Below, piece by piece: positions 1 through 64,000 of a stretch of DNA of 64,000 nt. Position 1 is the first letter of the stretch, and each line of letters starts with the position of its first letter. Made by a program: the position numbers and the translations under genes. Source of the DNA: Albugo candida (lineage: Eukaryota; Oomycota; Peronosporomycetes; Albuginales; Albuginaceae); contig CAJNAR010000160.1 of NCBI GenBank assembly GCA_905220665.1, forward strand, positions 186,001 to 250,000, given 5' to 3'. Below the pieces are notes generated by a model. That model was not told the DNA's origin. It did not search any database and saw only the letters and a list, made by a program, of their open reading frames with translations.

Positions 1-2600
1 TTGTACCAAAATTACGCGTAGGTCTACATAGCTCCTACTTTCAAGTATGGACACTATTATTTAAATCCATTATCGCAAGAGCAAGAATCTTCTCGCATGC
101 ATTCTTGGTGGAACATAACGTCTTATATATTTTCGAAGTGAGGTCCGGACGGTCTAGACGACCCATTGCTCTGAAATATTCAGTTGGAATAGAATTATCT
201 ACTGATGGCTGGTGCAATAATCGAGACCAGATTCCGATGATCTAGGTGATTTACGAGTTTCAATTAATGAAGATTTCTCGAGGATGATGGAAGACAAATC
301 TACTTCTATAAACTAACCAAAAGAATGCTGGCAATGGAAGAGGATCATTTGGAAGGTATCAGTTATATTATCGTTTCACATGCGCTCTTTTTATAGCTTT
401 CTAGACGTGTCCAAACTATTGTTAATTGTTGATAATGGCCCACAAATAAAGAGACTGATCTTCAGGAAACTTTTATTACCATATAACCATTAATGTGCAA
501 TTCTTAGCATTGTCCCTTCACTATGCGCTTTGAACATTTATATAGATTCCTTATAGTGCTTCATGCTAAGGCTAATCGCAATGCCAATAAAATGTGGACA
601 AGAAAATACATTGACCAGCAAAGGGAACGTTCACATTCAGGTATGGAACAACTGCATAACGTTTTGGCGATCTTCTTGTGCAATAAGGGGGCTGTCAAAT
701 CAATAAGACATAATGCATTTGCATGAGTTCAGTCGATGCATCCACATTGGCCATCTTGCAGATATACAAATCCTGGCTACCAACACTTATTTCGAGTGTA
801 TGTGACCTTTAACATGCTCATAGGAGACTTCACAACGACTTCAATAAACTAGTTTGATTAATTCACTCAAGTTTACTCCCTTTGACTGGCTTAATACGCT
901 ATTTTGAATGGCGACGAAAGTATCAGGAAACAGCGCACCTTCCATACGATCTTAGCGTGCGATAAACATTGCGATCGCTCCTAAGCAATATTCTAATTAA
1001 CGATCATTGCGCAAACATAAAGAACGTGAAACTAGCATCGATGGAGCTTTTTCTACTCCATTCAGTTACTGAAAGATGAAAGCTGCGTAGTGGCGTCCCA
1101 TAGTGAGTACGTCCCCTAAGTTCTAACGCGACAGAGCTGGTGAGATTAATAAATTAAGAATTTAATGGATCAATCAGATCCAGCAAGTGCAAATGTACTA
1201 CCGATTTTGAATTCTTACAAATCGACTCATTTTCGTCAAGAACTTGGACAATTAAGGGATTTCTTATGGATAATCGCAAATTCTGCAGTGTTAATTTAAC
1301 ATGTTTACCCCCCCCCCACTCTGCGCGCTTCGCCTGGACGGAACGCAAAATGACTGTATCATCGCATCTTTACATTTACAATCAATCGGATAGAATGCGG
1401 AAATGGGGTGACCATGTCAAATTAATTCATTTTATCAAAAGCAGAGAACGAACATATTCAGCTCACTGGATCAACAATAGTTGTTTATAGATTCGACGAC
1501 AGATGGATGGGTTGAAGGATCTCTTTCATCATATATAGGAACCAGAAACTTCTCATGAATGAAATAGTCGCATTGATGCGCGCTGTCGCGATCGGTCACT
1601 CGATAAAGGAAACGAAAGTCTAAGAGCTTGATCCAAACGGTCAATTACCGCAACTATGGATAATCATTTTCCCATCGCACGCTCTTTCGCTTCTCACATA
1701 CCTTTGCTTGACTTTATGTCCCAGACACTGAGAAAAGTGATCAAAGCAAATTATTGCATATCTGAAAGAAAAAAAAAACTCAGCGCACCTGTTCTGCAGC
1801 CTTACCTAAGGCTAACAACACAGCTTCATTATTCGAGATGGGTGATATGGTGCTGTTACTGCAACTCCGTCCCTGCAGTGTTACCCGTCGATTCTTCCAG
1901 TGGTGTCTTTCAACATCCCTTTAGATCAATTGAATGTATGTTCTGTAGCTTCCTATAGCTTAAGTTGATCTGATAATGATGGCACTTGTACATAGCTCAA
2001 ACGAAAGCAAAGCATGGCTGATTGACGAAAGGCAAAAAGTTTTTTGTGTCACTGGAGTTTTGAGAAATCGTGTGACGTGGATCGACACGAACATTTGCTT
2101 ACGTGTTATTTTGATTGCGGAAAAAACAACCTTCATTTCCTAATATCAATGCCAAAGGAGCCCTAAATGCTTCAAGATTCCATTCCCTTGAAATCGTAGC
2201 AGACGGTGAAATGTACAGAGCGTTCGATTGCCGGGGGGATTGTATAAAATCGTGCCGACAATGAGAATTGTTTGGTCTCTGAAGCCTTTTCGGCGTTAGT
2301 CTCTCCATTGCAAAGGGTAGCATTATTATGATACAATATTTATTCACTTGTTCTTTCAGCCTCTAAACGATCGACTTTGTGCTGTATAACACCCAGTAAA
2401 TGCATCGAATAAAGCAACCTCAATCCTTGTCGAGCCATCAAAATCTATCAACTTGAGTGGTGAATGAAGACGAACGCAAGGGTTTTTCTTACAACGCTTC
2501 CCACGCTGCAGTGAAATGCTAAGGGTATGAATACCTGTATTATTAATTTCGTAAAGCTGTTACGGTACTCCAGTAGATCAATATCCTCGTTGCTGTGATC
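1..2600. other. No recognised gene; downstream flank of the CHxC gene
   Basis: Both strands hold only short open frames (up to 100 codons, for example 1656-1958 plus), with no signal peptide, domain or clean splice pattern that I recognise. A C-homopolymer of about 11 bases sits near 1308-1318. AT-rich sequence with scattered short frames is what decayed intergenic DNA looks like. A short spliced gene could be hidden here; I see nothing that supports one. Confidence 0.4.
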
Positions 2601-2601
2601 T

Positions 2602-4461
2602 TCACTCAATTTCGATTATCCGATCGAGCATTTCAATAGAGACATCATCAGATGATTTCCGCCAAAGCTTTGAGTAATCTTTTCCTTTCTCTCCATACAT
2701 TGAGACCACTTCGTCAACAGATAGTGGCTGCAAAGATTGAAAATCATCAAGATAATTCACGTGTTGAGGAAAGCTTGTATCAATGGAACATTTGTTCTTG
2801 CACTCGGACAACCCGCTTATAGTGCCTTCTGCCTTCGTTGTGAGCCATAGATAGCTCTGAGTAACTGAGACCAGCAATACCTCTTCATACTGGCAAAGGC
2901 ATATGATGCAGGTAAGTATCATATCCTTAGCAGTGTTTTTCAGATGGATCACTTTGATAACGTTGTGAAAACTGGGGTCGTATTGGATACGAACCGTTTG
3001 GTCATCATCGTCATTGTGCTGTTTCCTTACACGAGGAGGAATAGCGAGAATTAGTTCGCTGCGTGGTTTCTTATTAAGATCAAAACCAGAAGCTTGAAGT
3101 CTTTTCGTTTCCTGGGGGTTTTCCACTCTCTCCTCATACTCACATATTGCAATCGGTACTTCATGAGTGATGGCGAGTCGTTGAGTAGAATGACCAATGC
3201 ATGTCAAGACGGTCAAATCACTCGTCCACAGCAAATATGTTGCTTCTGATAGCTCCATAATAGTTTTGGAATTTGTTGAAGTTGTGGAGCAGATTTCGGG
3301 CTTTTGGTTCTCCGTCTCCGTCATTATCATTTTAATCCAAATGCAAAACGTAGGTTTTACAGACGATGAAGCAGACATTGATTGCGTTCTGATTGGTAGA
3401 TCACGCGTGGAACTGTCAAAGTGGCCGTTAAGAGGAGTTAAACAATTCCTTTCATCCTCTTCACTTTTGATTACACCACAAGATTGAATACAAAACGAAT
3501 GCAATTGATTCCAGTTTATACCAGTGTATGTGTATATGTAATAGACGTATCGTAGCCATGGTTTTTCCATCGCTGTCGATTCGTGATTGTTGTTCTCAAA
3601 CTGTTCTCCCATGTTGAATATTTGCGCATTTAGCTGTTTTGCTATACAGGCTGAACAAGTTGCGGTGGTATTCGATACCTTTTCTGTTCTAAGACAATGT
3701 CTGTCCATTCCCTTCTGCAAAAGCGATTTCATAAGCTTCAAATATTCGTCGGCACGGCTTATTCTTTTCTCATAAATATGCTTGGTTGGTTGTTTCAATG
3801 AATTTGATTTAGGAAGAAGTTCACGGTCTTTTACTGGTAGGCTTTCTACAAATAGTGAACAAGTTTCGGCTTCGAGGACACCAGTAAAGCCACTGCAGAA
3901 TGTTTTCGACATGCAGCCGTTCACGATAGTATCATCACGTTCTGTTGTATAAAGCACATACATATGCAAAGCCAGGTAATAAATAGGATGGTTCATGATG
4001 AAGTCCCCAACCAAGTCAGAATGACTCGATTGCTTGAGACAGTTGCGGCACGTAACCCTTTGGGCTTTCTTCGTTTTTAGCAAACACATATACTGCGCTT
4101 GCAATTTGTCCGCAAAAACAGATGGTTTTAACTCCGGAGCAGTACCTTCGATTATCGACATTATGCCGCATTTCTTGGGTCGAGCGCAGAAACTCACAAC
4201 ATTAGCATAAAAAAATTCGGATGCAGCGACCGAAAACATATGAAATGCTTTACATCTTCGCCCTTGACATTCTTTACGAATATGCGTCAACACCAATCGT
4301 GTGGCACCGACTTCTTGCAATAGACAGGTGTGACATGTATAGAGGTCTGAATTCGTGCTTGTGAATTGAGCTTCGATCTTGATAAAGCTGTACCCTGCCG
4401 TATGGCTAATCGCATACAAGCTTGAAGCAATTACTATTCGACCCACATTTGACATGATCAT
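2602..4461 (-). CDS. Candidate secreted CHxC/CCG-class effector protein, 619 aa
   Basis: The open frame reaches 4491, but the first true ATG is at 4461, with a second at 4455; the frame upstream starts only with GTG. From 4461 the protein begins with a hydrophobic signal-like stretch (MIMSNVGRIVIASSLYAISH) and then, at residues 43-52, the motif CHTCLLQEVG. This fits both CHxC and the redefined C-x2-C-x5-G signature of Albugo effector candidates (family knowledge). Cysteines recur in three modules: CHTC then CARPKKC; CRNC then CMSKTFC; CSAC then CIQSC. The last two are preceded by another Cys 11-12 residues before the CxxC. The C-terminal half is acidic and low in cysteine. It is intronless and sits alone in gene-poor DNA. 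Class membership rests on motif, signal and context. Its target and function are unknown. Confidence 0.68.
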   Translation of the reverse strand: MIMSNVGRIVIASSLYAISHTAGYSFIKIEAQFTSTNSDLYTCHTCLLQEVGATRLVLTHIRKECQGRRCKAFHMFSVAASEFFYANVVSFCARPKKCGIMSIIEGTAPELKPSVFADKLQAQYMCLLKTKKAQRVTCRNCLKQSSHSDLVGDFIMNHPIYYLALHMYVLYTTERDDTIVNGCMSKTFCSGFTGVLEAETCSLFVESLPVKDRELLPKSNSLKQPTKHIYEKRISRADEYLKLMKSLLQKGMDRHCLRTEKVSNTTATCSACIAKQLNAQIFNMGEQFENNNHESTAMEKPWLRYVYYIYTYTGINWNQLHSFCIQSCGVIKSEEDERNCLTPLNGHFDSSTRDLPIRTQSMSASSSVKPTFCIWIKMIMTETENQKPEICSTTSTNSKTIMELSEATYLLWTSDLTVLTCIGHSTQRLAITHEVPIAICEYEERVENPQETKRLQASGFDLNKKPRSELILAIPPRVRKQHNDDDDQTVRIQYDPSFHNVIKVIHLKNTAKDMILTCIICLCQYEEVLLVSVTQSYLWLTTKAEGTISGLSECKNKCSIDTSFPQHVNYLDDFQSLQPLSVDEVVSMYGEKGKDYSKLWRKSSDDVSIEMLDRIIEIE

Positions 4462-4491
4462 TTTTGATGGAGCAGCGAGCACCACAAACAA

Positions 4492-5215
4492 GCCAGTACG
4501 TGATGATTATCCTCCAATCAAATACTACTATATAATGATCTTATTATCCACCAATCCGAAGTCCTTGATTTTTTTCCAAAAATATTCAAATTGGTATCAC
4601 TGGGCATTCAGTGAGCATGACGGTAAAGCTGAAGTATGTTGTTCTGGGCTTTCAGGTATCAATTTATGGAAAGGACCACCGCTTCACTTTTACGAGCGCT
4701 TATTTGTATCGATATCCTTCAATCCGTTGCCTCTTCATGTCCTAATTTGGTCTTACGTGCGTGATCGAAGCTGGTTTTAGCCTGATTAATTCTTGTCCTG
4801 TCAGCTTGTCATGGATATCTTATTGGCATAAATTCGAACAAACCATGTGAGATTATGGGTGATGCGCAATACGCGGTTACATTGTGAAAACAGTTCGAGC
4901 TGGACAAGAAAAATATATGTATTTGTATGATGGCAATGCATGAACATCAGTGAGAACACACATAAAAAACAGTTGTACGTGGATAAATAAAGACAATGTA
5001 AAAAGACATTGAGTCAGCTTTTTAAAGTTCGAAGTGATCGTGTCATACTTTTATTATATTTTTGGCTACAAGGTTACCAAAAAACTATTTGGAAGCCAAG
5101 GAAGCTTTTGCAGGTTCGTAAAACAAGAAATTTGCAGGTGCAGGCTTTCACATACGCCACGTGGCATTTTATCTTTTCACATCGTCGTGTAAATTGCTGA
5201 TGCTGTATTTCCTTC
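4492..5215. other. Intergenic, upstream of the CHxC gene
   Basis: Contains the presumed promoter of the minus-strand CHxC gene, AT-rich directly before the start. A 133-codon plus-strand frame at 4379-4780 overlaps the gene start in antisense and shows no domain. No other feature is supported. Confidence 0.35.
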
Positions 5216-5981
5216 CACAAATACCTGGAGATGAACTACTCCGCGTGTGTTCCAGCGCACTCGCCATCTTGTCACACTTGCAAAGGCGATTTTGAAGCTT
5301 ACTTCTCTATAGCCTCAGCTTTGATCAGGGAAAACATCTTGTAGCCCGCGGGGCGAAGAATGCTGTAAATGTTGGCTGCGTTGTTGATGTGTAAATTGAT
5401 TTTGTGTATTATGTTTCTCTTTACCTGCCTCAAGATATCGATTTTCCTTAGCAAAAATGTCTGTAATTGTGACGAGTTCAGATGGCCTCAATTGTAGTCC
5501 TGACCTATCAGATCTCAAGATTTTAACCACAACTATCAACAGAATCTATGCACAAGGGAGCGAAAGTATCTTTGAACAGAAAAAAATGCGCCAATTCTGC
5601 TTGAAGAGTAAAAACTGCCAGTAGCAGAATTTACCGATGTCCAAATTGTAGCCATCTTGCTTTGATCGGAAAAGAGACGCTAGATATAGGTGGACAACTG
5701 GTGCACTTTCCGCACACGACGTGTCAATACCTTACATACTACGCAGACACGAGGTCTCTGTCAACGTAAGGAGCATGACTGGTGCACTTTCCGCAGACGT
5801 CGTGTCAATACCTTACATACTACAGAGACACGAGGACTCTGTCAGTGTAAGGATATGTAGGCTTGATATGCAGGTTGCAACCATTTTTTTCGACAGGAAG
5901 AGTAAACAGTTGCTTGGGTTTGCAAAATACTTCTAAGCTATGCCATCTTTTCAAATTTATTTTAGCTCGTCAATTGAGAAG
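5216..5981 (-). mobile_element. Remnant of LINE D (5' terminus and a reverse-transcriptase scrap)
   Basis: Bases 5220-5275 match the start of the reverse-transcriptase region of LINE B at about 13405-13460 (shared block around ACTACTCCGC). At 5981, read on the minus strand, the sequence CTTCTCAATTG repeats the first bases of LINEs A, B and E. It directly abuts the target-site copy at the 3' end of LINE C. The sequence between the two blocks is too diverged to assign, so only the ends are supported. I read it as a heavily deleted fourth member of the tandem LINE array. Confidence 0.4.
5697..5858. repeat. Two-copy 81-bp tandem repeat with internal dyad
   Basis: Copies at 5697-5777 and 5778-5858 are nearly identical and both start ACTGGTGCACTTTCCGCA. 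Each contains a partial palindrome: CCTTAC pairs with GTAAGG around an inner ACACGAGG core with AGAGAC/GTCTCT-type arms. It lies inside the decayed LINE D stretch. No coding use is evident. Confidence 0.75.
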
Positions 5982-5996
5982 TACTCGAAAGGCCCA
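5982..5996. other. tRNA-derived target-site copy at LINE C 3' end
   Basis: The 15 bases TACTCGAAAGGCCCA agree at 11 of 15 positions with 24285-24299, the first 14 bases of the tRNA-Arg gene plus one base upstream. They sit between the 3' end of LINE C and the 5' end of LINE D. Read as tRNA they fit 7+2+4+1 bases: acceptor strand, two-base linker, D-stem strand GCCC, A14. I interpret this as a decayed target-site duplication. Confidence 0.6.
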
Positions 5997-8900
5997 GTTG
6001 AAGTTGATCATATTACTAAAATTAGACGCCACCTCTTTCCCAAATGCCTAAGCTAAGATAAAAACAACAACGCATTCATGCAAGGTTGATGTAGAAAAAT
6101 CCATACCGAAGTTCAGCGAGCAGGAAATAAGTAGTACTGAGTGGACATGCTACTCAGCACCGATTTAAAATCTTAAACGTCGTCGAAGCTGAAATAGATT
6201 GGACCTAGCACAGTAATAGCTCCACGTTCACCCAGTATTTGGTCTTAATATGACAGTAGAGTATCGGATATGGGCACTCAGTGTGCTATAAATCACCAAA
6301 ACAGCACGGGTAGTAGGCACCGAAATGCCTTGATCGAAAAGTCTTCGTTTTCGAACCGTCCAAACAATATGAATCGCAACCGCGACTAACGTTAACCGAA
6401 TATCCTCAATTACCAGTGTAAAGGGTTTCCAAACATCAAGAAGTGCAGGAAGCCGTGCATACGCGATGTGTGACCATCATGTTCGAACAGAAAAGATGCT
6501 TTTACAAAACGGAAAGAGCTCTTCCTCAATTGGCCGTTTCCTGCTGCAGTCGAAAAAACAGTGATGATAACTTTCCACGCCACCTCAATGGTTTCGAGTG
6601 CACAAAATGATTTCTGGAGGTGCTTTTTGGGAAACCAGAATTGACACGAGCTGGTAAAATGCAAAGGTAGGTTGGAATTGAATAAGAAACTGGTAGCAGG
6701 CGTTTTCGGAGACGTTTTTGCCCCATGTTGACTACCCGCTTCGAGCACGTTTGGAGACGTGAAGCATCATTGTTTGTGGTTTATCAGGTGGTAGTGCCTT
6801 CCTAATGACTCGATAAAGTTGATTCTTAGTTATCAATGCCGAATTGAACCAGATACAAATGTGTCATTGCCCTGTCGAGGAAGTATACAGTATAAATATG
6901 TCAACGAGTGGAGCTTGTCGAAGATTTTTGCGTTTGCTTCGACGTGCAGCCGCAATTAAGTTTATTGGGACTTTCTGGATGGCTTCCCAACTTCGCTTGT
7001 ACTAAAGCGCAAAATAGATTGAGAGAAAAGTCGAACCAGTTCGTTCTCCCATCAAAAAGTCACGTAAAGACTGTATTTGAAACTCTAGAGCGAATCGCAT
7101 CGAGACACGTGTTGTCCGCTTTCGCTTCTCAAAGTGCAACTGACGATATAAATATAGGACGTGTTGAGAGTTTACCCTGCTTTGGTCGGGAAGTGCCTAA
7201 TGACTTTGATGAAACCAAACACATGTCTGCTTCTACCATGGTGACGCTACAATGCAATGAAATATAGTCATATGCCGGCGTGGTGATATCGTGAGGGTAT
7301 TGACGATCGATATGGCCCAAAGACCGGCAAGATGCATCTTGTGATTGACATTCCACCAAGTGTCCATTATCTTGTGCTGGAATCAAGTATACATTACTGT
7401 AAGAACTGGAATCGTTGTTTCTTCAGTTTCGTTGGGATATACGGAACCTGGAATCCACCTTCTGAATGATGAAGGTATAAAATGTTTCGAGTTGATCAGT
7501 TGAACGTGTGTCGAATCTCGCTCATACTTCCGAATCAAGAAATAAAATCGTTAAAGTATCGATTGTCAGTGTCGAAATCAATGTTACAAAATGTTCGAAT
7601 GAGTTGTAAAGTGCCATAAACGTGATAAAACCATAGTTTGTGCCAGCTACAATCTTTCACGAGCTATTCTGACATGACGGAATAACTGACGGAATCCATT
7701 ATAAAAATGATCTTCGAAAAAATTAATTATCAAATTACCAAAGGTCAATTGACTAAATGTAATTCCCAATTATTTACACGACTCGTTTAAGGAGAGTATT
7801 TTCAATTTTGCAAAGGGTTGACATACGTGGTGTCGATTCAGTGGAAGAAAATTCGACTTGAACGAGTGGAGCTTTGCACCGGAACCATCGCAATAATCTC
7901 GAACGATCTCGAGCCTAGCCTCCACTTCACTTAGCCAATACGAAAATGATGTCGAATCGTTCTCAAAAGAGCAAATCCGTTGCTGTACCCGATGGTGTGA
8001 TGCTTTTCCTGCTCCTTCGTTCCTCCGCAACAAATTTCCCAAAGATTTAATCCTCTTGAGAAAGAGAAGAAGATTGGATCACCTTGTTTCACTCCCGTCG
8101 ACGAAGGGATATTCAGTGAGAGCGTTCATTTAGCAAAATCGATACATTCTTATATATTTACAGAAGCTTTGTTCACTGCATGAACGAACACAGTACATTT
8201 TCGACAAGATCGTACACATGAACGACCAGTCAACTAGATCGTTTTCTGTCTCAAATCGAGAAATGATGCGTAGGCTTCATCGACAAGAGTGACCAGCTCT
8301 TGAAGATTAATCATGTATCGAATGTGATGATGGATGGAATGTCGTCGCAGAAATGCTTTTTTGATCCTCGTGGATCAATTTCGGAAGCACCTGCTGAAGT
8401 TGGTACGCGAGTAACTTTTACAGCACTTTCAGATCCATGCACAATAACGAGATAGAACGATACTGGCCAGGATCAGCAAGAACTTATTTTTAATGCAGCA
8501 ACTTGGTTGCTGGAATGCGCTGAGAACGCAAAACGAGCCTCGGCGAAGTTCATGGTCGATAAAAATTTGAAGAGGTTCACCAAAACCGCTCCGAGCGAGT
8601 TGACAGAATTCTGCTGGCAATCCGTTTATTCCAGGTGTTGAATGTCCACGCATATGGGTATTTGCTTTCTAGAGGTCTAGTTTTGGTAATGGAGTGGACG
8701 AAAAGGATCCATCCAAGCTGGATAATGTATTTTTGATGGGATGAATTAATGTTTCTTGCTTTGTCGCACACGGATGCACAAGAATTCCAGCTGAATTTAG
8801 TGACCTGTAAAATGAGGAGTGATGTCAATTGGGTTCTTCGACACTTGTCCATAAGGAAGTATAACTTCTTCCAAGGTACGTTATGATATGTTGAGTCCAC

Positions 8901-10935
8901 TGGTCGAAAAAGTGGCGAGATGATCGCTCCATATTCTTCATCTGATTGTCGAACATAGAGTCTTTATTAGATTTGGACGAGTACCTCACTCTTATCATGA
9001 ACGAGTGAAGACCTGCCCCATATGGCTGTTTTTCTTGATTTTGATCTGATTGTCGAAAAGCTGCTGCAGCTTCGTCTAAGTCAGCTCCAGCTTTTGCGGC
9101 GTTCAATTCTACTTAGAGATGAAAATTTATTTTGAACTTGCTGTAATAATTTCTTCATTTGCTTCTTTCAATTCTCCCATGGATGAGATGAAACACGAAG
9201 TTTTTTTCAAGATACTTTCCGCCTTTTCCTTAATCGCTTCTTTGATTACTGTACAATCGAATAATGATGAAGGACGTTGCCAATTATCACGACATTGGAG
9301 TTGAGATAAATTCTGGAACCTAATAGTACGAGCAGGATAATCACCGTATGATGCAGTGAAGCGTAAATGAAATCCTTGTAAATTGAGTGGAAAGAGGTAC
9401 CGACAAAAGTATGTAGTCCAGACTGTTTCTCTTGGTTGGAGTCCTGTAAAGACACGTCCCTCGGATGATGTTCATGCCAAGCTTTCGAACACCCAAAATG
9501 GAAAGTCATTCCAAACATGAGGGTCGCCTAATCTCGTGTAGACAGACACCACTGGAACAATCCGAACTGGACATAATGATGCAATCAGATCTCCATAGAT
9601 GATGTGCATTGCTTTGATTTAGAAGATCCAGTTGAGAAGTTGATCGAAAAATGTTTCGCTCCGTTGATCGTACCGGAACATAGACGCTGTGGACCTAAAA
9701 AGACGCTCGATGATCACTTAGCGTACAATCAGATATCGGAGAGATTGCTTAGAGTTGTTGAAATTTTGGATTCGGGAAAGACGCTACGAAAAATGTCATA
9801 ACACCATCAACTCTTTCTCGAACGGGGTGAGAGTGAAGAACATTTGAATCACGGACAAAAGATGAATGCTGAATAACAAATTCAAGTGAATTCGAATAGT
9901 CTTCAGGTGTTGACTGTAGCGGAAATGAGTTTCTTGCGCACAACAAATGAGGTATTTCGATAGTATGTGCTATATAAACAGGTGAACATTTGTTTTGATT
10001 TCGTTCGTGTTGACGGAAGGAATGTTCTTATTGTTCCATGAGGGCTGGTCGGACGAGCTTCCCTTCACAATCGGAAGATTGTGCTCCTGTAATAATAGTT
10101 GGTAATCTGTCTACCTGCTGCAGCTGTTGGATAGCTGCATCTTTGGGGAAATATTTCGTCGATAATTGGAGAACTTTCCAAGTCGTCCAATCACTGACTA
10201 TCCCATTGCGCGTTAAATCAATAAATTGGATAAATCGAGACAAGTGGAGAACGCAGAAGCTGTAACAACACGTTTGTGTGAGACAGACGGTGCTGGTGTG
10301 TTGGGATCCAGTTCAACGACTGAATAATGATGTACTCGATCCACTGATCACTGTGGTAGATCCCCGGTATTGTGCAATTAAAATCAGCTCGAAAAATACG
10401 AGTGATTGTGTCGCTCGACTGCATAACTCAGCTGCCCATGAAACTTTCCACCAGTGTACCGCAGACTCAATTTAGTCCTGTCGCTTTACAAATTCTTTTC
10501 AACGATTATTTTATACCACTTCTAGACGAATGTGGTGTCCGAAGCGTGTCTGAGCCCTAAAGAACACGATTAATAGTGTGAAATAGCACCAATTTTATAA
10601 TCGCTGTACGGCATTCGTCGGTTGAGCACTCCTTGAAGTGCTATCGTATGGTACAAGGTACATTGAACTAAGCCATCGCCATAATAGCTGAAGCTAACAT
10701 GCTTGTCAGCCTTCGGTACGTGAACATCTTCTTCTACGAGTTTGTTGACTTTGATTAGGTCTATTGCCGTTTTAACATCGTCAATAAGAGTAAACACTGC
10801 TTCATTTACACGCGCTGAAATATCACCTTTCTCGATGAGCGTGTGGTTTTTCTTGAAATAAATGGGCTGTTTTTTTGGATCCAGCAACATGTTTGCTAGC
10901 CACGACGTTAGAAGGAAAAATGTATTAGCGTCTAC
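5997..10935 (-). mobile_element. LINE C, 5'-truncated and heavily decayed
   Basis: Degraded copy of the LINE A subfamily, read on the minus strand from about 10935 to 5997. It retains the C-terminus of ORF1 (within 10570-10968), endonuclease fragments near 9246-9518, reverse-transcriptase scraps at 8429-9106 and 7770-8042, and the C-terminal ORF2 region at 6410-6748, which matches LINE A at about 17860-18070. The 3' tail at 5997-6070 keeps the LINE terminal block found in A and E. Many frameshifts and deletions make every domain non-functional. The 5' end is missing: at about 10935 it is fused to the ORF2 C-terminus of LINE B. It is the most diverged, so probably the oldest, copy. Confidence 0.8.
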
Positions 10936-13900
10936 GAAGGATCCTTGCGTCGCGAGCTGATATAACACTTAATCAAGCCAAATGCGTTCATCTTGGTCGT
11001 AACACTGTCTTCGATTTTACCGAGCGCGCGCACTAAATGTGGTGTAGATAACCGAAAGTGCTGGAATTGTTGAAGTTCTCGATCTCTGATCGAACATATG
11101 ACGATTGCTATCGGTCCAAGCGAAGTGCAGCGTCACCTCTTCCAATGCAAGCCATGAATCTGATATGATTTGTTGATAGTCCTTCCATATCGGCTGTAGT
11201 GTTGTAACAATTGTAAATGCAATATGTGGCCAACCTGTTAGAGAGGACAAAAAATGATCCCAACTAGGTACTAACTCCCTCCATAATTGTGCCGTGTGAT
11301 GGCACTCTAGAAAGAGAAAGTGATCGTATTCCACTGTCCCACACGAAGGCTGCGCTCATAATATAATGTTGAGCCGAATATCCAGCAAAAACCAAAAACG
11401 AGATCGTACTGGCAACATCCGAAAGGCCAGACGAAACTGTAAATATTCAAAAGCGGGTAATACTCGTCTCCGAAAGTTCCAACTCGTTCCGAATCCAGTG
11501 CTTCTGATCTCTCCCTTGATGACCAATGTGTAAACATCGAATGACTCTTGGTTGGTTCGGGAGGTTTCCAGACGATTTGTGAGAGTTTCGAGAGAGGCAT
11601 AGAAGAAAATAATGTTTCCTCTCCTTTCTTTGTACTCCCACATATTAGGATCTTCCACTTGTGTCTCGTTGGATCCAACTGATGAGACCAATCGTCGAGT
11701 GGATACGCTGGAGAATCTGAGTGACTTCATTGTAAAGTCGACTCAGCAACTTTTCTTCAGACATATCCGACGTGTTCAGCTCTTCGTCGTTGTAATACAT
11801 GTCGACAAAATCTTCCTTCGTTGGCCATGTGTCGCTTTCACGAAAAAAGTCTTGCAAACTTCGAACGTCGAAAAGTGTAGCAAACGTTTTTCGAAATGTT
11901 CGATGTGGTTCATCCACCATACCAAGATTGTACCAAACGTTCTGCGCACTCGGATGACGAGTAGCAGCTTTGTAATGTAACTTTTGGTCGCAGTGAAACC
12001 ACATCGGTTGTTCCATGTATAACTGACGGCGTTGTAGATCATTCAAATCGGATATTGTAATGCTCCAATCCATCTGATGCCACATTTTCTTTACGTGCTT
12101 CCACCAAGAAGAGGTGCTCTCCCATTGAACCATTTTCCCGTGTAGATGTGGAGGGATAGTGAATATATTCATCGGCCTGTGTGGTCCAAAGGAAGTTTGG
12201 ATAAATTGTTATAATTCCGTCGAAGAAGTTGTCCACTTCCCAAGATCATTGCCGACGTATCGGATGCAAACATGCTGAAGGAATTAAATAATTTGTCCAA
12301 GCAAAAATCGATTTAACATCGATTGCTAATGCCGAATAGTCTCAGCTGGTATGTCGTCCACGTGCATCGTACGATCCCACTAACGTGATAAAATCATCGT
12401 CTGAGCAACCAGTAGTCGACCATCACAGTTCCTGCTCGTCGAAACCATACACCAAACCAATCGTAAAAACGCTTGTTGAGAGTTGAAATAATCATCGAAT
12501 GAGTCGGTGTCTGGCCGAACGGGATATCCAGATACTTGACCGAATCCTCCGGACCCATTAAGGTCAAATTGGAAATACGTGGATACGGCATGGTCTGATT
12601 CAACGAGAGCAAAGATGATTCACTCAAGTTGAGTTTCGCACCAGATCCATCGCAATAGAATTGGACGAGTTCGAGTTGCGTCAAAACACCATTTGGTGTC
12701 TCTGAAAGCAATGTCGAATTGTCCGCAAAAAATAATCCAGTTGCGACAGTCGTGCTATTAATCCAAATGCCATGTTCTTCATGTTGTCGAAGTAAATTTC
12801 CCAAAGGTTCGATCGTCATCAGAAAAAGTAATGCTGAGAGAGGATCACCTTGTTTCACTCCACGTTGTGGTGTAATAGATGGTGTGATATTTCCATTAAT
12901 CATCAACTGCGCCTTTGTGTTATTGTACAAAAGACGAACCCAGTCGATGAAACTTTTTCCAACGCCCATTTTTTCCAAAACGCGAAACATGTACGTCCAA
13001 TTGACTCGATCATAAGCTTTCTCAAAGTCGAGAGAAGTCGCATAAGCTTCCTCCCCACGATGAGTGACCAAGTCTTGAATGTCGGTGAGATGTCGAATAT
13101 GATGATACATTGACCTTCCTCGCACGAATGCTTTTTGATCTTGATGGATCAATTTTGGCAAAAAACGTTGCAATCGATACGCCAACACTTTTGGAAGTAC
13201 TTTTACATCGACGCAAAGCAGTGCGATCGGTCGATAGTTGCCAGGATCACCTCGTGATCGTTTTTTGTATAAAAGTGTGATTGCTGAGTGACGTTGTGAT
13301 CGAAGTAGAATTCCTCTTTCCAGCTGATATTCGAACACGATCTTCAGACGCTCGCCAAACGTTTCCGGATCAAGCTGATAAAATGCAGCTGGTAGTCCAT
13401 CCATACCTGGAGAAGAACTACTCCGCATGTGCTTGATCGCTTCCGCCATCTCGGTCGTAATTAACCGAGTCGAGAGACGTTCTTGCTCTGCTGAGGCAAG
13501 TGAAACTTGAATCGAATCGAGTAACTTTTTTTGCTTTCCTTCACTTGGAACATGTGAGTCGGTCTCAGAGCTATAAACAGAGCCCATGACGCCACCCCAA
13601 TGATCTCTGAATTCGTCAATAATCTCCCTCGGGTTCGATGTCACGGTACCACATTTTTTTGTAACATTTTCGATCGGCACGCGACGACAAGAACTATCCG
13701 GAGGGCGAAAAAAATGCTTTGAAGAGTTCTCCATATGCTTCACGTGATGGTCGAAGCTTTCATCTTGGTTGTATTTCGCGTTGTTTTCGACTGAAATTTT
13801 AAATTGTTGGAGACTCGATTCGTAAAAATACCGTGACTCATTGTTGTCTTGGATACGATAGCGAGCTGCTGCGACTTCCAAAACACGCTGGGTAGACTCA

Positions 13901-14897
13901 ACATCACGTTGGCTATCTTGTGCAAGCTTTTTTTCAATGCTTTGAAGCTGTTTCTTGATTTTCGTCTTCCAACTTTCCCACATTTTACCGGGATTCGAAG
14001 TTGTTCGTTACTGTTCGAGCACCAAATTCGCTTCCAATTTGATTCCTTCGACAACTTGAGAATATTCAAATAGTCGTCATTACATGTCCAATATCCTCGA
14101 CCCGGAGATTGAGTTGGATTTGCAAAAGTTACTTTTTGTACCAGATGATCTCCCGCATGTTGTGGATGAAAATACTCAGAGGATTTGTATACCATATTGA
14201 ATAACTCTTCCGATATGCAAATATATTCTAGCCGATTCTTGCGCGGAAATGGTCCTTAAATACTTTTTCAGTTGGATGTTGAATTCTCCAAGCGTCTACC
14301 ACACCCAGCTGTGGAAGCCTTGCCAAACCCGCTAATCTGATCGGCTCGTGTCGAATTGATCCACTCGAAGCATCGATTGCTAGATCGAGTGGTGCGTTGA
14401 AATCACCAAATACGATATGTGTTGCGGTCGATTTGAACTTATTGGGGATAAATAACTCATAAAAAACTACTCGCTCCTCGGACTTGACCGGGGCATATAC
14501 ATTGTAAATATAAACCGTTGCATCGTGAATGAGAAGACGCAAAACCAAATGACGAATACGATTTCTTCGTTCGGTGAGTTCTTCAGCTATTGTATATCCG
14601 GGAAAGCCCGAACGAAGAATTGTCATGGCGCCGCCACTGCGGTTTTGAGTCGGATGGAGAAAAGCACTGTTGTGGTCATTGAAAAACATTTTGTGGTGCC
14701 TTTTTGAATGTAATAAAAACTGAAAGGAGTCCAGTTGGTTGTCATCGCGAAACTTGGTTTCCTGAACACAAAAAATGAAGTGCTGTGATAGGATATGGTC
14801 AATAAAAAGATGACCATTTTTATGAATTCCATTGACACTCACCGTGAGTGCTAAGATATTGTTTCACGTTGAAATAATCGAGGATCCCTTAGCATTC
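10936..14897 (-). pseudogene. LINE B ORF2 (endonuclease-reverse transcriptase), broken
   Basis: Fragments in order on the minus strand: AP-type endonuclease (within 14228-14842, with FGDFNAPLD), an intact 529-codon reverse-transcriptase stretch at 12394-13983, then C-terminal pieces at 11645-12236, 11356-11730 and 11017-11334. RT landmarks seen are YRPIALLCVD, LDFEKAYDRVNW, GVKQGDPLSALLF and the catalytic block FFADNSTLLS. The second Asp of the usual F-x-D-D box is Asn here, so this RT is probably inactive even where open. The C-terminal region keeps part of the zinc-finger-like segment shared with LINE E. At least four frameshifts are present. Confidence 0.85.
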
Positions 14898-14900
14898 ACG

Positions 14901-17339
14901 CTAAAAGTGGACCAGCAATCAACCTCATTGCAACATCTTCTTTTGAGAAGTGGAGTGTTGCTTTCTCTTCAGGGAAAAAGCTAAGATTGACTGAAAGCTC
15001 AGCGATGTCATCAGGGAGAAGTCCGCGCCATTTACCTCCAAGCCATGAGAACAACACTTAATTCACACGTCGTAGCGTAAAAAAGTATGATCACATTAGT
15101 TGGAAGTAAACGGCAATGATGACCCGGAATCCAAATCACTGGCCCATCGGTAAGGTATTGGATCCAGTGAGCATTTGTGTAGAATGTCGGGGAAGTACAC
15201 ATAAAGAAGAGTTCCAAAAAAGCGAGTGCTTTGGCTGCTCGAGTCAGCCCGAAAACTATGCCCGGAACTGACATCCACCACGACATGACTTTCTCGAACA
15301 AGATAGATCACTTGGACGGAACTTTCCCACCAACGTGGTGACTCCATCGCGTCGCAAACGTAACATCTTCGCCGAGATTGTGTGCTGCAAAAACGCGATT
15401 AATCATCATTAAATGCGCCAATCATCCAAAGCTTTATTGTTCGACTCCATACACGCGAGTAGCACACCATTCATACTGTTCGGATGACCAAGTGCCGCTC
15501 GGATGATCTTGTCCGGGTTTCTACAAAATTTTACAAGCTTGCGCACATCAGGTATACACGCATCAGCTTAGACGAGCTTGTCCGGTCGGAGCGGGTTGAG
15601 GGCGTTTTTGGAATCGTTTTTCATGAGCTCTTCTATTTCGCCAATTCCGGTTGCTCGCTCCGCTTTTTCCATCGTTGTATGACGCTTCTTATAGAAGTGT
15701 GCCGCCTCTTTCGAAGTAGCCACCTCTTTTGGCATCCGTGCTTAATGGAGATGAATTGGATGGGATTGCCATTCTCCGGATTGGCAATTGCGTTTATTTT
15801 TCGATCTCCATCTCTATAGTTGCGAGCACAGAATAGTAGTTTCTGGTCGCTAACGGCCGGGAGCGCAAGAGGTGGTGCTTTGGAGACCATTTGTTCGAAC
15901 GGCTCCACCCGATTAAGTTTCCACTAGTCCATGCCAACTACATAGATACATCCCCATCCCCCTCCACCCGTGGTTGGGAGTACGATTGTTTTGCCAGTTG
16001 AAGGATTGGATGAGAGGGCTGTAATAAAGCTGGTGCCCCTGGTGGTGTGATAGTTGGGGGAGTATTGAGCTCCAACGAAATTTTATCAGAGAGCTTCAGT
16101 TCAGATTTCCTCGTCTTCAATTCTTGAGTGGAAATTGGCTTCACTACCGTTTCTGGTACCACCACGAGTGCCTTTGGCTCGGTGGTTTTTTTTCGTTGCT
16201 GTCCATTTTTTTGCTGGTTTTGGTGCTGAGTTGGAGGCTCCGTTTTGCTTTAGTGTTTGGTATTGTTTCTTTTTGTTTGTTGCCGTGCTCCCGTGGCTGG
16301 TGCAGCACCCAAATCCAAGCAATAAGGACTACGTTGACCAAAACGTGGTCGTTCCGATGGAATGGGAGCATTTTCCCCTTACTGGGTAAAGTTGTTTGTC
16401 GTAAGCGATTTGTTCAACCACTTTACCAACTCTAACCAGTTGTTGGGGGCACGTCAAACAACCAAAGTAAACTCGCCAAGTCGACATCACCACTTCCTTA
16501 GTGGGAATCGTCTCGCGAAAGGTGTCATACAACACTTGACATCTGAGATGGTGATGAGCGCGGGTATGTTGTTCCGCTCCTCCTCCACGCCTACGCCGAA
16601 AACATCGAGGTAATATTTTGTTTCAAGAGTATCAATACCCCGAAAAAAATAATTGTTTCCAGGATAGTCACTGGCTGACATCCAATTGTTGGGAACCATC
16701 CGCCGTGGTGACCATCACCCTGATGTTGCCCCCAAGCATTTTGGATACCTGACCGATTGACCGGCTCTCCAGTAGGCTTTCAAAGACCGGATTGCCGTGG
16801 TCTCGCATCAGGGATGTAAGAATTTTCTTATTTGGAGTACGTGTCAAGGACTGGCCCGTCTCCAAGACCGTTGGGAAGGTTCCTTTCCGGATTTGGAAAG
16901 GTCTTTCTGCTTCCAATTTCGCAGACAATACGGACCAATCCGGCTGCTCACCATCAGCATATAGCTGCATTGTAGCCTCGATATCCGAGGCTTTGGCCTT
17001 AGGGAGTTCCACGCGAAGTTTCGCTCGAGCTCGACCTGGTCCTTACGTAAGGACTCCTGTGACTTGATAATGTCCGCCAAAGTGGGACTTTTAGTGTCGT
17101 CCACAACTTGCAGCTGCCTTTTGGTCACCCTGTGACAAGGCAGTGACAGTACCGCACGTACCGCCGGTACCACATCCGACACCGACACTGGTAGTACCTG
17201 TATTACCCTATACCCGTCACACTGGGGGTGAGGGTACTTTACACGTCATCACACAGGGGTGATGACTCATGAGGGCTGCCACGTCACTACAAGTGGACGC
17301 TAGCACCCTGAGTTGTGTTGATATGTCGACTTGGACCAT
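14901..17339 (-). pseudogene. LINE B ORF1, broken
   Basis: Starts at the ATG at 17339, in the same context as LINE E (ends of both leaders read CTCTCGAAAACAATGGT). Fragments at 16844-17188, 16668-17012, 16487-16699, 15938-16165, 15633-15908 and 15032-15301 match successive parts of the LINE E ORF1 protein, so the frame is split by many indels. The product is the presumed RNA-binding ORF1 protein of the LINE. I see no classical CCHC knuckle or RRM. The end is placed from the aligned LINE E stop. Confidence 0.75.
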
Positions 17340-17432
17340 TGTTTTCGAGAGGAAAGAGTTGAAAAAAAAGTAGTTTTTCGAGTTGTGTTGTACTAAATTG
17401 GCGGGCTACGTAGTAGCCGGCAAATCGAGAAG

Positions 17433-17448
17433 TGGGTCGTATAGCTCA
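17433..17448. other. Truncated tRNA 5' end between LINE A and LINE B
   Basis: TGGGTCGTATAGCTCA reads as the first 14 nucleotides of a tRNA gene (acceptor strand, TA at 8-9, GCTC D-stem, A14) plus two upstream bases. It is followed directly by the 3' end of LINE A. No rest of a tRNA is present. It is interpreted as a target-site copy of a LINE insertion at a tRNA gene different from the Arg one at 24286. Confidence 0.65.
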
Positions 17449-17608
17449 GTTGAGGTTGTCTATCTCACTAGAATTAGACGTAAATGACTTCTCTAAATGC
17501 CTAGACGTCAATAAATGACATATAATACATGCAGATGTGGCTTGAAAGGTCCCAGAAATTGAAGCTGGCGCGATTGAAGACGTTTAAGTAGAATCACTCA
17601 ACTCAGAC

Positions 17609-20600
17609 TTATAAGCGCTGACGCCTTCGTATCAGAAGATCTGATCTCCCGGATAGATATCTTTTTGCTGAACCTGATTGCAATAGGCCGAGCAAAACCA
17701 TCTGAAGCTGATCAAAGTGTGCAGAATCATAGCACTGATGTTGATAAAACCGAATATGGGCACTGAATGTGCTGTAGATCACCGAAACAGATGGTCCTGT
17801 TGGTGTTGAAGATACTTGGTCGAAACGTCTTCTATTCCGATCCGTCGAGATGAATTGGATCAAAATGGCAACCAATTCAAACCAAAGATCTTCCAACACC
17901 ATCCTGAATGGCTTCCACCTGTCCCGGAGGAGAGGACGTCGTAGACACGCAATGTGAGTCCACTTAGGTCGACTTGAAAAGAACGCTGTCCAAGAAGTAA
18001 ATAGCTCCTCCCAAATCGGGTGTGTCCTACTACAGTCGAAAAACAGATGCTGATAACTTTCCACCTCACCACAATGCTTCTGTGTGCACAGGATGATTTT
18101 AGGATGAGCTTGCTTCAGAAACCAGAACTGGATCGCACTGGTAAAATTGAATATGTAAGTCGGAGCTGAATGTCCGAGTATATTGGTAATAAGCGCCCCG
18201 AAGACGTTTAAAACCCGTTGAGAAATCCTTCAACCAAGTCGAAGCACTTGGCCGGTCTCTCTCTGGTATGTGCAGGAGCAGCGGGTGAGGCTTATCCGGT
18301 GGTTCTGCTTTCCCAACAACTCGAAAGAGTTGATTCCTAAGAATAGTCGGAAAGAAAACCTTCGTATTCGAAATTTGAACGCAAACTGAACCGGATACGC
18401 CTTTGCAATGGAACGCTCTGGACACAACATAACGCCCTCAGGTTGAATTCGACGTAGAATTTGAGTAGCTTCCACGTACAAGCGTCGTAAAAGCTTTCTC
18501 TTGGCTACTTCCGCTGAATTTCCAACTGTATGCGTACTGAAACGCAAGACAAACTCGGAAGACGAATTGAACCAAGTTGATCTTCCACCGAACAAATCAC
18601 GTAGAGAACGGATGCGGAACGCTTGAGCGAACTGCATCCTAAAATTACGCGCAGGTTCCGGGACCATTCCCATACATCGACGATGAGCAACCGCACTGGT
18701 AGAACGTTGCCGTTGCTCAAAGTGAAGATGAGAATCCACCTGCAGCCAGACAGGAGCATTTAACATAACGATGTATTGCTCCTGTGAAGACAAGGTCTGG
18801 GGTGTGAGTTCCCACTTACTCTGACTCCACCAAACGCACGTCTGCATCCACCACGATACCGCTACATTCCAACGAACCATGGTAGCATGCCGACGCGGCG
18901 ATATCGTTAAGATATCAAGCGGCTTGAACGGTCCAAAGTTGGGTAAGATGCTCTTCACAATTTCCATACCAGGCAATGTCCATTTGCTTGGAACAGGTCT
19001 ACTGCAATGTAGTGCAAATTGTTGTAGAAATTGGAGTCGTTGCTTCATTATTTGCTTCTCGATCATCGGAACCTGTAGACCACCTTGTGAATAAGGAAGA
19101 TATAAAAGTTCCGATCGAATGAGCTGCACGTGTGTTGAATCCCGCTCATACTTTCGACTCAACACAAATCGATTTTACATCGATTGCCAACGTCGCAGTA
19201 AATGTTGCGGGATATTAAAATTTGTCGTAAAATGCCATAATCGTGACAAAACCATGGTCTGCGCCACCAAGAAACGTCCACGCACCGTTCTTGCTCGGCG
19301 AAACCACTGACGAAAACCACCATAGAAACGATCTTCTAGGAATTCAATCATCAAATCACTCACTGGTGATTGACTGAAAAGAACTCCCAAATACTTGACC
19401 GAATCGCCCAGTGATAGAACTTTCACAAAAGCGAACGGCTGACAGACTTGATGACGGTTAAGAGGAAGTAAAGTTGACTTTGAAAGATTCAACTTTGCTC
19501 CTGAACCATCACAATAGTGTTGAACGACATCAAGCTGAGCCTCCACCCCGCCGAGCGAAGACGATAACAAAGTCGAGTCGTTCGCAAAGAATAAACTTGT
19601 TGATGTATCCATTGGTGTGATACAAAATACCAGGTCCTTCATTTCTCCGCAACAAATTTCCCAACGGCTCAATAGTCATGAGAAAGAGCAATGCGGAGAG
19701 TGGATCACCTAGTTTGACTCCACGAGAAGGAGTGATCTTTGGTGAAAGCGTTCCATTCAACAACAGCGAAACATTCGTGTTGGTGTATAGAAGCTTTGTC
19801 CACTTGATAAACGAATTTCCGCAGTTCATTTTCGAAAGCACAGCAAACATGTACGACCAATCCACTCGATCGTACGCTTCCTCAAAATCGAGAAAGGTCG
19901 CATATGCTTCCTCACCACGATGAGTGATCAAATCCTGTAGATCACTCATGTATCGAATGTGGTGGTGGATGGATCTGCCTCTCAGAAATGCTTTTTGGTC
20001 TTCGTGAATCAATTTTGGAAGAATTTTCTGGAGTCGACTGGCAAGTACCTTAGAAAGCACTTTCACAATCACGCAGATTAATGCAATAGGCCGATAGTTT
20101 TTCAGGATCTGCTCGAGATCCTTTTTTATAAAGCAACGTGGTTGCCGAACTACGCTGAGAGCGCAGCAAAGAGCCGCGACGAAGTTGATCGTCAAAGACA
20201 ATTTGCAAACATTCACCAAACACACTCGGAGCGAGTTGGTAGAATGCTGCCGGCAATCCATCCATTCCAGGTGATGAGTGTCCACGCATGCTTTTGATGG
20301 CTCCTTCCATTTCCGATTTAGTTAATGGAGCAGAAAGAAACGACTCATCAGAGCTGTTTAATGTTTTGATAATTGATTCGAGAAGCGTTTTTTGTTTTTG
20401 AATGCAGGGACGGAGTGGGACTCCAGCTGAACTTGCCTTATCACCCATAATTCCACCCCAATGATCGGTGAACTGAAGGTTGATTTCAAGTGGATTCTTT
20501 GATACTTTGCCATTCGGAAGGAGTACTTCTTCCAATGGCACCCGATGAAAAATTTAATCCAGCGGACGAAAGAAGTATCTCGATGATTTCTCCACATTTT

Positions 20601-21779
20601 GCATCTGGTGGTCGAACGCGGAGTCTTGATCGTACTTTGACGAGCTCTTCACTCGTTCATGATAAGAATGAAGAGCGTCCTTGTAAATCTTCTTTTCTTT
20701 TCTCTGATCTGACATTCGATAGGCGGATGCAGCATGTTCCAACTCCGATTGATCTCGAACGAGCTCATCTTCCTCTTGATGTCGAATCATCTTTTGAATT
20801 TGCTGAAGTAAACGCTTCATATACTTCTTCCAACGCTCCCAATCTTTTCCGGGACTGGAAGAAGCACGAAGCTTTTCCAAGATGCGTTCCGCGTCCACTT
20901 CGATTGCCTCGATGATTACTGGGTTCTCGAATAATGAGAGAGGACATTTCCAGTAACCACGGCCCTGAAGTTGGCTCGGATTTGCAAACTTGAGTACATG
21001 TGCCAAATGATCCCCCGTGTGAGGAAGGGTGCCATAATTTGAATCCTTATAAATTTTACGGAATAGATGTTCCGACAAAAAGATGTAATCCAGTCGATTA
21101 CGTCGTGGCTGAGGGCCGGTAAAGATACGCTCTTCGGGATGCTGGTGACGCCAAGCATCGAGAACACCTAAGTTTGAAAGCCATTCCAAACACGGGAGTC
21201 GACTTGGTTCATGGCGATATGCACCACTAGAACAATCCAGACTTGGACAGAGAGTTGTGTTGAGATCTCCACAGACGATATGTGATGCGTTTGCTTCGAA
21301 TGATCCAATTGGAAGCTGATCGAAAAAAGGTTTTCGTTCCGTTGAATCCACCGGAGCATAAACGTTGTGGACGTACACTGGTGCTCCATGAACCACCAAC
21401 GAACCACCAGATAACGATCTTGAACTGTGACGTTGTGCACGGCTTCAGCAGTTTCAAATCCAGGAAAATCGTTCCGAATAATGGTAATAACACCGTTTAC
21501 TCGTTCCCGAGAGGGGTGAGAGTCAAGACTATTCGTATCACTGATAAAGGATTTACTTTTGGATGTCGATGTCAGGTGAAAACAAAATGTCTCCAGGTGC
21601 TGGCGATCACGAAAACGAGTATCTTGGACGCAACAGAGTGCATATTTTGAAATTGTATGCTGGATGGCAAGGTGACCATTCTTTTTGATTCCGTTTGTGT
21701 TGACGGAAAGAATGGTCTTATTTGTCCACGAAAAAGTGGCCGTTGAGCTGCCCTTAGTATTGAACTGAAAGGGATCCAA
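17609..21779 (-). pseudogene. LINE A ORF2 (endonuclease-reverse transcriptase), broken
   Basis: The endonuclease begins with ILSVNTNGIKKNGHL (frame 21168-21779) and continues in 20554-21399, with CGDLNTTLCPSLD, RRNRLDYIFLSE and HTGDHLAHVL, the usual catalytic region of an APE-type domain. RT motifs occur in 19530-20285 (YRPIALICV, LDFEEAYDRVDW, GVKLGDPLSALLF). The catalytic box in 19175-19672 reads FFANDSTLLS, so the first Asp of F-x-D-D is Asn. C-terminal fragments follow at 18230-19165 and 17609-18064. At least six frame changes are present. The ORF begins in overlap with the end of ORF1, without an ATG at the start of the open frame. Confidence 0.85.
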
Positions 21780-24187
21780 CGACGAGTTTGTGAATACCGT
21801 CTTCCTCCTTCAGTTGTAGTACAGAAGCTTCGTCGGTAAGAAAACGGTTGGATGACTGAAGCTGCACCAAGTCGTCGAAAATGGGACTTTTCCACTTTGC
21901 GTCAAACCACTCGCTGAGGCAAAGTGTACCCAACGGTGAACGCAAAATTTGCAACAACACATTCGTGTGAAGCAGACGACAGTGATGAGCGGGAATCCAT
22001 ACCACTGGCTGACCAATAACGTACTGGATCCAGTGGTTGCTGTGGTATATAGTTGGTGCCGTGCACATCAACATCAGCTCAAAGAACGCGAGCGAGTTTG
22101 TTGATCGTGTCAATTCCTCCACTTCAGCTGACTCAGTCCACCAGTTGTCCACCGCTGCGAGCATAACTTTCCGAACAGCCGAAACGGAACCACCGACTTT
22201 CTTCGACCATTTTTTGCTAAACGTGGTATCCGAATTCGGTTCGGATGCTGCCAGTACACTATTTATTGTGTGTATTCGCACCACTTGATCCAAGCATGGT
22301 TCGTTGGACCTCATGCAACGATTGAGCACTCCATGTAGTGCAATCAGATGATCTAATGCAAATTGGAGAATACTGTCTCCGTTGGATGTGAAACCAGCAT
22401 GTTTACTTGCTTTCGCAACGTAAACATCCTCTTTCAACAAAGTATCCGGTCGAGGAGGAGACTGAGCTGTTTTCAAATCTTGAATTAATAAATCCACTAC
22501 TTGTGCCTCACGAGTCGGACGATCGTCCTTTTCAATTCGAGTGTGGTTTTTTTTTGATGAAGTGAGCCGCTTCTTTAGAATTGGCCAAATCGTTTTTCAC
22601 CACAAGTTTGGATGGTACAACCTGGTACCTTTTCCCAAAGTCGTCCTTCGTACTTACGTCGATTTTTACAAAGTCGACGTCGACGGAGCCGAGCACATTG
22701 AAATAATTGCTCGTAGCCAAACCTTCCAATGATTTGGGAGGGGCATTGCTCAGTAAACTTTGAAATCGATCGATAGATCGATTACGCTTGTTGCGATTTC
22801 GAACTGGAGTCCACATGTCTCTGGCGGATGTCGACTCGTCTTGTTCGGTAATATTTGCTCCATTTTCTTTGACAGCCTGAACATCAGAGGGAATGTTCTC
22901 CTGAGTTGGAACAGAGTTTTTTAATACTGGAATTGTCTCATCGTCAGCGGTGGTAACAGGGGTGTCTTGAAGATTAGATTGTTTGTTTTTAAGACATTGT
23001 TTAGACACCTCCGGTAATTTGCTGGTGTTTTTTTCCTGCTTTGGTGTCGTTTTCGACTTCATGGGCTGGCTTTTGACCGATGAAGCGGTTTGTTTCGTCG
23101 GTTTTTGATTCGGTTGAGGAGTTTTCACCGGCAGCAGTAAGCAGTGTGGACTGCGCTGACCCATCCTCAACCGATCAACCGGGAGGGGAGAAGCTTTCCC
23201 TCGAGCCAAATAGTATCTCCCCTCGATACATATTTGCTCACAAACTTTTCCGCCAACCATTAGCTGTTCAGGACAGCTTGTGTCGCGGAAATAAACTCTC
23301 CAAGTCGACATAGCAAGTCGTCTGGAAGCCACTGCTTCACGAAAATTCTCATACAGAACATCGCACCCAAGACGATGCAAAGCCGACGCAATGTTGAGTG
23401 TGGACATTTCCGGTCCGATTCCGAAAATATCCAAGAAAAATCTCGAACCAAGAATATCGAATTCACGGAATGAGTATTTGTTCCCAAGAATCGTAACAGT
23501 TTCGTGGGCCAATTTATGGCAAACTTCCTCTTCGGTAACGAGGAGTCTCAAATTACCACCTGGCAATTTAGCCAATTGGCCAATTTTCCCTGCTTCGAAA
23601 AGCTCGTCGACAATCACATTACCGTGATCTCGAACGAAGGATTGCAAAATATGCGCTGGTGGGATTCGAACCAGCGCCTGACCAGTTTCCAGCACTACCG
23701 AGAATTTTGCACTGGGTAGAGCGAAGGGTTTTGCTGCAGTCAAGTGTGCAGACAAAATCTCCCAACTTGGGCGGCCATTTTCGAAAAGCTTTTCAATAGC
23801 GCGAAGATCCGCAGCTAATGGCTTAGGCATTTCAACCTTCCATGTTGCTTTTTTAGCCGCTTTATCCTTGCGGATTTCCTCGTTGCCCTTCAGGATATCC
23901 GCCAAGGTAGCGCGGTTTTCTTGTTTAACCGGTTTTTTTACCGATACAGGAGGTAATGACGCGGTCGCGTCATCGATGTCCATAGGGATCGATGGAATCT
24001 CCTTGGGTAGAATACGAGCTGGCTCGACAGTCATGGTCACATCTGATTGGACCGTTTCAGATTCCGTGGATTCTGAGTGGCAGGTGGCCGCATCCAAAGA
24101 AACATTTTCCGTTGGAACTGGTGCACGAGTTGTGACATCGTCGGACGACGTAACGATGGGTAAACGCAAAATGTCGATAGAAACCAT
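21754..24187 (-). pseudogene. LINE A ORF1, one frameshift
   Basis: The ATG at 24187 is the equivalent of the LINE E ORF1 start; the open frame extends further upstream through antisense tRNA and should not be used. About 550 codons are open to 22532. After one frameshift the C-terminal 248 codons continue at 21754-22497 and end just inside ORF2. The protein has a Thr/Ser-rich N-terminus, a Lys-rich middle (22960-23110) and a conserved C-terminal block with PVVWIPAHHCRLLHTNV, shared with LINE E. It is presumably the RNA-binding partner of ORF2. Confidence 0.8.
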
Positions 24188-24284
24188 TCTGTTGGAGAGA
24201 ATAGTAGTCAATAAGGGTGGTGTGGTTGAAAGTTGGTTGTTGTGTATCCGGTTTGCGACGTTTGTAACAGCTGGCAAATTGAGA

Positions 24285-24299
24285 AGTGCTCGCGTGGCC
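24285..24299. other. LINE target site: tRNA-Arg position -1 to A14
   Basis: The LINE A 5' end lies at 24284, so these 15 bases are the tRNA-side copy of a target-site duplication. The matching copy is not at the 3' end of LINE A; the best match (11 of 15) is at the 3' end of LINE C, 5982-5996. Confidence 0.55.
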
Positions 24300-24358
24300 C
24301 AATGGATACGGCGCCGCCCTCCTAAGGCGGAGATTGCGGGTTCAAGTCCCGCCGTGAG
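24286..24358 (+). tRNA. tRNA-Arg (anticodon CCT)
   Basis: A complete cloverleaf folds by eye. Acceptor GCTCGCG pairs with CGTGAGT (two G-U pairs), discriminator A; the short D-arm starts GCCCA. The anticodon stem CCGCC/GGCGG encloses loop CTCCTAA, giving anticodon CCT. The T-arm GCGGG/CCCGC has loop TTCAAGT. It is 73 nt without an intron. The gene is intact although LINE A starts one base upstream of it. A LINE insertion that duplicated the first 14 bases would explain why it survived. Confidence 0.93.
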
Positions 24359-24391
24359 TAGATAAATATAGCGTGTCAATTATATAAACAT

Positions 24392-25345
24392 TTATCCGAA
24401 AATCTTATCCAGTATGCCTAAAGCTTCGAACACGATCCAAAGGATCCCTATAATCAAAGAGAAAATCGCCGATACAATGTTGACGGCGAGCTCCGCAAAA
24501 GTTGACTTCCCGGTAATTCTTGCGGTACACTCCCCATAAAAGGCTGCAAATATCGCCATTGTCAAGATTGATGCGATGCAAAAAGAAGCTAAATACGCTG
24601 ACGATGTCACTGGATTTCGTAACGACACCGCTGGAAGTACTCCAAGAACACCACCAGGCCCAGCAATTCCATGACAAATTCCGACACAAAGCGCTGTTAA
24701 CTTCTGAGTCAACGGATGCTTTAATTGGTTATGGACAATTCCTTGTTCTTTGGTAGACTCATCCATAACGTAAGCATCGATGATATCTTTAGATCCTTTT
24801 GCTTTAGATGTACTTTCTTGCTCACCGCAACTGACCATGTCTGGCGCCTCCGTGTCACTCACAAAATATACCGAAGCAGCAGAAGATTGCTCCTCTTCAT
24901 TTGAATCCGTCGACAGCGCCGAGCTTGAGTCGCTTCTCCGCTTGCGTTTTTTTACGGACTGATAAATGGAATAGAGACCCAAAAGTATCATAAGTACGCC
25001 AACACCGTAGTTCACATAACCATTGACACGGCTGAGATCGATAGAGCGATCTGCTGCGATGATAATGACTGCCATGATGATGAGACCGATAGAGTGTCCA
25101 CATCCCCAACGAACGCCTAGCCAAAAAGATCGCCAGGATGAGCTGGACGTCATTGCGGCCAGTGCACTAAGATGATCAGGACCTAGTTGTGTGCAACATA
25201 AATCAGTAAAAACGCAGACAGAAGGGTGATGTGTCGGTATCGTACCGGTAATCACATGAAAAAAGCCTAACAACAATCCTGTTCCGACCAGTTTGATGAA
25301 GGACGCGTTCGCTAGGGCGGCATGACTGTGATCCGCTTTATTCAT
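24392..25345 (-). CDS. NicO/UreH-like metal transporter, membrane protein, 296 aa
   Basis: The model joins 25345-25246 and 25182-24392, with a 63-bp in-frame intron (GTACGA...ACTAG). Removing the intron restores the block FHVITGPDHLSAL, an H-x5-DH-type motif typical of nickel/cobalt efflux and UreH-like membrane proteins, followed by GVRWGCGHSIGL with a second His. About six hydrophobic segments flank a long hydrophilic, Ser/Glu-rich loop. The motif GICHGIAGPGGVLGVLP in the second half is also typical of the family. The ATG at 25345 was chosen because the longer frame begins with GTG. Likely role: divalent-metal (Ni/Co) transport or a related organelle or plasma-membrane function; the substrate is not proven. 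It converges on the tRNA-Arg gene, 34 bp away. Confidence 0.75.
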   Translation of the reverse strand: MNKADHSHAALANASFIKLVGTGLLLGFFHVITGTIPTHHPSVCVFTDLCCTQLGPDHLSALAAMTSSSSWRSFWLGVRWGCGHSIGLIIMAVIIIAADRSIDLSRVNGYVNYGVGVLMILLGLYSIYQSVKKRKRRSDSSSALSTDSNEEEQSSAASVYFVSDTEAPDMVSCGEQESTSKAKGSKDIIDAYVMDESTKEQGIVHNQLKHPLTQKLTALCVGICHGIAGPGGVLGVLPAVSLRNPVTSSAYLASFCIASILTMAIFAAFYGECTARITGKSTFAELAVNIVSAIFSLIIGILWIVFEALGILDKIFG

Positions 25346-25430
25346 CTGCACCGTGTATTCTAATCAGCTATGCGATACTACACTGTGGAAATACGCTGCT
25401 GAATTATTGTCACAATTGGACAAGAAAATA

Positions 25431-25577
25431 AGTGATTAGTAGGGTAATTGGTGCAAAAAGTGGTCTCATTTTTTCAAAGTTGTGCACACTATTATCGAAA
25501 CGAAGTGATTAGGAGGGTGAAAGCTGCAAAAGTGGTCCCATTTTTCTTACAGTTGCGCACATTATTATCGACACGAA
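25431..25577. repeat. Two-copy 73-bp tandem repeat upstream of the transporter gene
   Basis: The blocks beginning GTGATTAGTAGGG (25432) and GTGATTAGGAGGG (25505) are imperfect copies. Both contain GCAAAA-AGTGGT-C-CATTTTT and CACA-TATTATCGA-ACGAA. They lie between the transporter start and the LEU gene 3' end. A regulatory role for the transporter promoter is possible but not shown. Confidence 0.6.
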
Positions 25578-25653
25578 CTGTGACGTCCTCGAGTAATGTG
25601 CAGAACTTGACCGTGCTTCACACCATTTAGGAAAACCGAATTTGGTCCAAAGC

Positions 25654-26900
25654 TTAATTGGACCCCGCAAGGATTTGGATTTTCGCGACGATTGCGTCAC
25701 CCATTTGCTTCGTGCCGACCGTAGCATCAGCATTAGACGTCAAATCACATGTTCGCAATCCGTCTTTCAACACACTTTCCACCGCAATCTCAATCAATTG
25801 AGCTTCTTTTTCCAGCTGGAAGGAGTATCGCAATAGCAGAGCTGCCGACAGAATCTGAGCAATGGGATTTGCAATCCCTCGGCTACTGATATCAGGTGCT
25901 GACCCTCCAATTGGCTCAAACAAATGGATACGATCACCCAAACTGGCAGACGGCATTAGCCCCAAAGAGCCCGGCAAGACTGAGGCCGCATCGGACAAAA
26001 TATCTCCAAACATGTTGCCAGTTGCAATGACATCAAATTGCGATGGGTTTTGAATCAATTGCATAACAGCATTGTCAACGTACATAAAGTCGAGCTGTAC
26101 TTGGGGGTACGTTTGACCAATTTCTTTGGCCACCTTACGCCACAATCGACTGCAATCCAGTACGTTGGCTTTATCCACCACGGTCAACTTCTTAGAGCGC
26201 TATTAACCGGTTCATTAATAATGGTGACCCGAACCGAAGATCGGACTTACATTCATGGCTGTCTCAAATGCGAATTTCAGCGGAATCGCAATTTCGTCTT
26301 CAGTGTAGCGCATGACGTCTGTAGCGACTTTACCGTTGGTCTGATGCTCACCAAAGTAAATCCCAGACACAAGTTCACGGATGATAACCATATCGACGCC
26401 TTTTTCGATGATGCTTGGTTTCAATGGGGATAAATCCGGAAGCATGGAGTAGATCTTGGCTAAAGTGAGAGTGGGTCAGATAAAGTGTCAGTAGTTTTGG
26501 AGTGAGGTTACCAGGCCGAATATTCACAGCCAGATTGAACTTTTTCCTTAGGCCCAATAAGCAATTTTTCTCGGCATCTTTCCACTGCACAAATTAATAC
26601 TTTGTTACCTATGGATTTTGAGGGAAATGAAAGACGTACTTTTGGATGCTCTTGTTCATTGGGAGGACCACCGACAGAACCAAATAGCACGGCGTCGGAC
26701 CTTTGAATGAGATCAATGGTTTCGGAAGGAAGATGGGAATGATGTTTGTCATAGGCTGCACCTCCACATAGACCATTTTCTAGCTGAAATTGGTGACCGA
26801 AAAGCTTTGCAATTGTTTGTAGCACTTTGGTGGCTTCAGCGCAAACATCTGGACCGATTCCGTCGCCAGGCAACACGGCGATTTTGTAAGCGTTCGTCAT
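25654..26900 (-). CDS. leuB/LEU2: 3-isopropylmalate dehydrogenase (leucine biosynthesis), 362 aa
   Basis: Oxidative decarboxylation of 3-isopropylmalate to 2-ketoisocaproate with NAD+. Four exons on the minus strand (26900-26640, 26584-26512, 26459-26251, 26199-25654) with GT-AG introns of 55, 52 and 51 bp; the total is 1089 nt, exactly in frame. The ATG at 26900 gives the family's usual length; the frame upstream starts only with TTG. Landmarks: N-terminal [23 protein letters not shown] after the second splice, [26 protein letters not shown] with the catalytic Lys, [24 protein letters not shown] with metal-binding Asp residues, and [10 protein letters not shown] near the NAD site. No mitochondrial presequence is evident. 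All key residues appear intact. Confidence 0.95.
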
Positions 26901-27233
26901 ATAAATGGATGGCGCGCAACGATTCGGATACTGGCCAATCAGAGCATCAATCAATTACATTATAACGAATCAGCGATTGACGTGTACCTTCCAGCACACA
27001 AGAAGGTATGAAGCACATCCTCGCTCTGTTGTAGCGACACTGGATCATATTCAGTCTTGTCCACGCTGCTATGGTATCCAAATGTCCCGTTTTTGATATG
27101 AGATGTTTCCACTAAACATCGATGACAGCGTTTATTCGAAAAGGAAGCGATAGGCAGGACTATACACCACTATACATCTCTTTCTATATGAGAGTACCGT
27201 GCTTCTGTGTCTTGAGACATTGTGTGGGAAGCC
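26901..27233. other. Intergenic between LEU gene and family X gene
   Basis: Contains the LEU promoter side. About 27225-27255 resembles 36630-36660 and 62540-62570, the conserved 3' border of the family X segments. No gene seen. Confidence 0.4.
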
Positions 27234-28192
27234 TCATCGCCTTATAAGTAGCCAAAATATACCTATGTAATATCTTAAAGGAGCTTGGAGAAGTGACGTA
27301 AAACAGTAGGTACAGCTGATTGATCCGACTTTCCTTTTGCTCTGCCATGTGCACTTTTCCATTGTCGCTGTGACCGCAGCTTCGATGCTTTTCCAGTCCT
27401 GAGATAGAATGAATGCGATGTCGACATTCTCATCAGTACTTGTGATCATATTGGGATTGAGATCTTTACGCAAGATTCTTTCTCACACGTTACGGTCCTT
27501 GATATCCATAGTATCCGATCCTCGAGTCCTCGAGCGCCAGACACTCTACCAAGTCTCCGGTCAACTTCGCCCATAGGCCCATTGATGAAAAACTTGAATC
27601 CTGTGGTCACTTGCGACTCCATCGAATAAACGAGAAATGGTCGTTCGACCAATTTGATGATAAAAATACGAACTTCCCCGGAACTAACAGATGTCTTCTC
27701 CACATTGACCATGATACCGGATGAAGAATGCAAACCCAAGTTACTCCCAGGACCCATTTCCTCTGCATATCTGCTTGTTTTGTAAACTTTTATTGCCAGT
27801 GGTATTTGACTACTATAAGTTGGTAACACAAGTCTTCTTACTAGGAATATCTCACAATGGTCATATTTGTGATCATTTCTGGAGTAGTATCATTACAGAA
27901 TGCGGGGAAGGACTCTAAAGTATATGATGTCAATGGTTGTACCGGATATTAAATCCACTTACGTATCAGGGAATCTACTTTTTCTGCAGAGATAAAGATT
28001 TGGACCATTGTATGCCAAAAGAGGAGACTGTGCCACATGTAAAATGCACGTGAGATGACTTGTGAATGTTATAAACACATGGTCTCTAATATCTACTTTC
28101 CAGCACGTACTCGGTCGCTTCTTTCGCCACAGAGTGATTCCAGTCTTTCTAAAGAGAGACATTGCGAGCTGCCTCTCCTTCAAAAGAGTCAT
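27234..28192 (-). CDS. Family X protein of unknown function, four exons, about 266 aa
   Basis: Exons 28192-27963, 27914-27897 (an 18-nt microexon), 27836-27489 and 27438-27234 give 801 nt in frame, with GT-AG introns of 48, 60 and 50 bp; the first donor is GTAAGT. The start ATG is at 28192. The middle part includes GEVRIFIIKLVERPFLVYSM and a basic helix EVDRRLGRVSGARGLED; the C-terminal exon starts DENVDIAFILSQDW. I recognise no family. Decayed copies of the same sequence occur at 32600-33060, 36600-37160, 38190-38760, 56250-56400 and 62500-63250, four of them just upstream of, and divergent from, 4-Cys secreted genes. A further in-frame intron near 28105-28037 is possible. Confidence 0.5.
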
Positions 28193-28381
28193 CCATAGAT
28201 AGGCTTTGAGGACGCTTTGGCGAGTTCTTGTGCACTGATGGGCTGAAGGAAGTTGGCCGCTATTACTGAAGAGCTAGTATCCGGTGTAGAGGACATCATG
28301 TACTGGTCGGAGATGTCTGTCTTCGAGAGCCTTCGTGAAATCAAGTGAATCGCTCGCCTTTGACAGATTCCTTCCCAATGC

Positions 28382-30541
28382 TCAGGTGTGGAAGAGATCT
28401 TTTTGTTTCTCTGCACGAGCCCTTGTTCGAATTCGTACTTGATTGTGTGGATGGTAGATAGCCTCAATCTCCTTCGAATTGACCTCCAGCTTGGCCTTGA
28501 CGAATGCGTCCAATCTGTATTATTGCCAGTCTTTGTGAGCACACGCGAATAGATCGGTCGCTCGTTCTGCTACACTCTTTGATCAGCTGCAATGTGGCGA
28601 TACTTTTTTGCTTTAGTCTTTTGGCTCTGAGTGTACGTGTACTGCTTTGCGACATCCTTACTGAAACAGTACAACAATTCGATATGTTGAGGTCCATACC
28701 TGCCACCACTTCGCTTCCACAGCCTCTGCTTCCTCATTGCTCATATCGTCAGTATACGGCTCTGGCGACGTTCTGCTTCTTGCCGACAAGATCTCGTCTT
28801 CACAGCAGGATGTAGCATGAAACGTCGTCGATGTCAATTATTTGACTGTACTTGTAGTCCCAATTCGAAGACTTTCATGTTGGCTTGGAAGAAGGTCTCC
28901 TACATATTGTTTTTGTTGCAAAACAACTCGACTTTGTTAGTATCTTGAACTTGCTACCGTTCTCTTTGGTAAATAAAAGATGAACTAAAGTGGTTGTCCA
29001 GAACAATGTGTCTGAGAATCACTGACGTACTTGTACAAAAGTAAGTATCAAGGCTTTTTGTCAGCCACATCCATCGCCTCTGTCATTTCCAGCCTTCCAC
29101 GCCAGTAGTCTTGAGACTTGCATTGAATCTCGCAAAATAAAAGATACTGCTTGCTTGGCAGCAGTAATCTTCGTGCTTTGTGATCCAGATGTGATTGAAT
29201 CCGATCTCGCATCCTCGTTCGGTTGTCTTGGTCTTTTCTCACCCGGTCCATCAGGAATTCCTTTTACCAAACGCAGTTCGTGTAGGCTATAATATCTCCC
29301 ACGAAATGTTGCTTTATATTGATCTCAAATGCACTCATCGCGTGTACTGAACTATAATCCAGCACAGTATCCAGGTGCGTATATGAGAGAGAGGCGTCTT
29401 CTGAAGGCAGTAACGATTCATAATGTTGGCTGGTGAATTTGATTTTAAAAGCTTTGGCAATCGCAGAGAGTGGTCGGTCTATGCTTTTCTGCTGACGCAC
29501 TATTTTGAATACTGTATCCATAAAGTCGGTATTGTGTGGTGGTGATGAATCCTTTTGATGGATGAAATACGACGTACTAATCTTGGTACTTTCGTAGGAG
29601 GAGACGTCAGGTTCCGGAGGCCTGTCTCTGAATTCCAAAACGCACCTCCTTTCTGAGTCAAACGATATTTGGTTGAACGTTTTTTGATTCTCTGTAGCTC
29701 AATCTTTTAGTTGAAAAGAAGACTTGATGACCTCCCGAGTGATTGATAACCAAACTCTTTCTGTATCGGTCGGCTTATCGGCCCCAGTTTCTGATTTGTG
29801 TGCGAAAACCCTTCTCACATTCAGTATCAGTTCCTCCACTCTCGATTCACTTTCAGACCAGGTAATCAAATCAGCATTGCTGTCATCGTCGTGTAACTCT
29901 ATATTCTCTTGACAAGACGTATATCTGAGCCGATCTGGATACTTTTGTCGCCTGTATGCATACTCCAAGTAATTTCTGGAACGACGTGCATGGATTTTGC
30001 TCAAAGCAGCTTCAAAATTACGATATGACGTACGATCTCGTCAAAATGTGCACCAATATTGTCAATGAGAAACAAGTATCCCTTCCTATTGTGTATTACT
30101 GCCATCTTGATCATATAGCCTCCAGCCAGTATGAACAACTCATGATCACTGCAATGAAAGTGAGAGATGCAAACCATATCATTCAAAGTAGTCGACAAGC
30201 ACTCAACATGAAGAATGTAATGAATGTCTCGTCCATCGATCAGATTTTGTACTTTTAAGCATTTTTGACACCATAGAACGTCTTCAATTAAGCTCTCTTA
30301 TACATAAGGCTCCTAACCCTTCACGGGAAGTTACCGAAGACCCGGAAACGCTTCCTATCGTAACGATGTCCAACTTTGGTCTGTGAGAGTAACCTGCGCT
30401 GAGGTCATCTCATGAGCCATTGGTTTCTATAGCTGATACAGCAGTAATGTCCACACCTGTTCACTCACCGGTTTAACGACACCGAAAAGCGCGTCAGGTT
30501 GCTTTAAAGACTTTCTTGTGGTCTTCAGACTTGCGCTTCAT
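28382..30541 (-). CDS. Multi-exon gene of unknown function (at least 11 exons, about 450+ aa)
   Basis: Reading across splice signals gives one continuous frame: exons 30398-30335, 30281-30022, 29962-29819, 29760-29724, 29652-29268, 29213-29069, 28984-28958, 28899-28852, 28792-28700, 28656-28574 and 28514-28382 (stop TGA). Introns are 43-84 bp, mostly 53-59; the intron at 28957-28900 contains a perfect TACTAAC branch site. Segments include FDVLWCQKCLKVQNLIDGRD, HFHCSDHELFILAGGYMIKM, an acidic stretch ENIELHDDDSNADLI, and a basic C-terminal helix LDAFVKAKLEVNSKEIEAI. The first exon is unresolved; a candidate ATG is at 30541 (MKRKSEDHKK, nuclear-like). Weakest junctions: the donors at 29068 and 29723. 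No family recognised. It is divergent from the XRCC4-like gene, about 80 bp apart if 30541 is the start. Confidence 0.55.
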
Positions 30542-30620
30542 TGAGTTATGTAAAGGAGCGGCGATTTACATCAACGACGTGATTGGATGCATTTTGACCA
30601 ATCATTGAGTTGATGCATTC
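30542..30620. promoter_or_regulatory. Shared divergent promoter region
   Basis: Short interval between the candidate start of the minus-strand multi-exon gene and the XRCC4-like ATG. It contains TTGACCAATCATTGAG, with a CCAAT-like box on the plus strand. The boundaries depend on the uncertain minus-strand first exon. Confidence 0.35.
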
Positions 30621-31307
30621 ATGTCGGTCGTAAAGGTTGAAGTTGAGTTGGGAAGCAACCAAAAAGGAACGCTTTTTGTTCGTTGTTTCCGAGTAAAGGA
30701 AAAAGAAGTGAGAATTGATTTGATAGATGGATCGCTTGTTTGGTATATCACAGTTGATGAGAGCAACACACCGCCAGCTTTGGACCTGGCTGGGACGCAG
30801 TATTTAGAGATTCTTGAATCGATATTTACCGTGCCTTCTCCGATAAGTAGCGATCAAGATGAAAAAGAAAATACTTTGGGTTACTTATTTCACTGGGATC
30901 CTACAAACAGCGTGCTTACACTATCCCAGGAACTTGAGTTGGATGCCAAGAAGATTATTAAGACGAAATTTACAGCGTTGCAGTTCACTCCAGTGCCAGC
31001 AAAGGAGCTGGATTTGTACTGGAATATGTTTATGAAGGAGATAGTGTCGTACCAGCTGGATTTAAAACGAGAAAGAGAAAAAATGGAACACGTTGCAGAA
31101 GAACGAAAGCGTGTCATTTTGGCCAAAGATGTGACAGTAAAAGCAGCAATTGACACAAAAGCAAAATTAGAAAATCACGTTTTCTGTTCATTCATCGATC
31201 TCTTAAACGCGAAAAAGGAAAGAATTGAACAATTAGAGTGCGAGGTACACACATTACGGTCGAAAAATGGCAATTCGTCTACGAAACAGCCGTTATCCAA
31301 TAATTAA
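30621..31307 (+). CDS. XRCC4-like DNA end-joining protein, 228 aa
   Basis: Intronless ORF with an ATG start. Residues 1-120 look like a beta-rich head, with an aromatic core LVWYITVDES and the segment LGYLFHWDPTNSVLTLSQEL. Residues about 125-215 form a long coiled coil: WNMFMKEIVSYQLDLKRERE, then a segment ending FCSFIDLLNAKKERIEQLE. The last part closely resembles the XRCC4 coiled-coil signature (F-x-x-x-LNEKK-x-KI-x-x-L). XRCC4 binds DNA ligase IV and bridges broken ends in non-homologous end joining in the nucleus. The tail is short (about 15 residues), so this may be a minimal XRCC4; XLF or another superfamily member cannot be excluded by eye. Confidence 0.72.
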   Translation: MSVVKVEVELGSNQKGTLFVRCFRVKEKEVRIDLIDGSLVWYITVDESNTPPALDLAGTQYLEILESIFTVPSPISSDQDEKENTLGYLFHWDPTNSVLTLSQELELDAKKIIKTKFTALQFTPVPAKELDLYWNMFMKEIVSYQLDLKREREKMEHVAEERKRVILAKDVTVKAAIDTKAKLENHVFCSFIDLLNAKKERIEQLECEVHTLRSKNGNSSTKQPLSNN

Positions 31308-31560
31308 AACGGTTATATGACAATATTAATACTATCACACCAACATCCAACTCAACCCAGACATGACGTAGCACAGTCAACGCACAGTTTTCATCTCTCC
31401 GCATAACATCAACCCGTACCTCCAGTCTTGACGCATGACGCGTCCTCTTTCGCATATGACCCCTCCAGAAATGTTCCGAGAATCGACGAGGTGGCAGACG
31501 TGGTTTTAAGATGTACAAATGCCATCCATTAGGTAGTATTAAAGAGCATGTCATCTCATC

Positions 31561-31791
31561 ATGTCAAGGACTGCCCAAAGACTCAAATCCTTCGTGCAAA
31601 AATCCTTTGGCTGTGTGTGCATCAAGAAGGCTGATTCGGCGACCATCGCGACTTCTTATCCGATATATACTACAGGCAGGCAAGGCTCGAGAATAATGAC
31701 CGATCTTGTCATTGCAGGGTCCATTTCCAATGGTATCGCAAACATAAGAGCATTTGACGGCGGTTGGGACAAGTCTGAGAAGTATCCATAG
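31561..31791 (+). CDS. Possible small hypothetical protein, 76 aa
   Basis: ATG-initiated frame beginning MSRTAQRLKSFVQKSFGCVC and including SIYTTGRQG-like and VIAGSISNGIANIRAF segments. Composition is more protein-like than neighbouring short frames. There is no signal peptide, domain or paralogue in the window. It may be a single exon of a longer gene. It lies 250 bp downstream of the XRCC4-like gene on the same strand. Confidence 0.3.
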   Translation: MSRTAQRLKSFVQKSFGCVCIKKADSATIATSYPIYTTGRQGSRIMTDLVIAGSISNGIANIRAFDGGWDKSEKYP

Positions 31792-31899
31792 AATCAGAAT
31801 AAGGCGCTCTCGATATCAGAAGAGATGACAATGCAAAATACATAAACGATGAAACACTTTTCTCAAAGGAAGTACGTAGAGAGAAATAGGACTGCTATT

Positions 31900-32400
31900 G
31901 TATCGTGAACGGATGAGCATGACAGTCAACATACATGCACTTGATTTTTAAACTTGACTTTGGCAGTGAATATGGTATTTCAGACGACGAGGTTGACTTT
32001 ATTGCTGAGCGATGTTGATATATAGTACATACAAGCTCCATGCTGTTTTCATACAGGCCGAAGCTCTTAATAATAACTGGAGGAGTACTTCAACTTAAGA
32101 TAAATCTATGTAAATGTCGTGGGTCCTACTGGTATTTGCATATAAATTGCGGAATACAGAGTCCAGAGAAATTGTTGATCATAACACTTGTTGGTAGCAT
32201 CAGGCCATATAGCGAACGAATTCGAGTGTTGCTGTGAATGGTGAAATAGACGGCGTATACTATAATCAGTATCAAGCAGTACATCGTTCTGTATGGTCAC
32301 GAATCTAGCGTCCAACGTCCAAGGTCCAAATTCCACATCCCAAGTACCACGTCCAACGATTACGATACGTTCCCAGCTTCATAGACATATCTTTGCAATG
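31900..32400 (-). pseudogene. Decayed family Z copy
   Basis: Bases 32150-32345 align with 34680-34850 (shared GTCCAACGTCC, ACAACGATTCCGATACG-type blocks) and with 58430-58520 (shared CTTGTTGGCAGGCCATATA-like block). Minus-strand frames such as 32106-32336 are short and interrupted. The function of the parent gene is unknown. It is one of three related segments in the window. Confidence 0.4.
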
Positions 32401-32597
32401 AATAGCAACCCCTCTAGACAATCAGTGGAAATACTTGAGTTTGTGTGGGGATTAAATGTGTAATTGCTTCCAAAGAGTGGCTTAACTGGAAGTTCACTTT
32501 CAACAGGTCGGTTCACAGGCACCAAATCAAAGGAAGTGAGATCTTCACCGAATGCTTTGGCAGGATATCTCGCACCATGCGCAGTACTTTAATCGCT

Positions 32598-33060
32598 TCA
32601 CGACCAAAAAATTATCGAATTCCAACAGAAGGACTTTTGTTGAGCTTGGAGTTGACCAGACGGACGCTCTTGTCCGTAATTACGAGCGCATTTGCATACC
32701 CAAACGTTCATTTTCCAACTCCACATAACATTGTGAGAAGTTCCACTAACATTTCCATTACAATTGAAAGTAAATGACAAATAGTTGTGCATACTCGGTA
32801 TATTCTTGGAGTATTTAATTTTCAGTCTAATTGATTCCACCATCTCGATGATAACAAAACAAACTCTGGTGTCAAACACCTTGATTGTGATGTCGTCTCC
32901 ATGATGAAGTGCCATTCACTTGGATTCGTACTTGTTCTCAGCTAAGAGCCAGTCGTCTGCATACCATCGTGTGGAATCGAAAGAGAAGCGCATTATCAGC
33001 CGATTTCTCGGAAGAAGAAGCAACTAATTGGGTCGCATTTTTCCATCCTTCTCAACTTGA
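32598..33060 (-). pseudogene. Decayed family X fragment upstream of secreted gene 1
   Basis: The minus-strand frame 32598-32915 contains ITIKVFDTRVCFVIIEMVES, which aligns with VNVEKTSVSSGEVRIFIIKL of the family X protein. Bases 32920-33000 align with 37100-37180 (shared CAGCTAA-A-CCAGTC and CATACCATCGTGT). Divergent from the secreted gene at 33401. Confidence 0.45.
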
Positions 33061-33284
33061 TATAGTGCGTTCGACGCAGCAAAATAATGTCACAAGAAGG
33101 GATTGTTATAAGTGATCAGTTGAACTTGATAGCTTATCTATAAGATGACGCAGAATATTTTATTATATCATATCAAGACCGAGAACATGTAGAATAGGGC
33201 GAGAATCCTTACAACACATGTAAGATTCGTTCTGGACATGCTATAATACTCGTGAAAGGAAGAAGAATCTTATCAATGACGTAA

Positions 33285-33400
33285 TGTCAGCTGGATGCAA
33301 TGGTGTGTAATTTCTTACACTTTGGTGTGTGATTTAAGCACAATAAGTTGATTCACAACTCAATTTGCTTTCGACCCCCCAGTGACCAAAAGCTTCAATC
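33285..33400 (+). promoter_or_regulatory. Conserved promoter of secreted gene 1
   Basis: The block from GTCAGCTGGATGCAATGG through to the ATG is shared with the other three copies (37425, 56880, 63437). Near the start it has TTCACAACTCAATTTGCTTTC. CAATTTGC fits the oomycete FPR consensus MAWTTTNC, and TCACAAC sits in the Inr position just before it. Confidence 0.6.
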
Positions 33401-33910
33401 ATGGTCTATCTCATCTACCTAGCTTTCGTACTCGGTCTCTCCGCTCTTGGCATCGCTGAGGATACAGTACGAAATTGTAAGTCAAGTACTGGACTTGATT
33501 TTGGGTACATAAAAAGCTCATGCCCAGTCCTCCCACCAAACAGTTATTATCGAATGTATTGCATTCGATATTATTACGGTCAATATTGTAAGCAGCATGA
33601 GAAGGAGGCTATTCTCTCAATGCTTCAGCAAATCTTTGTATTCAAGGGAGGTCCAATTCGATCCATAGCAGAAACACCAAATTTGACGCAACTTCAACTA
33701 GCCGCTGTGTTTTCGTGCTATTTTTATGGTTACAAGTCAAACAGCAATGATGAAGCAAAATTGTCTTTTTTCAAAGAGGTTGGAGACTATCTCTGGGAAC
33801 GTCCTGTGGTTGACGGTATACTACCTAAAACCAAGGTAAATCGTTACGGATTGATACTCAAGATGGCTTCATTTTGCCTTACTAACGTCCCCGTGCACAT
33901 TCCAAAATAG
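33401..33910 (+). CDS. Small secreted 4-cysteine protein 1, 169 aa
   Basis: The signal peptide MVYLIYLAFVLGLSALGIA is followed by a probable cleavage before ED (residues 19/20). The mature protein has C-x12-C-x8-C early (SCPVLPPN..., MYC, QYC) and a fourth Cys near the C-terminus (SFCLTN). Lengths and Cys spacing match paralogues at 37540, 56996 and 63552, although overall identity is low. That pattern (conserved signal and cysteines, divergent rest) is usual for extracellular host-interaction proteins. No RxLR-dEER, CRN or CHxC motif. Intronless. Two disulphides are likely. Function unknown; candidate effector. Confidence 0.75.
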   Translation: MVYLIYLAFVLGLSALGIAEDTVRNCKSSTGLDFGYIKSSCPVLPPNSYYRMYCIRYYYGQYCKQHEKEAILSMLQQIFVFKGGPIRSIAETPNLTQLQLAAVFSCYFYGYKSNSNDEAKLSFFKEVGDYLWERPVVDGILPKTKVNRYGLILKMASFCLTNVPVHIPK

Positions 33911-34068
33911 TTCTCTCGGTCAACAATCGTCCATTCATGAACTTCTGCATCAAAACATTCTTCTTTTTTGAACCAAGTGGTTCCCTTTCTCCTTCTTTTA
34001 GATTTCTACTTTCAATTTCGATCCTCTTCAGCCGAATGATCCTTTAAACTCAGAGGAACTCGAGATTG

Positions 34069-34880
34069 CTACATTCTTGTGCTTGCTGTATCTATGCCAT
34101 AACTACACACCAAAAGCATAGTGGCCGCAAACTCGGTAGAATCATGCTTGAAAAATGTACCGAACCAATCAATTGAGTGCGCCTTCGTCATCTGGACCTC
34201 GTAAGACGACGATAAACCGCAGAACACGACTGGCACATAAACATCAAAAGCTTGCAAGAAGAAAGTTGAACCCGAATATGCACACAGTCTTCCCAAAGCG
34301 GAGCATATTCATGAAAAACTTCTGCTTTTAGTGATTAAAACGCGCCAGATTGACCCGAATCACCGGATATGAAAATCCGCAAACTTGCACCAATTTGCGA
34401 ACAGAACCTTGTAAGGTAGACACTTCGCATGTACTAGTTACGTGCACATCAAGACGCCTTCTCATAGAAGTACCTTCGATAGTCCAATTTTCTTGATAGA
34501 TTTTCAAATCGGTCTCTCTCTTGTGATACAATGGCAAGTCGGGTCAATTATAACAGGCGGAGAAAATCCAAGCCCGCCAGTGATGACATGTAAATTACAT
34601 ATATACACGTCAAGGCTTCCAAAACTGACGGATAAAATATCTCATTTCGATGACAATTACATAAATGTCGAAGGTCCTACCATAGCTGAATTCGGATTTT
34701 TAGATTTCAAGATCCGTTGACAACATAAGGGCATACATATAGTGTATTCGAGTCTTGTTCATGGTAAAATAGAGCGAGTAAAGTATATCTTCGTCGATGA
34801 CCGCGGATCGAACGTCCAACGTCCTGCACAACGATTCCGATACGTTTTCTCCTCACCACTGCAGCGGTTAGTGTTCTTCT
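34069..34880 (-). pseudogene. Family Z copy, decayed or unresolved spliced gene
   Basis: Minus-strand frames 34328-34537 and 34069-34296 have protein-like composition (for example VRKLVQVCGFSYPVIRVNL). Bases 34680-34850 align with 32150-32345. I could not join the frames with convincing splice sites, so it may be a spliced gene or a relic. Located between secreted gene 1 and the decayed secreted copy. Confidence 0.35.
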
Positions 34881-35229
34881 CGGACAGTTTACCGTAATAC
34901 CTGCGTTTGCCTGGTGAGAATGTGCAGTCGATTGGCTCGCCTGGATAAATTCTTTACTATCTCAGTTTTCATCAACTGATTCGAATGGGATGAGACCTCA
35001 GCTTAACCTGTTTGAATCGTCTCCCACGATACAGATATCCAATCTGTATACAGATAAATCTTTGTACACTGCTATACATTTGACAAAGGAAGTATAAAGA
35101 GCATAGTTCTATTTGTCATGTGATCAAAAGATTGCTGCAAGAAGAATGGCATACGGATTTGCGACGCAGTGATGAGAAACATTCCTACGAAACAGACCCG
35201 ATCAGACTACCACCCAGCTGATTACAAAT

Positions 35230-35640
35230 GCATCAGGAAGATACTGGTCTGGTGGAATATGTTTGGATAGCTGGATGCAAAGGGTGTGCAGCTCTAGCCC
35301 TACAAGAGCGCTTCGCATCATCCTTGTAACAAGATTCTCGTAAAAAGTAGCCGACATCTTCACGCATGGCCTCCATTGACTTTGTAGATGTCATGCTCGA
35401 TCTTTTTACTATTGAAATGCAGACTTTGTAGTACGATATCATGAAGTTCTAAAATCACACACGCATTTCTCTAGAAGCAAGTAGCTATCTAGCTAGCCGA
35501 CAGCTTTGTCCAGCAAAAGTATGCACTGACTAATAAAGACGTCAAGAGCGTTGATAATGACAATTGATGAAGCGCAATGCTCTAGAAAAGCACTCACATG
35601 TTGGTGCAGCAGAATAATAGCTACAAAGGCGATAGTGAAG
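35230..35640 (+). pseudogene. Decayed secreted-gene copy
   Basis: Aligns with 60595-60960. Shared blocks are GAAGATACT-GT at 35238, ATGCAGACTTTG-AGTACGATATCATGAAGTT at 35415-35447, and AATTGATGAAGCGCAATGCTCTAGAAAA at 35567-35594. The middle block corresponds to the end of the signal peptide and first mature residues of the secreted family (N-A-x-x-V-R-Y). No intact frame remains. Confidence 0.5.
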
Positions 35641-36590
35641 CTGCTTCATGGTGGGATCACCATGTCTTGGTTTACCTACAGCAATGTGAATACTGGGATC
35701 GCACTATGAAATGACATACAAATCAAAGGCATGCCAAACTATTCTCCTAGTCGTATTGTGTCCTCGTCGACAAGAATATTATAATCTGTTTGACTCAATT
35801 TATGTGACAGATTCAGAAAGTCGCTGATGGCACGGATGTACGAATCGAAAGATTAGATTCTCCTGTGCTATTCTCCAAGAATTATTTTTTGTTTCAGTAG
35901 GCTTCATATCAACCCGCAGATATACTGTCAAGAACGGTGCAAATCACTCGCGTCGTCATTGACAAATTGCAATACTCCGATGATGAACATGGTTTTCGCC
36001 TGGATAAGGCAGTGGTAAGACAAAGTATACCAGACCGATTATAGATTACGACGAAGACAAGGTTTCAATGTATACGTAGACAGCCAGAGAAAGAAATCTA
36101 CACGATCTGCTTTTTTCTTTTCACTGCACGACGCAGCTCGTTGATAAGTTCCAGTAAATAATTCCTCACGAACGAGTGTTTTTGTATGCTGAACAGATAA
36201 GCTCAGGGGGTTTCAGACACGGTCAAATAAATTATCTCAAGCTCTGCCCACATGGAATCAAGACTGTAATTTCACGCTTCTTTACCCACATGCTACCCTG
36301 CAGCAGTCTGCATGCTTTATGACTAATGCGTCTCTATCCCAAGGTATGTACTAAGACTACCCTATGAAACGAAAAATCAATGTAGCGGGTTATCTCATGC
36401 TGTAAGATAGCGAACAGAAGATCCAAGTTTTCGACGAGCTTTTTATATTTTTGCGGAAAGATGACTGCTTTTGCAATCAATTTACATGGATCATACTTCA
36501 TACCAGTGCACAGCGTCTGACTTGATATGATTACGCACAACGTCAGAAAGTGGTCTGACTGGGCGAGCAGGATTGTAATGACATTCTTAC
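35641..36590. other. Decayed repeat-rich spacer
   Basis: Contains a block at 36030-36110 similar to 61200-61270 and 46440-46520 (around GAAGACAA-GTTTCAATGTA). The minus-strand frame 36334-36540 has no recognised feature. No intact gene. Confidence 0.35.
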
Positions 36591-36599
36591 AAGCACTGG

Positions 36600-37160
36600 A
36601 ATAGGCCTATCTTTCTCTGTTGCAGTCGAAGTGAAGCCTCATCACCTTCCAAGCAGTCATGACAATACAAATGAGCGTAATCAAAACCTATCAACTGATA
36701 CTTTACAGAGTAGAATGTCACGTAAATGGTAGCCGTTTGCCTTTTCAAGTGCACTTTGACATGGTCGTACTATGGCCGTCGATCCGATTTTATAAAGTCT
36801 TGGTATGAATGGAAAGTTGACAAATGACTGCGATCTTATTATAGCTGAAACAAATCACGCGAAACCATTCGTACACTTTTCGGCACTTTGTACAGATAGT
36901 ATCAAGTAGCTCTAGCACCAGACGCTCTACAAAGTCTCCGCTCAGCTCCTTTGAGAATAAGCCTATAGAGAAAGGACTTGATCGCTGCACTCACACGGCT
37001 CCATCCATCGAATGGAAAATCGTCGTCCCATCATTGCCACTTCGACTCGACTGGTTCGATGATAACAAGGAACTCTGCCGAAATGAAAACTTGATTGAGG
37101 GCCTTCACCGCGTACTTGAATTTATAGTTTTCTGTCAGCTAAAATCCAGTCAATAGCATA
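36600..37160 (-). pseudogene. Decayed family X fragment upstream of secreted gene 2
   Basis: The frame 36790-36990 contains LSGDFVERLVLELLDTIC, aligning with the family X segment EVDRRLGRVSGARGLEDRI. Bases 37000-37100 align with 27610-27700 (GATGATAA-AA-GAACT). The border 36630-36660 matches the 3' border of the intact copy near 27225. Confidence 0.45.
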
Positions 37161-37424
37161 CCATCGTGTAGAATTGAACCGCACCATATGGCGTTTTTCT
37201 CAAAAGAATAATTACCTAATGATATCATGTAACAAACGTTTGACTCGGTGTATGTAACTAGCGCTTCATAGCGTAATGATAAGATGATGACGTAGAACGA
37301 TACGTTAAGCCAAACAAAGAATCAGAACATTTATATTAGGGTAAAAATTCATATACACACGTCAGATCACTTAGTGGAAAGGCCAGGTTACGCGTAATAG
37401 AAAGAACCGTATTCTCAATGCCGT

Positions 37425-37539
37425 CATGTCAGCTGGATGTAATGGTGTGTACTTTTCACACTTTGGGGAATGATTTGAACGCAACAGTTGATTCATAACT
37501 CCATTTGCTTCTGATCTCCAGCAACCAAGAACTTCAATC
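37425..37539 (+). promoter_or_regulatory. Conserved promoter of secreted gene 2
   Basis: Same arrangement as the other copies: GTCAGCTGGATGTAATGG, a CACACTTTGG block, then TTCATAACTCCATTTGCTTC about 45 bp before the ATG. CCATTTGC differs at one position from the FPR consensus. Confidence 0.6.
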
Positions 37540-38076
37540 ATGGTCTCTCTCAACTACATAGCTACCGCACTCGGTATCATCACTGTTGGAAATGCTAAGG
37601 CTGTAGTGCGATATCTCAAGTCAAGTCCTCAATATCATGTCCAGACACATTCGAAAAGCTCGGTCCGTCTTCTTGATGGAAAGTGTCCACATGCAACCCC
37701 TGAGTTGACGAGCTATAGAAGTCTTTGCGTGCTCAAATCGGCCGAAAGCGGCTGTGGTGACCGGTGGAAATCTGCCCTCAAAAGCATAGTTTTGACCTCG
37801 TTTCCATATCTCGATGGATCAAAGAGTACTATGGCAAACTTAGCAACGTATACCAGGATAGATATCATTACAGCAATCACACCGATTTTCTCTAATGATC
37901 CCCATACGGATCCGTCGATGTCGATAGAGGAGTATTTTACACAAGTTTACATGTTAATGAAAGGGACTGTAACTCCAGACACATTCTACAATCTAGATTT
38001 TACCCAAGGTACTAAACATCCAAAGTTCCTGTTTCAGTTTGCTTATTATGTTGGATTTCGTTGTCATCGGCCGTAA
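37540..38076 (+). CDS. Small secreted 4-cysteine protein 2, 178 aa
   Basis: The signal peptide MVSLNYIATALGIITVGNA, with predicted cleavage before K20, is followed by a mature region with C-x13-C-x8-C (KCPHATPE..., SLC, GCGD), an alpha-helical middle, and a C-terminal HPKFLFQFAYY then FRCHRP with the last Cys. HPKFLFQ is shared with HPKYLFQ of secreted protein 3. A six-residue VRLLDG after the signal peptide resembles half of an RxLR but has no dEER context, so I do not call it. Intronless. The promoter block is shared with the other copies, so co-regulation is likely. Function unknown; candidate effector. Confidence 0.75.
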   Translation: MVSLNYIATALGIITVGNAKAVVRYLKSSPQYHVQTHSKSSVRLLDGKCPHATPELTSYRSLCVLKSAESGCGDRWKSALKSIVLTSFPYLDGSKSTMANLATYTRIDIITAITPIFSNDPHTDPSMSIEEYFTQVYMLMKGTVTPDTFYNLDFTQGTKHPKFLFQFAYYVGFRCHRP

Positions 38077-38189
38077 TTCATTTACTAATCATTCAATACG
38101 AAGCTTTCGCATCAATGCATTTACAGGTTTTTCCATAAAAGTGCTCCCATTTCTCCATGCTTCCTTTCTCTAGTCGGTTAAATCGATTG

Positions 38190-38790
38190 ATGTCAAGTGT
38201 TTCCACTGGTATATCACAATGGACGTATTTGTGAGGATAACTAGACTAGTACAAATCGATTTATTGTGCTCATATTACCGCAACATCAGAATGGTGGTGT
38301 ACACGTAGAACATTGCTGGAGCATAAGAATCGATAGCTAGCGAGAAGAAACCAACTTCATGACATTGTGGGTTTACAATGACGCAGGTGCAGCTGCCTAT
38401 CAAAATAATCGAGATAACTGGATACTTTTGTTGAAATGAACGCTCAAATATGATTCAGATCGTGAGCGGTTAATACTAACAGTTACCGAACTTGCAACAA
38501 TGGCAGGAAAGAACTCTGTAAAGTATATATGTCAGTGGTTGTACCGGACATAAATCTCATGATTTGTTTGCTTGAGTGCAAATTTGAGACTGTTATCAAC
38601 TGTTCTCTATGGATTTCCTACGTATTCTTTCTGCTTATAAACTAGGGCATTTCGCATCATTTCAAACAGCACGGTCGTTAAATGGCATCGTACATATCCG
38701 CCATCTTCCAAAAAAATCCACTTGCGTATCAGGAATTGTTCTCTCTCTACGGATAAAGATCTGGGATACTTTATTGATTACATCCTTCGC
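38190..38790 (-). pseudogene. Decayed 5' part of a family X copy
   Basis: Bases 38190-38250 and 38510-38570 align with 27850-27950 (GGTATATCACAATGG, TGGTTGTACCGGA), and 38705-38765 with 27953-28005 (CCACTTGCGTATCAGG-A). About 150 bp are inserted between blocks relative to the intact copy. Together with 36600-37160 this makes a family X copy that flanks secreted gene 2 on both sides. Confidence 0.45.
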
Positions 38791-38799
38791 CGCCACGAC

Positions 38800-39375
38800 T
38801 GTCGGAATTTATTAGTTCCAACACTTTCGGTTCATAAACTGTGACATTCACCCAATTAGGTGCTCCTCTGAAGTGCTCTTTTCTACTCAAGTTATTTTCA
38901 AATACGGACCTTTTCATATAAAGTATGATAAACAAGCAGACTACGTCGTCCGCTTTTACGCAGAGTGTTCTAGTTTGAGTGAGAATGAGCATCTCCGGCC
39001 AATAATTCTTTCATGCTTGAAACGGTGCTATATGATCGAAAATGCTATTCTCATGAATCTCAACACACGACCTACAGAACGATAAAGATGCACTAGCTGT
39101 ATAGAATTTTCGTTGGCGCACAATTAGCATAAAACAGCAACAACCAGGCAACAGAATCGCGCATAAAAGGACCAAGACGTATTGATTGGGACCGCAAGCA
39201 TACATGCGGTTGTGATCAGGTACCTGTACGACACTCACACGCGCGATAGAGAACATCATGTCTTGTGACGCAACCGACATGCAATTTCTCGTTCTATACT
39301 GGAGTGATTATGACGCACCAGCTATAACTACGAATTAGTTTTCTTCATTCAGTAGAGCTAACCAACTATCCACCT
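38800..39375. other. Spacer without a recognised gene
   Basis: Only short frames on both strands (such as 38873-39085 plus and 39011-39280 minus). The last 60 bp before 39376 show weak promoter-like resemblance to the secreted genes. Confidence 0.3.
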
Positions 39376-39423
39376 ATGGTCTCTCTCAACTTCGTAGCGT
39401 CCATTCTTCATCAAGTTAATTAA
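39376..39423 (+). pseudogene. Stub of a secreted-family gene
   Basis: ATGGTCTCTCTCAACTTCGT is the signal-peptide start shared with secreted gene 2; the frame reads MVSLNFVASILHQVN and stops at 39423. Downstream sequence no longer resembles the family. A relic truncated after the first few residues. Confidence 0.5.
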
Positions 39424-40237
39424 TTAAAAACTTGCAATAGTACAAGGCATTAACCCAATGACGATGCCTAAACATACCGGAACCGAAAGTAAATACTTTG
39501 ACGATGGATGCTTGCTCGTTCACACGCCAAATAGTCCAATCGATAACGGCCCTTCCTAAAAAAGACCTTCGTGTGAATACTTTCTACGTATCTCAAATGA
39601 TCATTTGGACGGGATCGCGTCCGCGTGCAATAATTCACGCTTCCAGATACAAAGCTCAATGCAAAAATATCAGCAATATCAATGCGTAAACCAATGGTTG
39701 CCCTAAAAAAGCAATGATGCCTATAATGATGAGCTTAACTTTTATAGGTAGATACATGTAGTAGGGTGACAGATTGTTCTATCATCTTACATTGCAAGAA
39801 AGATTATTGTGTTGAAGCAAGATACTACGATTAATGAGCGACCGTTTTGCATAAATATTTTATGTTTTTGTTGTGTTCCGATGTGTGTCGTTTCTTCTGA
39901 GTATGATGCCTTATTTTTAGCTTCCAAAGAGCTGGCGATCAACTTTAAAAAAGAGCGAACTTATTTACTTGAGTGCGGGTTCCAAAATCCCACGCATTAT
40001 TCCATGAGCAGCCAGCCATCTAGCCGCCCGATTTGTTTGGATAAGAGTATGCACTCTTTTTGTTATATTCGAAAGAGTACGAGAACGGCAATGACGAGTT
40101 GGGACAGCTGGTGAGGCGCTAGACTCTAGAAAGCACTTACATGATGGTGTACCGTAATAATGGCTGCAAACGAACAAGCAAAGCTATTTTATGATGGAAT
40201 CATGATTCGTTAATAAATCTAGGGAATCGGTATAATC
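39424..40237. other. Decayed secreted-family 3' segment and spacer
   Basis: Bases 40010-40200 align with 35480-35650 (shared GTATGCACT, CTCTAGAAA-GCACT-ACATG-TGGTG, GAAGC-GCTTCATG-TGG). The frame 39809-40114 plus is not family-like. It ends at the left inverted repeat of the transposon block. Confidence 0.4.
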
Positions 40238-40811
40238 GTTATTCAGCCCACCACCTTTTGTTTTAGGTAGGCGCTATGGCCACAGAAAAAACTACTACGG
40301 CCACACACAATTGAACTAGCCAATCACAGCTCACAAAATTATACTGTTGCTAAGTACGCTAGCCAATCAGGTCACTTGTCTACTTTTGTACATGAGCTCA
40401 TTCTGTTTCTTACGCTGTCTTTGTTACTTTGTTCTAGCGTAGGTACGGTTTTTTTTCCAGAAATCTCTATATGGTAGGTTGATAGTAGACACTCTAAAGA
40501 TTAGGATGTTGGAAAGGTGGCTGTTGCTGTTGAGTAAAAAAATTGTTTTTTTCAAAAATTATTCATTATTTGTTGACGTAAATTCCATTTTTAGAATTAA
40601 ACGTATTTAGTAATAAAAGTAGAAGAGCATGGCATCGCGCCGGTTGTCATTGAACATGAGCTTTTTCTAGCTGTCATTTCGAAACTTTAGTGATTGGAAA
40701 AAACACGTACGAAGAAAGCAATATTGTACACCAACCCGTTCAAATACTTTCCGAAGGGTGTAGATGAGATCTTCCGGTTGATATGCTGAAAAATGTCACC
40801 ACGTGGGGTCG

Positions 40812-40956
40812 TGTTGGATATTCAACATAACGGATGTGCAGATAAGATGCAGTAGTTTGTAAAGGCTTTGATCAACTGTTAGGTGAACTAAACATTTAAT
40901 ATACGTACTTCCAAATTTTAAGCTCCCTGGGTGTCGTTGGTTACAGATTATCTACA
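40812..40956 (+). repeat. Copia left LTR
   Basis: 145 bp, TG...CA termini, about 93 percent identical to the right LTR, so the insertion is not recent. Preceded by the target-site copy GGTCG. Confidence 0.93.
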
Positions 40957-40960
40957 GGTT

Positions 40961-43900
40961 ATGAGCCCAAACGCAGCAAATTCGAGCAATGACGTGCTCA
41001 GGGACGACAACTACTTTTATTGGGAGTTCAACGCGCGCATGAGACTGGCGAGGAAGGGGCTACTAGACCATATCGACGGACCAGTAAACGTCAAGAGCGA
41101 GGACGATACAGCGGTGGCAGTCTGGAGAGCGAACGACTTGAAGGACTTTGCCATCTTGTCGATGACGCTCAGCACTCAATACCAGTCGATGATCCGAAAT
41201 ACAACATTGACGAGGCAGCTTTGGGATACATTAAAGGACTTTTTTGTTCGGAAAAATTTATACAATCGAGTGCAAGTGCGACGTCAGCTGCACGACTTTA
41301 ATATGGAAAGAGGGAGCAGCTTGATGGAGCATATGATGAATTTCGATAAACTAGCGATGAGCATGTCGTCTATCGGAGACGTGATGGATGAGCAGGAAGT
41401 GCTCGTGGTGCTTTGAAGTAGTATGTCTGAAGACTATGAACACATCACACTAATCCTAGAAAACATGCCTGGAATCGACTTGATGAGTGCGCGTGAAATT
41501 CTTCGCCGAGAATGGGACGATATGCAGAAAAAGAAATCAAAGGAGGTTGCACTGAAGGCAACATGAGAAACGTTTTCGAAGAGAAGACCCAACAATGCCC
41601 GAATCAACAGGAGCGCATTCAATGGGAAATGTTTCAACTGTAGAAAGCGTGGACACAGACAAGCCGAATTATCAACGAAGCAAAAAAAGGACGTTCAAGC
41701 CCGAAAGATCATGCGTTTATGGCTATTACTGCCCAAAAGAAGAATGACTGGCTTTTGGATACCGGTGCGAGCAGTCATATGATCTATGGCAAGTCAGAAT
41801 TTGTTTCACTGATGGATCCGGAAAGTACAATCAAGATATCAATCTCAATTGGAACTACAATCGAAGCTGTTAGTACTGGTTCAATACCGGTTAGTCTCAG
41901 CAATGCTGAACATGTCACCATTCTTGACGTGATGTACGTTCCAAAATTGGACCGACGACTACTATCAATCCCCGCATTAGTGGCACGTGGACTTAATGTC
42001 TCTTTCTACAACAACTGGTGCGAGATAAAGTCAGAAACCGAGACGATTATACGTATAAGCGGTGTGGGAAGATGTACAAGCTACATACACTCCCAAGTAC
42101 ACCAACCGAAACGGCTTCGGCGGCATCTTTCAGCGAAGACAGTTAAGACTGAGAAATATGGCATGCTCGTTTTGGTCATCTTCCATTGACTCAACTTAAA
42201 CAAACGCAAGAATGTTCCACCGGAGTCCAAGTGAAAGAACGTTCGATTCACGATGCTGATGACAAAGATGAGGTTTGCGCGGGTTGTGAAAAGGGAAAAT
42301 CATCGGTGAAACCATTTCCCAATGCAAAGAGCGATGAGGTGAAGAAAACGGAAGTGTTACAATTAGTTCACAGTGATCTCATGGGGCCGATGAAAACAAC
42401 ATCAGCAGCTGGTTTTCGATATACATCAACGTTTATCGACGATGACTCACGATTGGTCAAAGTTTACTTCCTACGGACAAAATCACACGTGTTCGATTAT
42501 TTCATCCAATACAAAGCCATGTTGAAACGCCAAACCAACAACAGGATCAAGTGTATACGTACGGATTGCGGTACAGAGTTTGTGAACAGGCGGTTCGACG
42601 AAGAGTGTAGACGAAATGGGATAGCCCATCAGACAACGGCCCCGTTTTTTTTTCTCGCCGCAACAGAATGGTTTGGCGGAACGAATGAACCGCACACTCA
42701 TGGAAAGAGCTCGTGCAATGCTAAAGCACAAGAATGTGGCAAAGGAGTGGTGGGCAGAAGCTGTCAATACCGCAGCATACATCACAAATCGCGTAACAAA
42801 CAGTCTTCGACCATACTCCACACCAATGGAAATTCGTTTCAAAGAAAAGCCAGATCTCAGTCATCTCCGTGTTTTTGGATCTGCTGGCTTTGCACATACC
42901 GACAAGTCAAAGCGATCTAAATTAGACGCGAAGGCCTACTCATGCTTATTCCTGGGATATGATGACGACTCGAAAGCGTATCGGGTATTCAACATATCGA
43001 ACAAGCGAGTGGAGATATCCCGAAGTACTAATTCAACAGAAGTAAACCAGACCAATTATGTTCAAGTCGTTATCCAAAGCCCTGACATGAGTCTAAGCCT
43101 GAACTCATTTGATGATGATTATCGTACTACATGCATGCGCATCGAGTCTCAGGAACCTCAGTTTATGGAAATTGATCAAGCTGGTCAACCTTACCAGAAA
43201 CACCAACTCACGGTACGTGGACGAACCGACACACACTTAGTACCTTTGAATCACGGCGCTGCCTGCCCTTCCTCCAGGGAGGTGAATGAAGATTATGGTC
43301 GAGAACTTATCCCAGTACCTCCCATCCAAGTTACTACTCAGCATCAACGTCCAGAAACCAATATTGTGTCGAGGGGGAGAATTGAGATGGATGAGTATTC
43401 TTATAATCACGAGACTTGCATAGTTCCCGACGTCGCCACGGAACACCACCAGCAAGTGGGTTCAGCGATGCTATCATTCCATATGCAGATAAGAGTCAGT
43501 TCGATCATGATGTATTCAATCGAGAGTCAAAGCGACTGCGACTTCTGTTTGAGCAAGCAAACGCAGCCATTGAAATCCCTACAACATACCAGGAAGCTTT
43601 GCAAAGCGGTGAAGCTGTCCAGTGGAAAGATGCGATAGCATCAGACTTCAAGTCATTGGATGAAAAGAAAACATGGAAAATAGTAGATCGTCCAAACGAC
43701 CAAAAGGTGATCGAGTGTAAATGGGTGTTTGAAACCAAGCGAGACGAACATGGTGCAATTCAGAGTTATAAAGCACGACTGGTTGCGCAGATTTCGACAA
43801 ACAGCTGAAGTCGACTATAAGGAAACATATGCTCCAGTTGTAAGCACTAGTTCGATCAGAGTATTCCTCAATGTCTGTGTACAACTTGGTTTCGAGATTC

Positions 43901-45031
43901 ACCAGTATGATGTGGACACAGCATTTCTTAATGAATATTTGGAAGAAGATGTGTACATGTGGCCACCACCAGAATTGAAAATAAAGCCGGGTCAAGTGTC
44001 CAAACTGCGACGAAGTTTATACGGATTGAAGCAAGCATCAGCAGTATGGTACAGGACCATCTCTAAAGTTTTCTTGGAGCTTGCGTTCAAGCAATGCACA
44101 TCCGACTCATGTATTTTCGTTCGCCCTAAACAAACAAATTTCGTGTATATCGCACTCTATGTGGATGACATGTTGATTTCAGCAAAATCAACTGATGTGA
44201 TAGAAGGCATCAGCAAACTACTTGCCCGAAACTGATGCACTTGTCACAGAAAGCTGGTATAAAACGAATGATTGAGAAATTCGGCCAAGAAAAGTCAGCT
44301 CCTGTTTACAATCCACTTGCACAAGTCAAAAACTGACAAAGACAATAAGTGATGATGAACGCCTGAAGAAAAGGCCTTATCGTTCGTTGATTGGATCCCT
44401 ACTTTATATCGCAATGAGCACCAAACCAGACGTAGCATTTGCAATATCTGAATCAAGTCGATTCTTGGAGAAGCCGTGTATGGCCCACTGGAATGCAAGA
44501 ATTCGAGTCCTCAGATATTTGAAGACAACTCCGGAACTTGGTTTGATATTTACCGGTGAAAATGAAGAATTGATGGTCGAAGCCTACAGCGATTCAGATT
44601 GGGGAGGCAGTCGCGATGATCGACGTTCAACATCAGGCATTATGGTCATGACAAACGGAACCCCAGTTGTATACAAATCCCGACTGCAAAAGAGCATTGC
44701 GCTTAGCTCAGCTGAAGCTGAATACATGGCAATGTCCGTGTGCGTGCAAGAAAAATTATGGGTGAAGCAGCTATTGCGAGAAATGGACCAGCAGTTCAAC
44801 AAGCTTATCCAACTTTTTGTGGATAATAAGAGCGCAATCGCAATTGCAACAAACGATGTTTATCAGAGTCGAGCAACATATCGACATCAGGCATCATTTC
44901 ATTCGCCAGCACATCAAATCCGGAATTATCCGATTGGACTACATTCCAACGAAACTGCAACTGGCCAACTTTTTGACAAAATCGATATCGACAAAACACT
45001 TCGAACACCTCATTAAGTCAAGTGGAATCCG
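40961..45031 (+). pseudogene. Copia gag-pol, broken
   Basis: The likely start ATG at 40961 lies inside the primer-binding site. Gag keeps YFYWEFNARMRLARKGLLDH (copia gag region) and a zinc knuckle beginning CFNCRKRGH near 41630 whose last Cys is lost. In-frame TGA codons occur at 41414 and 41564. Protease: WLLDTGASSHM (41748). Integrase: LVHSDLMGPM, IRTDCGTEF, then AERMNRTL after a frameshift near 42650. RT: WVFETKRDEHG, then a shift near 43795, then QYDVDTAFLN, LYGLKQASAVWY and LYVDDM near 44160. RNase H: AYSDSDWGG (44583) and SSAEAEYMA, with a final shift near 44865. Multiple lesions rule out autonomous activity. Confidence 0.92.
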
Positions 45032-45052
45032 TTGAAGTATGTTGAGGGGGAG

Positions 45053-45197
45053 TGTTGGATATTCAACATAACGGATGTGCAGATAAGATGCAGTAGTTTG
45101 TAAAGACTTAGATTAACTGTTAGGTAAACTATGGACCTAATATACGTACTTCCGAATTTTAAGCTCCCTGGGTGTCGTTGGTTACAGATTATCTACA
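45053..45197 (+). repeat. Copia right LTR
   Basis: 145 bp with the same termini as the left LTR; preceded by a purine-rich tract and followed by the second GGTCG. Most differences from the left LTR cluster around 45105-45165. Confidence 0.93.
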
Positions 45198-46167
45198 GGT
45201 CGGCTGCGCGAAAGGTATAATTTTCATTTGCTGCTTCGTCAGTTCTGGCGTACTTAGCAACAATATAATTTTGTGAGCTGTGATTGGTTGGTTAGATCAC
45301 TTATCTGTGGCCGTAGTATTAATGTCTGTGGCCATAGCGGCTCCCTTTCTTTTATTCAACCCTTATCTCCAAAAATCAATAGATTAGCTGGAAATCGTGG
45401 CCTCTGATTGGTCTGGATAAATGCAACGGAATAAATAGAGTAAAATCACAATAAAAACTTCGATTTCTACAAACTCTGTACTACTTGATCTGCTTGGATG
45501 TAATGCTGCAGATGTTGCTGGTGCTGTTGGTGTACCAGCCGCCAATACTGATCAAAATCATTAACAGACAGTGGTATCACTTGATGACGGGAAAGTACGG
45601 TCTCAAGGGTAGCCCATTGTGGATGTCAACTGGCCAACAAGTAAATTAAAGATACAATTACTAGCAGTTAATGGAACTTGATCTCAATTACTTGCACTTA
45701 GTCACACTATACAATACCTGACAATTTCGGTCGTCACTAAGCCGCCGCTGGTACTGCCGATGATCTGTGCGCAGACCTGCTAGTGAAATTGCCCATCAGC
45801 TTTCAAAACATGGCACCAAGCTGCATTTTTAATATAGCCCGCTGGTTTTCATTTTGCTGTACAATGGCAGCAAGCGGGCCTTCGCAGTCAAGGCGAACTG
45901 CTGAATACACTAAGAGTAGACCCCCTGCAATGGATGAATTATCAGATCAATATAACTGCTGCCGGCACAATCAGCATAGAATAGAACTTACCTGTTGACA
46001 CAGAGATCCATATTTGAGTGAAAAATTAGAAACCGAAGATTCTTGTGTGACTTAATTGTATTTATTCGGTTGCATCTATTCAGAGCGATTAGAGGCCACG
46101 TTTTCCTATTAATCTATTGATTTATGGAGGGTGGGGGCTGATTAAAAAAAGATGGGGGCTGAATAAC

Positions 46168-46370
46168 CATTCTCTATTAGGAATGTGAAGATTGCGACTC
46201 GCGTTTAAAGGAAGACACTACTATTTTTACTTCAAAAAGCTACAAGAGATCATTTGACTTTTTATGCTACGTATATAATTTATACAAGAAAAAATCGTCT
46301 TTTTGATCGATATTTAAAAATCATTTGTGGTACAGAAGGCTCCACACAACCGATACGATGTAGTTTAAGC
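46168..46370. other. AT-rich spacer right of the transposon block
   Basis: Low-complexity AT-rich sequence with no frame or repeat recognised. Confidence 0.3.
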
Positions 46371-46870
46371 AATTGTTGAGCTGCTTGCATGATTCACGAA
46401 AAGTTGATATGCTCTGGAAAGAAATCCGCCCTTTGTGGAAAAGACAGCGAAAAAGACCAAGTACAGCAGACCCATTACTTGATACCCAACGACAACGTAT
46501 ACATATATATGAAGATAGTCAGCGAAGGTTAAGTACTGTACATCACGTTAGACGCTTTCGCAGCATGACAATATCGCGTTGGCGAGATAAACATTACGGT
46601 GAATTCACCGGGTGCGAGCACCTTCATCTTATTGTTACGAAGCTTCAATCAAGAGATACAATTACGCATAGGAAAGGCTCGCAAGATTGTCTTCTTCACG
46701 CTCCATCGAACGCATACTAACCTAAAGCGGTAGAAACCACCAGTTGTTCAGCTTATTTGAACATACTCTTTGAAGTCTTCAAGCGTTAAACTTTCGTCGT
46801 TGGAGGTGATTGATTGCGTTCGCAAAGTCTTTTTTCAAATCAATGATAGGCACCTTTGTGCCCATTGCTT
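46371..46870 (+). pseudogene. Decayed segment related to 61130-61590
   Basis: Shared blocks with 61430-61570: GCTCGCAAGATTGTCTTCTTCACGCTC at 46676 and CATCGTTGGAGATGA-like at 46795, plus GTTCAGCTTAT-TGAACA at 46746. The 115-codon frame 46373-46720 is arginine-rich and lacks a recognised domain. It is the continuation of the decayed segment interrupted by the transposon block. Confidence 0.4.
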
Positions 46871-47003
46871 TTGCATTTATCAAACCTAATTTGTACAGTA
46901 CATACAATCAATTAGACTCACAAAAGCATCGCGCACGTCTCAACCCAAGGTATAGGTTGAGGTTAAATGTCGCGTGTCGATTTATACGGGTGAACAGGAT
47001 ATA

Positions 47004-47017
47004 TGATCCGTTGAAGA
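47004..47017. repeat. LINE E target-site duplication, left copy
   Basis: TGATCCGTTGAAGA here is identical to 54055-54068. The length (14) and final A match the tRNA-type sites of the other LINEs. Its complement could be split 7+2+4+1 in the same way, but no tRNA cloverleaf is present. Confidence 0.85.
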
Positions 47018-47107
47018 CTTCTCAATTTGCCGGCTACTAAGTAACCCGCCAATTTAGTAAAACAACTCGAAAAAACAGCCTTTTTCAACTCCTTCCTCTC
47101 GAAAACA

Positions 47108-49575
47108 ATGGTTCAAGTCGACATATCGACACAACCCAGGGTGCTAGCGTCCACTTGTACTGACGTGGCAACCCTCATGAGTCACCCTGTTTTGGGTGAT
47201 TGTATGATTGTTGATCAGTCATCACCCCTGTGTGATGACGTGGAAAATACCCCCACCCCCAGTGTGACGGTACTGGTCAATACCGGTACTACAGGTGTCG
47301 GATGTGGTACCGGTGGTACATGCGGTACTGTCGTTGCCTCGTCACAGGATGACCCAAAGGCAACGGCAAGTGTGGACGACACTAAAAGTCCCACTTTGGC
47401 TGACCTGATCAGGTCACAGGAGTCCTTGCGTAAGGACCAGGCTAGAGCTCGGGCGAAATTTCGCGTGGAGCTCCCAAAGCCGAAAGCCTCGGACATCGAG
47501 TCTATAATGCGATTGTATGCTGATGGACAACATCCCGAGTGGTCGGTGTTGGCAGAAAAATTGGAGGCAGCGAAGCCTTTTAAGGTCTCCAAGGCCACCT
47601 TACCCATGATTCTGGAAACAGGTCAAGCGTTGGTGCGTACACCAAATGGAAAAATCCTGTCTTCCCTTATGAAGGATCATGGGAATCCAGTATTCGAGAG
47701 TCTACTGGAGAGCAGAGCTATTGCTCAAGTCTCAAAGATGCCTGGTGGCAATCTTCGAGTGATGGTTTCCACCGAGGATGCTTGTCAACAGATGGAATGC
47801 CAGCCGATAACCATCCTCGGGTCTCAATACTTTTTTTGGGAGTACGATTCTCTCGAATCCAAATACTACCTGGATATATTTGGAGTGGGCGTGGAGGAAG
47901 AACGGATTCCGATTTTACGTTCCCTTCACAGTCTAGGATGTCCAGTAGTCTTTGCTACTTTCCGCGAAACAGTTCCGTGCAAGGGTGTCGTGATGTCGAC
48001 GTGGAGAGTGTACTTTAGTACTCCTACGTGCCCTCCACAGCTGGTCCGCATCGGTAAAGTATGCGAACAAATTGCATACGAAAAGTTGCCTTACCCTGTG
48101 CGAGGGAAACACGCTCCTATCCCATCGGAACGACCACGTTTTGATCAACGTGGTCCTTATTGCTTGGATTTGTGTGCTATATCAACCACGGTAGCACGGC
48201 AACAACAATCGAACAAGCAAAAGAAACAGCAAAACCACATTCAAAATCAACCGCAACAAAAACAAAAAAATCAACCGAAACAAACAAACGCGCCAACGGT
48301 GCTCGTGGTGGCACCAAAAACGGTACTGAAGCCAGTTCACAGTCAAGAATTGGAAGCGAGGAAACCTGAACGGAAGCTCTCCGATCAAATCTCGTTGGAG
48401 CTCAATACTCCCCCAACTATCACACCACCAGGGGCATCAGCCTTATTGCAGCCGTCTCCTCCCATCCTCCAACTGACCAGTCAGTCATACTCACAACCAC
48501 GGGTAGAGCGGGATGGGGATGTATCCATGAAGTTGGCATGGACGAGTGGGAAACGTAACCGGGTGGAGCCGTTCGAACAAATGGTCTCCAAAGCACCACC
48601 TCTTGCGCTTCCGAAACTAGCGACGAGTAATTATTTTTCTGTGCTCGCAACTATGGAAGTGGAGATCGAAGAAATAAAAGCGGTTGCCAATCCGGAGAAT
48701 GGAAATCGCGTTCAAATCATCCCCGTGAAAGCACGGATGCCACAAGAGGTGGCCACCTCGAAAGAGGCGGCACACTTTTATCAGAAACGGCATACAACGA
48801 TCGAGAAATCGGAGCGACCAACCCGAGTTGGTGAAATAGGGGAGCTAATGGAAATCGACTCCAAAAATGCCCTTCACTCGCTCCGACCGGACAAGCTGGT
48901 TCAAGCGGATGCTTGCATCCCTCATGTGCGAAAGCTAATCCAGTTCTGCACAAATCCGGACAAAATCATCCGAGCGGCACTTGATCATCCTATCACGATG
49001 AATGGTGTGCTACTCGCTTGTATGGAGTCGAATGATAAAGCTTTGGATGAAGTGGCGCATCTACTCATGATAAATCGCGTTTTAGCAACACACAATCTCG
49101 GCGAAGATGTTACGTTTGCGACGCGATGGAGTCGCCACGTTGGTGGAAAAGTTCCCTCCAAACGATCGGTTTTGTTCGAGAAAGTAATGTCGTGGTGGAC
49201 GTCAGTGCCGGACATAGTTATCGGTTTGACTCGAGCAACGAAAGCTCTCGCGTTGTTGGAACTTTTATTCATGTGTACTGCTCCAACATTCTACACAAAC
49301 GATCACTGGATCCAATATCTCACCGATGGACCAGTGATCTGGATTCCGGGTCATCATTGTCGTTTACTTCCAACCAATGTGATCACATATCCTTCTTCCG
49401 CTCCGACGTTGGGATAAAGTGTTGGTCTCAATGGTTTGGAGGTAGATGGCGTGGACTACTTCATGGTGACATCGCTGAGCTTTCCGTCAATCTCAGCTTT
49501 TTTCCAGAGGAGCACACAACACTTCACCTCTCTCAACAAGATGGTGAAATGAGGTTGATTACTGGTCCACTTTAG
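47108..49575 (+). pseudogene. LINE E ORF1, one frameshift near 49400
   Basis: The ATG at 47108 opens 769 codons. Comparison with LINE A shows the true C-terminus continues in another frame to 49575, so one indel near 49390-49410 truncates the protein. Features: a Thr/Val/Gly-rich N-terminus, a coiled basic segment around residues 100-130, a Gln/Lys-rich linker (48190-48290), and the conserved C-terminal block DGPVIWIPGHHCRLLPTNV just before the lesion. It is the presumed RNA-binding protein of the LINE particle. No CCHC knuckle seen. Confidence 0.8.
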
Positions 49576-49576
49576 C

Positions 49577-52500
49577 GTGAATGCTAAGGGCTCCTCGATT
49601 ATTTCAACGTGGAACAATGTCTCAGCACTCACGGTGAATGTCAATGGAATTCATAAAATGGTCATCTTTTTATCGACCACTGCCTATCACAACACTCCAT
49701 TTGTTGTGTTCAAGAAACCAACTTTCAAGATCGCAACCAGCTGGACTCATTTCAGTTTTTATTATCCTCAAAAATGCAACACAAAATGTTTGTCAATGAT
49801 CACAACAGTGCTTTTCTCCATCCGACTCAAAACCGCAGTGGCGGCGTCATGACAATCCTTCGTTCGGACTTTCCCGGTTATACAACAGCTGAAGAACTCA
49901 CCGATCGAAGCATTCGAAATCGCTATTTGGTTTTGCGTCTTCTCATTCATGATGCACCGGTGTATATTCACAATGTATATGCACCGGTCAAGGCCGAGGA
50001 ACGAGTGGGTTTTTATGAGTTATTGCTTTTCAACACTTTCGAATCGACCGCAACACATATCGTATTTGGTGATTTCAACACACCACTTGATCCAGCTATC
50101 GATGCTTCGAGTGGAAGAATTCGACACGAACCAAGTCGATTAGCGTGTTTGGAATGGCTTTCACAGTTGGGTGTGGTAGACGCTTGGCGAATCCAACATC
50201 CGACTGAAAAAGTATTTACAGGACCATTACCGCGCAAGAATCGACTTGATTACATCTGCATGTCGGAAGAGCTATTCAATATGGTATACAAAACCTCTGA
50301 GTATTTTCGTCCACGACAAGCGGGGGATCATCTGGCACAAAAAGTAACTTTTGCAAATCCAACTCAATCACCCGGTCGAGGATATTGGAAATGTAATGAC
50401 GACTATTTGAATATTCTCAAGTTGTCGAAGCAATCAAATTGGAAGCGAATTTGGTGCTCGAACAGTTACGGACAACTTCGAATCCCGGTAAAATGTGGGA
50501 AAGTCGGAAGACGAAAATCAAGAAACAGCTTCAAAGCATTGAAAAAAAGGTTGCAAAAGATAGCCGACGTGATGTTGAGTCTAGCCAGCGTGTTTTGGAA
50601 GTCGCAGCAGCTCGATATCGCATCCAAGACACCAATGAGTCACGGTCTTTTTACGAATCGAGTCTCGAACAATTTCGAATCTCAGTCGAAAACAATGCGA
50701 AATACAACCAAGATGTAAGCTTCGACCATCACGTGAAGCATATGGAGAACTCTCTAAAGCATTTTTTTCGCCCTCCGGATAGTTCTTGTCGTCGCGTGCC
50801 GATCGAAAATGTTACAAAAAAATGTGGTACCGTGACATCGAACCCGAGGAAGATTATTGACGAATTCAGAGATCATTGGGGTGGTATCATGGGCTCTGTT
50901 TATAGCTCTGAGACCGACTCAAATGTTCCAAGTGAAAGAAAGCAAAAAAAGTTACTCGATTCGATTCAAGTTCCACTTGCCTCAGCAGAGCAAGACCGTC
51001 TCTCAACTCCCTTAAGTACGACCGAGATGGCGGAAGCGATCAATCACATGCGGAGTAGTTCTTCTCCAGGTATGGATGGACTACCAGCTGCATTTATCAG
51101 CTTCATCCGGAAACGTTTGGCGAGTGTCTGAAGATCGTGTTCGAATATCAGCTGGCAAGAGGAATTCTACTTCGATCACAACGTCACTCAGCAATCACAC
51201 TTTTATACAAAAAAGGATCACGAGGTGATCCTGGCAACTATCGACCGATCGCACTACTTTGCGTCGATGTGAAAGTACTTTCAAAAGTGTTGGCGTATCG
51301 ATTGCAACGTTTTGTGCCAAAATTGATCCATCAAGATCAAAAAGCATTTGTGCGCGGAAGGTCAATGCATCATCATATTCGACATCTGACCGACATCCAA
51401 GACTTGGTCACTCATCGTGAGGAGGAAGCTTATGCGACTTTTCTCGACTTTGAGAAAGCTTATGATCGAGTCAATTGGACGTACATGTTTCGCGTTTTGG
51501 AAAAAATGGGCGTTGGGAAAAGTTTCATCGACTGGGTTCGTCTTTTGTACAATAACACAAAGGCGCAGTTGATGATTAATGGAAATATCACACCATCTAT
51601 TACACCACAACGTGGAGTGAAACAAGGTGATCCTCTCTCAGCATTACTTTTTCTGATGACGATCGAACCTTTGGGAAATTTACTTCGTCAACATGAAGAA
51701 CATGGCATTTGGATTAATGGCACGACTGTCGCAACTGGATTATTTTTTGCGGACGATTCGACATTGCTTTCAGAGACACCAAATGGTGTTTTGACGCAAC
51801 TCGAACTCGTCCAAGTCTATTGCGATGGATCGGGTGCGAAACTCAACTTGAGTAAATCATCTTTGCTCTCGTTGAATCGGACCAAGCCATGTCCACGTAT
51901 TCCCAATTTGACCATAATGTGTCCGGAGGATTCGGTCAAGTATTTGGGTATTCCGTTCGGCCAGAAACCAACTCATTCGATGGTTATTTCAACTCTCGAC
52001 AAGCGTTTCTACAATGGGTTTGGTGTATGGTTTCGACGAGCACGAACTGTCCGTGGTCGACTACTGATTGCGCAGACGATGATTTTATCACGTTTGTGGC
52101 ATTACACGATGCACGTAGACATACCAGCAGCGACAATTCGACAGTGGCAATCGATGTTAAATCGATTTGTGCTTGGTCGGAAACACAAAAAAGATTCAAA
52201 ACATGTTCACCTAATCAGCAAAGAGTTTTTATATCTTCGCCGACAAGATGGTGGACTACAAGTTCCTTTTTTGGTGGGACGACTAAAGCTACAACGTATT
52301 CAATTCCTTCAGCAGTTCGCATCTGATGCGTCAACAATTATTCCTGCGAATTGGACAACTGCTTCGACGGAATTATTACAACTTATCCAACCTTCCTTTG
52401 GACCACACAAGCCGATGGATATATTCACCATCGCACCAAATCGACGTGGGAAAATGGTTCAATGGGAGAGCATATCGTCATGGTGGAAACAAGCATTTAG

Positions 52501-53998
52501 AATGTGGCATCAGATGGATTGGAGCATTTCAATATCAGATTTAAATGTTTCACAACGCCGTCAGTACTACATGGAACAGCCGATGTGGTTTCACTGCGAT
52601 CAAAAATTACATTACGAAGCTGCTACTCGTCATCCGAGTACGCAGAACGTTTGGTACAATCTTGGCATGGTGGATGAACCACATCGAACATTTCGAAAAA
52701 CGTTTGCTACACTTTTCGACGTTCGAAGTTTGCAAGCCTTTTTTCGTGAAAGCGACACATGGCCAACGAAGGAAGATTTTATCGACATGTATTACAACGA
52801 CGAAGAGCTGAACATATCGGATATGTCTGAAGAAAGGTTGCTAAGTCGACTTTACAATGAAGTCACTCAGATTCTTCAGCGTATCCACTCGACGATTGGT
52901 CTCATCACTTGGATTATACCAAATACAAGTGGCAGATCATTTTATGTGGGAGTTACAAGCAAGGAAAGGAAACATTATTTTCCATCTATTTCACGCTCAC
53001 AACTCTCACGAATCGTCTGGAAACCTCCCGAACCAACCAAGAGTCATCCGATGTCGACACATTGGTCATCACGGGAGAGATCGGACGCACTGGATTCCGA
53101 ACGAGTTCGAACTTTTATGGCCACATCACGGCATCTTCGAAAACGTGCATTACCAATTTTTGAGGATTTACAGTTTCGTCTAGCCTTTCGGATGTTGCCA
53201 GTTCGATCTCGTTTCTGGTTCTTAAAGGATATTCAGTCCGACATTATATTGTGCACGCAGCCTTCGTGTGGGGCAGTGGAATCCGATCAACATCTCTTTC
53301 TCGAGTGCGATCACACGACACAATTATGGAGGGAGTTACTCCCTAGTTGGGATCAGTTTTTCTCCTCTCGACCACGTTGGACGCATATCGCATGTGCAAT
53401 CGTACCAACACTACGGTTGGATTGGAAAGATTATTTATCAATTATCTCAGATTTATGGCTTGCATTGCAAGCGGTGACACTGCACTTCGTCTGGACAGAT
53501 CGGAATCGTCGTTTGTTCGATCATCGATCAGCAACTCCGACAGTTCCAGCACTTTCCGTGATCTACACCACGTTTAGTGCGCACGTTCGGTACTTTCGAA
53601 GACAGTGTTACGACCACGAGGAACGCATTCGGCTTGCAAAGGTTCTGAATCAACTCGAAACGCAAGGATCATTTGGTGGATTTTTCAGAAGCCGAAGATC
53701 ATTACTGCGGGTACGGCACAGACAAGTCAAAATGCAAGTGCAACTCAGTCCTAGTCCTAGTTGGCTGGTTATGCTCACCGTAGTGTGGCGCACACCTATT
53801 TGCAAACCACGGTACTTTTGGACCATTTTTACAACTTTACAACTTTACAACTTAACAGCATTTACAAGCTGGACACAGTCCCGTATTAAGGGTGCTGAGG
53901 CTACTACGATACGAGATTATCAACGAGAAGACATATTATCATCCCTCACAGGTATTTCACGAAACGTTTTTTATATGTATATATGTTATTTTAGATAG
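49577..53998 (+). pseudogene. LINE E ORF2 (endonuclease-reverse transcriptase), few frameshifts
   Basis: Starts one base after the ORF1 stop. APE-type endonuclease with VFGDFNTPLD (about 50065), PRKNRLDYICMSE and AGDHLAQKV. RT at 51137 onward: YRPIALLCVDVKVLSKVLAY, LDFEKAYDRVNW, GVKQGDPLSALLFLMTIEP and the intact catalytic box FFADDSTLLS near 51750. The C-terminal CTQPSCGAVESDQHLFLECD (about 53250) is a C-x4-C...H-x4-C zinc finger typical of LINE ORF2 ends. Frameshifts near 49665 and 50430 and a stop at 51131 separate four open pieces. The last 953-codon piece is open, though its final part past about 53730 has no counterpart in LINE A and may be 3' UTR. Confidence 0.85.
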
Positions 53999-54054
53999 CC
54001 TAGGCAACTAGAGAAGTCAGTTAGTCTAATTCTAGTAATATAGACACCTTCAAC

Positions 54055-54068
54055 TGATCCGTTGAAGA
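54055..54068. repeat. LINE E target-site duplication, right copy
   Basis: TGATCCGTTGAAGA, exact match to 47004-47017, directly after the LINE 3' end. Confidence 0.85.
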
Positions 54069-54357
54069 GCTTTGTATGTTTGTGCATAGGGATGATGTCT
54101 ATAGATAAATTAGTATGCATCAAAGTTCTGTGTAGGATCGTAGATTCTCTTACAGCTTTGCATCGCTCATTACTATTTCTGGTAGACTTGGATACTAGTA
54201 CGATATAAATTGCTTTCTTTTTCTTTATTATATTTTTACGTAGAATACATCTGGCTACCCCTCACTTGCTAAATATCATCGTGCGCAGCTCCACTAAATC
54301 GTTGCAGCATTGAGCATCACACTAGCACTACAGAGGCCTTTTTGTAATGGCTTAAAC
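54069..54357. other. Right flank of LINE E
   Basis: No frame or repeat recognised. Confidence 0.3.
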
Positions 54358-54800
54358 TCAACGAGGCGTGAATGAAGAGACCAAATCGGAATTACACTGG
54401 GACAACCGTACATGGACTGAGAATAAGACGATATCAATTCTCACCTTCTCTTCTAACTCTGTTCGAATGTTTTTATTCTTCAGGTATATTTCCACTCTCT
54501 TTGTAATGTCTTCCGACTCCATTGAAACGCTTCCAAACTTCCAAAGTCTTTTGACTAATGAATTCGAATGCATTGTAAACTATTCTAAAACGTATTTCAA
54601 ATATCTGACATCGTATTTCCATCTCTTTTCTCATGTTTTTATTCGGTATGTACGTTCTCAATCTCTGTACAAAGTGTTTCTTTCCGTTCAACCACTTCCA
54701 AACATGCAAACTCCTGTGTTCCAGGTGCAGTGCAGCAGATCAAACATTTTAAGCTTTTGCACTCGTAATTGTTTATACGCAAAGTGAGAATCTTCACAAT
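54358..54800 (-). pseudogene. Two degenerate tandem coding-like repeats
   Basis: Read on the minus strand, 54430-54540 and 54600-54705 are related units: VWKRFNGVGRHY... and VWKWLNGKKHF..., each followed by a Lys/Asn-rich AATAAAAACAT block. They read in different frames and have stops, so this looks like a decayed repeat protein segment. The overlapping 139-codon plus frame is not supported. Confidence 0.35.
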
Positions 54801-54929
54801 AAAAAACTGTCGAATCAGTTGAATACTTCCATAATTAAGCGCGTGGATAAAAAACTATGCAAATAGAATAATGCTCTCTTACTTCAATTTGACAGCCCAC
54901 TAATCAGTATCCTGCTATACGGTAATGGT

Positions 54930-55520
54930 CAGGCAGTATAGATATCACCGACGTGAAAAAGACACCGATTGCTCTGGATGAAGCGGGTCATAAGGATTCA
55001 AATTGATGCATCTATTGAAAGACCACGAAGAAAAGAGTAAAAGAGTGACAATATCGACACAGGTATCACGAGATAGAAGCTGCATCACACTCTAACAACG
55101 TTATTATATTGAATGTTTTATTGGTTTTATGTAATCAGAGAAAAAGAAAGATTACGACTATGAAAAGGACACAAAGAGACAACTTATAGTGATGCGTTTT
55201 TTTACAAATGTATTGATTTGCACCTACCTTGGGCGTTGCACCTAAATAAATTATTTATAGCATGAGTCTGGGTCGTCTAATATTTCATCAAATTGTTATG
55301 AAACTGCACACTTCTTTCTTGAAGTCTTTCCCGGCCCACAATCTTGTCAACTCTTCTTTGTGTGAAGATCAGCAGCAAAACCGCTTTTTTGAATTCCTGG
55401 AGCTGAAAAAATTCGGGCTAAGAAGGAAGGGATCTTACGCGCTTTGAAATACTACAGGTCTAAATCATTTGAAGGTGGAATTTAGGTATTTTCATTTCCT
55501 CCAGTCTCTATTGTTGGATC
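54930..55520 (+). pseudogene. Decayed family W copy
   Basis: Aligns in order with 61700-62200: GGTCATAAGGA-T-AATTGATGCA at 54987, AGAAGAAAAGA-TAA, GTCTGG-T-GTC---TTCCATCAAATG near 55267, and GATTCCTGGAGAT-like near 55395. The ATG frame 55262-55447 (61 codons) covers the second block. The parent gene is not recognised. Confidence 0.4.
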
Positions 55521-56240
55521 CAAGCAAAGATGAATCAAGAAATGCTCGGTGAGAATACACGTCCCTTTTCCTTACAACCATGTCAAAGAAAGTATACCTC
55601 GGGAGCAAAGAAAATGCTGTCATCAATTCGTCTACTCACATGAAACCTACAGGTGTTATTCGTTCGGTATATTATTTCTAGGTATGGTGTAGCTTTGTGT
55701 CGTCCGCTGGTTCGGTGGCTGATGATGAAGCCATGTCCAAAGTAAAAAGTGAGAAAATGCAATGAAGAGAGAGGTCAACTCTTGAAGTAGCCGAGACAGA
55801 CACATATGACCTTCATCATCTCCTATCGCGAGTCATCGCTTTCCCCAAATCAAATTTCAGTTACAATGGAAGATGCACAGGCTTAATGTTCAATGTTAAC
55901 TCTACTCTGTAATGCGTAACATCGTGTAGTCGTGCTGAGACTCCAACAACGCGCAATATTGGAACGAAGCGCCTCTATATCGATAAATGACACTCTATCT
56001 CGGAAAAAGTAAGCCTACGTGCAGAAATCTCTCAAGAGGCGGTCAAAAAACGGATTAGCATGCAGATTTTGACAGCAGTTTCTGTCTGGAGCTTTTAGAG
56101 AACCTTCCAGCTTCTGTATGGAAAATCCAGAATTATCGAAGTTTTGTTAAATTTGTTGCAGCATATTTCAATGACATTGCAGGCATTAATAAATCTAAAT
56201 AAGGGTTGATGCAGGTCATTAATGTAGAAATCGGTAATAC
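55521..56240. other. Spacer without a recognised gene
   Basis: AT-rich; only very short frames on either strand; no repeat to other parts of the window that I can align confidently. Confidence 0.3.
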
Positions 56241-56400
56241 CCTGAAACAAACACAGTTCATTCAACAGCCTCCTGACGCTTGATTCTCATTGATATCCCT
56301 AGTATTCAGTACCCTGAGTACCGAACTCTTTTCAAAGTCTCTGTTCACTTTAGTGTGCGCGGAGCGAAAAAAAAAGAGCTCTATTTCGCACAGGCTAAAA
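56241..56400 (-). pseudogene. Small family X fragment upstream of secreted gene 3
   Basis: Bases 56290-56350 align with 27497-27560 (TTGATATCC-TAGTAT, AAGTCTC-G-TCACTT), the region coding the basic helix of family X. Minus-strand orientation, divergent from the secreted gene at 56996, as at the other copies. Confidence 0.4.
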
Positions 56401-56879
56401 AATAACGTACTTGGTTTCTGTGGCTCCTTATCATTCTATCGATTGAATGAAACATAGTCTTGCACTGACCAATAGCTTTTATAAATGTGTGCATTCAAGT
56501 CGAATCAAATCTTCCCTTTGATCTGAATCGGCTCGATTTGTAGATAAGAAGTTTATCCGTCACGATGACTAATCGTAGCAGGCCGCTTATCAAGATAGAC
56601 GTTCACTTAGTAGAATCACAATCGAAAACTTTTGAAAGGTTACAACTGCTTTTTATCAATATCTAAATATTTTACTTGAGGAAACAATTCTTAAGGTGAT
56701 GGATGTATCATTTTCTATTTGGCGTATCATTTGCACTCGATAGCTAATCATTGAGATGGCATAGAATACTATGCTTACTCACATGGAAAGACCAGCACAT
56801 GTATCAGAGTCTTTACAATATACGTCAGATTACTGTACAACCCTAGATACGCGTGAATCTAGTCAAAATGACGTAATGA

Positions 56880-56995
56880 CAGCTTGATCAAAAAGGACGT
56901 GCGATTCCACACCCTTTACCAAAGTGATTTGACCGCATCAGTTCGATTCACAACTCCATTTGTTTTCGATTCCCCAGTAGCCAACAAAGTATCTC
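56880..56995 (+). promoter_or_regulatory. Conserved promoter of secreted gene 3
   Basis: Shares GATTCACAACTCCATTTGTT and the CCCCAGTAGCCAA block just before the ATG with the other copies. The FPR-like octamer is CCATTTGT, the weakest match of the four. Confidence 0.55.
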
Positions 56996-57514
56996 ATGGT
57001 CTTCCTCAACTACGCTGCAGTTTTCAGTCTATTCACTGTTTCATTTGCCAAGGTTTCTGTACAAGCTAGTCCAGATCCTGACAGTCAGCAACGTGAAACT
57101 GCGATCACATCCATCGAATACGATTGTCTACAACAATTTTCTGTGGATAAAGACTTCAAGGACAATTGCATGGGTACAATCAGACGCTCAGATTGCGATG
57201 AGTTAACCAATAAGAAACTTCAGGAAATCCTCACAGAATTTTTTCATGCCTCTGATCGAGTAGAGACCAGTATCAACTATGTTGCAAACCTGAATGCGGT
57301 AGACATCGCTGAAAAAGTAGCAGATATATTCACCGGTCACCCAGGGGAAGGCCATCCGGAAGCAATACAAGACTACTTTACTGGTACTTATAACGCAATG
57401 CTTAAGTCCGTACCGGAGAAAGCAGTGGATGCTCAAGTATTTGGAACCCAACCGCGGCATCCCAAATACCTATTCCAGATTTCTCGGTACCTCATGGACC
57501 TTTGCAACAAGTGA
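56996..57514 (+). CDS. Small secreted 4-cysteine protein 3, 172 aa
   Basis: Signal peptide MVFLNYAAVFSLFTVSFA, cleavage before K19. Mature protein with C-x13-C-x8-C (YDCLQQ..., DNC, SDC) and a final LCNK at the C-terminus. The middle is helical and acidic (LQEILTEFFHASDRVETS); a C-terminal HPKYLFQISRYL resembles secreted protein 2. Intronless. It is the most acidic of the three intact copies. Shared promoter, signal and cysteine frame point to common descent by duplication with strong divergence. Function unknown; candidate effector. Confidence 0.75.
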   Translation: MVFLNYAAVFSLFTVSFAKVSVQASPDPDSQQRETAITSIEYDCLQQFSVDKDFKDNCMGTIRRSDCDELTNKKLQEILTEFFHASDRVETSINYVANLNAVDIAEKVADIFTGHPGEGHPEAIQDYFTGTYNAMLKSVPEKAVDAQVFGTQPRHPKYLFQISRYLMDLCNK

Positions 57515-58199
57515 CAAATCTATAATGGATCCTTCAGAGGGATAGGCCATCTGATAAGCTTTTTCAATATCAAATCTTCTTTTCTCATCACAAAATGGTC
57601 TCATTTCCCCTTCGTACCAATACTATACTTCCAAACTCAGTTTCTCTTGCAGACTGATAGCTGAAGCCAAAAAAGCTCACAAGGGAAATTGTTTCGCAGT
57701 AATGTTCTATTTCCTATTGATGTAGTAAATCCTTTTTGGCCAGGATTGTGATCAGTGCTCATTATAACCGATAAAATCGATGCGATCTCATGAAAGCTTG
57801 AATTAGATGATGATGCGTACTACAGAACATGACTGAAGCATTAGGGTCGACAACAGAGCTGGATGTATTGGAAGGGAGACCAGCTAACTGAGCTTGAATC
57901 ATGAGTCTGATAACGGTTTCGCTCTTTGTGCGGAACAGACCAGTAGGCACATACTTTGAACAAGTGTACGGGGCAAATGGTTCTGTGCGCACCAACAAGG
58001 CTTCTCTGTATGGCATAGTAAGGCACTATACGCATCCTAGTATGCCGTATATATAGCTCCGGGTTGGTGTCAAAGTGTTATGGTTGTCAAATGGAATCTG
58101 TTTAACTCAATAAGGCCAATGATATAGAATCAAGTATAATGGAAAGAAGCTAGTGTATTTTATACAAATCAGATCCGTGCCAACGATAGTGGGTGGGGA
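57515..58199. other. 3' flank of secreted gene 3
   Basis: A T/C-rich stretch at 57560-57640 resembles the 3' flanks of the other secreted genes (33950-34000, 38130-38170). Minus-strand frames 57762-58016 and 57841-58035 are short and unrecognised. Confidence 0.3.
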
Positions 58200-58640
58200 G
58201 GTCAAAATCCGCACGTGTCGATAATGATGCACGGAGATATTGGATCTCGAACCTTGTTTTGGCACAAATTGTGATAATTTAGACGCCCGTGACGATATTC
58301 AACACTAAGCGAAGTCTGTCTAATACAAAGCAGGTACATCTTGCCTTCACTGCACATATCCCAATGATGACTAAACATGTCTTTCAAATCCATCAAAATC
58401 GCAAAAATTCCGTACTTACTACCGGAATTTGAAGTCCAGAGTGTGAATCGATAACCATATATCTTGTTGGCAGGCCATATAATAAATCACATTGTTGTGA
58501 ATTGCAAGGAAACTCGAGCAAAATACTAGCAAGCCAGATTTTGAGACCAATGACATTTTTCCCATGCAAAAATAGTTGGTTACGCATGCAGATATCTATA
58601 TCATAGTGAATTTGATCTACGTGGTGCCACTAAATTAATG
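58200..58640 (-). pseudogene. Family Z copy, decayed or unresolved spliced gene
   Basis: Minus-strand frames 58393-58587 (ending near GLQIPV) and 58202-58396. The block 58430-58520 aligns with 32150-32220 (AGTCCAGAG, CTTGTTGG-AG-CAGGCCATATA). I could not find a convincing splice model. Confidence 0.35.
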
Positions 58641-58863
58641 TTCATATGCTCCGATCCCATGAAGTGTCGCAACGGTACGTTCACGCTCTATTAGCCTCCA
58701 TTTCCAAGTATGGCTTGGTCGTCTTGGATTACTAGAGATATATTTGGGACAACGGATGATATATTAGAAAGGAATCTGCCGCTGAGAACGATACACGGTG
58801 TGGAGTGACTTCAAAGCCGGAAAAATTGTAAACGTAAGAAAAATAATTTGTGATAATTTGTTT

Positions 58864-59976
58864 GGGAATTCCTAAACTCACCCGATCCATTTTTCTAGCC
58901 AATCATATTCCATCATTTCAGCCAATCAATTTTGACTGATCTGATTAAAGTGGACCTTGATGCAGGACGCAAGCTGCAACTCGTGGCATTATGTCCTGTT
59001 GCTTGACATATAAGGCCTCTGGGAAGGCGTCGGGTTTGTGGAATAGAGATCCGAGTTTGATTTTCTGCCTGGACATATTTAAATCTGAAGTATTTCTTTG
59101 TGCTGAATGATTGCGTGAACCTGATGGCCTGCCTTTTGCGCTGATTGTCGGATGATCTTTAATTGTTTTGTTTGTGTTTAATTGTTAGCGAATTGAATTG
59201 TAAATAAGATATTGCCAATGAGATAGCTCCAAAGCTAGCAAGTCAAAACTTTTCTGTCTTTTTGACTAAAGTTGTAGATTGGCAATGATAGGTTGATGGG
59301 GGTTTCCTGCTCGAGCCAACATTATGAGTCAACATCTTCTTTTGCAAGTGGCGTGTTGTGTTGGATTAGCTGATTGGATTTATGTTCACATGGTATGCCT
59401 AGGGTCTCCTGATGTACAGCGGTTCAAGTGATCCTTGGTAATTCGCTATTTGCGGGTATAATCAATGCCTGCTTTGATATCTCTCGTCGACTACATGCCA
59501 CATTGGGTTACCAAATGTTATTGTCTCTACGCAGATGGATTCTATTGCATTGTTAATCTAAGGTTTTTTCAATTGATTTGCACAAGAAAGCCTGATCCTA
59601 TTGTAAATAGACAGCAAATCCCTTGGAGTTTTTACCAATGTATTTTTTAATGTTACATACATGCATCCCTTCAAACAAATGCTACCACTATTGGCAACCG
59701 CACAAAGGTCGCACACAAAGACTTCTTGTTTAAACGGTATATTGGGGACTCATCTTATGTCTCTCTACGACCTTTCACTGCCTACGACTCTTCACGAGAT
59801 GGTGATCTTCCACCAGTGGAGATCTTCAACCTATTGTCGCTGTAAACTCAGTGTATCCGGTTGGCTAAAAGTATCAAATATGGTCTGCTAAAATGATATA
59901 ATATGATTGGCTAACAAATGGAAACAAATGGAAGGGGTGAGTTTACGAAAAAGCGAGAGTCAGTTTAGGAATTCCC
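58864..59976. mobile_element. Inverted-repeat (MITE-like) element, 1.1 kb
   Basis: GGGAATTCCTAAACTCACCC near 58864 and CTAGCCAATCATATT near 58896 are repeated in inverse orientation at 59895-59976 (TTTAGGAATTCCC; AATATGATTGGCTAAC). One arm has about 25 extra bases. The interior has no long frame, so the element looks non-autonomous. The motif TAGCCAATCA also occurs in the arms of the element at 40272. Confidence 0.6.
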
Positions 59977-60594
59977 ATTTGTTTCCCATTTACCGTTTCA
60001 AAAGGAAAAGGCCCCCCACCAAGATATTTAAAAAATTGTCTCACAACTTGCATCATTCAATCATGCGCACTTTTATATCTCTTTTTGATGTGGGAGCTAT
60101 CCAATTCCAACCTAAAGAATCGCTTCGAGCTATTGATTTACCAGACTGACGCTTTATTACGTGGTTGTGGCCACAGTTCGACAACGAAACGTTCGTTTCC
60201 AACCGCGAAGTGATTTTGCGCAATGTTTTGTATAATTCCTCCATGATCAAAGCGTTCTTCTACGCTGATAGCGATGGAACACAGCAAGGGATCACAATGT
60301 CCTATTCGGGCTTGACATTAGATTAAAAAGCTCAATATATATCCACTTGAGTTAGCAATACTGGAGTGAGTGTGTCTCCAATTTCTTCAGCAAGAAGTAA
60401 GTAGCGAGGGAACGACCTGAATTTTTGGATGGTTTACTGCTATACAGCCAACAAAAAGAGCACTCCTCCTACTTGGCAAAAAATTCAAAAGCTTGCTAAA
60501 AAACACAATAGTACACGGCTTCGTATGGCACGCAATAGTAGTACGCCTACATACGAACTGATCAGACTGCATCCCGTTTCGATACAAACGCATG
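59977..60594. other. Spacer without a recognised gene
   Basis: Contains frames 59907-60149 and 60429-60662 on the plus strand with no recognised feature. No alignment to other parts of the window until about 60595. Confidence 0.3.
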
Positions 60595-60990
60595 AAGAAG
60601 ATACTAGTGCGGTTCAAATATGTTACAAGGACGACTGGATGCGAAGAATGGGTAGCTTCTGAGTACTTACATCAACTTCAACAAAATTCAGTTTGCTTCC
60701 CAATCCCAGCAGCTAGTAGCTTGATCATGGTCTCTTTACCTTTGTTGCTGCCGTAAGGGGTCTTATACTATGCAATGCAGACTTTACGATACGATATCAT
60801 GAAGTTAAGAAATACACTTATTTCTCTGATAGACTCATTCATCTTGCTAGTCGACCAATTCGAATGAAAATAGGCGCTAATGTACTGACGTCATCGGCAT
60901 TATTAATGGCAACTGTTGAAGCGCAATACTCTAGAAAAAGACTCATCCGAATAGAGGCTGGGCCTGTATCGGCAAGGCATCTTTCATGAC
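60595..60990 (+). pseudogene. Decayed secreted-family gene with recognisable start
   Basis: Promoter relics (GACTGGATGCGAAG at 60636; AATTCAGTTTGCTTCC at 60684) precede ATGGTCTCTTTACC at 60727. The signal-peptide frame stops after nine codons; after a shift the end of the signal and first mature residues (NADFTIRYHEV) can be read near 60773-60810. The rest matches 35410-35600. It is a dead paralogue of the 4-Cys family. Confidence 0.6.
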
Positions 60991-61129
60991 ATGACCATGT
61001 ACTTATCGGCAGTGGGGAAATTGCGATCGAGTTTAGAATTGAGATGCTAGACTATATGAAAAATCTACAAATACTTCATCTGTGAATTAGGAACAGAACG
61101 GTGGCACGTATATACAACTGGTACAAAGT

Positions 61130-61590
61130 ACTTTTGACAATAATCGAGCTGTTTATATGAGCCACAGAAGATTTATATGCTGCGAGGAAAAATCCGATCT
61201 CTACTTACACAAGACAGTCTCAGACCAACCTTAGAATAACCGAAGAACAACGTTTCAATGTAAATAAAGATAGAAAGTGTAGGGTAAGTTTACCGCGATA
61301 GGCGCTATCGAAGCACGCCAATAGTGCGTTAATGAGATCAGCCAAACGGTGATTTCACGACGAATGAGATTTTGTATCTTAGCATCAATTTACCTTGAAA
61401 CCAACGACATCCGATCACGATTGGCAAAAGCTCGCAAGATTGTCTTCTTCACGCTCTATTGCACACATGCTACTGAACAGCGAAAGAAAAAACTCCAAAT
61501 GTTCAGCTTATCTGAACACTTTTCCAAGTGCTCAAGCGTAGGAAATATCATCGTTGGAGATGACTGCGTTCCAAACTATTAATCGAATCA
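61130..61590 (+). pseudogene. Decayed segment related to 46371-46870 and 36030-36110
   Basis: AACGTTTCAATGTAAATAAAG at 61250 pairs with 36060-36080, and GCTCGCAAGATTGTCTTC at 61430 with 46676. The frame 61349-61582 is short and unrecognised. Confidence 0.4.
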
Positions 61591-61675
61591 AACTTCAGGC
61601 CTCTTGTGCCCATCTCTTTGAATTTTTATCACACCAACGCATGCGACACCGTCATATATCCATCATGCAGTCTTC

Positions 61676-62200
61676 TTGACCTCTTTCATACACACGCATG
61701 AACAAGAACAGTTTATGTCTGCAGCAGAGACGTCACCGGCATATATGAAAAGGCCGGTCACTCCTGCTAAACTGGTCATAAGGACTTGCATTGATGCAGA
61801 TACGAAAATACAAGAAGAAAAGAATAAGCGATATGAAGAAAGGGCTGATATCTTGAAAATAAAGCTGCATCGTACTCCCAAAAAAGATTCTGAATTTCTT
61901 ATTTCTTCGTAATCAGCACAAGCAAAAGATCATACCTATGAATAGAACTACATGAACACGAACGTCACTATGCACCTACATTGAACCACCAAATATAATT
62001 GATCTGGCAGGAGGTCTGGTTGGTCGAACGTTCCATCAAATGAATCGAGATGCATATTTCGAATGCAAAGTCTTCATCGGTATCGTCGTTTACTTTTAGT
62101 TCTCACCTTGATCACCGGACCGCTATTTGTCAGGACTTTTGCCTTGTCATGAGATAATGCGAAAATGCTGACTTGAAGATTCCTGGAGATGAACCATTTA
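61676..62200 (+). pseudogene. Family W copy, longest frame 78 codons
   Basis: The frame 61676-61912 starts MTSFIHTHEQEQ and has a charged helix KIQEEKNKRYEERADILKI. Downstream blocks (GAGGTCTGGTTGGTCGAACG near 62011; GATTCCTGGAGATGA near 62178) align with 55260-55400. It could be a spliced gene whose further exons I could not join, but the second copy is clearly eroded. Confidence 0.35.
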
Positions 62201-62480
62201 GACTGGAACGGCACGCATCCTACCGCTCTGGGAAGGTTGAGTTCCGCTTCATCTCACCGAAATTTTGGTCGATTCAAGTCTGGTCGATTACAGGTTGTTT
62301 CGTTTCATCCAGCTGATCGCGAATATTCAATTACGTCCTTGCTTGCGACCATACTAACGCACGTTTACATTAGAGCATATTAGAGCTTCTTCATCATTAC
62401 GTATCCTCACAAAGAAACAAAAGGCAATCTTCGTTCTCCGTTGTAATTCCTTTCCGAATACGATACGTGTAGTACTGTGT
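62201..62480. other. Spacer without a recognised gene
   Basis: Only short frames on both strands. The frame 62189-62383 has no recognised feature. Confidence 0.3.
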
Positions 62481-63250
62481 CTTCCGCTCTTTAGGTGACT
62501 TAATGGGAAACTCTGCTCTGAGTGTGCCATGTACATGAAGTCTCATTACCTTCCGAATAGCTCATAACGACACATAAAAGTGGGACCATTCTCCATAGAC
62601 AACGATGGCTTCTCGAGACCAAGAGAAGGCACAATGGAAGACGTCCTTCACGTTTAGAGCCACCTTTTACTCGACCATATGCACTATCGGAAGTCGTACT
62701 GTAGTCACCGCTCCAATTCTTTGCATTTTTGCCAAATGATTATCTGTATGTGAAATCAAAAAGCATACGGACTAAAATTCTTCATTTCACAAGTGTTCAA
62801 AGAAGTGTGAGTGGTTGATGACAGCAATCGCTATCTTGAGCGCTCTCAGAGCAGTTTCAATCTCCAATATGGCAAAGCAAAAGGTATTGAGCCAACTCGA
62901 AGGGCAACCCACACTTATTTGCAAGTTCCGTGAAACTATTACAACATCTTTCGATCACTTTCCAGACAGTTTATAAATCTGAAACTAAGACTTTATGCGA
63001 AAATTCATTGATGTACATTACAATCTTATCGGAACTGTCAAGCTCCACGCAAGATATTCCTCACATTATTCCGGTACATGATTTTCATAGCTTTATCCAG
63101 TACCTTGAGTGCCATACGCTCGACAAGGTGACACACCTCCGCTCAACTTTCACGCATAGGCCAATACATGAAGGACTTGGTTGTAGCCCCCGGTTGCGAT
63201 TCCATCGGCTGATGACAAATATTCTTTGAGAAACGGTATCTTCCTCTCAT
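62481..63250 (-). pseudogene. Decayed family X copy upstream of the fourth secreted gene
   Basis: Bases 62545-62575 match the 3' border seen at 27225 and 36630 (AAG-CTCAT-ACCTTCC). Bases 63070-63190 align with 36880-36990 and 27490-27610 (GTACCTTGAGTGCCATACGCT versus AGCTCTAGCACCAGACGCT; CATAGGCC-AT--ATGAA). No intact frame. Confidence 0.45.
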
Positions 63251-63436
63251 GTTATAGGGATGCAGTCTTAAAGGTTGTCTATAACTGGCGCTCGATAGGA
63301 AATCAGCATACTCGCGCAGAATGGCACCCTAAACTTCCGACGTATACTAGGGTACGAATACATATGGCGTATGTAATGATGCCCTAACCCGAACAAGCGT
63401 AATAGGAGGAATTGGCCTTTTAATAAAGCAAGGGCA

Positions 63437-63551
63437 GATGGATGCAAAGGACATGCATTCCCACACCCTGTATCAAAAAGCCATTTGAGTACATCAGTTA
63501 GCTTCACAACTCAATTTGCTTTCAACAACCCAGTAGCGACCAACTAAATCC
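63437..63551 (+). promoter_or_regulatory. Conserved promoter of the fourth secreted copy
   Basis: GATGGATGCAAAGG, CACACCCTGTATC, then TTCACAACTCAATTTGCTTTC and CCCAGTAGCGACCAAC before the ATG. Exact FPR-type octamer CAATTTGC. The promoter is well conserved although the gene has a stop. Confidence 0.6.
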
Positions 63552-64000
63552 ATGTTATCTTTCAACTTGGCAGCTGCCGTTTTCGGTCTATTGACTTTAG
63601 GAAATGCGGAGGTTGCAATACGAGGATCAAATTCTGGAAGAAGACCTGGTATTTAATTTATAGCGAATAGAAAAGACTCGTGCTCAAAAGGAAACGTCGA
63701 AACGCAAACATACTTACTACAATGCGAGGGCACAGCCAAAGTCACAGCCAAAAGACAAAACTGCGAAGAAACCCGCATTAGAATCCTCCGCGAAATACTT
63801 ATTTACCTTTTTCAGACGAATGCGCAACGACCCAAAATCGAGGATGTCGTACAGTCGAAGCCATCGGTTATCAGTTCAGCAGTATCCAGATTGTTCGAAG
63901 GTTGGTACGATTATGATGATGCGGAGGCTAAAAAATTTAATTCAGTCGTTTATAATATGATGGTAAGCGCACTGCCCGAGTTGAAAGATTATGAAACACT
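63552..64000 (+). pseudogene. Fourth 4-Cys secreted gene, premature stop at codon 35, runs off the window
   Basis: The ATG at 63552 gives signal peptide MLSFNLAAAVFGLLTLGNA, then a TAA at 63654-63656. Beyond the stop the same frame stays open to the window end and carries the family cysteines (C-x13-C-x12-C) and a helical region LREILIYLFQ. So a single nonsense change separates it from an intact family member. A spliced reading is unlikely because the only GT...AG pair around the stop spans 15 bp. Read-through or a sequencing error are alternatives to a young pseudogene. Confidence 0.6.

Follow-up and report, generated by a model that had tools for sequence, protein, structure and literature searches.

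Can a LINE use one nucleotide position inside tRNA genes as its target, and does the tRNA gene survive the insertion? The question is raised by the 64,000-nucleotide stretch of Albugo candida DNA analysed here (the window), in which three LINE junctions had been read in an earlier note as the start of a tRNA, each LINE ending directly after tRNA nucleotide A14.

LINE copies and junctions in the window

All three junctions are present, with coordinates off by 1-3 bases. At 24285-24299 the LINE 5'-end motif CAAATTGAGAAGT stops at 24287, and G1 of tRNA-Arg(CCT) is the next base, 24288. This intact gene (24288..24360, + strand; Rfam RF00005 63 bits; ARAGORN 24287-24361) has its A14 at 24301 and the target point at 24301/24302. 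The adjoining LINE (17449..24287, - strand; 5' end 24287, 3' end 17449) has both junctions and broken open frames; Pfam finds RVT_1 at 19530-20285 and, just under the cut-off, Exo_endo_phos at 20554-21399. We assign it to family 2, which in this copy is about 67% identical to family 1 at the nucleotide level over the alignable stretches only.

At 17433-17448 the motif stops at 17433 and is followed by GGGTCGTATAGCTCA (17434-17448, + strand), which is tRNA-Ile -1 to 14, and then by the LINE 3' end GTTGAGGTTGTC. The letters of this fragment, which is flanked by two LINEs, equal the start of an intact tRNA-Ile gene at C42 (L104). The LINE on its left (10937..17433, - strand) is a decayed family 1 copy with its 3' end missing (blastn 84-86% to 47017-54055; RVT_1 at 12394-13983). 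An older family 2 copy lies at 5997..10417 (- strand; 3' end 5997; blastn about 67% to 17449-24287), its right edge being an alignment edge.

The third junction (5982-5996) stands in part. The motif ends at 5982 with 2 mismatches and is followed by ACTCGAAAGGCCCA (5983..5996, + strand) and GTTGAAG; the spacer is counted only as tRNA-like because 10 of its 14 positions are identical to tRNA-Arg. The degraded motif (5970..5982, + strand) belongs to another copy further left. It is supported by its position and not by the match alone, since two-mismatch matches are common in the window (14 found against 10.6 expected by chance).

The earlier picture of LINEs at tRNA starts covers these copies and leaves out a fourth, a full-length member of family 1 at a non-tRNA site (47017..54054, + strand). 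It has both termini and a clean target duplication of 13 bp, TGATCCGTTGAAG, at 47004..47016 and 54055..54067 (both + strand). The expected duplication of tRNA -1 to 14, by comparison, has no matching copy at the LINE 17449..24287, because its two neighbours differ, one being tRNA-Ile and the other tRNA-Arg. Duplication of a tRNA start is demonstrated at other loci of the genome, not in the window.

Classification of the elements

The full-length copy encodes an ORF1 of 769 aa (47108..49417, + strand) without a match in Pfam and two parts of an ORF2. The first is an APE-type endonuclease nearest to the L1 endonuclease (49774..50718, + strand; PF03372 E 9e-4, under the curated cut-off; PDB L1 endonuclease 2e-6), and the second a reverse transcriptase (51137..53998, + strand; PF00078 4e-35). 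When a restriction-like endonuclease behind the reverse transcriptase, as in NeSL/LIN elements, was looked for, Pfam matched the 953-aa frame to RVT_1 alone (E up to 1), and a Pfam search of the element frames gave no match to an RNase H domain. In a comparison with solved structures only, the reverse transcriptase reaches 126 bits against human L1 ORF2p and 83 bits against R2. The AP-like endonuclease upstream of the reverse transcriptase is the arrangement of the APE-type L1 group; LTRs are absent, and the target duplications vary in length (13 bp in the window, 12-16 bp at twelve other copies). The window holds two diverged L1-like LINE families, with which a SINE is partnered.

The elements end in CACCTTCAAC and not in the poly(A) of TRE-type elements, and at tRNA genes they insert after A14, inside the gene, and not at a distance from it. 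Nor is their site specificity as strict as that of R1 or R2, as the junctions outside tRNA genes counted below indicate.

Genome-wide survey of LINE 5' junctions

The 5'-end motif occurs 231 times in the genome (117+114), compared with 7 times (2+5) for the reversed control. Junctions were counted at 100 of the 231 motif places, among the matches listed, and 95 of them were judged: L041, L049, L075 and L082, without LINE sequence upstream, and L122, at a contig end, were left out. L050 was retained by eye despite a low upstream score, and L093 was reassigned by eye from open site to spacer. Among the matches listed, an intact tRNA adjoins the LINE 5' end at 10 of the 95 judged junctions, and at 39 the start of a tRNA, as far as A14, is followed by another LINE or SINE; 6 lie at a tRNA-like repeat and 40 at non-tRNA sites. 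Nucleotide 14/15 as a fixed target, as the earlier note had it, hence describes 49 of these 95 junctions and fails at 40.

Where tRNA genes are hit, insertion directly after A14, inside box A, is precise to the nucleotide and recurs at many tRNA species. The copies read represent nine amino acids (Phe, Lys, Ala, Thr, Asn, Ile, Tyr, Met, Arg). A tRNA 5' end fits 39 of the 45 inter-element spacers with 0-1 mismatch, while the remaining 6 have 4-7 mismatches; the control for this matching drew on 23 of the 37 open non-tRNA sites. A length of 14-16 bp, from about tRNA -1/1 to 14, is the usual one (40 of the 45), which bears out the claimed extent of the duplication for these spacers. Short ones among the 39 tRNA spacers are L093 (11 bp) and L106 (8 bp).

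We rejected the reading of the upstream motif as a conserved tRNA promoter element: 40 motif copies lie at non-tRNA sites, duplications accompany most of these 40 with two flanks read, and free tRNA genes that were read lack the motif. We also rejected the idea that the LINE starts with a ribozyme, the sole Rfam match at its 5' end being sub-threshold and unrelated.

Insertion at non-tRNA sites

TCA is present in the expected stretch at 28 of the 37 open non-tRNA sites, against a background of 19% in sequence drawn at random from the window (p 2e-13). This figure is plain presence in a fixed stretch, since the alignment score favours TCA; L050 and the non-tRNA spacers L052 and L071 are outside the 37. 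Most non-tRNA sites carry TCA at the same offset as the tRNA sites. Duplications of 12-16 bp were found in 12 of the 17 copies at non-tRNA or tRNA-like-repeat sites with both flanks read, and in the other 5 of these 17, whose right flank is non-tRNA or tRNA-like repeat, the flanks differ on the two sides. TCA and duplications at non-tRNA sites therefore argue for a short cut motif, about GCTCA^G. The tRNA genes are one target of the LINEs and not the sole one.

The sites with CGTACCCAGCTCAGTCGG (L053, L098 and four similar spacers) were rejected as tRNA genes, Rfam finding no tRNA in L053 and L098 at E 0.1, and are tallied separately as tRNA-like repeat.

A match between the LINE 3' end CAAC and the GTTG of the D-loop had also been pointed out. 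It does not hold as a requirement: LINEs at non-tRNA sites end in CAAC without a GTTG continuing the target, and an obligatory pairing of the two was rejected as unnecessary at the non-tRNA sites read.

Duplications, arrays and mixed flanks

An identical tRNA fragment stands on both sides of the tRNA-proximal element at 10 of the 14 tRNA genes with both sides read. The flanks differ at the tRNA-Arg copy of the window and at 3 of the 13 others; the C167 tRNA copy (L195; 3' end not found) and elements running off contig ends or not followed are outside the 14. At C150 one tRNA-Met fragment recurs at four junctions, and the SINE is present as three truncated copies, 147 bp apart, each with the same tRNA-Lys fragment. 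The duplication restores the gene, so that tRNA genes are spared and not destroyed, and this rebuilding accounts for the head-to-tail arrays. As read from the DNA, the junction position, the duplications, serial insertion, a sequence preference and the strong enrichment of tRNA genes among identical 10-mers are established.

For the mixed tRNA flanks (window, C64, C71, C72, C74) we tentatively consider, in place of recombination, that a dimer transcript was reverse-transcribed or that the cDNA became joined to another tRNA gene. The orders Tyr-Tyr-Ile-Tyr-Tyr at C64 and Arg-like-Ile-Arg in the window are as expected of an inserted dimer. However, crossing-over between two copies fits C71 (Ile-Ile-Phe-Phe) equally well, as it does C30/C23 with a non-tRNA target site on one side and a tRNA on the other, and an error in array assembly is possible, so that we regard the dimer or joining route as rather improbable.

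Occupancy of tRNA genes and sequence preference

A LINE or SINE lies directly upstream of 16 of the 17 tRNA genes carrying the 16-mer GCTCAGTNGGNAGAGC (LINE 5' end 13, SINE 2, 5'-truncated LINE 1); the sole unoccupied one is the Asn gene C162:690176. The set was reduced from 18 to 17 because C1:24561 was dropped, a B-box string search of L198 being negative. At nuclear sites of the 10-mer GCTCAGTTGG, LINE 5' ends occur at 11 of 16 tRNA sites and at 0 of 71 others (Fisher 1.6e-10), and a short fixed sequence alone is insufficient for targeting. Of these 71 sites 20 were read, none being a tRNA by Rfam, and 51 are outside the tRNA genes known here. The zero is valid for LINE 5' ends only, because a SINE lies directly upstream of one of the 20 sites read (C2, L209, a tRNA-like repeat); occupancy by SINEs or truncated LINEs covers these 20 of the 71.

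Among the tRNA genes read, 0 of 8 with G at position 12 are occupied, compared with 18 of 23 of the others (Fisher 1.6e-4). The genes C145 Trp, C142 Ile(TAT), C158 Cys and C180:127815 Thr contain GCTCA without the full 16-mer and are yet free. GGCCCAATGG and GGCCTAATGG, which differ from GCTCAGTTGG, are carried by occupied tRNA-Arg genes. For the tRNA list 63 of 1851 candidates were scored, so that the genes are at least those listed (the tRNA-Arg of the window is missing from it), and counts may include haplotype duplicates. For the Fisher test C159 and C5, organellar by eye, were omitted from the 33 places outside C134/C196. Some contigs resemble organelle DNA and have the order of their tRNA genes inverted.

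Proposed mechanism and alternatives

In the explanation that we favour, at a probability of roughly 0.8, L1-like LINEs and a SINE insert by target-primed reverse transcription at GCTCA^G and rebuild the tRNA gene, the site being chosen by local sequence and a tRNA-specific layer, most likely Pol III. The endonuclease would nick the sense strand of the tRNA gene in box A after A14, and the 3' OH at the nick would be the primer from which reverse transcription starts at the 3' end of the element RNA (...CUUCAAC). The second strand would be cut close to tRNA nucleotide 1, about 14-17 bp further upstream, so that the duplication would re-form the whole tRNA gene behind the element 5' end. Because it is rebuilt, the gene would survive and be open to repeated insertion, which would yield head-to-tail arrays whose elements are separated by copies of one tRNA fragment. 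The first layer of site choice would be the local sequence, without G at tRNA position 12, and the second a tRNA-gene-specific factor, for which the initiation complex of RNA polymerase III is the most likely candidate. We infer the order of the strand cuts, the priming, the mobilisation of the SINE by the LINE and the tethering to Pol III. Counted against the explanation are the 40 of 95 judged junctions, among the matches listed, outside tRNA or tRNA-like sequence, the copies whose two flanks differ, the SINE next to the non-tRNA site at C2, and the five free tRNA genes named above, four with GCTCA and one with the 16-mer.

An extension of it has about an even chance of being right. The Pol III complex would bring the LINE to tRNA genes and the box A motif would license the nick, and the target would never be exhausted because the duplication rebuilds the gene. 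LINE and SINE ends would then be the 5' flank of 16 of 17 susceptible tRNAs, the host transcribing from behind them, and arrays may break the assembly.

The LINE protein might instead recognise an extended box A (about TRGCTCAGTNGGTAGAGC) purely as DNA, without a Pol III factor, in the manner of R1 and R2. The common bases around the nick at occupied sites, the absence of occupied G12 genes (0/8) and the TCA of the non-tRNA sites agree with this, and recognition of the whole box A would give counts similar to those of Pol III tethering. However, from the 71 non-tRNA GCTCAGTTGG sites without a LINE 5' end it follows that recognition must extend far beyond the 10-mer and yet accept the Arg genes with GGCCCAATGG and GGCCTAATGG, which makes pure DNA recognition unlikely, though a serious alternative.

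More doubtful is a self-reinforcing process in which the tail of a read-through RNA (...CAAC-UGAGCUA...) might pair with box A of further tRNA genes once it is nicked, and might steer or stabilise priming. Array copies do have a tRNA fragment directly after the 3' end, and the non-tRNA insertion at C14 has two extra bases, CA, ahead of GTTG, like a remnant of such a tail; however, the other duplicated sites compared keep at most a single G before TTGAAG and no remnant of a donor tail. That a short-motif LINE inserts anywhere and that tRNA insertions are merely kept, since the duplication spares the gene, agrees with the dispersal of the 40 non-tRNA junctions (of 95, among the matches listed) and with the intact tRNA after insertion, but is very improbable with one tRNA class occupied at 16 of 17 genes and LINE 5' ends at none of the 71 GCTCAGTTGG sites, where insertion would presumably often be harmless.

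If the Pol III explanation is true, one LINE unites sequence-specific cutting and the Pol III neighbourhood in its site choice, and its target renews itself, the insertion mending its own cut. The 16/17 occupancy of one tRNA class would be a natural test of the need for upstream sequence. Two diverged LINE families that have the same ends, together with the SINE that accompanies them, would let experiments tell apart the roles of cut motif, RNA 3' end and tRNA context, and precise, non-disruptive insertion into tRNA genes would be of interest as a safe-harbour mode.

Relation to known elements

L1-type LINEs that target tRNA genes are known from dictyostelids as TRE5, TRE3 and NLTR-B (PMC5911963, PMC5006619, in the parts consulted). 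The LINEs described here share with them the L1 type, APE and reverse transcriptase and the location at tRNA genes, and with TRE5 the position upstream of the tRNA in opposite orientation. In contrast, TRE5, TRE3 and NLTR-B insert 40-54 bp upstream, 40-150 bp downstream and 39-64 bp upstream, respectively, and not at one nucleotide position in box A, and TREs end in oligo(A), whereas poly(A) is absent from the present LINEs. In Dictyostelium purpureum, NLTR-A is reported to lie 2-6 bp before the first tRNA nucleotide (PMC5006619), which resembles the 5' junction described here, but has an RNase H domain, for which our LINE gave no Pfam match. The parts of PMC5006619 consulted mention neither a duplicated tRNA start nor an intragenic cut for NLTR-A, which may or may not share the present mode.

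The earlier note had proposed a distinct, precise targeting mode. The precision after A14 stands; the tRNA target is not new by itself, because NeSL-1_TV (tRNA-Pro), LIN15_SM (tRNA-Arg) and LIN25_SM (tRNA-Glu) are reported as tRNA-gene-specific LINEs in the part of PMC4640811 consulted. These belong to lineages that the paper groups with restriction-like-endonuclease elements, one tRNA species being named for each, whereas the LINEs described here are of APE type and use tRNAs of nine amino-acid types. In the open-licence PMC text consulted, the Albugo literature including the Albugo laibachii genome paper (PMC3130010) has nothing on these LINEs, and relative to the RLE-type tRNA LINEs in such papers a tRNA-sparing LINE of APE type looks new.

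According to the parts of PMC3706591 consulted, the non-LTR element Dewa occupies the zebrafish tRNA-Leu spacer; it is a tRNA-linked site-specific LINE like ours, but in the spacer and not inside the gene. Dada DNA transposons use a fixed intragenic tRNA point, and some copies are flanked by different tRNA genes. They have a DDE transposase and 6-7 bp duplications and are not retrotransposons, but the fixed tRNA point and mixed flanks are common to both. Tandem insertions of the Dada U1 families are named in the title of a supplementary figure of the same paper.

Elements and tRNA gene in the window

The genome under study comprises 38.9 Mb in 196 contigs, and the window covers positions 186001-250000 of contig C158. 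Its only tRNA gene, found by ARAGORN as well as Rfam, is a tRNA-Arg(CCT) at 24288-24360. To the left of this gene LINEs of two families lie head to tail on the minus strand: a family 2 element (17449-24287), a family 1 element (10937-17433) and an older family 2 element (5997 to about 10.4 kb), with a remnant of a further LINE 5' end (5970-5982) leftmost in the row. A full-length family 1 LINE occupies 47017-54054 on the plus strand, at a non-tRNA site with a clean 13 bp duplication. The DNA identity between the families is about 67%, counted over the aligning stretches only, yet both begin with ACTTCTCAATTTG... and end with ...TCAAC. Compared with solved structures, the reverse transcriptase scores highest against human L1 ORF2p (126 bits, as against 83 bits for R2) and the endonuclease is closest to the L1 endonuclease, which makes the window LINEs APE-type, L1-like elements.

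The three places where the earlier note saw LINE ends meet the start of a tRNA are all real, with slightly different coordinates. The spacer at 17434-17448 matches the start of a tRNA-Ile letter for letter (reference: the intact gene in locus L104), and the spacer at 5983-5996 is Arg-like only, in 10 of 14 bases. The target duplication of the tRNA start, which had been proposed as well, is not visible in the window, because the LINE at 17449-24287 has unlike tRNA starts on its sides, Ile on one and Arg on the other.

Two minor features were seen here. An approximately 80 bp unit (GGTGCACTTTCCGCA...), read by eye, is present in two similar tandem copies at about 5697-5855, beside the LINE remnant, and a frame at 42673-43638 carries the retroviral polymerase SH3-like domain PF25597 and is probably a remnant of copia type.

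LINE junctions across the genome

The 5' motif CAAWTYGAGAAGT has 231 matches in the genome versus 7 for the reversed control. We examined 100 places among these 231 matches and read all 100; without four chance matches and one contig end, 95 junctions were left. The LINE 5' end is directly followed by an intact tRNA at 10 of them, and by a short spacer and then the 3' end of another LINE or of a SINE at 45. The length of the spacer up to A14, the D-loop nucleotide within box A, is 14, 15 or 16 in 40 of the 45, and 39 spacers equal the start of an intact tRNA up to A14 with 0-1 mismatch. The copies judged lie at the tRNA point in these 10 and 39 cases, and depart from it at 40 of the 95 junctions, where non-tRNA sequence follows (37 open sites, locus L050 and two spacers).

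The other six spacers show 4-7 differences from tRNA starts; four of them, together with two open sites, resemble one tRNA-like repeat. This repeat (CCGTACCCAGCTCAG...), which has box A- and box B-like sequence, was read at loci L053, L098 and L209 and in the spacers of L055, L056, L067 and L117. It is a target of the LINE and also of the SINE, and Rfam calls no tRNA in it. At locus L081 a tRNA-His gene lies one base after a LINE-occupied tRNA-Ala.

Occupied and free tRNA genes

The search with RF00005 yielded at least 65 places, 33 of them beyond the organelle-like contigs C134 and C196, in which tRNA genes stand in inverted-repeat order. The 5' side of all 33 was read; 18 of them are directly preceded by a LINE (16 cases, including one 5'-truncated copy) or a SINE (2 cases). 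For the comparison by base at position 12, two places that look organellar were set aside. Among the 31 genes left, 18 of the 23 without G12 are occupied versus none of the 8 with G12 (GCGCA, GTGTA; Fisher 1.6e-4); the GCGCA pattern accounts for four genes, all free of elements. The class GCTCAGTNGGNAGAGC is matched exactly at 18 places, its reversed control at 1. The match on C1 shows no B box and was dropped as a tRNA gene, which leaves 17: 13 with a LINE 5' end, two with a SINE (C29:161495 and C32:10443), one with a 5'-truncated LINE (on C3) and a sole free gene, C162:690176.

The short motif GCTCAGTTGG occurs 91 times in the genome (reversed control 117) and is therefore not in excess. Sixteen occurrences are in nuclear tRNA genes, four in the organelle-like contigs and 71 elsewhere. 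A LINE 5' end precedes 11 of these sites, all of them tRNA sites (11/16 vs 0/71, Fisher 1.6e-10), and none of the four in the organelle-like contigs. In 20 of the 71 non-tRNA sites, which were read, Rfam found no tRNA at E 0.1; one of the 20, L209, is the tRNA-like repeat with a SINE directly upstream. With SINEs and the truncated LINE included, occupancy is 14/16 for the tRNA sites and 1/20 for the others read. Since LINE 5' ends at this motif are found at tRNA sites only, a tRNA or tRNA-like context counts beyond the GCTCAGTTGG 10-mer. Genes for tRNA-Arg with a different box A (GGCCCAATGG, GGCCTAATGG) are targeted as well. The simplest reading is that the Pol III complex aids the targeting of tRNA genes; it is also possible that the preference comes from a longer DNA recognition, with no need of that complex.

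Non-tRNA sites and the cut motif

The 3' flanks were read for 20 further LINE copies, for 17 of which the matching 5' flank was read as well. In 11 of the 17 both flanks have 12-16 bases in common (at most one mismatch; one copy with two extra bases), and one of these duplications sits at the tRNA-like repeat. Six copies have unlike flanks: the right flank is an intact tRNA-Thr on C23, a tRNA-Phe spacer on C74 and non-tRNA sequence on C18, C20, C28 and C32. Of two more copies, the flanks match on C2 (16 bases) and do not on C33; when these are added and C23 and C74 left out, 12 of 17 copies show a duplication. It follows from the bases common to both flanks that the element ends in CAAC and that the nick falls after ...TCA. 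TCA is present within the expected stretch at 28 of the 37 open non-tRNA sites, compared with 19% when positions in the window are picked at random (p 2e-13). Because non-tRNA insertions show both the duplications and the TCA, the cut motif is short, about GCTCA^G, and is used outside tRNA genes too. The match between CAAC and the GTTG of the D-loop had been put forward as part of the targeting; judged from these insertions, a downstream GTTG is unnecessary. On C14 (loci L069 and L145) the duplicated target is separated from GTTGAAG by an extra CA, which may be a copied remnant of an RNA tail.

Serial insertion at tRNA genes

The element nearest to the tRNA could be read on both sides at 14 intact tRNA genes. 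The same tRNA fragment is found on both sides in 10 (C149, C157, C184, C168, C180:143k, C160, C162:708.9k, C156, C150 and C32), each with another LINE 5' end on the far side, degraded in two (C162, C156); the sides are unlike in four (C30, C23, C74 and the window). Four junctions on C150 have the same tRNA-Met start, and the tRNA-Ala start is seen at four junctions on C67. Such repeated fragments of the same tRNA are the pattern expected of a target that is rebuilt through its own duplication. The observation of LINE junctions at tRNA starts is real, and the first interpretation needs two corrections: the target is not confined to tRNA genes, the cut motif being short and found elsewhere, and the tRNA gene survives the insertion.

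Arrays with mixed fragments are present on C64, C71, C72, C74 and in the window. Exchange between copies, insertion of dimers and assembly error are all possible explanations. On C10, C17, C26, C29, C42, C180, C72 and the small contigs C64-C77, many units of tRNA and LINE are located at contig ends or on short contigs built of LINE arrays, for which reason the arrays probably break the assembly.

Relation to known systems

In the open-licence literature we found no account of an APE-type LINE that cuts inside box A in many different tRNA species while sparing the gene. The dictyostelid elements TRE5, TRE3 and NLTR-B are described as inserting some distance away from the tRNA gene (PMC5911963). 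NLTR-A is reported upstream of tRNA nucleotide 1 at a spacing of 2-6 bp, a position resembling the 5' junction of the Albugo candida LINEs; a duplicated tRNA start, which the latter show, goes unmentioned in the available part of that account (PMC5006619). LINEs of RLE-type lineages with specificity for tRNA-Pro, tRNA-Arg and tRNA-Glu are already published (PMC4640811), and Dada DNA transposons insert inside tRNA genes, some with unlike tRNAs on either side (PMC3706591).

The partner SINE

The SINE is about 315 bp long and ends in ...ACACCCTTAAC at the same target point as the LINEs; its 3' end has 70 matches in the genome with at most 3 mismatches. It starts with a tRNA-like head, in which box A- and box B-like sequence was read by eye; Rfam reported nothing at the gathering threshold for four SINE loci. 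The last bases and the target are common to the SINE and the LINEs, by which it is presumably moved. One copy lies at 1705-2022 of locus L003 (C64). In locus L007 (C136), at about 1704-2315, copies of the 3' part stand 147 bp apart, as three truncated SINE copies with the tRNA-Lys start.
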